From Myxococcaceae bacterium (GTDB taxonomy: Bacteria; Myxococcota; Myxococcia; Myxococcales; Myxococcaceae): a stretch of 36,351 nt of DNA. The DNA lies in assembly GCA_003818285.1 (NCBI GenBank), contig RPRB01000028.1, positions 1 to 36,351 on the forward strand, written 5' to 3'. Below, one piece after another: positions 1-36,351 of the stretch (its first letter is position 1; each line of letters begins with the position of its first letter). Both the position numbers and the translations under genes were made by a program. The notes beneath the pieces were generated by a model, which made no database searches, had not been told where the DNA came from, and saw only the letters and a program-made list of their open reading frames with translations.

Positions 1-84
1 ACGCTGGTGTTCATCTTCTCGCTGGTGCCCACCTCGGACCGGACGTTCTGGCCGTTCGGTCGGTCCACCGCCCCGGCGGGCTGA
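1..84 (+). CDS. C-terminal end of an unidentified protein (partial)
   Basis: Frame 1 is open from the first base to a TGA at 82-84 and gives 27 residues, beginning TLVFIFSLVPTS and ending in a Pro/Gly-rich tail. The hydrophobic start followed by a polar tail would suit the last membrane segment of a membrane protein, but this is too short to name. It converges on doxX. Between them, at 106-121, lies a CCGGACC/GGTCCGG palindrome with no T-tract. Confidence 0.4.
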   Translation, partial: TLVFIFSLVPTSDRTFWPFGRSTAPAG

Positions 85-179
85 GACCGGCTCCGCCCGG
101 CCCGTCCGGACCCAGGTCCGGTAGACCGCGAGCAGAGCATCCCGCCCCCTCGGAGCGCGCCTTCGATGCTCGAGCCGCC

Positions 180-671
180 TCAGCGCTGCTCGGCGGGAAG
201 CGCACCGGGGCGGAGGAGCGGGCGGGGCAGGCCGTTCTTCCGGCCGAAGAGAAGCGCGTCGAGAGACGCCTTTCCCGCGCCGGCGACGAACAGCCACAGG
301 AATCCCGCGAGGTAGGTGAACTCCTCGAAGGCGAGCAGCGACCGGATGCCGGCGATCTCCGGCCGCTTCGCGGTGAGGATGGCCACCGCCATCGTCGCCA
401 TCAGCGGGAGCGCCGCGAGGCGGGTGACCAGCCCCAGGAGGATCAGCGTCCCGCCGACCAGCTCGACGCCCGAGACCATCGCCGCCTGGGCGGCGGGGAA
501 GGGGATGCCCAGCTCGGTGAAGAAGCTCGTTACCTGCTCCAGGTTGTGCAGCTTCCCCCACCCCGTGCCGATGAAGACCGCCCCGAGCGAGAGCCGGACG
601 GCGAGCGGACCGACCCACGAGAAGCGATCGAGAACGGCGAGAGCGCGGGTACGAAGGGCATCGAGGTTCAT
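180..671 (-). CDS. DoxX family membrane protein
   Basis: This encodes a 163-residue integral membrane protein of the DoxX family. The family signature is visible near residues 20-45 (RLSLGAVFIGTGWGKL), followed by hydrophobic segments around 65-85, 90-110 and 125-145 and a basic tail. ATG 671 is chosen over an upstream GTG at 713 because AGGAG sits about 8 bases before it. DoxX proteins often act as membrane partners in redox or metal systems; in bufferin operons a DoxX protein is called BufD. No bufA lies next to this gene, but one is present about 21 kb away, and this gene has two ECF-type promoter matches upstream. The family is clear. The substrate or partner is unknown, and the BufD link is an inference. 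Confidence 0.85.
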   Translation of the reverse strand: MNLDALRTRALAVLDRFSWVGPLAVRLSLGAVFIGTGWGKLHNLEQVTSFFTELGIPFPAAQAAMVSGVELVGGTLILLGLVTRLAALPLMATMAVAILTAKRPEIAGIRSLLAFEEFTYLAGFLWLFVAGAGKASLDALLFGRKNGLPRPLLRPGALPAEQR

Positions 672-699
672 CGAGGGGTCTCCTGGAGGCGACGTGCAG

Positions 700-728
700 G
701 ATACGGCGGGCACGGAATGGCGGTTACC
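700..728 (-). promoter_or_regulatory. ECF-type promoter of doxX (proximal, GGTAACC class)
   Basis: On the minus strand GGTAAC (728-723) is followed after 17 bases by CGTATC (705-700). This is the classic shape of an ECF sigma promoter, with an AAC-containing -35 and CGT-type -10. Transcription would start near 693, leaving a short leader that contains the AGGAG site of doxX. The -35 and its flank (GGTAACCGCC) are identical to those in front of the second ECF sigma gene at 19469. Confidence 0.55.
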
Positions 729-742
729 GGGGCGGTGGAGTC

Positions 743-772
743 GGGGTGTAGCCCGTGGTCCGCGGCGTTACG
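743..772 (-). promoter_or_regulatory. Second ECF-type promoter upstream of doxX (GTAACG-N16-ACACCCC class)
   Basis: On the minus strand CGTAAC (772-767), a 17-base gap and ACACCCC (749-743) match the spacing and both boxes of the sites at 7166 and 24955. It reads toward doxX and lies 44 bases upstream of the proximal site. It may be a second promoter or a relic; only the sequence match supports it. Confidence 0.45.
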
Positions 773-876
773 CGGCCCTTCCTCTCGCGACCGCCCGCGA
801 AACCTGCTCCAGGGTCTCCAGCGGCCGCCCAGAGGAAGTTTTCGGAGATGACCTCGAAGCGGTCCGGCGCGGAGGG

Positions 877-913
877 GGCCTCCAGCCTCCGCGTAGTACG
901 GAGGCCGGAGGCC
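877..913 (-). terminator. Hairpin terminator after the gluconolactonase-like gene
   Basis: Arms at 877-891 and 899-913 pair over 15 positions with a single central A-C mismatch around a 7-base loop. Each arm is built from two GCCTCC-type blocks. It starts 24 bases downstream of the stop of the minus-strand gene ending at 937. It has no T-tract, so it is a GC-rich terminator-like hairpin rather than a textbook intrinsic terminator. Confidence 0.6.
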
Positions 914-936
914 GATCCCGACCTGGAGCCGGCCGC

Positions 937-2577
937 TCACGGCACCCGGGCCAGCGGCACCGGTCGGATGCCGGGGACCCCGAGACGCAGGCGGTACACG
1001 CTGGTGCGAGCGGTCAGGTAGAGGGTTCGCCCGTCCGCGTCACCCCAGGCCATGTTCGCCGGGAGCTCGGGGAGCTTGAGCGTACCCAGCTGCTTTCCCT
1101 CGGCGGAGAGGACCCACACCCCGCCGGGGCCGGACACGAACAGATGCCCCTCGGCGTCGACCTTCATCCCGTCGAGCGCCTCCTCCCCAGGGGCGAAGGT
1201 CAGGTCGAAGAAGATCGAGCCCGTGCCCAGGCTTCCGTCGGCGTTGACCGGGTAGCGCATCACCACCTTCTTCTTCTCGTCCCAGTTGGTGACGTAGAGG
1301 AACTTCTCGTCCGGGCTGAAGGCGATGCCGTTGGGGCCGGTCAGGTCCTTCGCCACGAGCGTCACCTGGCCGTCCTTCACCCGGTACACGCCGGAGAAGC
1401 CCAGCTCCTTCCGCGGATCGTCGAAGACCCGGGGAAGCCCGAAGGGCGGGTCGGTGAAGTAGAGCGCCCCGTCCTTCTTGTAGACGAGGTCGTTGGGGCT
1501 GTTCAGACGCTTGCCCTGGTAACGGTCGGCGAGGACGGTGATCGCCCCGGTCGGCTCGATGCGGATCACCCGCCGCTCTCCGTGCTGGCACACCGTGAGA
1601 CGTCCCTGGGCGTCGAAGGTGAGCCCGTTGCTCCCCGGCTGCTTGTACTCGGAGATGTCGACGCCGGCGTAGCCGCTCTTGGTCCGGAAGACGGAAACCT
1701 GCCCGTCGCGGTTCCAGCGGTAGATCGTGTTCTCGTTCGGGTCGCTGAACAGCAGATCCCCGTCCGGGCTCCACACCGGCCCCTCGGTGAACCCGAAGCC
1801 GGTCGCCAGCGCCTCGGCCCGCGCGCCCGGGGGCACCACGCCGTCAAGGGCTGGATCCTTCCGCTCGATGGTGAGCGCCGGCGCGGGAAGCCGGCTCACC
1901 GCGGGGCTCCGATAGACGTCGAGCGTCGCCGACCGGAACCAGAGGAAGTTGGTGGGCACCACCGACACCGGACCGTTCATCGCGAAGACCGCCACGCGGA
2001 AGGTCTGTCCCGGGCGCGCATCGCGAGTGAGGACCACCCGGCTCGGGGCGTTGAAGCCGCGCACCACGCCGCCGCCGCTCTGACCGAGGACGGCGGGCAG
2101 CTTCCCGTCGACCCAGATCTCCGCGTAGTCGTCCACCACCACCTCGAAGACCAGGGTGCTGCCGGCCACCGGCACCGGCCCGAGGCGCTCCGGGACGGTG
2201 ATTGCCACGCGGTACCAGGCGAGGCTCACCTTGCCGTTGCCGCGGCGGGCCTCGAGCGCCGGAGGGTCCACCACCTCCCATCCCCGGTCATCGAAGTCGG
2301 CGGAGCCGGCGCGGGGCTCGAGGTCGAGGGTCTTGACCGGAGCTCCGGAAGCGCGGAGGTCCGGACCGGGAGCCCGGTTGTTCCCGGCGACGATGCGGGC
2401 CTCCCGGAAGCGCCACGTGGCCTGCACCAGCTCGGCGCCGGCGCGAGTGCGGAGATCGACGATGGTGTCCGGCCGCTGGAACGGTGGATCTCCGGTGACC
2501 TGCCCACGGGCGAGGAGCGGTAGCAGCCCGACCAGCAGCGCTGCCGAGGCGACGAACCAGCGGAGGCGGGAGCTCAC
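937..2577 (-). CDS. Exported SMP-30/gluconolactonase/LRE-like protein with N-terminal domain
   Basis: This is a 546-residue exported protein with a signal peptide (about 1-25, hydrophobic then ARGQ). An N-terminal beta-rich region (about 30-190) resembles a carbohydrate-binding jelly roll. The C-terminal SMP-30/gluconolactonase-type beta-propeller spans about 220-540. The family's metal-site motifs are visible: GFTEGPVWSPDG (Glu), the SPND and TGPNG loops (Asn) and LDGMKVD (Asp). Such enzymes open sugar lactones or related esters using a divalent metal. GTG 2577 is the start; it overlaps the stop of the upstream glcG-cupin gene as GTGA, so the two are translationally coupled. The real substrate cannot be read from sequence. 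Confidence 0.8.
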   Translation of the reverse strand: MSSRLRWFVASAALLVGLLPLLARGQVTGDPPFQRPDTIVDLRTRAGAELVQATWRFREARIVAGNNRAPGPDLRASGAPVKTLDLEPRAGSADFDDRGWEVVDPPALEARRGNGKVSLAWYRVAITVPERLGPVPVAGSTLVFEVVVDDYAEIWVDGKLPAVLGQSGGGVVRGFNAPSRVVLTRDARPGQTFRVAVFAMNGPVSVVPTNFLWFRSATLDVYRSPAVSRLPAPALTIERKDPALDGVVPPGARAEALATGFGFTEGPVWSPDGDLLFSDPNENTIYRWNRDGQVSVFRTKSGYAGVDISEYKQPGSNGLTFDAQGRLTVCQHGERRVIRIEPTGAITVLADRYQGKRLNSPNDLVYKKDGALYFTDPPFGLPRVFDDPRKELGFSGVYRVKDGQVTLVAKDLTGPNGIAFSPDEKFLYVTNWDEKKKVVMRYPVNADGSLGTGSIFFDLTFAPGEEALDGMKVDAEGHLFVSGPGGVWVLSAEGKQLGTLKLPELPANMAWGDADGRTLYLTARTSVYRLRLGVPGIRPVPLARVP

Positions 2578-3437
2578 TGGACCACCCCGTCCCCGGCGAC
2601 CTTGACCGCCAGGTAGAGCACCGGCGCCTTGACCTCCCGGAACCAGTGCGGCGTCCCGCTGGGGACCACCACCACGTCGCCCGGCCCGATGGTGCGGACC
2701 TCCCCGCCGTCGATGCGGCTGCCGCGGAGCTCGTTTGGTCCGGAGATGGCGAGGTCGGGGACCTTCCCGCCAGTGACCAGGGTGGCTGTGCCCTCGAGCA
2801 CGTAGAACACGTCGGTGTCGATCTGGTGCACCTCGGCCTTGCCCGGCGCGTCGCGGCGACTGGCGTGGACCTGGTAGTCCCCGCGGTCGAGGAGGACCGA
2901 GCCCTTCGTGAAGCCCGCCTTCACCGTGGACGCGGGGAGTGTGGCCACGGCGGAGGTCCTCGAGCCTCCCGAGAGCTGGGCGACGGCGGCCACCGCGGCG
3001 CGGGCGATGGCCTCGTCGCGGGCAGCACTGGAGGCGCCGCTGACGCCGACCGCGCCGATGACCTTGCCCTCGACGACGATCGGCACGCCACCCTGGAGCG
3101 GAGTCATCTCCTTCACTCCGGTGAGAGCCCCGCGGCCGTTGTGGATCGCCTCCTCGAAGTCCTTGGTGGCGTGCTGGAAGGTCGCGGCGGTGTGGGCCTT
3201 ACCGAAGCTGACCGAGGCGGCGGCGGGGAAGGTGCCGTCGAGGCGCTCGAAGTAGACCAGCGACCCGCCCGCGTCGACGACGGCGATGCCGGCGGTGCGG
3301 TCGGTCCGCGCCTCGACTGCCGCCGCGGCGGCAATCCGGCGGGCGGCGTCGAGGGTGAGGACCTTGGTGGTGGCGAGCTGCGCGTGCGCGGCTCCGGTGA
3401 TGAGCAGGGCGGCGCTGAGAGCGAGACGAAGGTTCAT
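2574..3437 (-). CDS. Exported GlcG/HbpS (heme-binding-like) domain fused to a cupin
   Basis: This 287-residue protein has a signal peptide ending near AHA (residue 19). A GlcG/HbpS (DUF336) domain covers about 25-155, with the family's GIAVVDAGG, AGPW-equivalent GGVPIVVEGKVIGAVGVSG and clustered small residues. A cupin domain covers about 170-285, with VHQIDTDVFYVLEG and GDVVVVPSGTPHWF carrying the metal-type His/Glu positions. HbpS-like domains bind heme or small oxidized metabolites, and cupins bind metals. The start at ATG 3437 is supported by GGAG 7 bases upstream. The gene overlaps the lactonase gene by 4 bases, suggesting a shared periplasmic oxidation or sugar-acid pathway. The domain calls are firm; the function is not. 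Confidence 0.8.
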   Translation of the reverse strand: MNLRLALSAALLITGAAHAQLATTKVLTLDAARRIAAAAAVEARTDRTAGIAVVDAGGSLVYFERLDGTFPAAASVSFGKAHTAATFQHATKDFEEAIHNGRGALTGVKEMTPLQGGVPIVVEGKVIGAVGVSGASSAARDEAIARAAVAAVAQLSGGSRTSAVATLPASTVKAGFTKGSVLLDRGDYQVHASRRDAPGKAEVHQIDTDVFYVLEGTATLVTGGKVPDLAISGPNELRGSRIDGGEVRTIGPGDVVVVPSGTPHWFREVKAPVLYLAVKVAGDGVVQ

Positions 3438-3513
3438 GGCGATTCTCCGTGGGGTGGCCCGGAGCGCGCGGGGTCGCCGGCGCCCCCGGGCGGGATTCCA
3501 GGCACGGGGCAGT

Positions 3514-3541
3514 CGTTCGCCGGTCGGAGCACACCGTTACA
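3514..3541 (-). promoter_or_regulatory. Possible ECF-type promoter for the glcG-cupin/lactonase operon
   Basis: The minus strand carries TGTAACGG (3541-3534) with CGAACG 16 bases after TGTAAC (3519-3514). The -35 is identical to the ECF sites at 24955 and 7166, but the -10 differs. The leader would be about 70 bases. Supported by one box and its spacing only. Confidence 0.35.
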
Positions 3542-3623
3542 GGGCAGTGCCGTCCGCGAGCGTCCGGATGCTGCTCGCAACTTCCGGCAAGCGCGGGGCG
3601 CGTGAATTTGCGATGACTGGGGC

Positions 3624-4967
3624 ATGCTCCTCGACCGTTCCTCCTTCACCGCCACGCTCCTCGCGCTCGGCGTCGCGCTGACCGCCTCGGCCGCCGAGCC
3701 GGTCACCGTCCTTCGCGCGGCGCGGCTCTACGACGGCAAGGCCGACGCGATGCTGGGCCCCGGCGTGATCGTGATCTCCGAAGGGCGCATCGTCGCCGCG
3801 GGCTCGAATGCCCAGGTTCCCCCGGGGGCGCGGGTCATCGACCTGGGTGACGCGACCCTGCTGCCTGGCCTCATGGACGCGCACACCCACCTGAGCTTCG
3901 AGTCCAGCCTCGACTGGAACCAGGATCAGCTGGACTGGCTCAAGAAGCCCGTCACCGAGCAGGCGATCCGCGCGACCGAGTACGCCCGGCGCACGTTGCT
4001 GGCCGGCTTCACCACCGTGCGCGACGTGGGTTCGAGCGACCTCATCGACGTCGGCCTGCGGAACGCGATCAACGCCGGGAAGGTCCCCGGGCCGCGCATG
4101 CTGGTGGCCGTCAACGCCATCGGCGCCCGCGGAGGCCACTGCGACCCAACGGGCGGTTACCGCCCCGAGCTGCTCAAGGAGCCTGGACCGGAGCAGGGCG
4201 TGGGGAATGGGCCGGATCAGATCCGCGCCGCCGTCCGCTTCGACACCAAGCATGGCGCAGACGTGATCAAGACCTGCGCCACGGGCGGGGTCCTCTCCGA
4301 GGCGGACAAGGTGGATTCGCCGCAGCTCACCCAGGCCGAGCTCGACGCGCTGGTGGACGAAGCGCACGCGCTGGGGCGGAAGACCGCGGCCCACGCTCAC
4401 GGCGCGGAGGGAGCCAAGCGCGCCATCCGCGCGGGCATCGACTCGATCGAGCACGGCTCGTTCCTGGATGACGAGGCCCTCGAGCTGATGCGGAAGAAAG
4501 GAACGTACTTCGTGCCCACGCCGCTGCCCTGCATGATGAAGCGGCTCCGGGATGCGAAGGCCCCGGCGAACATCCTCGAGAAGGCGACCGCGGCCGACGG
4601 GCGAGCGCAGGAGACCCTGAAGCGCGCGGTGGCGAAGAACGTCCGCATCGCCTTCGGCAGCGACGCGGCAGTCTGTCCCCACGGGACGCAGCTCAACCAG
4701 TTCGCCGTCTTCGTCCGGGCGGGGATGAAGCCGCTGGCGGCGATCCGCTCCGCGACGTCGGTGGACGCCGCGCTTCTCGGCGTCTCCGACCGGGGGACGC
4801 TCGAGGTCGGAAAGCTGGCGGACGTGGTCGCGGTGCCCGGCGATCCGTCACGCGACATCGCGGTCATGGAGCGGCTCTTCTTCGTGATGAAGGGCGGCAC
4901 CGTCGTCCGGAACGACCGCCCCGGCGTCGCGACCGCGGGAACCGGGACCACCCCGACCGGCAATTGA
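3624..4967 (+). CDS. Exported metal-dependent amidohydrolase (Xaa-Pro dipeptidase/imidazolonepropionase-like)
   Basis: This is a 447-residue amidohydrolase with a signal peptide (cleavage near ASA, residue 23), so it is probably periplasmic or a secreted peptidase-like hydrolase. Metal-site residues are visible: DAHTH (His87, His89), the carboxylated-lysine candidate Lys216 in DVIKTCATGG, AHAHG (His257/259), IEHGS (His277) and GSDAAV (Asp347). The set is complete, so the enzyme should be active. Members hydrolyse prolidase-type peptides or cyclic amides. It is transcribed divergently from the glcG-cupin gene across a 186-base gap. ATG 3624 has only a weak GGGG ahead of it, but an upstream start would spoil the signal peptide. 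Confidence 0.88.
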   Translation: MLLDRSSFTATLLALGVALTASAAEPVTVLRAARLYDGKADAMLGPGVIVISEGRIVAAGSNAQVPPGARVIDLGDATLLPGLMDAHTHLSFESSLDWNQDQLDWLKKPVTEQAIRATEYARRTLLAGFTTVRDVGSSDLIDVGLRNAINAGKVPGPRMLVAVNAIGARGGHCDPTGGYRPELLKEPGPEQGVGNGPDQIRAAVRFDTKHGADVIKTCATGGVLSEADKVDSPQLTQAELDALVDEAHALGRKTAAHAHGAEGAKRAIRAGIDSIEHGSFLDDEALELMRKKGTYFVPTPLPCMMKRLRDAKAPANILEKATAADGRAQETLKRAVAKNVRIAFGSDAAVCPHGTQLNQFAVFVRAGMKPLAAIRSATSVDAALLGVSDRGTLEVGKLADVVAVPGDPSRDIAVMERLFFVMKGGTVVRNDRPGVATAGTGTTPTGN

Positions 4968-5040
4968 GCAATTCCCCAGGAGTCGACAGTCCAATCACCA
5001 ACCCCTGGCGATTTGTGGGGCCTGGAATGAACCCAGAGCC

Positions 5041-5316
5041 ATGGACGAGGACCTCCAGTCGATGACCCCGGAGCAGCTCGTCGCCGCGGTGAAGCGCCTG
5101 CGTGCCGGAATCTGGGCACACCGGGACTCCACCACGCACGCGCTGTGCTGGCACCATCCGCAGCTCTGGGGACTCTTGCCCGAGCGCTCGGATCCGCTCC
5201 CCACTGTCCCGGAATGGCCGCAGTTCCTCCGGGGGTGCGTCCGCTACCGCGAGTCGCTCGACCGGGATCTCCCGGCTGCGCCGCGCACGACCGCGGAGTT
5301 CGAGTCCGACAGGTAA
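5041..5316 (+). CDS. Small conserved hypothetical protein
   Basis: This is a 91-residue soluble protein. It begins MDEDLQSMTPEQLVAAVKRL, followed by the segment WAHRDSTTHALCWHHPQLWGLLPE and a GC-rich tail. Short proteins of this layout (MTPEQL...LR...HRD...CW..P.LW.LLP) recur in Myxococcota genomes; this is recalled from experience and no function is known. It lies 73 bases after the amidohydrolase in the same direction and its stop runs directly into a repeat block. The two His-Cys-Trp-His-His residues in the middle could bind a metal, but that is speculation. Confidence 0.65.
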   Translation: MDEDLQSMTPEQLVAAVKRLRAGIWAHRDSTTHALCWHHPQLWGLLPERSDPLPTVPEWPQFLRGCVRYRESLDRDLPAAPRTTAEFESDR

Positions 5317-5319
5317 GCC

Positions 5320-5446
5320 GGCCGGAAGTCGGCCCGGAAGTGCCCGGCCAGAAGTGCGGCCGGAAGTGCCAGACACCTCGTTACCGGCGCCCCGACCGGC
5401 GCAGTCACCCGGCCGAGGTGCCCCGGCAGAGGTGCCAGACACCTCG
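5320..5446. repeat. Short tandem GGCCGGAAGTGC-like units ending in AGGTGTCAGACACCT-type palindromes
   Basis: AAGT occurs at 5326, 5338, 5352 and 5364, in units of 12-14 bases close to GGCCGGAAGTGC. Two further AGGTGCC units lie at 5416 and 5430. The block contains two copies of the palindrome family: an imperfect one at 5364-5378 (AAGTGCCAGACACCT) and a better one at 5430-5444 (AGGTGCCAGACACCT), each followed by CG. It fills most of the gap between the 91-residue hypothetical and the first ECF sigma gene. The rest of that gap (about 5447-5542) shows nothing recognisable. Confidence 0.7.
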
Positions 5447-5542
5447 TACCGCCTCGTCATCGGCGACCTCCGCAGGACTCCGCGGACGACCGAGGAGGCC
5501 CCCCCCCGCGGGTGACCGGGCTGTCACTCCGCGTGGAGGCGC

Positions 5543-5572
5543 TGTAACGCCCGGGCTCCTCCCCCGTACCCC
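5543..5572 (+). promoter_or_regulatory. ECF-type autoregulatory promoter of the first ECF sigma gene
   Basis: TGTAACGC at 5543-5550 is followed by GTACCCC at 5566-5572, with a 17-base gap after TGTAAC. That is the same geometry as the sites at 7166, 24955 and minus 772. ECF sigma genes commonly transcribe themselves. The predicted transcription start falls at or within a few bases of ATG 5581, which implies a leaderless mRNA. Confidence 0.6.
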
Positions 5573-5580
5573 TCCCTGAT

Positions 5581-6279
5581 ATGCCGGCGGCGGTGTCATC
5601 CGGAGGTTCGTTCGGGGAGCCGGAGGGGCCGCCGGGCGGCTCGATCTCGACTCTCTCGCCCGAGGACCGCGACCTCGTCGATCGGCTCCGCTCCGGTGAC
5701 GAGCCCACCTTCCTCGCTCTGGTGGAGAAGAACCACCGGGCGATGGTGCGCGTGGCGATGGGCTACGTGGCTTCGGAAGCCGTCGCCGAGGAGGTCGTCC
5801 AGGAAGCATGGATCGGCATCCTCCAGGGGCTCGACAGGTTCGAGGGCCGCTGCCCGCTCCGGGCCTGGATGTTCCGCATCCTGGTCAACTGCGCGAAGCT
5901 GCGGGGTGGCCGCGAGGCGCGCTCGGTTCCCTTCTCCGCCCTGGAGTCGGAGGACGAGGGGGGAGAACGACGGCCCATCGAGACCTTCCGGCCCCCGGAC
6001 GATCCGCGCTGGCCCGGCCACTGGGCGCAGGGGCCCGAACGCTGGGCCGATGAGCGGCTCGCCGACGCCGAGGCGCTGGTCCGCATCAGGGCGGAGATCG
6101 AGAAGCTCCCGCCAAACCAGCGGCAAGTGATCACCCTGAGAGACATCGAGGACTGGGACTCGGTGGAGGTGTGCGAGGCGTTGGGGATCAGCGAGGCAAA
6201 TCAGAGGGTTCTCCTCCACCGCGCCCGGACCAAGGTCCGGCAGTCGCTGGCGGGATGGGCCGCGGAGGTCGCGCCATGA
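5581..6279 (+). CDS. ECF-family RNA polymerase sigma factor (first of two)
   Basis: This 232-residue sigma factor binds RNA polymerase and directs it to stress promoters. Region 2 spans about 30-105 (SGDEPTFLALVEK..., EEVVQEAWIGILQGLDRFEG, LRAWMFRILVNCAKLR). A linker carries GHWAQGPERWADE, and region 4 spans about 170-225 (LPPNQRQVITLRDIEDW, ISEANQRVLLHRARTKVR). The linker motif GHW...P.RWA is shared with the second ECF at 19504, so the two are paralogues of one ECF group. ATG 5581 has no Shine-Dalgarno sequence but sits right behind the promoter at 5543, so it is probably leaderless. The stop overlaps the ZAS anti-sigma gene by 4 bases. Confidence 0.93.
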   Translation: MPAAVSSGGSFGEPEGPPGGSISTLSPEDRDLVDRLRSGDEPTFLALVEKNHRAMVRVAMGYVASEAVAEEVVQEAWIGILQGLDRFEGRCPLRAWMFRILVNCAKLRGGREARSVPFSALESEDEGGERRPIETFRPPDDPRWPGHWAQGPERWADERLADAEALVRIRAEIEKLPPNQRQVITLRDIEDWDSVEVCEALGISEANQRVLLHRARTKVRQSLAGWAAEVAP

Positions 6280-6533
6280 GCGTCGCCCGGCCACAGGAGC
6301 TCGCCTGCAAGCAGCTGGTGGAGCTCCTCACCGATTTCCTGGACGGAGCGCTCGACGAGTCCACCCGGACGCGGGTCGAGCAGCACCTGGTATGGTGCCC
6401 GGGCTGCACGGAGTACCTCCGGCAGTTCCGCGCCACGATCGGCGTCACGCGCAAGCTGGCCGAGGAGGATCTGCCGGAGCGGGTGAAGGAGAACTTGCTC
6501 GATGCCTTCCGCCACTGGCGACACGGGAGCTGA
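6276..6533 (+). CDS. Soluble zinc-binding (ZAS) anti-sigma factor
   Basis: This is an 85-residue zf-HC2-type anti-sigma factor. The zinc motif is Cys11 ... His37-x3-Cys41-x2-Cys44 within CKQLVELLTDFLDGAL and EQHLVWCPGC, followed by a helical tail. No membrane segment is present, so it senses a cytoplasmic signal, often redox or metal release of zinc. It should bind and inhibit the sigma factor encoded immediately upstream. ATG 6276 overlaps the sigma stop as ATGA. Family and pairing are secure; the signal is unknown. Confidence 0.9.
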   Translation: MSVARPQELACKQLVELLTDFLDGALDESTRTRVEQHLVWCPGCTEYLRQFRATIGVTRKLAEEDLPERVKENLLDAFRHWRHGS

Positions 6534-6540
6534 GCAGCCG

Positions 6541-7170
6541 ATGCGCGCCTGGAAGTTCCTCGATCCCGGCCGCATCGCTCCGTTCGGTGGACACGTCTGG
6601 TCTGCACCGAGCACGAGTGGGCCCGGTGCCTGGGTCGAGCCCGCCGGCGGCGTCTTCGCCTGCCGGCTGGAAGATCTTCCCTGGTGGATCCGTCCGGAGC
6701 TCTGGGAGGTGGAGCTGGCCGGGCCCGTTCGCATGCTTCCAACGCAGGTGGCCGCTGCGCGCGGAAGGCTCCTCCGGAGGGTCCTGGCCTGGGACGAGGC
6801 GGTGCTCCGCGCCTACGGCATGGCCTGCGCCGAGCGGGCGCGGGACCGTGCCGTCCATGCGTTCCTCCGCGAGGATCGACAGGGGGAGGGCGACGCGCTC
6901 CGGCGAACCCGGAGCATGCTCGAGCTCTACCGGACCGCCCAGGGCATGGCGACGGATGCCCGGACGCCGTCGTCGAACGCGGTCGGGTACTTCGCCGCGT
7001 GTGCCCTCCGGGCGGCGCAAGGCGAAGGCGCCGCGGCGGCGCTCCACGCCGCGGACGCGGTCTCGGTGGCGACTGGGGATCCGGACGCGTTCGCACGCGA
7101 GCGGCAGTGGCAGGCGGCGTGGATCGCCGGGCGGTGCGCCCTCTCGGCCGAGCCGGTCGCGGTCGTGTAA
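6541..7170 (+). CDS. Conserved hypothetical protein in the ECF operon
   Basis: This 209-residue protein starts 7 bases after the anti-sigma stop, so it belongs to the sigma operon. The N-terminal part (MRAWKFLDPGRIAPFGG, GAWVEPAGGVFACRLEDLPWW, ELWEVELAGPV) resembles a family of actinobacterial/myxobacterial hypotheticals with 'KFL.PG..GPF.G' and 'HAC....LP.WL..ELW.VEL'. The C-terminal part is alpha-helical and Ala/Arg-rich (about 65-200). An upstream ATG at 6502 would overlap the anti-sigma gene and is less likely. Its TAA stop is embedded in the TGTAAC box of the next promoter. No function can be given. Confidence 0.75.
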   Translation: MRAWKFLDPGRIAPFGGHVWSAPSTSGPGAWVEPAGGVFACRLEDLPWWIRPELWEVELAGPVRMLPTQVAAARGRLLRRVLAWDEAVLRAYGMACAERARDRAVHAFLREDRQGEGDALRRTRSMLELYRTAQGMATDARTPSSNAVGYFAACALRAAQGEGAAAALHAADAVSVATGDPDAFARERQWQAAWIAGRCALSAEPVAVV

Positions 7171-7195
7171 CGGCCCGCCTGCGGGCTGACACCCC
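7166..7195 (+). promoter_or_regulatory. ECF-type promoter of the VOC/sugar operon
   Basis: TGTAACGG (7166-7173), a 17-base gap after TGTAAC, and ACACCCC (7189-7195) match the MFS promoter at 24955 and the distal doxX site at identical spacing. The predicted start near 7202 leaves a short leader with GAGGAG (7205-7210) 8 bases before ATG 7219. A perfect GCCCGC/GCGGGC palindrome (7173-7186) fills the spacer. It could be an operator or the hairpin end of the upstream operon. Confidence 0.55.
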
Positions 7196-7218
7196 GGGAG
7201 CGGCGAGGAGAGCGCCGC

Positions 7219-8379
7219 ATGCCCCCCACCCCCCGTTCCGCACTCAGCACGCAGCCCAAGCGCGGCGAGACCCGCGCCGAGCGACCAGACACCTCCGGCG
7301 GGAGTGACGAGGTGTCAGACACCTTCGACAGTGCCCGCGACCAGGTGTCAGACACCTTCGGCCATGTGCGGGCCGCGGGCCTCGGGCGGTGGATCGCGGT
7401 GCTCGCCTTCATCGTTCTCGCGCGTGCCACTCCGGCGTGGGCCGCGCGCGTCGAGGAGATCGGCTGCATCGGCAACACGGTCTCGGACCTCGATCGTGCC
7501 CGCGACTTCTACGTCCGGGTCCTTGGCTTCCGTGCCGACGGTGAGCGCGAGGAGGCCGGCCCGGAGCTGGAGCGCCGCACCGGGGTGTTCGCCGCCCGCA
7601 CCCGCACCGCTCGCCTCGTCCTCGGTAGCGAGTGCCTCGAGCTGACCGAGTACCTCGCCCAGAAGGGGCGCCCGGTGCCCTCCGATTCCCGCAGCAACGA
7701 CCGCGACTTTCAGCACGTGGCGATCGTCGTCTCCGACATGGACCGCGCCTACGCGCGGCTGCGAGAGGCCCGCGTGGAGCACGCCTCGTCCGGCCCTCAG
7801 GAGCTTCCCGCCTGGAACCCGTCCGCAGGCGGCATCAAGGCCTTCTACTTCCGGGACCCGGACCGCCACGTGCTGGAGATCATCTGGTTCCCGCCCGGGA
7901 AGGGCGCCGAGCGCTGGCACCGCTCCGGGAAGAACGTCCCACTCACCCTGGGCATCGACCACACCGCGGTGGTGGTGAACGACACCGAAGCCTCGCTCGC
8001 CTTCTACCGCGATCGGCTGGGCATGCCCGAGGCCGGCCACTCCGAGAATCACGGTCCGGAGCAGGAGCGCCTCAACGGCGTCTTCGGAGCCCGGCTGCGC
8101 ATCACCCAGGTCCGGGCGCCGAAAGGCCCGGGGGTCGAACTCCTCGAGTACCTCGCGCCGCGCGATGGACGCCCGTACCCCCTCGACGCGCGCGGGAGCG
8201 ACGTCTTCCACTGGCACGTCCGGATTCGGTCGTCCGAGGCGCCGACGCTCGTGTCCGCGCTGCGCACCGCCCGTGCGTCCTTCGTCACGCTCCCCGGCGC
8301 GGCCGCTCCTTCCTCCACCCTCCTTCCGCTCCGGGTACGCGACCCGGACGGGCACGTCCTCCAGCTGGAGACTCCATGA
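7219..8379 (+). CDS. Tandem vicinal-oxygen-chelate (glyoxalase-fold) protein, exported or membrane-anchored
   Basis: This 386-residue protein has two VOC domains, about 75-230 (begins [21 protein letters not shown], ends [12 protein letters not shown]) and about 240-385 ([20 protein letters not shown], ends [11 protein letters not shown]). VOC proteins bind a metal and act as lyases, dioxygenases or isomerases; the exact reaction is not evident. A hydrophobic stretch at about 54-74 ends in an Ala-x-Ala signal-type site. The first 49 residues come largely from in-frame palindromic repeats (two VSDTF copies). ATG 7219 has a strong GAGGAG and a matching promoter; GTG 7366 would give a normal signal peptide but has no ribosome site. 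It overlaps the GH63 gene by ATGA. Confidence 0.8.
7287..7360. repeat. AGGTGTCAGACACCT palindromic repeats inside the 5' end of the VOC gene
   Basis: Two perfect copies of AGGTGTC-A-GACACCT lie at 7310-7324 and 7343-7357, exactly 33 bases apart and each followed by TCG. A half copy (CAGACACCT) lies at 7286-7294. The 33-base step is 11 codons, so the repeat is read twice in one frame as VSDTF. Related copies lie at 5364 and 5430, on the other side of the ECF operon. The shape resembles REP/RAYT-type extragenic palindromes, but no transposase is present in the window. Confidence 0.75.
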
Positions 8380-11099
8380 GCCGCATCATCAGCAAGCTTC
8401 GCACCACACCCATCGATGCCGAGGAGCGCCGTCTCGACGAGTCCCGGCGCAGGGAGAAGCACTGGAAGCGCTGGGGTCCGTACCTCAGCGAGCGGGCCTG
8501 GGGCACCGTGCGCGAGGACTACAGCCCGGGAGGAACCGCCTGGGACGATCTCCCGCACGATCACGCGCGCTCGCGCGCCTACCGCTGGAACGAGGACGGC
8601 ATCGCCGGGATCTCCGACCGGCACCAGACCCTCTGCTTCGCGCTGGCGCTCTGGAACGGCGTGGATCCGATCCTGAAGGAGCGCCTCTTCGGCCTCACCG
8701 GGCAGGAAGGGAACCACGGCGAGGACTGCAAAGAGCTCTACTGGTACCTGGACAGCACGCCGACCCACTCGTTCATGCGGATGCTCTACAAGTATCCGCA
8801 GCGCGCCTACCCCTACGAGGAGCTGCTCCGGCGGAACCGCGAGACGGGCCGGGACAACCGCGAGGTCGAGCTGCTCGACACCGGCGCCCTCGACGAGAAC
8901 CGGTACTTCGACGTCCAGGTCGACTACGCCAAGGCCGACGCGGAGGACATCCTCGTCCACCTCTCGGTGAGCAACCGGGGCCCGGACCAGGCGCACCTGC
9001 ACCTCCTCCCGACACTCTGGTTCCGGAACGTCTGGTCGTGGGGGCGTGGTGAGCCGAAGCCGCGGCTGGAGGCGCTCCCCGACGCCAGCGGCCGCGCGGT
9101 TGGCGTCCGAACCGAGCACCCCGTCCAGGGCAGCTTCACCCTGCGGACCGATGCCGACGCCGAGTGGCTCTTCACCGAGAACGAGACCAACTCCCTGCGG
9201 CTCTGGGGCGCGCCGAACGCCTCGCCCTACGTGAAGGACGCCTTCCATGCCCGGGTCATCGAGGGGCGCACCGAGGCGGTGAACCCCGCTCAGGTCGGCA
9301 CCAAGTCGGCGGCCTGGATCCAGCTCACCCTGCCCGCCGGCGCGACACGGACCATCCGGCTCCGGCTCAACCGCGGTGAACTCCACACCCCGGGAGGTTC
9401 AGGAGTCGGCGACGACTTCGATGCGGTGTTCGCCGCGCGCAGGGCGGAGGCAGACGCGTTCTACGCGAAGGTCATCCCCGCCGAGCTCAGCGACGACGGG
9501 CGCAACGTCATGCGCCAAGCCCTGGGGGGGATGCTCTGGAGCAAGCAGTTCTACCACTACGTGGTCCGCGACTGGCTCGAGGGCGACGCGGGCCACCCGC
9601 CGCCGCCCGACTCGCGCAAGGGCGGGCGCAACAGCGACTGGGGGCACCTCCACAACGCCGACGTGCTGAGCATGCCGGACAAGTGGGAGTACCCCTGGTA
9701 CGCGGCCTGGGACCTCGCCTTCCACTGCATCCCGCTCGCGCTGGTCGACTCCGACTTCGCAAAGGAGCAGCTGATTCTCATGCTCCGCGAGTGGTACATG
9801 CACCCCAACGGGCAGATCCCCGCCTACGAGTGGGCGTTTGGTGACGTGAACCCGCCGGTGTTCGCCTGGGCCGCGCTGCGCGTCTACCAGATCGAGAAGA
9901 AGCGCCGAGGCGCTGGAGACCTGGCCTTCCTCCGCAGGGTCTTCCACAAGCTGATGCTGAACTTCACCTGGTGGGTGAACCGGAAGGACGCCGAGGGCCG
10001 CAACGTGTTCCAGGGCGGCTTCCTGGGGCTGGACAACATCGGCGTGTTCGACCGGAGCGCGCCGCTGCCCACCGGCGGGCACATCGAGCAGTCCGACGGC
10101 ACCAGCTGGATGGCGATGTACTGCCTGAACATGCTCCGCATCTCGATGGAGCTCGCCTGCGCGGACGAGACTTACGAGGACGTGGCGAGCAAGTTCTGGG
10201 AGCACTTCGTCAACATCGCCCACGCGATGAACACGCTCGGGCTCTGGGACGAGGAGGACGGCTTCTACCACGACGTGCTCCACTTGCCGGACGGCCGGCG
10301 CATCCCGCTCCGGATGCGGAGCATGGTGGGCCTCATCCCGCTCTACGCAGTGGAGACGCTGGATCCTGGGCAGCTGGCGAAGGTGCCTGCCTTTGCCCGG
10401 CGCCTGGAGTGGTTCATCGACCACCGCCCGGACCTCACCGCCGGCGTGGCCTGCATGCGGACGCCGGGAAAGGCGGGCCGGCGACTGTTCAGCATCGTCA
10501 ACCCCGATCGGCTCCGCCGCATGCTGCAGCGGATGCTCGACGAGGACGCGTTCCTCAGCCCCTACGGCATCCGGAGCGTGAGCCGCGAACACCTGGACCG
10601 GCCGTACACGCTCGACCTGAACGGGACGAGCAACGGCGTGCGCTACGAGCCGGCGGAGAGCAGCACCGGCCTCTTCGGCGGCAACAGCAACTGGCGTGGG
10701 CCGATCTGGTTCCCGGTCAACTACCTCCTGGTCGAGTCGCTCCAGAAATTCCACCACTACCTGGGGGACTCCTTCACCGTGGAGTACCCGGCCCGCTCGG
10801 GAAGGCAGGCAACGCTGGCGGAAGTCGCCGCGGACATCTCGCGACGGCTCTCGCGCATCTTCCTCCGCGACGGCAGCGGCCGGCGCCCGGTGTTCGGAGG
10901 CCACCCCAGGCTGAACGGCGACCCGCATTTCCGGGACCTCATCCCCTTCCACGAGTACTTCCACGGCGACGACGGCTCCGGAGTCGGGGCGTCGCACCAA
11001 ACCGGCTGGACCGGCCTGGTCGCCAAACTCTTGCAACAAAGCCACGAGATGCCTGTCGAGGAGTCCCCGGCGGCAGAACCGAAGAGGAGAGCGTCATGA
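8376..11099 (+). CDS. GH63-type glycoside hydrolase (glucosidase-like)
   Basis: This is a 907-residue cytoplasmic glycoside hydrolase of the GH63/mannosylglycerate-hydrolase-like group with an (alpha/alpha)6 catalytic domain. Conserved blocks are visible: [17 protein letters not shown] and [19 protein letters not shown] in the N-terminal half, the catalytic-type [14 protein letters not shown] at 437-450 (Asp446 as likely acid), [14 protein letters not shown], and [21 protein letters not shown] near the C-terminus. Bacterial members release glucose from short alpha-glucosides or glycosylated compatible solutes. It overlaps both neighbours by ATGA and sits among debranching, glucose-oxidising and transport genes. 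No signal peptide is seen. The substrate is inferred only as an alpha-glucoside. Confidence 0.88.
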
Positions 11100-12199
11100 A
11101 GGCCGTCGCGGTGTTCCCTGGCAAGGCGGGCAGCGCCCACCTCGCCGAGCTTTCCCGCCCGAAGATCTCCGACGTCCCCGGCGGCCGAGGGGTCCGGGTG
11201 GAGGTTCTCCGGGTCGGCGTCGACGGCACCGACCGGGAGATCAACGACGCGGATTACGGCGAGGCTCCCGCCGGCTCACCCTTCCTGGTCCTCGGCCACG
11301 AGAGCCTCGGTCGGGTGGTGGAGGTCGGCCCGAACGTCACCGAGCTCCAGCCCGGAGATCTGGCGGTGGCGATGGTCCGCCGACCCGGGACCAGCGTCTA
11401 CGACGCGATAGGGATGCAGGACTTCACCACCGACGATGCCTACTTCGAGCGCGGCATCAGTCGCCTTCACGGCTTCCTCACCGAGGAGTACGTGGACAGC
11501 GCCGACTGGATCGTGAAGCTGCCCTCCACCCTGTCGAAGGTCGGCGTGCTGCTCGAGCCGATGACGGTGGTGGAGAAGGGTATCGGTCAGGCCTTCGAGG
11601 CCCAGCGGCGCCTCCGGGTCTGGCGGCCGCGACGGGCCGCGGTGCTGGGAGCGGGCACCATCGGCCTCATGGCGACGCTGGTCCTCCGGCTCCGCGGCCT
11701 GGCGGTGGACACCTTCGCCCTCAGCCCACGCCCCAACACGAACGCGACCCTGGTGGAGGCGACCGGCGCCCGGTACGTCTGCGGGCAGGACCGCAACGTG
11801 GTGCAGGCGGCCGAGGCGGAGGGTGGCTACGACCTCGTGTTCGAGTGCTCCGGGTTCAGTCCGCTGGTGTTTGACGGCATGCGAGCGCTGGCAAAGAACG
11901 GGGTGCTGGTCCTCTCCAGCATCACCGGCGGCGAGCGGAAGGTCGACGTGCCGTCGGACGCGATCAACCAGTCCTTCGTTCTCGGCAACAAGCTGATGCT
12001 GGGAACCGTGAACGCCGGGCGGGGGGACTTCGAGCAGGGGGTGCGCGATCTGGTCCAGTCCGAGGCCGCCTACCCCGGGTGGCTCGAGCAGCTCCTCACT
12101 CATCCCGTGCGCGGGCTCGAGAACTGGCCGATGCTCTTCGAGGCGCTGAACGGCAAGAAGGGGGTCATCAAGGCCTTCCTCGAGGTCTGTCCTTCGTGA
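11096..12199 (+). CDS. Glucose 1-dehydrogenase-like medium-chain dehydrogenase
   Basis: This is a 367-residue zinc-type MDR enzyme closest in layout to archaeal-type glucose dehydrogenases. It has a catalytic-zinc GHES (His68-Glu69) and Asp43 where other MDRs have Cys. The [14 protein letters not shown] block and the Rossmann motif [11 protein letters not shown] precede a nucleotide domain. It should oxidise glucose to gluconolactone with NAD(P). The structural-zinc cysteines expected between RRPG and ERGI are absent ([20 protein letters not shown]), so that lobe has lost its zinc. ATG 11096 has GAGGAG 6-11 bases upstream and overlaps the GH63 stop; its own stop overlaps the next GTG start. 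It probably removes glucose released by the GH63 and debranching enzymes. Confidence 0.85.
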
Positions 12200-14262
12200 G
12201 CACGCGGGTGACCAGCGCCGCGCCCGCCACCGCCCCGGGAGCCCCGGTGTCCGCCGTCCGCACGCCGGCGCCCATCGAGCTGCCCCGGGAGGTGTGCACG
12301 CTCTACCCGCGCGCCTCGCGCCTGGAGTGGCTGCTCACCAACGGCACCGGCGGCTTCGCGATGGGCACCGTCGCCGGATCGAACACCCGGCGCTACCACG
12401 GGCTGCTGGTGGCCAGCCTCCATCCGCCGGTGGCCCGGGTGGTGACGCTCGCCCGGCTCGAGGAGTCCGCGCTCACACCAGGGGGAGCGGTGCCGCTCTC
12501 GGTCAACCAGTACCCCAACACGCTCTACCCGGACGGGTACACCCGCCTGGTGCGCTTCTCGCTCGACGACGGGCCGGCGTGGACCTGGTCGGTCGGTGGG
12601 GCCGAGATCGAACGACGGGTGCGGCTCGTCCCGGGAGCCCAGACGGTGGTCGTCCGGTACGCAAGCTCGGCGCCGGCGCGGCTCCGGATCGAGCCCCTGC
12701 TCGCCTTCCGCGACTACCACGCGCTCACCCGCCGTAGTCCCGACGCCTGGACCGGCTTCGAGGAGCAGACCGGGGCGCAGGGGAGGGTGGTGCGCTTCCA
12801 GCCGTACGGGGGCCTTCCCTCGTTGCGCATCGCTCACCGGGGCGGGCCGTTCTCCGGCGCGCCGGCGTGGCACGAGAACGTCGAGTACCTCGAGGAGCTG
12901 GACCGCGGACTAGACTTTCGCGAGGACCTCCTGCTCCCGGGCAGCTTCGAGCTGGAGGTCGCGCCCGGCCACCCGCAGATCGTCGTGGCGACGGTCGAGG
13001 CCGCCTCCACGCTCGACCTCGATGCCCTCGGCGCGCTCTTCGGCCGTGCCGAGCCGCGCGTGCGGCCGCCGACTCCAGGGCGGCAAGGCAGCCGCGGGGA
13101 CGACCTCGGCGAGGGACGTGCCCGGCTGGAGCGCGCGGCCGACGCCTACCTCGTGCGGCGCGCGGACCGCTCGGCGACCGTCATCGCCGGATACCCTTGG
13201 TTCACCGACTGGGGGCGGGACACGATGATCTCCCTGCCCGGGCTCCTCGTGGCCCGTGGCCGGCTCGAGCTCGCGCGGGAGGTGCTGGAGGGCTTTCTCG
13301 CCCACCTCGACGGCGGGCTGGTCCCGAACCGCTTCCCCGACGCGGCGGGGCCGGCCGAGTACAACACGGTGGACGCGACGCTCTTCATGTTCCAGGCGGT
13401 CCACGCCTGGGAGCAGGCCGGCGGCTCTCCCGCGTTCATCCGCGACGTGTTCTACCCCGCGGCGTGCGGCATCGTGGACGCGCACCTGCGCGGAACGCAC
13501 CACGGCATCCACGTGGACCCGCGCGATGGGCTGCTGGTCGCCGGTGGGCCGGGAAGCAACCTGACCTGGATGGACGCGCGCGTCGACGGCGCGCCGGTCA
13601 CTCCCCGGCACGGCAAGCCGGTGGAGGTGAACGCGCTCTGGTACAACGCGCTCCGGCTGTCCGAGCGGTGGGCGCGGCAGGTCGGCGACGGCCCGCGCGC
13701 GCGCTCCTTCGGCCGCGACGCGGACCTGGTCGCCGGCGCCTTCGACCGTGCGTTCTGGAACGACGCACGGAGGTGCTGCTTCGACGTCATCCTGCCCGAG
13801 GGGCCGGATCCACGCCTCCGCCCGAACCAGCTCTTCGCGGTGGGCCTGCCTTTCCCCCTCCTCGACGGCCGCCGGCGGGCGATGGTGCTGGAGGCGGTGG
13901 AGGCGGCACTGGTGACCCCGGTGGGGCTGCGGACCCTCGCCCGGAGCGATCCCGGCTACCGGCCGACGTACCGCGGCGGGCCCGCCGAGCGGGACTCGGC
14001 GTACCACCAGGGGCTGGTGTGGCCCTGGCTGGTGGGCCCGTACGTGGACGCCCTGTTCGCGGTCCGGGGTTGTTGGGCGGAGACCCGGCCCCGGGCGCGC
14101 ACGGCCATCGGCTCGCTCGCCGCGCGCCTGGAGACCGGATGCCTCGGTCAGCTGCCTGAATGCTTCGAGCCGGAGCCGCCGTTTCGCCCGGTGGGCGCGC
14201 CGGCGCAGGCGTGGAGCGTGGCCGAGGTCCTGCGGGTCCTGGTGCGCCTCGGGGACGGCTGA
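12196..14262 (+). CDS. Glycogen debranching enzyme (amylo-alpha-1,6-glucosidase), first copy
   Basis: This 688-residue enzyme has a GDE N-terminal beta domain (about 30-300) with NGTGGFAMGTVAGSNTRRYH at about 49-68. The GH133-type (alpha/alpha)6 catalytic domain starts at YPWFTDWGRDTMISLPG (333-349) and runs through NRFPD, YNTVDATLF, NLTWMDAR and AYHQGLVWPW. It hydrolyses alpha-1,6 branch points in glycogen. GTG 12196 overlaps the upstream stop as GTGA. The last codon is 3 bases before the aquaporin start, so all are in one operon. A second, differently built debranching enzyme lies at 16267. Confidence 0.9.
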   Translation: MSTRVTSAAPATAPGAPVSAVRTPAPIELPREVCTLYPRASRLEWLLTNGTGGFAMGTVAGSNTRRYHGLLVASLHPPVARVVTLARLEESALTPGGAVPLSVNQYPNTLYPDGYTRLVRFSLDDGPAWTWSVGGAEIERRVRLVPGAQTVVVRYASSAPARLRIEPLLAFRDYHALTRRSPDAWTGFEEQTGAQGRVVRFQPYGGLPSLRIAHRGGPFSGAPAWHENVEYLEELDRGLDFREDLLLPGSFELEVAPGHPQIVVATVEAASTLDLDALGALFGRAEPRVRPPTPGRQGSRGDDLGEGRARLERAADAYLVRRADRSATVIAGYPWFTDWGRDTMISLPGLLVARGRLELAREVLEGFLAHLDGGLVPNRFPDAAGPAEYNTVDATLFMFQAVHAWEQAGGSPAFIRDVFYPAACGIVDAHLRGTHHGIHVDPRDGLLVAGGPGSNLTWMDARVDGAPVTPRHGKPVEVNALWYNALRLSERWARQVGDGPRARSFGRDADLVAGAFDRAFWNDARRCCFDVILPEGPDPRLRPNQLFAVGLPFPLLDGRRRAMVLEAVEAALVTPVGLRTLARSDPGYRPTYRGGPAERDSAYHQGLVWPWLVGPYVDALFAVRGCWAETRPRARTAIGSLAARLETGCLGQLPECFEPEPPFRPVGAPAQAWSVAEVLRVLVRLGDG

Positions 14263-14265
14263 GCC

Positions 14266-15072
14266 GTGCGCCGCTTCCTCGAGCACCTGCCGGAATACGC
14301 CATCGAGGCCGCGCTGCTCGGGGCCTTCATGGTCTCGGCATGCTGCTTTGGCGTGCTGCTCGAGCACCCGGACTCGCCGGTGCACCGGGCCGTCGGTGAT
14401 CCCTTCCTCCGGCGGGTCCTGATGGGCCTGGCGATGGGCGCGACGGCCGTCGCCATCATCTACTCGCCGTGGGGGGGCCGATCGGGGGCGCACATCAACC
14501 CGGCGACGACGCTGACCTTCTGGCGGCTGGGGAGGATCCGCGGGGCCGATGTCGCCGGCTACGTGGGCGCCCAGCTCGTGGGCGCGGTGGTCGGCGTGGC
14601 GCTCGCCTCGGCGCTGCTCGGTTCTCGCCTGGCGCACACCTCGGTGTCCTTCGTCGTCACCCGGCCAGGTCAGTGGGGGTCGCTCGTCGCGCTCGTCGGG
14701 GAGATCGTCATCTCCGCCATCCTCATGGCGGTCGTGGTGATGCTCGGTGGATCCCGGCTCGCACGCTTCACGGGCCTGGTCGTGGGCCTCCTGGTGGCGA
14801 CGTACATCACCGTGGAGGCCCCCATCTCCGGGATGAGCATGAACCCCGCGCGGTCGTTCGGGTCGGCCTGGGGCGCCGGACAGTGGGATGGGTTCTGGAT
14901 CTACGTGGCCGGACCGCTGCTGGGGATGAGCCTCGGGGCGACGCTCGCGGCCCGGGCACGGCCTCGCCCCGCCTGCCCGAAGCTCCACCATCCGGTCTCG
15001 CAACGCTGCATCTTCTGCGGTCACGCGCCGGCGGAGCAGCTCGAGCGGTCGGCGCTCCCCGCGGCGCGCTGA
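14266..15072 (+). CDS. MIP-family channel (aquaporin/glycerol facilitator) with Cys-rich tail
   Basis: This 268-residue channel has six membrane segments and both NPA motifs: HINPATT (Asn78-Pro79-Ala80) and SMNPARS (Asn193-Pro194-Ala195). It carries water or small neutral solutes through the inner membrane. The cytoplasmic C-terminal tail is unusual: Cys237, Cys248, Cys251 and His253 form C-x10-C-x2-C-x-H (within CPKLHHPVSQRCIFCGH), a possible metal- or redox-sensing knuckle. GTG 14266 follows the debranching stop by 3 bases. In this operon it suggests osmotic balance during sugar turnover; the specificity is not evident. Confidence 0.9.
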   Translation: MRRFLEHLPEYAIEAALLGAFMVSACCFGVLLEHPDSPVHRAVGDPFLRRVLMGLAMGATAVAIIYSPWGGRSGAHINPATTLTFWRLGRIRGADVAGYVGAQLVGAVVGVALASALLGSRLAHTSVSFVVTRPGQWGSLVALVGEIVISAILMAVVVMLGGSRLARFTGLVVGLLVATYITVEAPISGMSMNPARSFGSAWGAGQWDGFWIYVAGPLLGMSLGATLAARARPRPACPKLHHPVSQRCIFCGHAPAEQLERSALPAAR

Positions 15073-15206
15073 CACCGACCCGGGGTCTCCTCGCTCCCCG
15101 AGCACGCAGGCGGCTCGACCCTGGACCGCGGGGCAAGCTCGGGCTGCCACACCCGACTCCGCGACATAACTTCCTGTCGCTCATTCCACGATCGAGAGGA
15201 GGACGT

Positions 15207-16274
15207 GTGCGGATCGCGCAGGTGGCCCCGTTGTTCGAGAGCGTTCCGCCCCGGCGGTATGGCGGAACGGAACGCGTGGTCTCGTACCTGACGGAGGAGC
15301 TGGTCCGGCAAGGCCACCGGGTCACGCTCTTCGCCACCGGGGATTCGCAAACATCCGCCGAGCTGGTCCCCACCCTCGCCCGGCCGCTGCGGGGAGACCC
15401 GCACTGGCTCGTGCATGCCCTGATCCAGCTGGAGCAGGTGTTCCAGCGCGCCGAGGATTTCGACGTCCTTCACTTCCACACCGACCACCTGCATTACCCG
15501 CTGCTCCGTCACTGTGACATTCCGGTGGTGACCACGGCGCACGGCCGCCTCGACCTTCCCGGTCTGCCGAGGCTGCACCGGGTTTTCTCCGGCGCGGCGG
15601 TGGTCTCCATCTCCGAGGCGCAGCGGGCGCCGCTCCCGCAGGCGCGATGGGTGGGGACCGTCCACCACGGGCTGCCGCCAAGCCTGTACTGGCCGGGGAG
15701 CGGGGCCGGCGGCTACCTGGCCTTCGTGGGTCGCATCTCGCCCGAGAAGCGCCTCGACCGGGCGCTGGAGATTGCCCGCCGCGCGGGGCTCCCGCTCCAC
15801 ATCGGGGCGAAGGTAGACCCCGCCGACCGGGCGTACTTCGAACGCGAGATCGAGCCGCTTCTCGACCGCCCAGGAGTGAAGTACCTGGGCGAGATCGGAG
15901 ACCGGGAGAAGGGAGACCTCCTCGCAGACGCTCTCGCCGTGCTCTTCCCCATCGACTGGCCGGAACCGTTCGGGCTGGTGATGCTCGAGGCGATGGCCTG
16001 TGGCACCCCGGTGCTCGCCTTTCGCGGCGGCTCGGTCGAGGAGATCATCCGCCCGGGTGTGACCGGAGCGATCGTGGACACGGTGGACGAGGCGGTGGCG
16101 GCCCTTCCCGACGTGGTCCGGCTCGACCGGCGCAGATGCCGGGAGGAATTCGAGCGCCGATTCTCGGCGCGGCGGATGGCGCGGGACTACGTCCGGGTCT
16201 ACGAGCGGGTGATGGATGCCCCCTGGCGAGTCGCCGAGTCTGGCTGGAGTGCGGGAGCCGCCTCGAATGGCTGA
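15207..16274 (+). CDS. GT4-type glycosyltransferase
   Basis: This 355-residue retaining GT-B glycosyltransferase has the N-terminal glycine loop (APLFESVPPRRYGGTERVVSYL) and the C-terminal nucleotide-sugar motif EPFGLVMLEAMACGTP at 253-268, followed by FRGGSVEEII. Such enzymes move a hexose from an NDP-sugar to an acceptor. The start is GTG 15207, with GAGGAG about 7 bases upstream. It follows the aquaporin by a 134-base gap that may hold its own promoter (none clear), and overlaps the second debranching gene by 8 bases. The acceptor is unknown; glycogen, trehalose-like or lipid-linked sugars are all possible. Confidence 0.88.
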   Translation: MRIAQVAPLFESVPPRRYGGTERVVSYLTEELVRQGHRVTLFATGDSQTSAELVPTLARPLRGDPHWLVHALIQLEQVFQRAEDFDVLHFHTDHLHYPLLRHCDIPVVTTAHGRLDLPGLPRLHRVFSGAAVVSISEAQRAPLPQARWVGTVHHGLPPSLYWPGSGAGGYLAFVGRISPEKRLDRALEIARRAGLPLHIGAKVDPADRAYFEREIEPLLDRPGVKYLGEIGDREKGDLLADALAVLFPIDWPEPFGLVMLEAMACGTPVLAFRGGSVEEIIRPGVTGAIVDTVDEAVAALPDVVRLDRRRCREEFERRFSARRMARDYVRVYERVMDAPWRVAESGWSAGAASNG

Positions 16275-18405
16275 GACCCGGGTCACGGAGAGACACGACG
16301 AGCTGGGCCGGGTGCTCATGCACCAGGACACCTTCGCGGTGTTCGACCGAGCCGGCGCGATCTCCTCCGAGGCCCGGAACGAGCAGGGGGTCTACCACCG
16401 GGGAACGCGCTACGTGTCCCGCCTCGACCTCCGGATCGACGGACAGCGGCCGATGACCCTCAGCTCGAGCGTGGTCCGCGACAATGCTTTGCTCGCAGTG
16501 GACCTGACCAATCCCGATCTCGTGCGAGAGGGCCACCCGCCGATCCCGCACGGGACGATCCATTTCTTCCGGGGCTGCGTGCTCGAGAACGGCGTCTGCC
16601 ACCAGCGGCTCCGGATCCTCAACCACTCGGTGGGCGAGATCTCCTTCGAGCTGCGCATCCGGCTGGAGGCCGACTTCGTGGACGTGTTCGAGGTCCGGGG
16701 CACGCCACGCAGCCGCCGCGGGAGGCAGGAGACCCCGGAGGAGCACCAGGACGGCATCGGAATCGCCTACCGGGGCCTCGATGGAGTCCTCCGCCGGACG
16801 CGCCTTCGATGTCGTCCCCCTCCGTCCCAGGTGACGGCGAAGGAGGTTCGCTTCGGTCTCGCGCTCGGGCCGGGGGAGGAACGCGAGCTGTTGCTCGAGG
16901 TGAGCTGCACCGCAGGACAGGACGAGGAGCGGGTGCCGTCCTTCGTCGACGCGGCCCTCCGGAGAGACGCCGAGCAGGAGGCGCTGCGCGCGCAGGAAGC
17001 GCGGGTCAGCTCGTCGAGCGGCCTCTTCGACGGCTGGCTCCACCGCTCGCAGGCCGACCTGCGAATGCTCCTCACCCGGACGCCGCGGGGCCTGTACCCC
17101 TACGCGGGCGTGCCCTGGTACAGCACGCCCTTCGGCCGCGACGGGATCATCACCGCGCTCCAGATGTTGTGGATCCACCCGGAGGTGGCGGCCGGGGTCC
17201 TGCGCTTCCTCTCCGCCACCCAGGCCACTCATCCCTCGGAGGAGCAGGACGCCGAGCCGGGGAAGATCATCCACGAGCTGCGCCACGGCGAGATGGCTGC
17301 GCTCCGGGAGGTGCCGTTCGGCCGGTACTACGGGGCGGTGGACACCACGCCCCTGTTCCTCGTGCTCGCCGGCGAGTACCTGCGCGCGACCGGAGATCTG
17401 GAGCTCATCCGGGAGCTCTGGCCCCACTTCCAGGCGGCACTGGAGTGGATCGAGAAGCACGGCGATCGGGACGGCGACGGCTTCGTGGAGTACGCGCGCC
17501 GGGCGGCCGGCGGCCTCGCCAACCAGGGGTGGAAGGATTCCTTCGACGCGGTCTTCCACGCCGACGGCCGGCTCGCCGAGGGGCCCATCGCGCTGTGCGA
17601 GGTGCAGGCCTACGTGTTCGCAGCGCGGAGGGCGATGGCACGAATGGCGCGCGCGCTCGGTCACGAGGAGCTCGCGCGGCGCCAGGCGGCCCTGGCCGAC
17701 GAGCTGCGGCAGCGCTTCGAGGACACGTTCTGGTGCGAGGATCTTTCGACCTACGCGCTCGCGCTCGACGGGGCGAAGCGGCCCTGCCGGGTCCGTGCCT
17801 CGAACCCCGGCCACTGTCTGGCGATGGGGCTGGTCACCGTCGAGCGGGCGCAGCGCGTGGCGACCACGTTGACCGGCGAAGCCTTCTTCTCCGGCTGGGG
17901 AATCCGCACCGTGGCGATGGGCGAGGCGCGCTACAACCCGATGTCGTACCACGACGGTTCGGTCTGGCCGCACGACAACGCCCTCGCCGCGCTGGGATTC
18001 GGTCACTACGGGCTCAAGACGGCGGCGCTGTCGATCCTGGAGCAGTTCTTCCTCGCCAGCCTGTCCTTCGAGCTCCGGCGCATGCCCGAGCTGTACTGCG
18101 GCTTCCCCAAGCGGCCCGGGGCCGGTCCCACGCTCTACCCCGTCGCGTGCTCACCGCAGGCATGGGCCTCGGGGTCGGTGCTGATGATGCTTCGAGCGGT
18201 GCTGGGTCTCGACGTTGACGGGTTACGCGGCCAGGTCACCTTCAGCAATCCGATGCTTCCCGACTTCCTCGACGTGCTCCAGATCGAGGACCTTCCGGTG
18301 GGTCCGGCGCGCGTCGACCTCCGGGTGCATCGCTACGCGGACGGTGCCGCGGGGATCGACGTGGTGCGGCGGTCCGGTCCGGTGAGCGTGTCGATCCACA
18401 AGTGA
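16267..18405 (+). CDS. Second glycogen debranching enzyme (GDE N-terminal-bis + amylo-1,6-glucosidase)
   Basis: This 712-residue enzyme differs from the copy at 12196. A GDE_N_bis-type N-terminal domain (about 20-215; FAVFDRAGAISSEARNEQGV, YVSRLDLRIDG) precedes an (alpha/alpha)6 catalytic domain with PWYSTPFGRDGIITALQ (283-299), ATGDLELIRELWPH, NQGWKDSFDAV and YHDGSVWPHDNALAALG (561-577). ATG 16267 overlaps the glycosyltransferase stop by 8 bases. It should cleave alpha-1,6 glucosyl branches or related oligosaccharides. The pair of dissimilar debranching enzymes in one locus suggests different substrates. No signal peptide. Confidence 0.9.
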   Translation: MAETRVTERHDELGRVLMHQDTFAVFDRAGAISSEARNEQGVYHRGTRYVSRLDLRIDGQRPMTLSSSVVRDNALLAVDLTNPDLVREGHPPIPHGTIHFFRGCVLENGVCHQRLRILNHSVGEISFELRIRLEADFVDVFEVRGTPRSRRGRQETPEEHQDGIGIAYRGLDGVLRRTRLRCRPPPSQVTAKEVRFGLALGPGEERELLLEVSCTAGQDEERVPSFVDAALRRDAEQEALRAQEARVSSSSGLFDGWLHRSQADLRMLLTRTPRGLYPYAGVPWYSTPFGRDGIITALQMLWIHPEVAAGVLRFLSATQATHPSEEQDAEPGKIIHELRHGEMAALREVPFGRYYGAVDTTPLFLVLAGEYLRATGDLELIRELWPHFQAALEWIEKHGDRDGDGFVEYARRAAGGLANQGWKDSFDAVFHADGRLAEGPIALCEVQAYVFAARRAMARMARALGHEELARRQAALADELRQRFEDTFWCEDLSTYALALDGAKRPCRVRASNPGHCLAMGLVTVERAQRVATTLTGEAFFSGWGIRTVAMGEARYNPMSYHDGSVWPHDNALAALGFGHYGLKTAALSILEQFFLASLSFELRRMPELYCGFPKRPGAGPTLYPVACSPQAWASGSVLMMLRAVLGLDVDGLRGQVTFSNPMLPDFLDVLQIEDLPVGPARVDLRVHRYADGAAGIDVVRRSGPVSVSIHK

Positions 18406-18537
18406 CCTCCGTCGGGAGACGCAATCCGGTTCCATTCCCGGGCCGGTGCCCACGGCGTAGTTCCTTGGCCGCATTGCCTCGCACCTGGGAGCGGACATCT
18501 CCTCGGCGGACTCGTCGAGCCGAAGGGAGGCCCACCG

Positions 18538-19287
18538 ATGCGGATGACACGGACGTGCGTGATGGCTCTGCTCGCCGTGGCGACGTGGGCTCGGGCCGCC
18601 GAACAAAAGAAGCCCGAGGGAGAGAAGCACTGGGGCTACACCCACGGCATCACCCCGCCGAGGTGGGGAGAGGTCTCGCCGACCTGCACCACGGGGGTAC
18701 ACCAGAGCCCCGTGGCTCTCTCGACGAAGCAGGCGAAGGCGCAGTCCCCGGCGCAGCCGCTCGAGCTCTCCTGGAACAAGGTCACGGGCGAGCTCGTGGA
18801 CACCGGGCACAGCGAGCAGGTGAACCTGCCTCCCGGAAGCTTCATCTCCTACGGTGGCACCAGGTACGAGCTGCAGCAGGTGCACTTTCACAGCCCGTCC
18901 GAGCACAGCGTCGACGGCAAGCGCGCGCCGATGGAGGCCCACTTCGTCCATCGCTCGGCGGACGGCAAGCTGGCGGTGGTGGGAATCCTCCTGAAGCCGG
19001 GGTCAGCAACCTCCGCCTTCGCGCCGGTGCTCACGGCATTGCCCGCCCCCGGCGAGAAGCGGACAGTGGAGGTGGACCTGCCGGCGTTGCTCCCGAAGTC
19101 GACCCGGCACTTCGCCTACGCGGGCTCGCTCACCACGCCTCCCTGCAGCGAGGAGGTGCAGTGGATCGTGATGCTCGGCGAGGACGCGGCCTCGAAGCCG
19201 GAGATCGCCGGCTTCCGGGCGAAGTATCCGCAGAACGCGCGACCGGTGCAGCCACTAAAGGGGCGGACCGTGGAGATCGCGCCCTGA
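18538..19287 (+). CDS. Periplasmic alpha-type carbonic anhydrase
   Basis: This 249-residue alpha-carbonic anhydrase converts CO2 and bicarbonate. It has a signal peptide (about 1-21). Zinc ligands are His116 and His118 in QVHFHSPSEH and His135 in EAHFVH. The gatekeeper is SLTTPPC (Thr199), and a structural disulfide pair is Cys50 with Cys203. All catalytic residues are present. GGGAGG lies 8 bases before ATG 18538. It stands alone between the sugar cluster and the second ECF pair. The 132-base upstream gap (18406-18537) shows no clear promoter. Confidence 0.95.
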   Translation: MRMTRTCVMALLAVATWARAAEQKKPEGEKHWGYTHGITPPRWGEVSPTCTTGVHQSPVALSTKQAKAQSPAQPLELSWNKVTGELVDTGHSEQVNLPPGSFISYGGTRYELQQVHFHSPSEHSVDGKRAPMEAHFVHRSADGKLAVVGILLKPGSATSAFAPVLTALPAPGEKRTVEVDLPALLPKSTRHFAYAGSLTTPPCSEEVQWIVMLGEDAASKPEIAGFRAKYPQNARPVQPLKGRTVEIAP

Positions 19288-19399
19288 CAGCGGAAACCGG
19301 CCGGGTTGATCGCTCCTTGCTTGCCCTCGCGGCGCGATCCTCACGACGAACCCAGCTGGTCTCCGCTGTGGCAGTCCCGCCGCGCCTGCTCGGCGGCGC

Positions 19400-19428
19400 C
19401 CTACGCGCCTGAGCGGGCTCTGGTTACA
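19400..19428 (-). promoter_or_regulatory. Minus-strand ECF-type promoter match with no annotated gene downstream
   Basis: TGTAAC (19428-19423) and CGTAGG (19405-19400) are separated by 17 bases on the minus strand, a full ECF-type match. It points away from the ECF sigma gene, into the gap behind the carbonic anhydrase (19288-19394), where I see no minus-strand protein. It could drive a small or antisense RNA, or be chance. Confidence 0.3.
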
Positions 19429-19468
19429 GCGGCATCCTGCTGGCCGCCATGCGCGCTCGTCGACGCCC

Positions 19469-19499
19469 GGTAACCGCCGCCCGCGGGGGCGAGTACTCC
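19469..19499 (+). promoter_or_regulatory. ECF-type promoter of the second ECF sigma gene
   Basis: GGTAACCGCC at 19469-19478 and GTACTCC at 19493-19499 are separated by 18 bases after GGTAAC, as in the proximal doxX site (identical GGTAACCGCC). The start GTG 19504 lies 5 bases after the -10 region, so the transcript is probably leaderless. Confidence 0.5.
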
Positions 19500-19503
19500 G
19501 TGC

Positions 19504-20127
19504 GTGCGCTCGAGCTCCAGTTCACGGCGATCTGTAGCGGAGAACCCACCGGATCTGATCGAACGGCTCCTGGCCGGGGACGAGGCGATGTTCGTGGCCC
19601 TGGTGCAACGCTGGCGGGGCGGGCTGCTCCGCGTTGCGCAGGCCATCACCGGGAATGCCTCCACTGCCGAGGAAGTGGTCCAGGAGACATGGACCTCGGT
19701 GCTGAGGTCTCTCGAGACCTTCGAGGGACGCTCGAGCCTCCGGACCTGGGTGCACCGGGTCTGCGTGCACGTGGCGCTCGCCCGGATTCGCCACGACGAG
19801 CGCGCGTCGGTGCCCGACGAGCCGGTGGTCGATCCGGATCGCTTCGACGAGTACGGCCACTGGCGAGAGCCGCCGGCGCGGTGGGCCGAGGAAACCCCCG
19901 AGGCGCTCGCCGTCCGCCGAGAGGTGATGGACTGCATCGAGCGGACCGTCGCGATGCTCCCCGTCCGGCAGCGCGTCGTCATCACGCTGCGCGATGTGCA
20001 GGGCTTCAGGGCCGAGGACGCATGCGAGATCCTCGGGGTGACCGCCGTCCACCAGCGAGTGCTCCTCCACCGCGCCCGGAGCCGCGTGCGCGCCGAGTGC
20101 GAGCGGTTCTACCGGGAGGCTGCCTGA
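19504..20127 (+). CDS. ECF-family RNA polymerase sigma factor (second of two)
   Basis: This 207-residue sigma factor is a paralogue of the one at 5581. Region 2 spans about 22-95 (AGDEAMFVALVQRW, EEVVQETWTSVLRSLETFEG, LRTWVHRVCVHVALAR). The linker is FDEYGHWREPPARWAEE, and region 4 spans about 145-200 (LPVRQRVVITLRDVQGF, TAVHQRVLLHRARSRVR). GTG 19504 lies directly behind a GGTAACC promoter, so a leaderless transcript is likely; there is no Shine-Dalgarno. Its stop and the start of the tiny anti-sigma gene share one base (TGATG). It converges on the bufferin operon, a natural candidate target. Confidence 0.9.
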   Translation: MRSSSSSRRSVAENPPDLIERLLAGDEAMFVALVQRWRGGLLRVAQAITGNASTAEEVVQETWTSVLRSLETFEGRSSLRTWVHRVCVHVALARIRHDERASVPDEPVVDPDRFDEYGHWREPPARWAEETPEALAVRREVMDCIERTVAMLPVRQRVVITLRDVQGFRAEDACEILGVTAVHQRVLLHRARSRVRAECERFYREAA

Positions 20128-20303
20128 TGCTCCGCTGCGTGGAGTTCGTCGAGCAGGTCACCGAGATGGAGGAGGGAGCGAGTCGCCCCCTGGCGAGACT
20201 GTGGTTTCAACTTCACCGGCTCGCCTGCAGGTACTGCCGGCGCTACCTCCGCCAGATGCGGGCCGTCCGAGAGGTGATGCAGGCCCCAGCATCCCCGGAG
20301 TGA
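20127..20303 (+). CDS. Very short ZAS-type anti-sigma factor
   Basis: This 58-residue protein keeps the anti-sigma core: Cys4 in CVEFVEQVTEMEEGA and the zinc knuckle His30-x3-Cys34-x2-Cys37 (HRLACRYC), followed by YLRQMRAVREV. It aligns with the 85-residue ZAS protein at 6276 in order and spacing but has a much shorter tail. It has no membrane segment and is probably a cytoplasmic zinc- or thiol-sensing inhibitor of the sigma factor whose stop it overlaps (TGATG). Its size makes it easy to miss. Confidence 0.8.
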   Translation: MLRCVEFVEQVTEMEEGASRPLARLWFQLHRLACRYCRRYLRQMRAVREVMQAPASPE

Positions 20304-20305
20304 GA

Positions 20306-20321
20306 CTCGTCCGATGACGAG
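20306..20321. terminator. Hairpin between convergent anti-sigma gene and bufC
   Basis: CTCGTC-CGAT-GACGAG forms a perfect 6-bp stem with a 4-base loop 2 bases after the anti-sigma stop. It could serve transcription from both sides. No T-tract follows it. Confidence 0.45.
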
Positions 20322-20349
20322 CTCCTCTGCGGAGTATGCGAGCTTTGGT

Positions 20350-20366
20350 TCTCAGGCGCGCTGAGA
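20350..20366 (-). terminator. Hairpin spanning the bufC stop codon
   Basis: TCTCAG-GCGCG-CTGAGA (6-bp stem, 5-base loop) includes the bufC stop at 20352-20354. It could end the buf operon mRNA. There is no T-tract, so the support is the perfect stem and its position. Confidence 0.35.
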
Positions 20367-21131
20367 CGTGACCGCCGCCACCCACCCATCGGCGAACCAG
20401 CTGAGCACCGTCTTGAACGCTGCGTGCGCCGGGTCCGGCTCTCCGGCGAAGGTGGCGCAGACCTCCTCCAGACTCCCGCCCTCGCGGGCGACCATCAGCG
20501 CACGCGATTCGGGCTCCGACAGGCCGGTGTGGAACACCTTGAACTCCTGCCGCCACACCACGACCGTCGTGTGCACCGGCACCGGGTCCGGCACATCGCC
20601 GGCGTCCTCCTCCAGGACGTCCCAGAGCCTCCGGACGTCGTGCTGGAGCCGGAGCACCCGGAGCGCGGGAGAGAAATGAAACCGGGCTCCCGGAAGGGCG
20701 CCGGGGTTGAGCGACTGAAGCTCCTCGGCCCCGGCCACCGGCGCATCGAGGGCGGTGCGGACCTCGGAGCGCGCGCGCTCGAGGATCACCAGGTCCGGCA
20801 GGTCCGGGCGGATGCCGCTGTACGTCCGGAGCCACGTCCCGAAGTGCCGGCCGGCCTGCGAGATGTCCGGCGAGCGGCTGGGATGCTCGTGGAGGTACGC
20901 GCGCACCAGCTCGACGAACGCCTCGTGCCCGAGCACCCGCGAGGTGTGCGGGACGTCCTCGGCGATCGCGTCCACCAGTCGGTGGAGGTACATCCCGGCA
21001 TAGATCTCGACCCGCGCCAGCGCATCGAGGGGGGGACGCGCCACCACCTGCTCGCGGACCTCGTCCTCGCGCTCCGCCACCATCCCGGTGATGCGCCCGT
21101 GGAGGAGCGCCTGGAGCTCGGCGAGAGTCAC
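20352..21131 (-). CDS. bufC: BufC-type partner protein (DUF2063, DNA-binding-domain-like)
   Basis: This 259-residue DUF2063 protein is the usual partner of DUF692/MNIO enzymes and recruits the RiPP precursor. Visible family features are an N-terminal helical domain (TLAELQALLHGRITG, RVEIYAGMYLHRLVDAIAEDVPH, GHEAFVELVRAYLHEHPSRSPDISQAGRHF) and a C-terminal domain after about 170 (VVVWRQEFKVFHTGLSEPE, WFADGWV). GTG 21131 overlaps the bufB stop as GTGA. The family name and partnership are established knowledge; the role in this strain is inferred. Confidence 0.85.
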   Translation of the reverse strand: MTLAELQALLHGRITGMVAEREDEVREQVVARPPLDALARVEIYAGMYLHRLVDAIAEDVPHTSRVLGHEAFVELVRAYLHEHPSRSPDISQAGRHFGTWLRTYSGIRPDLPDLVILERARSEVRTALDAPVAGAEELQSLNPGALPGARFHFSPALRVLRLQHDVRRLWDVLEEDAGDVPDPVPVHTTVVVWRQEFKVFHTGLSEPESRALMVAREGGSLEEVCATFAGEPDPAHAAFKTVLSWFADGWVAAVTSQRA

Positions 21132-21958
21132 GCCGCGGCCTCGCCGAGCACCGACCTCTCGAAGGCCCGCGCCTTCTCCGCCTGGGCCAGCACCTCGTCG
21201 AGCGGCGGGATGTGGTCGTCCCACTCGACGAGCGTGCTCACTCGCCCGAAGCGGCGGACCGCGTCCCGGTAGAGCGCCCAGACCGGGTCGGGCACCGGCG
21301 CGTCGTGCGTGTCCAGCAGGTGCGTCCCGAGGTCCTGGTGACCCGCCAGATGGAACTGCGCCACCCGCTCCACCGGGATGCCGCGGAGGTACTCCGCCGC
21401 GTCGAATCCGTGGTTGGTCGCGCTCACGTACACGTTGTTCACGTCCAGCAGGAGCAGGCAGTCCGCGCGCCGCGCCACCTCGGCCAGGAAGTCCCATTCG
21501 GGGATGCTGGAGGCGGCGTAGGTGAGATAGCTGGAGACATTCTCCAGCACGATGCGCCGCCCGAGCCGCTCCTGCACCTCGGAAACCCGGCTCACCACGT
21601 GGGCCAGCGACTCCTCGGTGAAGGGTATGGGCAAGAGGTCGTGCGCGTTGTGCCGCCCGAAGGTGCCCCAGCAGAGGTGGTCCGAGACCCAGGCCGGCTC
21701 CACCGCCTCCGCGAGCGCCCGGACGTCATCGAGGTACTCGACGTTCAGCGGGTCCACCGAGCCGATGGACAGGGACACGCCGTGGAGCACCACCGGCCGA
21801 TCCCGCCGTACGGCCTCCAGCACCGCCCGGGGGCGCCCACCGACGTTCAGGAAGTTCTCGGTGATGACCTCGAACCAGTCGGCCCGCCGGCCCTGCTCGA
21901 GCAGGTCGGGGAAGTGCTTGGTGCGCAGGCCGATGCCGTGGCCGAGGAAGGGAACCAT
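21128..21958 (-). CDS. bufB: MNIO/DUF692 multinuclear iron oxidase (BufB)
   Basis: This is a 276-residue DUF692 (MNIO) TIM-barrel enzyme. Such enzymes use two or three irons to convert cysteines of a precursor peptide into heterocycles such as thiooxazoles. Expected metal-binding residues are present: His59 (VLHGVSLS), His94 (SDHLCWG), Glu139 (LENVSSY), Asp172/Asn174 (LLDVNN), His203/His207 (FHLAGH), Asp216 and Glu245/Asp247 (VEWDDHIP). The start MVPFLGHGIGLR at ATG 21958 fits the family; an earlier ATG at 22009 lies in the terminator hairpin region. It overlaps bufC and follows bufA behind a hairpin. Confidence 0.93.
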   Translation of the reverse strand: MVPFLGHGIGLRTKHFPDLLEQGRRADWFEVITENFLNVGGRPRAVLEAVRRDRPVVLHGVSLSIGSVDPLNVEYLDDVRALAEAVEPAWVSDHLCWGTFGRHNAHDLLPIPFTEESLAHVVSRVSEVQERLGRRIVLENVSSYLTYAASSIPEWDFLAEVARRADCLLLLDVNNVYVSATNHGFDAAEYLRGIPVERVAQFHLAGHQDLGTHLLDTHDAPVPDPVWALYRDAVRRFGRVSTLVEWDDHIPPLDEVLAQAEKARAFERSVLGEAAA

Positions 21959-21973
21959 GATCCTGGAGCTCAG

Positions 21974-22030
21974 AAAAGCACACCGGAGCCAGGGACGCGC
22001 GGTCGGCAAGCGCGCTCCGGCTCCGGTGTG
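21974..22030 (-). terminator. Strong intrinsic terminator/attenuator between bufA and bufB
   Basis: On the minus strand a perfect 12-bp outer stem (CACACCGGAGCC at 21979-21990 with GGCTCCGGTGTG at 22019-22030) continues inward with GGA/TCC and GCGCG/CGCGC pairs, for about 20 bp in all, around a 9-base loop. CTTTTCTG follows, a U-tract. The hairpin begins about 12 bases after the bufA stop and ends upstream of bufB. It is the only hairpin in the window with a clear T-run. Confidence 0.85.
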
Positions 22031-22042
22031 GTGAGACCTCGA

Positions 22043-22324
22043 CTACTTCTTGGCGGTGAGGACCTTCCCGCCCTTGTCGGTGCACTCCTTCTCGGTCTTG
22101 GTCGCAGTCCAGCCCTGGCCCTTGCAGCCGTTCTGGCCGCCGCAGCCGTGGCCGCCGCCCGCGCACGCACCGGTGCCCTTGCAGGAGTTGATGCCGGCAC
22201 ACTTCACCTCGCCGCCGGCCTTGGCGTGACCCGTGCTCTTGTCCTGCTGCGCGTGGGCGGCGGTGGCGAACATCGCGCACACGGCCGAGGCGATGAGGGC
22301 GCCCCTCAGGTTCTTTCCGTTCAT
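22043..22324 (-). CDS. bufA: Bufferin-type cysteine-rich RiPP precursor (BufA-like)
   Basis: This 93-residue exported precursor peptide has a signal peptide (1-25, ending AHA). A core (about 40-81) holds six cysteines: Cys42, 48, 54, 61, 67 and 81, in the pattern KCxGxNSCKG, CAGGGHGC and GGQNGCKGQGW. This resembles the BufA2-type bufferins, periplasmic copper-binding peptides whose cysteines are modified by BufB/BufC. ATG 22324 overlaps the upstream gene's stop by 4 bases, and GAGGAA lies about 10 bases upstream. The next genes are the MNIO enzyme and DUF2063 partner, which makes the call firm; the exact subfamily (BufA1 or BufA2) and metal are inferred. Confidence 0.88.
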   Translation of the reverse strand: MNGKNLRGALIASAVCAMFATAAHAQQDKSTGHAKAGGEVKCAGINSCKGTGACAGGGHGCGGQNGCKGQGWTATKTEKECTDKGGKVLTAKK

Positions 22325-23031
22325 GTTCGACACTTCCTCTCTTCGTGGGGACTGCGGGTGGACGGCCGCGTCGAGCACGGCGCGTTGTCTCCGCTCGCGC
22401 GAGGGCGAGCGGAAGTTCCTGGGGGTGAGGCGAACAGCGTCAGCTCCAGCGTACCCTCCTCGGCGACCACCTTGGCCAGGGACTGTACCCGGGCGAGCCA
22501 CCCCTCGGTGAACCGGGGGCCGATGCGGTAGGCCTCGCGGTGGAAGTGCTCCACGTGGGCGCGAATCCGGTAGAAGCCGTCGTCGAGCCGCACCACGGTG
22601 CCGGTCACGCGCTCGCGCCCTCCGTCCTCGCGTGCGCGGCCGCACACGGTGAACGGAACCTCGGCCTGGAACGGGCTGCTCTCACCGGACGCCTGGGGCA
22701 AGGACACCGCGATCTCCTCCAGTTGCGCCGCGAGCATGCAGCGAGCGGGGTCCGCCTTGCGGTTGGTGGCCCACTGCCGGAAGTGCTCGGTCTTGGTCGG
22801 GTCGGCGTCCACGGTGATGCTGGTCAGGGGTACGGAGCAGCGCCCGGAAAGGTTACGGCCGTCCGGGCTCATCTGGATGTCACAGTGCACGGCGGAGGAA
22901 ACGGCGGTGATGCGCTCCCCGAGCGGTGCGTCGAACACGCCGTTCAGGGTGTTGTTCCCCGCCTCCCCGTCGACGCGCAGCGTCTGGACCGGGGAAGCCG
23001 AGAGGAGCAGGAGGGCGACCGCGCCGAGCAT
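22321..23031 (-). CDS. YceI-like periplasmic lipocalin-fold protein
   Basis: This 236-residue exported protein has a short signal peptide (MLGAVALLLLSASPVQT). Its body has YceI-family hallmarks: GRCSVPLTSITVDADPTKTEHFRQW, FQAEVPFTVCGR and a terminal beta stretch ending EGTLELTLFASPP. YceI proteins fold as a beta barrel that binds isoprenoid tails (polyprenols, quinones). The last 35 residues (Arg/Ser/Pro-rich) extend past the family and run into bufA. It starts 5 bases after the dehydrogenase stop and overlaps bufA by 4 bases, so it belongs to the buf operon. A YceI protein there is not a standard buf component that I know. The family call rests on pattern, not on a search. Confidence 0.7.
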   Translation of the reverse strand: MLGAVALLLLSASPVQTLRVDGEAGNNTLNGVFDAPLGERITAVSSAVHCDIQMSPDGRNLSGRCSVPLTSITVDADPTKTEHFRQWATNRKADPARCMLAAQLEEIAVSLPQASGESSPFQAEVPFTVCGRAREDGGRERVTGTVVRLDDGFYRIRAHVEHFHREAYRIGPRFTEGWLARVQSLAKVVAEEGTLELTLFASPPGTSARPRASGDNAPCSTRPSTRSPHEERKCRT

Positions 23032-23036
23032 GGCCC

Positions 23037-24872
23037 TCAGGAGTCGCCACCGGCGCGGAGCGTTACGTGAGCGTCGCCGGCCGCGGCGCGGAGGTCCTGC
23101 CGGCTAGCGGAGATCTGGCTGATGCTCCGCTCGACGAGCAGATCCAGGGTCCAGTCGAGAACCACCCGGACCTTGTTCCCGAACCCCACCAGCTTGGTGA
23201 GGTACAGGCTGCGCCAGATGAACCACGCCAGGGCGCCGGACATCCTGACCCCCACGAGGTCGACGGCGGCGAAGTGCTCGCCCACCGAGACCAGCGCTCC
23301 GTAGTTGAAGTAGCGGAACGGCTGGAGCGGCTCGCCGCGGATCAGCCGGGCGAGGTTCCTTCCGGTGTGGGTGCCGTGCTGGAAGGCCACCTGGCCGAGG
23401 GGCGGCAGTGGTTTGCCCTCCTGCTGGCAGAGGGAGGCGTCACCGAGGACGAAGACCTCGGAGTGTCCCGGCACGCGCAGGTCCTCGCCCACCGGGACGC
23501 GGCCCGAGGGGTGCTTCGGGAGATCGACTGCCCCGAGGAGGCCGGCCGGCTTCACCCCCGCGCACCAGACCGTGGTTCGCGCGGCGAGGGTCTCGCCACC
23601 ATCGAGCGCCACGGCGAACTCGCTGACCGACTGGACCTTCCGCCCGGTGAGCACCCGCACGTCGAGGGCGTGCAGCTGGTCCGTCGCCCGCTGCGCCACG
23701 GTGGGATGCCACCCGGGGAGGATCTGCGGCGCGGACTGGACCAGCACCAGGTCGACCTCTGCCGGGTTCACCTCGGGGTAGCGCACGAAGAGCACGTGCT
23801 CGATGAGGTCGCGGATCTCTGCCATCAGCTCCACACCGGTGGGCCCGCCGCCGACCACGACGAAGCGCAGGAGCGCGGCTCGCCGCTCGGCGGACTCCTC
23901 CTGCGCCGCGAGCTCGAAGCAGTCGATGATGTGGTTCCTCACCGAGACCGCGTCGCCCAGCTCGCGCATGAAGAAGGCGTGCTCGGCCACGCCGGGCGTG
24001 CGAAAGGTCTGGGTCTCGCTTCCGGGGGCGAGGACCAGCGCGTCGTAGCGGATCTCTCGGTGACAGGCCCCGGACTGCTCGTCGACGTCGGCGCGGGTGT
24101 GGACCACCTTCTCCCGGACGTCGATGGACTCCACCGTCTCCTTGCGAAAGACGACGCTGGTCGCCTCGAAGATGCGCCGGAAGGGGTAGGTCACCTGCCG
24201 GGTCTCGATGGCTCCGGTGGCGACCGAGGGGAGGAGCGGGGGGAAGAGGAAGTAGTTCCGCCGGTCGAGGACCACGATCTCCAGCGACCGGTGGTGGCCC
24301 AGCCGCCGGTCGAGCTCCAGCGCGGTGTACAGGCCGGCAAAGCCACCGCCGACAATGACCACGCGGAAGGGCGCCGCGCGTTCCGGCGCGGTCCATCGCT
24401 CGTAGAGCCACATGTCCCGGAGCGGGCGGCCCACCAGGTAGGCCAGGCCCAGCCCGAGCAGAAGCACCACCGGCCCGAGGAGCGCCCGGGCCAGGCCGAG
24501 CATCGGCAGGAGCAGCCAGCAGACGACGTCCAGCGTGGCGAGCCCGAGCAGGAGCACGGTCACCGCGGCACGGGCTCGGCGGGCGAGCGCCACCCGCCGG
24601 AAGAGCCGGAAGGCCACCCCGCCCACCAGGGCCAGGGAGAGGACGTGGACCGCGAAGAGCGCGTGGAACCACGGCCCGGCGTAGGCCCGCACCTTCATCA
24701 GCATCGAGCCCCAGCCGAGGAATCCCTCGAGGGTGAGCGCCCAGTTGGTGAGGAGCACCGACAGCGCGACGCCTCCCGCAAAGAGTGCGGCCCCGGTGAC
24801 CAGACCGAGGCTGGCCAGGAGCTTGCGAATCGGGGACAGATTGACGAGGGGGTAGGCGTCGCGGCGGCTCAT
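23037..24872 (-). CDS. NDH-2-type NADH dehydrogenase with an N-terminal four-helix membrane domain
   Basis: This 611-residue flavoprotein is first in the buf operon. Residues 1-165 hold about four membrane segments (near 18-42, 66-90, 103-122, 128-148). After them comes a normal type-II NADH:quinone oxidoreductase with the FAD motif VVIVGGGFAGLY (about 171-182), NAD motif RFVVVGGGPTGVELMAE, the C-terminal GDAS and AFQHGTHTG motifs, and a membrane-anchoring tail (FIWRSLYLTKLVGFGNK). NDH-2 passes electrons from NADH to quinone without pumping. Most NDH-2 proteins lack the membrane domain, so this is a fusion. ATG 24872 is chosen; GTG 24893 is also possible. It starts the run yceI-bufA-bufB-bufC. 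Confidence 0.85.
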   Translation of the reverse strand: MSRRDAYPLVNLSPIRKLLASLGLVTGAALFAGGVALSVLLTNWALTLEGFLGWGSMLMKVRAYAGPWFHALFAVHVLSLALVGGVAFRLFRRVALARRARAAVTVLLLGLATLDVVCWLLLPMLGLARALLGPVVLLLGLGLAYLVGRPLRDMWLYERWTAPERAAPFRVVIVGGGFAGLYTALELDRRLGHHRSLEIVVLDRRNYFLFPPLLPSVATGAIETRQVTYPFRRIFEATSVVFRKETVESIDVREKVVHTRADVDEQSGACHREIRYDALVLAPGSETQTFRTPGVAEHAFFMRELGDAVSVRNHIIDCFELAAQEESAERRAALLRFVVVGGGPTGVELMAEIRDLIEHVLFVRYPEVNPAEVDLVLVQSAPQILPGWHPTVAQRATDQLHALDVRVLTGRKVQSVSEFAVALDGGETLAARTTVWCAGVKPAGLLGAVDLPKHPSGRVPVGEDLRVPGHSEVFVLGDASLCQQEGKPLPPLGQVAFQHGTHTGRNLARLIRGEPLQPFRYFNYGALVSVGEHFAAVDLVGVRMSGALAWFIWRSLYLTKLVGFGNKVRVVLDWTLDLLVERSISQISASRQDLRAAAGDAHVTLRAGGDS

Positions 24873-24905
24873 GGGTCCGCGAGCAGGAGCCACGGTCCAC
24901 CGGAG

Positions 24906-24962
24906 CCGTTACACCCGCCTCCGGACGGGCGCACCCGACGCACGCACCCCCTGGTGTAACGG
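24906..24962. promoter_or_regulatory. Perfect 10-bp inverted repeat between divergent buf operon and MFS gene
   Basis: CCGTTACACC (24906-24915) and GGTGTAACGG (24953-24962) are exact inverted copies 37 bp apart. Each half, read outward, is a TGTAACG -35 box: plus strand toward the MFS gene, minus strand toward the buf operon. They may be two divergent ECF promoters or one operator. The minus-strand copy has no clean -10. Confidence 0.6.
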
Positions 24963-24984
24963 TCCGCGGCCTCCCCCACACCCT
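24955..24984 (+). promoter_or_regulatory. ECF-type promoter of the MFS transporter gene
   Basis: TGTAACGG (24955-24962), a 17-base gap after TGTAAC and ACACCCT (24978-24984) match the VOC operon site (7166) and the distal doxX site in both boxes and spacing. Transcription would start near 24991, giving a leader of about 60 bases. It shares its -35 box with the inverted repeat. Confidence 0.55.
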
Positions 24985-25049
24985 GTCCTGGACAGCTCTG
25001 CGCGCAGGTGGATTGCTTCGCCCTGGTGCCCATGCCTGGGAGGGACCCC

Positions 25050-26300
25050 ATGACCGGATCCGCGTCCGTTCCGAGCGCAGCCGCACGCCCCGCTGTCGAG
25101 CTCGGAGTGGTGCTGGCGATCGCGGTGGCGGCGCTCGGCTACTTCGTCGACGTCTTTGACATCCTGCTCTACTCGGTGGTGCGGGTGGTGAGCCTGCGGG
25201 ACCTCGGAGTCCCCGCTGCGGAGCAGCTGTCGACGGGGCTGTCGCTGCTCAACTGGCAGAACGCGGGGCTGGTGCTGGGAGGCGTGCTCTTCGGCCTCTA
25301 TGGAGACCGCGCCGGCCGGAGGGCGGTGCTCTTCGGAAGCATCCTTCTGTACTCGCTGGCCAACCTGGCGAACGCCTTCGTGGGGTCGGTCGATGCCTAC
25401 CGGGCGTGCCGCTTCATCGCCGGCCTCGGGCTCGCAGGCGAGCTCGGCGCGGGAGTGACCCTGGTCGCCGAGCTCATGCCCGCCCGGATCCGTGGTTACG
25501 GCACGGCGATCATCGCCTCCATGGGGCTGTGCGGCGGGCTGGTCGCACCGCTCGTCGCCGGCCTGCCCTGGAGGACGGCCTACGTCGTCGGCGCGGTCGC
25601 GGGGCTCTCCCTTCTCATTCTGCGCCTCGCGGTGCAGGAATCCGGCATCTTCAAGGCGCTGGCCCGTACCGAGGTGGCGCGCGGAAAGCTGCTCCTCCTC
25701 TTCGGCTCGCGGGCCCGCGTCTGGCGCTACTTCCGAGCGTTCCTGACCGGGCTGCCGATCTGGTTCGCGGTGGGGATCCTGATCAGCTTTGCTCCCGAGG
25801 TCGGCAAGGGGCTGGGCGTGTCAGGACCGGTCGCGGTGCCGAAGGCGCTGTTCATGATGTACGTGGGCTTCGTGGTCGGGGACATCGGCAGCGGGCTCCT
25901 GAGCCAGGCGCTCCGGAGCCGGCGGAAGGTGATGCTTCTCGATCTCGCGCTCCTTGCGGTCGTGGTGGGACTGATGCTGGGCCTGCGAGGGATGACCGCC
26001 GACCAGTACGTCTGGCTCTGCCTGCCGCTCGGGATCGCCAGCGGGTACTGGGTGCTCTTCGTCACCGCCGCCGCCGAGCAGTTCGGCACCAATCTCCGGG
26101 CAACCGTTGCCACCTCGCTGCCGAACCTGGTGCGCGGAGCCATCATCCCCATGGGAATGGGCTTCAAGGCGCTCATCGGACCGCTGGGCATCCGCGGCAG
26201 CGCGCTGGCCATCGGCGTGGCCTGCCTCGCGGTGGCCTTCCTCGCGATGCTCGGGACGCCCGAGACGTTCGACCGGGACCTCGACTACCTCGAGACCTAG
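25050..26300 (+). CDS. MFS transporter
   Basis: This 416-residue major facilitator has twelve predicted membrane segments. The signature GLYGDRAGRRAVLFG between helices 2 and 3 and ARIRGYGTAIIAS after helix 4 place it among proton-linked metabolite or sugar symporter groups. The start at ATG 25050 has GGGAGGG 6 bases upstream; an earlier ATG at 25008 adds residues without a ribosome site. It is divergent from the buf operon and converges on the GST gene, whose stop lies in the same palindrome. The substrate is unknown; sharing the buf promoter region suggests a metal-stress or organic-acid role. Confidence 0.88.
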   Translation: MTGSASVPSAAARPAVELGVVLAIAVAALGYFVDVFDILLYSVVRVVSLRDLGVPAAEQLSTGLSLLNWQNAGLVLGGVLFGLYGDRAGRRAVLFGSILLYSLANLANAFVGSVDAYRACRFIAGLGLAGELGAGVTLVAELMPARIRGYGTAIIASMGLCGGLVAPLVAGLPWRTAYVVGAVAGLSLLILRLAVQESGIFKALARTEVARGKLLLLFGSRARVWRYFRAFLTGLPIWFAVGILISFAPEVGKGLGVSGPVAVPKALFMMYVGFVVGDIGSGLLSQALRSRRKVMLLDLALLAVVVGLMLGLRGMTADQYVWLCLPLGIASGYWVLFVTAAAEQFGTNLRATVATSLPNLVRGAIIPMGMGFKALIGPLGIRGSALAIGVACLAVAFLAMLGTPETFDRDLDYLET

Positions 26301-26312
26301 TGGAGCACTAGG
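26296..26312. terminator. Palindrome holding both stop codons of convergent MFS and GST genes
   Basis: CCTAGTG-GAG-CACTAGG is a perfect 7-bp stem with a 3-base loop. The MFS stop TAG (26298-26300) lies in one arm and the GST stop (26308-26310, minus TAG) in the other. It is a bidirectional terminator-like structure without a T-run. Confidence 0.55.
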
Positions 26313-26943
26313 CTGCCGGCTCCGTCGAGGCGATGCTCGGCCTCGCCGCGTGCGCGGCCTCCAGCGCCAGCAGCTCCGGCCACGGCGCGAGGTCCAGCCG
26401 CTTCCGGAAGCGGATCCAGCCCAGGAGCGTCACCACCGCCACGTCCACGTAGGCGAGGCGCCCCGGGGCGAGCGTCCGCTTTCCGCGGTACGTCCGCTCC
26501 AGCCAGTCCAGGCACGCCCTGGCCCGGGCGTTCTGGCGTTGCAGGGTGGGCGACTGCTCGGGCCGGATGCCGTCGCCCTCGAGGAGGAACACGTTCACCA
26601 GGCTGTCCTGCGCGGCGTCGGCGACGGAGAGGACGTTCTGGTCGAGCAGCCCGAGCGACGGCTCGAGCAGGGCGTCCTGGAACGGCGGGTCTCCGCCGGG
26701 GGACGGGTGGGGGAGCGTGAAGAGCATCGCGGCGATGGCCCGGGAGTCGAAGAGGTGGCGCACCGGCCCGCCCGGCCCGAGGTCCAGTACCGGCAGCCGC
26801 TGGATGGGCGAGGCGGCGACGAACTCGGGCGCGGGGTCGCGCCAGTCGCGGGTGTTTCGCTCGAAGGGAATGCGCAGCTCGGCAAGGAGGACCCGGACGC
26901 GGCGCACCCAGGGGGAGGCATCGTGACCGAACAGCTTCAGCAC
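26308..26943 (-). CDS. Glutathione S-transferase family protein
   Basis: This 211-residue GST has a thioredoxin-fold N-terminal domain (1-80; GHDASPWVRRVRVLLAELRIPFE, RLPVLDLG, FDSRAIAAML) and an all-helical C-terminal domain (about 95-200; LACVD-type AYVDVAVVTLL). The Ser10/Pro11 pair matches the active-site position of bacterial GSTs. It conjugates or reduces electrophilic compounds with glutathione. GTG 26943 is used as the start; a GGAGG lies about 13 bases upstream. It stands alone, convergent with the MFS gene. Confidence 0.85.
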   Translation of the reverse strand: MLKLFGHDASPWVRRVRVLLAELRIPFERNTRDWRDPAPEFVAASPIQRLPVLDLGPGGPVRHLFDSRAIAAMLFTLPHPSPGGDPPFQDALLEPSLGLLDQNVLSVADAAQDSLVNVFLLEGDGIRPEQSPTLQRQNARARACLDWLERTYRGKRTLAPGRLAYVDVAVVTLLGWIRFRKRLDLAPWPELLALEAAHAARPSIASTEPAA

Positions 26944-27015
26944 GGGAGAGGGACCTCCGTCCGGGGGGTGCCGCTGCCGCGAGTTTGCGCGCGGTGCCCC
27001 CGCGGGTGTCGAGCG

Positions 27016-27528
27016 TCAGCTGGCGCCGTCGCCGTCCAGTGGTGCAGCGCGGGCCCCGCTCGCGGCCCGATCGACACGGCACAGCCGGTCCAGCACCCCG
27101 AGCAGCACGCCCACCTCGACCGGCTTGCCGAGCGTGGCTCGCACCAGCGGATGCTCCCGGACCCGGTCGACGTCGCGGCTCGCGGACAGCACCACGGTGG
27201 TCGGTCCGGGCTGGTCACGGAGGTGCTCGAGCAGCTCGAACCCGTCCATCACCGGCATCATGAGATCGAGGAGCATCAGGTCCGGCAGGGGGCCGCTCCG
27301 CAGACGGTCCAGGGCCAGCTTCCCGTTCGCTGCCGGCTCGACCCTCCAATGCTCCATGCGGAGCACGTCGGTGAGGGCCTCACGGATGTCGGCGTCGTCC
27401 TCGACGAGCAAGACGCTCCCCGACTCCTTCTTCCGCGCGCCTATTTCCGGAGCAGCACCGGGCAAAGTCTCCTCCAGCCTCCCCGCGCCGAGCGGTTCGA
27501 CCGTGAACGGCTCCGGCGAGGGCAGCAA
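27016..27528 (-). CDS. Single-domain response regulator
   Basis: This 170-residue protein has a receiver (REC) domain at about 38-150: acidic pocket EDDAD (44-48), phosphoacceptor Asp88 in LLDLMMPVMDG, Ser115 in LSAS, and Lys135 in LGKPVEV. The ends are unstructured and there is no output domain. It probably relays a phosphate or acts by protein contact. The start is uncertain: the frame only offers TTG at 27528, without a good ribosome site. No histidine kinase is near. The gap of 192 bases to galK (27529-27720) shows nothing I recognise. Confidence 0.75.
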   Translation of the reverse strand: MLPSPEPFTVEPLGAGRLEETLPGAAPEIGARKKESGSVLLVEDDADIREALTDVLRMEHWRVEPAANGKLALDRLRSGPLPDLMLLDLMMPVMDGFELLEHLRDQPGPTTVVLSASRDVDRVREHPLVRATLGKPVEVGVLLGVLDRLCRVDRAASGARAAPLDGDGAS

Positions 27529-27720
27529 GAAATTCCAGCAGTCTCTCGGCTCCCCAAGCCTGCAACGCCGTGTCCAGCCTGGAAAGAACCCGAACCGCTC
27601 GCTGTCCAGCGCTCGACTCGCGTCCGGGACCCGGGGGCGGATCCGCGGCGTGTACCCGCGCCTCCAGCGCCCTGCATCGGAGACGCCATCCCACCTCGGT
27701 GTACGCCGGCCGCTCCTGCC

Positions 27721-28800
27721 TCAGCGAGGCACGAGCACCGTCGCGGTGCGCCGGGTCTGCGCCCGGTACCGCTCGGCCACGCGCTCCATGGACGCTCGCA
27801 GGCCTTCCGGACGCGCCGCCACCACGATGGCGCCTCCGAAGCCGCCGCCGGTCAGCCGCGCCCCGAACACGCCCGGAGCCTCCGCCGCGAGCGCCACCAG
27901 CCGGTCCAGGTCGGGCACGCTCACCTGATAGTCGTCCCGGAGCGATCGGTGGGACGCCGCCAGCAGCGCCCCGAGGCGTTCCAGCGCGCCCGCCCGAAGG
28001 GCCTCCACCGCCTCGAGCACCCGGGCGTTCTCGGTCATCACATGCCGGGCCCGCCGATCCAGCGGGGGGCGGAGGGCCTCGATGCGTGGAAGGTCCTCGA
28101 CCGTCAGCGTCCGAAGGCTGGCAACTCCGAGGGCCCGGGTCGCCTCCTCGCACTCGCCGCGCCGGACCCGGTACTCACCGCTGGCGTGATCGTGGGAGAT
28201 GCCCGAGTGAACCACCGCGATGCCAAGTCCCGCCGGGATGGGCACCAGCTCGGTTCGGAGCGACTGCGTGTCGATGAACAGCGCCGCCCGCGGACTTCCC
28301 AGGCTCGAGGCCATCTGGTCCATCACCCCGACCGGAGCCCCCACGAACTCCACCTCCGCCCGCTGCCCCAGCAGCGCGAGCCGGACGTCGTCCAGCGTCC
28401 AGCCGAACGCCTCGCGGAGCGCACGGAGCATCGAGATCTCCAGGGCGGCGCTCGACGACAGCCCGCTCCCCGGCGGCACGTCCGAGTCGATCCGCGCCTC
28501 GAACCCGCGGAGGGGCCGCGGACGGGCCATGGCCGTCACTCCCTGCACGTAGTCCAGCCAGTCGTGACGGGCCGACTCGGAGCCGACGCGGTACTCCTCC
28601 GTCCTCCGCAGCTGGACCGAGTGGACCCGGGCCGTGTCATCGCGGCGACGGCGGAGCTCGACCCGCGTCCGCTGGGGGATGGTCACCGGAAGGACGAAGC
28701 CCCCCGAGTAGTCGGTGTGCTCACCGATGAGGTTCGCCCGGCCCGGCGCCTCGGCGCTGACCTCCGGATCGGCCCCGAAGAGCTCGCGGAAGCTGCTCAC
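27721..28800 (-). CDS. galK: Galactokinase
   Basis: This 359-residue GHMP kinase phosphorylates galactose at C1 with ATP (Leloir pathway). The galactokinase signature is GRANLIGEHTDYSGG (20-34), the ATP loop is DVPPGSGLSSSAALE (107-121), and motif 3 is LTGGGFGGAIVV. GTG 28800 is the start. No galT, galE or galM is beside it; the wider window is rich in sugar enzymes. Some members accept N-acetylgalactosamine, but the residues seen fit galactose. Confidence 0.95.
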   Translation of the reverse strand: MSSFRELFGADPEVSAEAPGRANLIGEHTDYSGGFVLPVTIPQRTRVELRRRRDDTARVHSVQLRRTEEYRVGSESARHDWLDYVQGVTAMARPRPLRGFEARIDSDVPPGSGLSSSAALEISMLRALREAFGWTLDDVRLALLGQRAEVEFVGAPVGVMDQMASSLGSPRAALFIDTQSLRTELVPIPAGLGIAVVHSGISHDHASGEYRVRRGECEEATRALGVASLRTLTVEDLPRIEALRPPLDRRARHVMTENARVLEAVEALRAGALERLGALLAASHRSLRDDYQVSVPDLDRLVALAAEAPGVFGARLTGGGFGGAIVVAARPEGLRASMERVAERYRAQTRRTATVLVPR

Positions 28801-28934
28801 GACTCGTCGCCCTCCGGGTCCTCCTCGTTCTTCGGCCGTGGCGCCGGCGGCATCGGCACGCCACTGTAGAATACCGAGTGACAGGGTAAGCGCGTCCGCC
28901 CGGACCTGGGAGGGGTGCTAGGGTCCCCCCCATC

Positions 28935-29291
28935 ATGGCCCCTCACCCGCACCTGACACAGAACCAGCTGGCCCGGTTCGAGGAGCGGCTGCAGCGCGAG
29001 CGCGCCCGGCTGCTCGGGCTCACCCGACCGGACGGACCCTCCGACTCCCCCGGACTCGCCGACCCTGGTGACGCAGCCGACGTCGCCGAGGAGCAGGTCG
29101 AGCGCAGCACGCGGAACACCCTGACCGAGGGGGACCGGGCGCAGCTCGCCCAGGTGAACCGCGCCTTGCTCAAGCTGGCCGATGGCTCCTACGGGCTGAG
29201 CGACGTCACCGGGGATCCGATCCCGCTCGCTCGGCTGGAAGCTCTCCCGTGGGCGACGACCAACGTCGAGGACGCCCCGGGCCGCCGCTGA
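28935..29291 (+). CDS. DksA/TraR-family protein lacking the zinc cysteines
   Basis: This 118-residue protein has a helical N-terminal half with Glu/Asp-rich coiled-coil features and the DksA-type zinc-finger region DGSYGLSDVTGDPIPLARLEALPWA. In canonical DksA the finger has YGxCxxCG and two more cysteines; here Ser89 and Thr92 replace them and no later cysteine remains. It still should enter the RNA polymerase secondary channel and alter initiation. It is divergent from galK. Cys-free DksA paralogues are known to work without zinc. Confidence 0.85.
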   Translation: MAPHPHLTQNQLARFEERLQRERARLLGLTRPDGPSDSPGLADPGDAADVAEEQVERSTRNTLTEGDRAQLAQVNRALLKLADGSYGLSDVTGDPIPLARLEALPWATTNVEDAPGRR

Positions 29292-29294
29292 GGA

Positions 29295-29594
29295 TCAGAG
29301 ATCTGGCTCGGACACCGTGACGTGGACGAGCACCGTCTGCCCGAACCCCGTCCCGGCGCGGCAGTAGGTGTCGCCCGCGGCCTTCCCCTTCAGCACCAGG
29401 ACCAGCACCTTCTTGTCCTTGGAGGGGACGAGCTTGGCGTCCACGATCGTCAGATCGTCGCAGTTCAGCCCCTGTGCCAGGCCGACGTTCAGCTTGACCG
29501 TCTTGCCGACCTGCACCTGGACGTCCGTGGCCGGCTGCGCGCGGACCGGGCCGGCCAGCAGGAGCAGGCACAGGAGCGGAGCCGTCCTGGACAT
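29295..29594 (-). CDS. Small exported protein resembling a pilus/secretin N-terminal domain
   Basis: This 99-residue protein has a signal peptide (1-19, ending VRAQ) and a beta-rich domain resembling the T2SS/T3SS pilus-formation N-terminal domain (CpaC-type): VQVQVGKTVKLNVG, then DLTIVDAKLV and TVLVHVTVSEPD. Normally this domain precedes a secretin barrel; here it stands alone. Two cysteines (in LNCDD and DTYCRAG) could form a disulfide. It follows cydB in the same direction after 38 bases and its stop lies 3 bases from the convergent DksA-like gene. Function unknown. Confidence 0.7.
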   Translation of the reverse strand: MSRTAPLLCLLLLAGPVRAQPATDVQVQVGKTVKLNVGLAQGLNCDDLTIVDAKLVPSKDKKVLVLVLKGKAAGDTYCRAGTGFGQTVLVHVTVSEPDL

Positions 29595-29632
29595 GCGGGC
29601 GAGCCTAGCCGATCGGCACCGCGAGAGCCCTC

Positions 29633-30709
29633 TCAGGGCGACGCGCTGCGCCCTGGCGCGTCCCCGGCGGGGTGGGGGGGGGTGTCGAGTCGCACCTTCC
29701 CCCGGAAGGCCCGGGCCACGAAGACGAAGTAGCCGCAGGCCAGCGGCAGCCCCACCAGGGTCCAGCTCAGCGCCACCCGCAGACCGTGATGGGTGGTGGC
29801 CGCGGCGAACGCGTCGAGGGAGAACGATGGCGCCAGGTTGGACCGGAGCAGCACCGGCCAGCGCGCCGCGGCGCCGATGCCGAGGAGCGTGAACAGCGTA
29901 CCCGCCGACCCGGCGAACCCGAGCGTCGCGTTCCCACGCACCAGCCCCGCCACCAGCATCGCGACCGAGGCGGCCTGGAGCGCCAGCAGGACCCAGACCA
30001 GCGGCCGGTGCGCCGCGGTCCCCGGGAGCTCGGGCGCGACGCGGGTGGTCGCCCAGGTGACCAGGGGGAACAACACCCCCGCGCAGACCCAGAGCAGGCG
30101 GGCCGCACGCATGCTGCGCGCGTGCACGCGCTCGTCGGTCTTCATCGCCAGGTACAGCCCTCCGTGCCCGCCGAGCGCGAGGAGGGTGAACACGCCCACG
30201 AGCACGGTGTAGACGTCGAGCACGCCGGAGCGCGGCGAGGGCCAGAAGCTATCGAAGAGGGCAACGTGGAAGGTGCCCGAGCCGTCCAGCGGGACGCCCC
30301 GCAGCACGTTCCCCAGCGCCGCGCCCAGAACGATGGCGATGAGCGTGCTGCCCAGGGCGAAGGTCGCGTCCCAGAACGCCGCCCACAGGGGATTGTCGAC
30401 GTGGTTGCGGAGCTCGATGGACAGGCCGCGGAGGATGAGAACCCAGAGCAACAGCATGAGCGGCAGGTAGAACCCGCTGAAGCCGACCGCGTACGCGCCG
30501 GGGAAGGCCATGAAGAGCGCGCCGCCCCCGGCGATGAGCCACACCTCGTTCCCGTCCCACACCGGGCCGATGGCGGCCAGCACGCTGCGGCGCTCGGCGT
30601 CGGTCCGGGCCACGACCAAGTGCAGGAAGCCGGCACCGAAGTCGAAGCCGTCGAGGACGACGTACACCGCGAGCATCCCGGCGACGATGGTGAACCACAG
30701 CGCCTCCAT
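29633..30709 (-). CDS. cydB: Cytochrome bd-type quinol oxidase subunit II
   Basis: This 358-residue membrane subunit pairs with CydA in the bd quinol oxidase, which reduces oxygen without pumping protons. Visible motifs are VVLDGFDFGAGFLH near the start, IGPVWDGNEVWLIAGGGALFMAFP (conserved Trp-Asp-Gly-Asn-Glu) and RGLSIELRN. Its ATG 30709 overlaps the cydA stop as TGATG. The stop lies 38 bases before the small exported protein. Confidence 0.95.
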   Translation of the reverse strand: MEALWFTIVAGMLAVYVVLDGFDFGAGFLHLVVARTDAERRSVLAAIGPVWDGNEVWLIAGGGALFMAFPGAYAVGFSGFYLPLMLLLWVLILRGLSIELRNHVDNPLWAAFWDATFALGSTLIAIVLGAALGNVLRGVPLDGSGTFHVALFDSFWPSPRSGVLDVYTVLVGVFTLLALGGHGGLYLAMKTDERVHARSMRAARLLWVCAGVLFPLVTWATTRVAPELPGTAAHRPLVWVLLALQAASVAMLVAGLVRGNATLGFAGSAGTLFTLLGIGAAARWPVLLRSNLAPSFSLDAFAAATTHHGLRVALSWTLVGLPLACGYFVFVARAFRGKVRLDTPPHPAGDAPGRSASP

Positions 30710-32082
30710 CACGCCGCCTCCCCGGTGAGCCCGGTCTTTCCGGACGGGACCACCTGTGCGTGCGGCGTGCCGGGACCGTGCGCGACCTCTCGCCCCACCA
30801 GGTAAAGGAAGAGGATGCCCATCACCAGGTACAGGCCGGCGAACCCGAGGAGGGTGAAGAGGGTGTTTCCGGCCGTGACCCGCGGCGAGGTCCCGTCGGC
30901 GGTGCGCATCAGTCCGTAGACCAGCCACGGCTGCCGTCCCAGCTCCGCGGTCATCCACCCCGCGGTGGTGGCGATGTAGGGGAACGGAATGGCGAGCATC
31001 AGCGCCCAGAGGAGCGGCCGCGACCGCTCGAGCCGTCCGCGCCACAGCTGGAAAGCGGAGAGTGCGAGGAGGCCGATGAACAGGGTCCCGAGCCCAGCCA
31101 TCACGTGGTACGAGTAGTAGAGGAGCTCGATGTTGTCCGGCCAGCGGTCCTGGGGGAACTGATCGAGCCCGGTGACCGTGCTGCCGAAGCTTCCGTAGAC
31201 GAGGAAGCTGAGCATCCCCGGCACGACGATCGGGTTCTCCAGCCGGCGGTTCCGCACGTCGGGCTGCCCGATGATGGCCAGCTCGGCGTCGGGCCTGCTC
31301 TCGAACAGTCCTTCCATCGCCGCGAGCGTCGCCGGTTGCTTCTCGGCCAGCAGCTTCCCGTGGCGGTCCCCGGTGGGAAAGACCAGCAGGCACGAGGCGA
31401 TCAGTCCGGCGACGACGCCGGTCCGGAGCGCCAGCCGCGCGTGCTCCGGGTGCCGGCCCGAGAGCGACCAGAACGCTCCGACCCCGGCCACCACGAAGGA
31501 CGCGGTCACCACCGAGGCGGTCATGTTGTGGAGGTACTGCCAGATCGCCCAGGGGTTGAGCACGAAGGCCCAGAAGTCGGCCAGCTGGAGCCGTCCGTCC
31601 GGCCCGATGGAGTGCCCCACCGGGTGCTGCATGAAGGCGTTGGTGGCGATGATGAAGTAGCCGGACAGCCACGCTCCCGCCCAGAGCGCCGCCGCCGAGG
31701 CCAGGTGCATCCGGCGCCCGAACCGCTTCTCCCCGTAGAGGAAGATGCCGAGGAAGGTGGACTCGAGGAAGAAGGCGAACATGCCTTCCATCGCCAGCGT
31801 CTGGCCGATGACCCCGCCGGCGAACTGGCTGAAGCGCGACCAGTTGGTCCCGAACTGGAACTCCAGCGGGATTCCGGTGACGACCCCCATGGCGAAATTC
31901 ACGCCGAAGATGCGGGCCCAGAACCGCGCCGCCTCGTCGTGGAGCGCGCTGCCTCGCCGGAACGCGCGCCACTTGAAGAGCACGATGAGCAGGGACAGCC
32001 CCATCGTCAGCTGGGGAAAGAGGTAGTGGTACGTGACCGTGAAGCCGAAGTGCAGCCGGTGCCAGAACAGCGCGTCGCTCAT
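30709..32082 (-). CDS. cydA: Cytochrome bd-type quinol oxidase subunit I
   Basis: This 457-residue subunit binds hemes b558, b595 and d. The expected ligands are present at the canonical places: His19, Glu99 and Glu107 (AMEGMFAFFLES), His185 (WQYLHNMTAS) and Met332 (YHVMAGLG), plus GWMTAELGRQPW near 379-390. The Q-loop between the middle helices is short, fitting the S-type/CIO subgroup rather than the long-loop E. coli type. ATG 32082 is chosen; GAGGG lies about 10 bases ahead. It is divergent from phosphoketolase and forms an operon with cydB. Confidence 0.95.
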   Translation of the reverse strand: MSDALFWHRLHFGFTVTYHYLFPQLTMGLSLLIVLFKWRAFRRGSALHDEAARFWARIFGVNFAMGVVTGIPLEFQFGTNWSRFSQFAGGVIGQTLAMEGMFAFFLESTFLGIFLYGEKRFGRRMHLASAAALWAGAWLSGYFIIATNAFMQHPVGHSIGPDGRLQLADFWAFVLNPWAIWQYLHNMTASVVTASFVVAGVGAFWSLSGRHPEHARLALRTGVVAGLIASCLLVFPTGDRHGKLLAEKQPATLAAMEGLFESRPDAELAIIGQPDVRNRRLENPIVVPGMLSFLVYGSFGSTVTGLDQFPQDRWPDNIELLYYSYHVMAGLGTLFIGLLALSAFQLWRGRLERSRPLLWALMLAIPFPYIATTAGWMTAELGRQPWLVYGLMRTADGTSPRVTAGNTLFTLLGFAGLYLVMGILFLYLVGREVAHGPGTPHAQVVPSGKTGLTGEAA

Positions 32083-32413
32083 CGGACCAGGCCCTCTTTC
32101 CCGAGCTTCATCGCCCACCGGCGGCGGGCGCGCACCCCAGCGCGCAAAGCTTGCGCAGGAACTGCCACTGCCGTCGAGCAGCACCACCGTGGCACCCCGC
32201 TCGGGCCCCAGCTCGAGCCAGCCGTGCTGACTTCTCACCCTGCTCGGTCGCCGACGTCGGAGGTTCATTCCGGGGAAGCACACCGCGGTGCCCGGCGAGG
32301 GGGCGACCGGGCCTCCGGCACGGATGTCGCACCAACGCCACGCCCGGCGTTCAGCCTCTCCCGCCAGCGTGCAGCGGGCGTAGAAGGACGCCCGACGCCA
32401 CCGGAGAGAGACC
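32083..32413. promoter_or_regulatory. 331-base divergent cydA/phosphoketolase control region with palindrome
   Basis: A perfect palindrome GCGCAA-AGC-TTGCGC lies at 32142-32156, about 60 bases upstream of the cydA start, and could be an operator for a redox or metabolic regulator. No clear -35/-10 was seen for either side. GGAGAG precedes the phosphoketolase ATG (about 7 bases). Small open frames on the minus strand here look like chance. Confidence 0.35.
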
Positions 32414-34768
32414 ATGCCCGACCCGCTCACCCCCGAAGACCTGCGGCTCATCGACGCCTGGTGGCGCGCCGCGAACTACCTCACCGTCGGGCAGATCTAC
32501 CTTCAGGAGAATCCCCTCCTGAAGGAGCCGCTCCGGCCCGAGCACATCAAGCCGCGCCTCCTCGGCCACTGGGGGACGAGCCCCGGGCTGAGTCTGATCT
32601 ACGCACACATGAACCGGCTCATCCGCCGCGACGGCTTCCCGGCCATCTACCTCGCCGGGCCCGGACACGGCGGGCCGGCGGTCGTGGCCTGCACCTACCT
32701 CGAGGGCACCTACAGCGAGATCTACCCGCGGGTGACGCCCGATGCAGCCGGGATGCGGCGGCTCTTCCGCCAGTTCTCGACGCCCGGTGGCATCCCCAGC
32801 CACGTGAGCGCGCCGACGCCGGGATCGATCCACGAGGGGGGCGAGCTGGGCTACGTGCTGACCCACGCCTTCGGAGCGGTGTTCGACGACCCGGAGCTGA
32901 TCGCCATCGCCGTGGTGGGTGACGGCGAGGCCGAGACCGGCCCGCTCGAGGGCAGCTGGAAGGGCATCAGCTTCCTCAATCCCGCGCACGACGGCGCGGT
33001 GCTCCCGGTGCTGCACCTGAACGGGTACAAGATCTCCGGCCCCACCGTCTGGGGGCGCTCCACCGACGCCGAGATCCGCGGGTACCTCGAGGCGCTCGGC
33101 TACGAGGTGCTGTTCGTCGAGGGAGACGATCCGCCCCGCGTCCACCAGGCGCTCGCCGCGGCGCTCGAGGGCTGCCTGGACCGCATCCGCCGGATCCAGA
33201 AGGAGGCCCGAGCCACCGGGGTGAAGAGTCGCCCCCGCTGGCCGGCGCTCGTGCTCCGCACGCCGAAGGGGTGGACCGGCCCGGACGTCGTGGATGGCAC
33301 CCAGGTCGAGGGGACGTTCCGGGCCCACCAGGTCCCGCTCGCGGGCGTGAAGGACAGCCCCGAGCACTTGAAGATGCTCGAGGCCTGGATGCGGAGCTAC
33401 CGGCCCGAGCAGCTCTTCGACGCGCACGGGAGGCTGGTGCCCGAGCTGCGGGCGCTCGCCCCGGCGGGGGCGCTCCGGATGAGCGCCAACCCCCGCACGA
33501 ACGGGGAGACCTGCCAGCCGCTGAAGATCCCGTCCCTCGAGGGGTACGCGGTGAAGGTCGACCCGCCTGGCGCGGGGCAGGAGGAGTCCACCCGGCGCCT
33601 CGGCCAGCTGATGCGTGACCTGTACCGCGAGAACCCCGGCCGCTTCCGCTTCTTCTGCCCCGACGAGACCAACAGCAACCGCCTGGGCGCGGTGTTCGAG
33701 GCCACCCCACGCGCCTTCATGCTCCCGGTCGAGCCCACCGACGAGGCCATTGGCCCCGAGGGGCGGGTGATGGAGGTGCTGAGCGAGCACAACTGCGAGG
33801 GCTGGATGGAGGGCTACGCGCTCACCGGGCGCCACGGGCTCCTCGCCACCTACGAGTCCTTCGCCATGGTGATGGCCTCGATGGCCATCCAGCACAGCAA
33901 GTGGCTGGACGAGTCACTCAAGCTGGAGTGGCGGAAGCCCATCCCGGCGCTGAACATCCTCCTCACCTCCACCTGCTGGCGGAACGACCACAACGGGTTC
34001 AGTCACCAGGGCCCGGGGTTCATCGACACCGTGCTCACGCGGAAGCCGACGGTGTCGCGCATCTACCTGCCGCCCGACGCCAATTGCCTGCTCTGGACGG
34101 CGGACCACTGCTTCCGCACCTCGAACCACGTCAACGTCATCGTCATCGACAAGCAGCCGCAGCTCCAGTACCTGGACCTCCAGACGGCGAAGGGTCACTG
34201 CGAGCGTGGCGCGTCGGTCTGGGAGTGGGCCAGCAACGACGAGGGGGACCCGGACATCGTGATGGCCTGCGCCGGGGACATCCCTACCCTGGAGACGCTC
34301 GCCGCCACCTGGCTGCTCCGCACCGCCGCGCCGGGGCTGCGGATTCGCGTGGTGAACGTGGTGGACCTCATGGCGATGTTCACCCCCGAGGAACACCCGC
34401 ACGGGATGGACGAGAAGCGGTTCGTGGACCTCTTCACCCGCGACCGGCACGTGGTGTTCGCCTTCCACGGCTACCCGCTGGGCATCCACTACACCCTTCA
34501 CGGAAGGCCCATCCCGGAACGCTTCCACGTCCGCGGGTTCCGCGAGCAGGGCACCACCACCACTCCCTTCGACATGGTGGTGCTCAACGGCATCAGCCGG
34601 TACCACCTCGCCATCGAGGCGCTTCGTCGGGCGCGGCGCATCCCCGAGAACTCGCCGGAGCTGGTCGAGCACTTCAACGAGCTGTTGAGGAAGCACCGGG
34701 CCTACGTCGAGGAGCACCTCGAGGACATGCCCGAGGTGCGCGACTGGACCTGGTCCCCGCCGTCCTGA
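32414..34768 (+). CDS. xfp: Phosphoketolase (xylulose-5-phosphate/fructose-6-phosphate)
   Basis: This 784-residue thiamine-diphosphate enzyme splits xylulose-5-phosphate or fructose-6-phosphate into acetyl phosphate plus glyceraldehyde-3-phosphate or erythrose-4-phosphate. Phosphoketolase blocks are clear: LGHWGTSPGLSLIYAHMNRL, AGPGHGGPA, STPGGIPSHVSAPTPGSIHEGGELGY, the TPP loop GDGEAETGPLEGSWKG, and PVEPTDEAIGPEG. Length and motifs are complete. It is divergent from cydAB, and the two could share redox or carbon control. It converges on the HTH gene. Confidence 0.97.
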   Translation: MPDPLTPEDLRLIDAWWRAANYLTVGQIYLQENPLLKEPLRPEHIKPRLLGHWGTSPGLSLIYAHMNRLIRRDGFPAIYLAGPGHGGPAVVACTYLEGTYSEIYPRVTPDAAGMRRLFRQFSTPGGIPSHVSAPTPGSIHEGGELGYVLTHAFGAVFDDPELIAIAVVGDGEAETGPLEGSWKGISFLNPAHDGAVLPVLHLNGYKISGPTVWGRSTDAEIRGYLEALGYEVLFVEGDDPPRVHQALAAALEGCLDRIRRIQKEARATGVKSRPRWPALVLRTPKGWTGPDVVDGTQVEGTFRAHQVPLAGVKDSPEHLKMLEAWMRSYRPEQLFDAHGRLVPELRALAPAGALRMSANPRTNGETCQPLKIPSLEGYAVKVDPPGAGQEESTRRLGQLMRDLYRENPGRFRFFCPDETNSNRLGAVFEATPRAFMLPVEPTDEAIGPEGRVMEVLSEHNCEGWMEGYALTGRHGLLATYESFAMVMASMAIQHSKWLDESLKLEWRKPIPALNILLTSTCWRNDHNGFSHQGPGFIDTVLTRKPTVSRIYLPPDANCLLWTADHCFRTSNHVNVIVIDKQPQLQYLDLQTAKGHCERGASVWEWASNDEGDPDIVMACAGDIPTLETLAATWLLRTAAPGLRIRVVNVVDLMAMFTPEEHPHGMDEKRFVDLFTRDRHVVFAFHGYPLGIHYTLHGRPIPERFHVRGFREQGTTTTPFDMVVLNGISRYHLAIEALRRARRIPENSPELVEHFNELLRKHRAYVEEHLEDMPEVRDWTWSPPS

Positions 34769-34796
34769 CGGCCGGCAGACGGGCCCGGGGCCACGC

Positions 34797-35147
34797 CTAG
34801 CGCGCGCGAGCGCGGGGGGCCCGGGCGCGGGCGCTCCGTCGCGCCGGGGCGCGGGGCGCGGGGCGCTGCGCCTTCCGGCGGACGATCAGGTCGAGCAGGA
34901 GCGACACCGGGCGATGGTCCTCGACCGGGTGACGGAAGGGACGATCGGCCCGGACGCGGTAGCGGTTGCGCCGGCCGACCCGCTCACGGTGGAGGTACTG
35001 CTCCGACTCGAGCTCCTGCAGGATGCGCTGGACGGCCCGTTCGGTGATCCCGACGCGCGTGGCGATGTCGCGGACCCGGGCCTCGGAATCTTCCCAGACG
35101 CAGAGAAGGACGTGAGCGTGGTTGGTCAGAAAAGTCCAGGTAGCCAT
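34797..35147 (-). CDS. Winged-helix DNA-binding regulator with basic tail
   Basis: This 116-residue protein has a winged helix at about 5-75 (LCVWEDSEARVRDIATRVGITERAVQRILQELESEQYLHRERVGRRNRYRV), similar to MarR/ArsR-like regulators. The last 35 residues are almost only Arg, Ala and Pro (RAPARRSARARAPRARAR), likely a disordered nucleic-acid-binding tail. It follows the universal stress protein in the same direction by 37 bases. Its target is unknown; no effector domain is present. Confidence 0.8.
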   Translation of the reverse strand: MATWTFLTNHAHVLLCVWEDSEARVRDIATRVGITERAVQRILQELESEQYLHRERVGRRNRYRVRADRPFRHPVEDHRPVSLLLDLIVRRKAQRPAPRAPARRSARARAPRARAR

Positions 35148-35184
35148 GGGTTGCGGACCTTATCGGGCGCGCCGCCAAAGGGAA

Positions 35185-35616
35185 TCAGGGAACGACGAGG
35201 AGCGGCCTCCGGAGAACGTGAAGGAGCCGGGTGGTGACACTTCCCAGAAACGCGCGCTGGAGAGCTCCCTTCCCGGTGCTGCCGGCCACCACCAGGTCGG
35301 CACGACGCGCCTCCGCCGCCTCCACCAGCACGTCGGGCGCGGGTCCGACCCGGACCAACATCTCCACCTCCAGTCGTCCACCTCGCAGCCGCTCCGCCCG
35401 CTCGGCGAGGTTTCGCTCGGCCCCTTGCTGCTCGGCCTCGAGCACCATCTCCAGACCGGCCACCGGAGTCGGGGCGAAGGTGACCGGATCGGAGATGGCG
35501 GAGACCAGGATCAGTGTCGCACCTCCCGCGGAGCGGGCCAGCTCGGAGGCGAGGGCCAGCGCGCGGTCGGCCGGCTCCGACCCGTCGATGGCGACCAGGA
35601 TCCGATGCAGCGGCAT
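35185..35616 (-). CDS. Universal stress protein (UspA family)
   Basis: This 143-residue single-domain UspA protein begins LHRILVAIDGSEPADRALALA and ends with the ATP-binding motif VAGSTGKGALQRAFLGSVTTRLL, the glycine-rich G-2x-G-9x-G(S/T) form. It is probably cytoplasmic, dimeric and nucleotide-binding. ATG 35616 has GGAGG 6 bases upstream; an upstream start at 35634 is less likely. It probably forms a unit with the downstream winged-helix gene and is divergent from the MgtC-like gene. Confidence 0.9.
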   Translation of the reverse strand: MPLHRILVAIDGSEPADRALALASELARSAGGATLILVSAISDPVTFAPTPVAGLEMVLEAEQQGAERNLAERAERLRGGRLEVEMLVRVGPAPDVLVEAAEARRADLVVAGSTGKGALQRAFLGSVTTRLLHVLRRPLLVVP

Positions 35617-35750
35617 GCGACCTCCGGCTCGCAACCTAACGGCCCACCCGAGCAGTCGCTGCCCGCGGCTCCCCGGAGCGTGGCACCGCCGACGTCCCGC
35701 GCCTCCTGACGCTCGAACACCCCCGGGAGCGGGTGGTACTGCACGCTGGC

Positions 35751-36351
35751 ATGGGCTTCGAGGACCGCCCCGAATGGCGGCTGCTGGTCGCGCTCGGCGT
35801 GGGCCTGGTGCTGGGGCTCGAGCGTGAGCGGGCTCGTGACGCCGAGCGCCCGCGCCGCTGGGCGGGGCTCCGCAGCTTCGGCCTGACCTCGCTCCTCGGG
35901 GGCGTGGCGCTGCAGACCGGAAGCGCGGTGGTGCTGGGCGTGGCCGGCGCGACGGTCGCCCTCCTCGCGCTGGTGGTGGCCTGGCGGGCGAAGGAGCCGG
36001 ACCCCGGCCTCACCACCGAGGCCGGCTCTGGTGCTCGCCTTCGGCCTGGGGGTCCTGTCCCAGCGCGCGCCGGCCCTGGCCCTCGGCGCCGCGCTGGCCA
36101 CCTCCGCGCTGGCCACCTCCGCGCTGCTCGCGCTCCGTGCCCGACTGCAAGGGCTCGCCCGGAGGCTCTTCAGCGACCGCGAGCTGCAGAACGCGCTGGT
36201 CCTCGGCGTCTCGGCGCTCCTCGTCCAGCCGCTCCTGCCCGATCGCCCGGTGGACCCGTTCGGGGCCGTCAGCCCCTTCGACGTGTGGAAGCTGGTGGTG
36301 GTGGTCATGGGCGTGGGCGCCCTCGGCGCGCTCGCCCAGCGCATCGTCCGG
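35751..36351 (+). pseudogene. MgtC/SapB-family (DUF4010) membrane protein, frameshifted and cut by the window end
   Basis: ATG 35751 opens a MgtC-like membrane protein (MGFEDRPEWRLLVALGVGLVLGLERERARD, SFGLTSLLGGVALQ). The frame holds until DPGLTTEA at 36021, then an extra G (36024) breaks it. Shifting one base restores ALVLAFGLGVLSQRAP, the DUF4010 block DRELQNALVLGVSALLVQPLLPDRPVDPFG and the final VWKLVVVVMGVGALG, open to the last base. So a single-base insertion or a sequencing/assembly error sits here. Upstream GGAG around 35725 could serve a slightly earlier GTG. The family transports or regulates ions; function otherwise unknown. Confidence 0.75.

Follow-up and report, generated by a model that had tools for sequence, protein, structure and literature searches.

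A type-2 bufferin operon in a Myxococcaceae bacterium with a predicted YceI-fold partner and a lineage-specific NDH-2

The window analyzed here, the whole 36,351-nucleotide stretch of contig RPRB01000028.1 from a Myxococcaceae bacterium, carries a genuine type-2 bufferin (Buf2) operon in which a gene for a secreted protein of predicted YceI fold precedes the precursor gene. We consider it likely that this is an envelope metal-stress operon with a Myxococcota-wide architecture, composed of an ECF sigma/anti-sigma pair, a four-cysteine YceI, bufA2, bufB, and bufC, in which the YceI protein is a putative lipid- or quinone-binding accessory and the NDH-2 is not a general component. Bufferins are a large, recently recognized family of copper-buffering RiPPs, and their operons have been described with only four core genes. 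If the proposed architecture is true, a fifth phylum-wide partner and a Buf2-tied sigma factor would mean that bufferins work within a wider envelope-stress response, and the YceI partner would be a concrete candidate for membrane protection during copper stress. An over-reading is also corrected, as it is not the quinone dehydrogenase of this operon that recurs generally.

The five close or overlapping minus-strand genes listed in the preliminary description were confirmed by the positions of their open reading frames, in the order NDH-2, yceI, bufA, bufB, and bufC (Table 1). The yceI gene begins 5 nt after the NDH-2 stop, the bufA ATG overlaps the yceI stop (ATGA), and bufB and bufC overlap by 4 nt.

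Table 1. Positions in the window of the bufferin operon, the neighboring sigma factor genes, and candidate regulatory elements
Feature	Positions	Strand	Description
NDH-2	23037..24872	-	611 aa; Pyr_redox_2 (PF07992) 139.7 bits and NDH2_C 35.4 bits, above cut-off; ~165-residue hydrophobic N-terminal domain; lineage-specific member
YceI-fold protein	22321..23031	-	236 aa; secreted, four-Cys, lipocalin-type (predicted fold); conserved operon partner
BufA2 precursor	22043..22324	-	93 aa; Sec-type signal peptide; NF050166
Hairpin bufA/bufB	21979..22030	-	strong, followed by CTTTTCT; -38.6 kcal/mol; attenuator-like
BufB, MNIO maturase	21128..21955	-	NF050167; PF05114
BufC, DUF2063 partner	20352..21131	-	PF09836
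ECF sigma factor	19504..20127	+	Sigma70_r2/r4; convergent with bufC
Small zinc-finger-type anti-sigma factor	20124..20303	+	NF052368 antisigmaE 32.5 bits, E 5.5e-8, under its cut-off of 50
TGTAAC box	24908..24913	-	41 nt upstream of NDH-2 start; candidate -35 element of ECF promoter
CGTAAC box	23062..23067	-	within NDH-2 3' end, just upstream of yceI; candidate internal promoter

The earlier assignment to a bufferin-type RiPP operon was borne out, since all three core proteins scored above curated cut-offs. BufA reached 67.1 bits against the bufferin 2 precursor model NF050166 (Cu_RiPP_BufA2; cut-off, 60), and the six cysteines claimed for its mature part are present (positions 42, 48, 54, 61, 67, and 81), with one more in the signal peptide. 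BufB was identified as a bufferin-type MNIO by NF050167 (369.8 bits; cut-off, 310) and PF05114 (362.2 bits). BufC was identified as the partner protein by DUF2063 (PF09836; 56.1 bits; cut-off, 27.2), and it scored 42.5 against HvfC (NF050145), under the cut-off of 142 for that model. By analogy with characterized bufferins, BufB and BufC would act in the cytoplasm to convert cysteines of the BufA2 precursor, the peptide would be exported by Sec, and the mature form would bind excess copper in the periplasm. A hairpin with a similar stem and partly different sequence is also present at the sister species' locus.

Known bufferin-2 (BufA2/Buf_6/12Cys) operons, such as those of Caulobacter vibrioides and of the bufferin landscape (Antoine et al. 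2025, PMC12452194), share with this operon a BufA2 with a signal peptide and six cysteines, an MNIO BufB, a DUF2063 BufC, and the usual gene order. In contrast to them, the operon described here has no DoxX, a YceI-fold gene stands before bufA, and an ECF sigma/anti-sigma pair lies alongside. In the main text of the published bufferin landscape, YceI is not mentioned, and the sigma factors reported all belong to Buf1 clusters, with none in Buf2 (PMC12452194).

The YceI-like protein did not match any Pfam family even at an E value of 10, PF04264 included. The support for the earlier description of it as YceI-like therefore comes from its predicted structure and its alignment to relatives, not from family searches. 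In the AlphaFold2 model (pLDDT, 84.4), the protein adopts a YceI lipocalin-type fold, and all 13 Foldseek matches to PDB at an E value of 0.001 or below were YceI, polyisoprenoid-binding, or bacterial lipocalin proteins (best E value, 1.2e-7). The profile of the four-Cys YceI family had no match among PDB sequences, so that the fold was seen by structure comparison only. Cysteines 50, 65, 98, and 130 are invariant in the alignment of this family, and two hairpin-bridging disulfides between them are probable. In relatives, the DNA corresponding to the last ~28 residues of the open reading frame is intergenic. Like E. coli YceI (1Y0G), the Thermus thermophilus protein (1WUB), and Burkholderia BcnA and BcnB, the protein is secreted, has about 190 residues when mature, and shares their fold as far as the model predicts. 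It differs from them in lacking a Pfam YceI match and in its genetic partner, which is the bufferin operon and not cytochrome b561, with which BcnA-type YceI proteins are usually paired. No cytochrome b561 was seen among the scanned neighbors. In addition, BcnA and its homologues have no cysteine (PMC9113575), whereas the four of the operon's protein are invariant.

The proposed tie between YceI and the bufferin operon was reinforced by synteny conserved across Myxococcota. In 10 of the 11 testable Myxococcota genomes, a four-Cys YceI gene immediately precedes an MNIO gene and runs in the same direction. Related YceI proteins without cysteines, additional to this set, take the same place in 19 of the 21 testable Myxococcaceae genomes; the closest Myxococcaceae relatives of the family lack the four cysteines. 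The YceI of one seemingly independent deltaproteobacterial locus (L023) is identical to that of a genome in the same phylum set (G120); the case was thus rejected as independent and counted once. YceI proteins are also common stress proteins, and it could be argued that this one is a bystander sharing a stress regulon and a chromosomal region with bufferins. PF04264 YceI proteins are indeed abundant in the phylum (1 to 10 per positive genome), and sigma and stress genes cluster in this region. However, the MNIO-linked proteins constitute a separate subfamily that is nearly confined to the vicinity of MNIO genes, with constant gene order and strand and a short intervening gap, and we regard the bystander explanation as quite improbable. 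The four-Cys form occurs once per genome, though the same genomes hold other YceI proteins recognized by PF04264.

The association is not obligatory. The four-Cys YceI was not directly upstream in about two thirds of the sampled Myxococcota BufA2 loci, a rough proportion because the 60 loci were high-scoring matches hand-picked across genera and not a random sample. The sister species retains intact bufA and bufB next to what is left of yceI, a decayed fragment. Bufferin function thus does not require YceI.

The signal peptide, the invariant cysteines, and the place immediately before the precursor would also suit a second precursor, that is, a YceI modified by the MNIO/DUF2063 pair and not an accessory. 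In one locus (L128), the four-Cys YceI stands directly before bufB and bufA2 follows bufC, and MNIOs have been proposed to modify larger proteins as well (PMC12452194). Against this, the cysteines of the predicted structure lie on paired strands of the lipocalin barrel with a spacing unlike bufferin cysteine motifs, and the related MNIO-adjacent Myxococcaceae proteins have no cysteine at all. Modification of YceI as a substrate is therefore very unlikely in our estimation. As an accessory, YceI would be exported alongside the BufA2 peptide and may bind a quinone, another isoprenoid, or a similar lipophilic ligand. By analogy with BcnA, a YceI lipocalin of Burkholderia that protects from lipid peroxyl radicals (PMC9113575), it might shield the membrane from copper-provoked lipid radicals.

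In six other genomes, the best-matching orthologue of the ECF sigma factor is a neighbor of the buf operon; this sigma subgroup was found in only 23 of 195 Myxococcota genomes. A zf-HC2 partner is present at three loci (L112, L151, and L092). In one genome, the orthologue and yceI are on different contigs; three others yielded no close orthologue. Where the sigma gene stands with respect to the buf operon, and which way it points, also vary among genomes. The linkage is therefore not a fixed arrangement. Seven of 10 loci have a YGTAAY box ahead of yceI, at -59 to -77, where 0.36 was expected by shuffling and none of 500 shuffles reached 7; this half was tested alone and had been spotted by eye beforehand, so the shuffling test somewhat exaggerates its significance. 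The -10 half was too weak for a claim. In Caulobacter, sigmaF drives bufferin operons from GTAACC-N16-CGAA (PMC3511200). The arrangement here resembles that regulon in the ECF sigma factor linked to a bufferin operon and, judged from sequence, in a candidate -35 box of the GTAAC type; it differs in its zinc-finger anti-sigma factor, which is DUF1109-type in Caulobacter, and in a -10 region unlike CGAA. The TGTAAC box before NDH-2 is of the same kind as the box found at yceI in the relatives.

The NDH-2 has the full catalytic part of its family, a FAD/NADH two-dinucleotide-binding domain and the NDH2 C-terminal domain (PF07992, PF00070, and PF22366 above cut-off), and matched solved NDH-2 structures by phmmer (E value, 2.5e-52). 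It differs from known NDH-2 enzymes in its N-terminal domain, whose hydrophobic stretches fall within residues 18 to 149 and for which no true homologue was found in the 195 Myxococcota genomes. The sole other match was an ABC-transporter permease by its open reading frame and was rejected as a composition effect. The AlphaFold2 model, built from a three-row alignment, had a pLDDT of 52. Matches on plasmids covered the catalytic domain only, at about 35% identity.

NDH-2 as a conserved feature of bufferin operons was not supported. No NDH-2 stood co-directionally upstream of bufA, with or without YceI, in 76 genome-contig loci or in the 60 hand-picked Myxococcota loci (~136 in total), so its standing as a characteristic member is not supported. 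Of the refuting outcome named in the preliminary description, a lack of conservation next to bufABC in relatives, the NDH-2 half applied and the yceI half did not. One plain NDH-2 was observed near a buf locus in opposite orientation. The sister locus, which lacks NDH-2, shares the flanking GST, response regulator, and galactokinase genes, and the flanks of other relatives are unrelated; either this lineage gained NDH-2 and an MFS gene or the sister lost them. NDH-2 is probably a local insertion into the transcription unit or a captured neighbor. As synteny with the buf genes was conserved for yceI and NDH-2 was absent beside the other bufferin loci examined, the YceI half of the earlier idea is strengthened and the NDH-2 half is unsupported as a conserved feature.

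FSP1 is a quinone-reducing, radical-trapping enzyme, and NDH-2 is similar to it in sequence. Together with the tight spacing of the first three genes and a TGTAAC box before NDH-2 that suggests a single transcript, this similarity speaks for NDH-2, YceI, and bufferin as one functional unit, with respiratory quinone chemistry coupled to the metallophore or to its maturation. Ubiquinone-8 is also a ligand of YceI lipocalins, which have a membrane electron-transfer protein as partner (PMC9113575). However, the distribution described above, the second candidate box between NDH-2 and yceI, and the location of other membrane-fused NDH-2s in a sigma/glycosidase/aquaporin (sigma/GDE/MIP) island make such a unit improbable. 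The respiratory link proposed earlier is possible in this one lineage and found no comparative support. Bolder, and still unlikely, is a self-contained defense against copper and lipid peroxidation under the ECF sigma factor. Myxococcota bufferin operons would then join a copper-chelating RiPP to a dedicated redox-active four-Cys YceI, as quinone carrier or lipid-radical trap, and the membrane-fused NDH-2 would be added here as a cytoplasmic electron source, a role that may fall to cytochrome b561 in the case of BcnA.

A few other Myxococcota NDH-2s are fused to other membrane domains, such as MIP in one locus. The sigma/glycosidase/aquaporin island is also carried by the present window.

The five closely spaced or overlapping minus-strand genes reported in the preliminary description were all present, from 24872 down to 20352. 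The yceI ATG lies 5 nt after the NDH-2 stop codon, and there are overlaps of ATGA between yceI and bufA and of 4 nt between bufB and bufC. BufA, BufB, and BufC each exceeded the family cut-offs (67.1 bits against NF050166, cut-off 60; 369.8 bits against NF050167, cut-off 310; and 56.1 bits against DUF2063, cut-off 27.2), which upheld the bufferin-type assignment. As also described, mature BufA has six Cys, a pattern that it shares with the majority (90%) of Buf2 precursors (PMC12452194). Judged by sequence, bufA-bufB-bufC is thus an ordinary, well-formed Buf2 operon, and Cys modification and copper chelation would carry over from the characterised bufferins summarised in PMC12452194. DoxX, a usual bufferin-cluster member, is encoded 20 kb from the operon and outside it.

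Features of the bufferin region and other window genes discussed in the text
Feature	Position	Strand	Remark
DoxX protein	180-713	-	
Second ECF sigma	5581-6279		
ECF sigma	19504-20127	+	convergent with bufC
Small anti-sigma	20124-20303	+	convergent with bufC
bufC	20352-21131	-	fifth gene
bufB	21128-21955	-	fourth gene
Hairpin, then CTTTTCT	21979-22030		between bufA and bufB; -38.6 kcal/mol
bufA	22043-22324	-	third gene
YceI-like gene	22321-23031	-	second gene
NDH-2	23037-24872	-	first of five genes
GST	26308-26943		beyond MFS gene

The YceI-like protein had no Pfam match at E values up to 10. Aligned with eight homologues from other genomes, it formed a tight family (51 to 57% identity to the window protein) with 57 invariant columns, including Cys 50, 65, 98, and 130. 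An AlphaFold2 model built with the homologue alignment had a mean pLDDT of 84.4 and matched PDB entries 2X32, 2X34, 3Q34, 3HPE, 7BWL, 1WUB, 1Y0G, and 5IXG (best E value, 1.2e-7; TM, about 0.5 to 0.7). All matches at E ≤ 0.001 were YceI, polyisoprenoid-binding, or bacterial lipocalin structures, so that the predicted fold supports the YceI identity despite the Pfam result. In the model, Cys 50/65 and Cys 98/130 face each other on adjacent strands, and two disulfides are therefore likely. The window ORF extends about 28 codons beyond the stop of its relatives, through DNA that is intergenic elsewhere, which closes the gap to bufA.

The four-Cys YceI profile was searched in 195 Myxococcota genomes, and match positions were compared with MNIO genes (PF05114). 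Strong matches occurred in 12 genomes; excluding G115, where a contig end cuts the locus, the gene directly preceded a co-directional MNIO gene in 10 of 11 (G000, G120, G131, G132, G136, G143, G144, G149, G150, and G155), with G121 as the sole exception. Weaker matches (E, 1e-10 to 1e-5) were obtained in 22 Myxococcaceae genomes; all were YceIs, without Cys in every one read. These genomes encode several YceIs by PF04264, just one of which reaches the four-Cys profile, and this one was directly upstream of an MNIO gene in 19 of the 21 testable genomes (all but G036 and G038; G019, with its YceI at a contig end, was excluded). With a handful of YceIs per 5 to 13 Mb, we calculate that a YceI would fall by chance in the 1.5 kb preceding any one MNIO gene with a probability of the order of 0.1%; the linkage is therefore not due to chance. 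The proposed membership of YceI thus held in relatives, without being universal, as the four-Cys form was found at about a third of sampled Myxococcota BufA2 loci. Canonical YceIs also precede bufA2 at three loci (L095, L103, and L044). The sister species (G082; JADGQZ010000128.1, loci L010/L014) retains bufA (89%) and bufB (91%) with only fragments of yceI, a decayed piece (L010:1431-1867, minus strand) adjoining both intact genes.

Two variant loci were observed. At L151, BufA2 (4056-4283, minus strand; 75 aa) lacks the central Cys block in an otherwise complete sigma-yceI-bufABC locus. At L128 (5651-8209, plus strand), the order is yceI-bufB-bufC-bufA2, with the four-Cys YceI in the precursor's usual place, bufA2 last, and another sigma factor gene after it.

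NDH-2, also proposed as an operon member, was not conserved beside bufABC: it was absent from the operon at all 76 bufB loci from public genomes and at 60 further Myxococcota MNIO loci. A plain NDH-2 lies about 2.5 kb away in opposite orientation at L137. In G082, GST adjoins yceI, and NDH-2 and MFS are therefore together missing or inserted. The catalytic part is that of a normal NDH-2, and the 165-residue N-terminal domain had no real homologue among the 195 genomes. NDH-2s with other membrane domains occur in G118 (L202) and G128 (L203), the former as a single 848-aa ORF (L202:5200-7746, minus strand) fusing aquaporin (MIP), NDH-2, and a cyclic-nucleotide-binding (cNMP) domain. In both genomes, the neighbouring genes encode an aquaporin, an MGH1-like glycosidase (75% identity), and an ECF sigma that most resembles the second sigma of the window (54 to 55% identity); in G118 there is also a glycogen-debranching enzyme. 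The economical reading, drawn from these two genomes, is that the membrane-fused NDH-2 belongs to a stress island and here came to stand before the bufferin operon.

The window itself carries, at 5581-18405 (5.5 to 18.4 kb), the second ECF sigma, the MGH1-like glycosidase, glycogen-debranching enzymes, an aquaporin with no NDH-2 after it, and a glycosyltransferase-like ORF. Much of this set recurs with an ECF sigma and a membrane-fused NDH-2 in G118 and G128, which suggests a conserved stress/carbohydrate island.

Sigma factors as close as E ≤ 1e-36 to the ECF sigma beside bufC were found in only 23 of 195 genomes. The best match adjoins the bufA2 operon in G143, G131, G136, G132, G051, and G149, and is divergent, ahead of yceI, in G143 and G149; a zf-HC2 anti-sigma accompanied the buf-linked sigma in the cases scanned. 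A YGTAAY box lies at -59 to -77 upstream of yceI at 7 of 10 loci, against a mean of 0.36 and a maximum of 3 in dinucleotide shuffles (0/500 reached 7). The window has this box 41 nt ahead of NDH-2 and also within the NDH-2 3' end, just before yceI, so that NDH-2 may be transcribed together with yceI-buf or yceI-buf may have a transcript of its own. Caulobacter bufferin operons have the promoter sequence GTAACC-N16-CGAA, from which the ECF sigmaF drives their transcription (PMC3511200). Sigma genes have been reported in Buf1 but not Buf2 clusters (PMC12452194). The region between the divergent NDH-2 and MFS genes (24908-24960) contains a pair of TGTAAC boxes that face each other (24913 on the minus strand and 24955 on the plus strand), and MFS may therefore share the regulon.

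Most likely, envelope copper stress would free the sigma factor, which would transcribe yceI-bufABC; BufB and BufC would modify BufA2, which, exported by Sec, would chelate copper. The YceI lipocalin, also exported, would hold a lipophilic ligand and shield membrane lipids, a role suggested by its fold. There is precedent, since BcnA and its cytochrome b561 partner LcoA limit lipid peroxyl radicals and ubiquinone-8 is present in YceI barrels (PMC9113575). No cytochrome b561 was seen among the neighbours scanned; if YceI draws on an electron donor at all, NDH-2 could fill that role in this lineage, the most novel but a less likely reading. The component parts are of known kinds. The main text of PMC12452194 mentions neither YceI nor NADH, and YceI was absent from the papers listed on bufferins, MNIO, DUF2063, DUF2282, and methanobactin. 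Neither the conserved pairing of the four-Cys YceI with bufferins nor the linkage of a sigma factor to Myxococcota Buf2 operons appears to be described in the literature searched.

At the Myxococcaceae loci read, a short Cys-containing peptide, rather than a BufA2, occupies the precursor position between YceI and MNIO. The gene order at L011:7196-8119, L012:7670-8613, and L013:7920-8741 is Cys-less YceI, a short Cys peptide with a lipobox, MNIO, and then a DUF2063-like gene. The L011 peptide, the one tested, was recognised by no NCBIfam model, and these peptides may constitute an unrecognised MNIO precursor family.

The sole separation noted within bufA-bufB-bufC is the 87-nt bufA-bufB gap, which holds a strong hairpin. 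A similar stem, though partly different in sequence, is present at the sister locus, and hairpin-plus-T signals occur in this gap at several other loci too. Such a hairpin would allow an excess of precursor over its enzymes.
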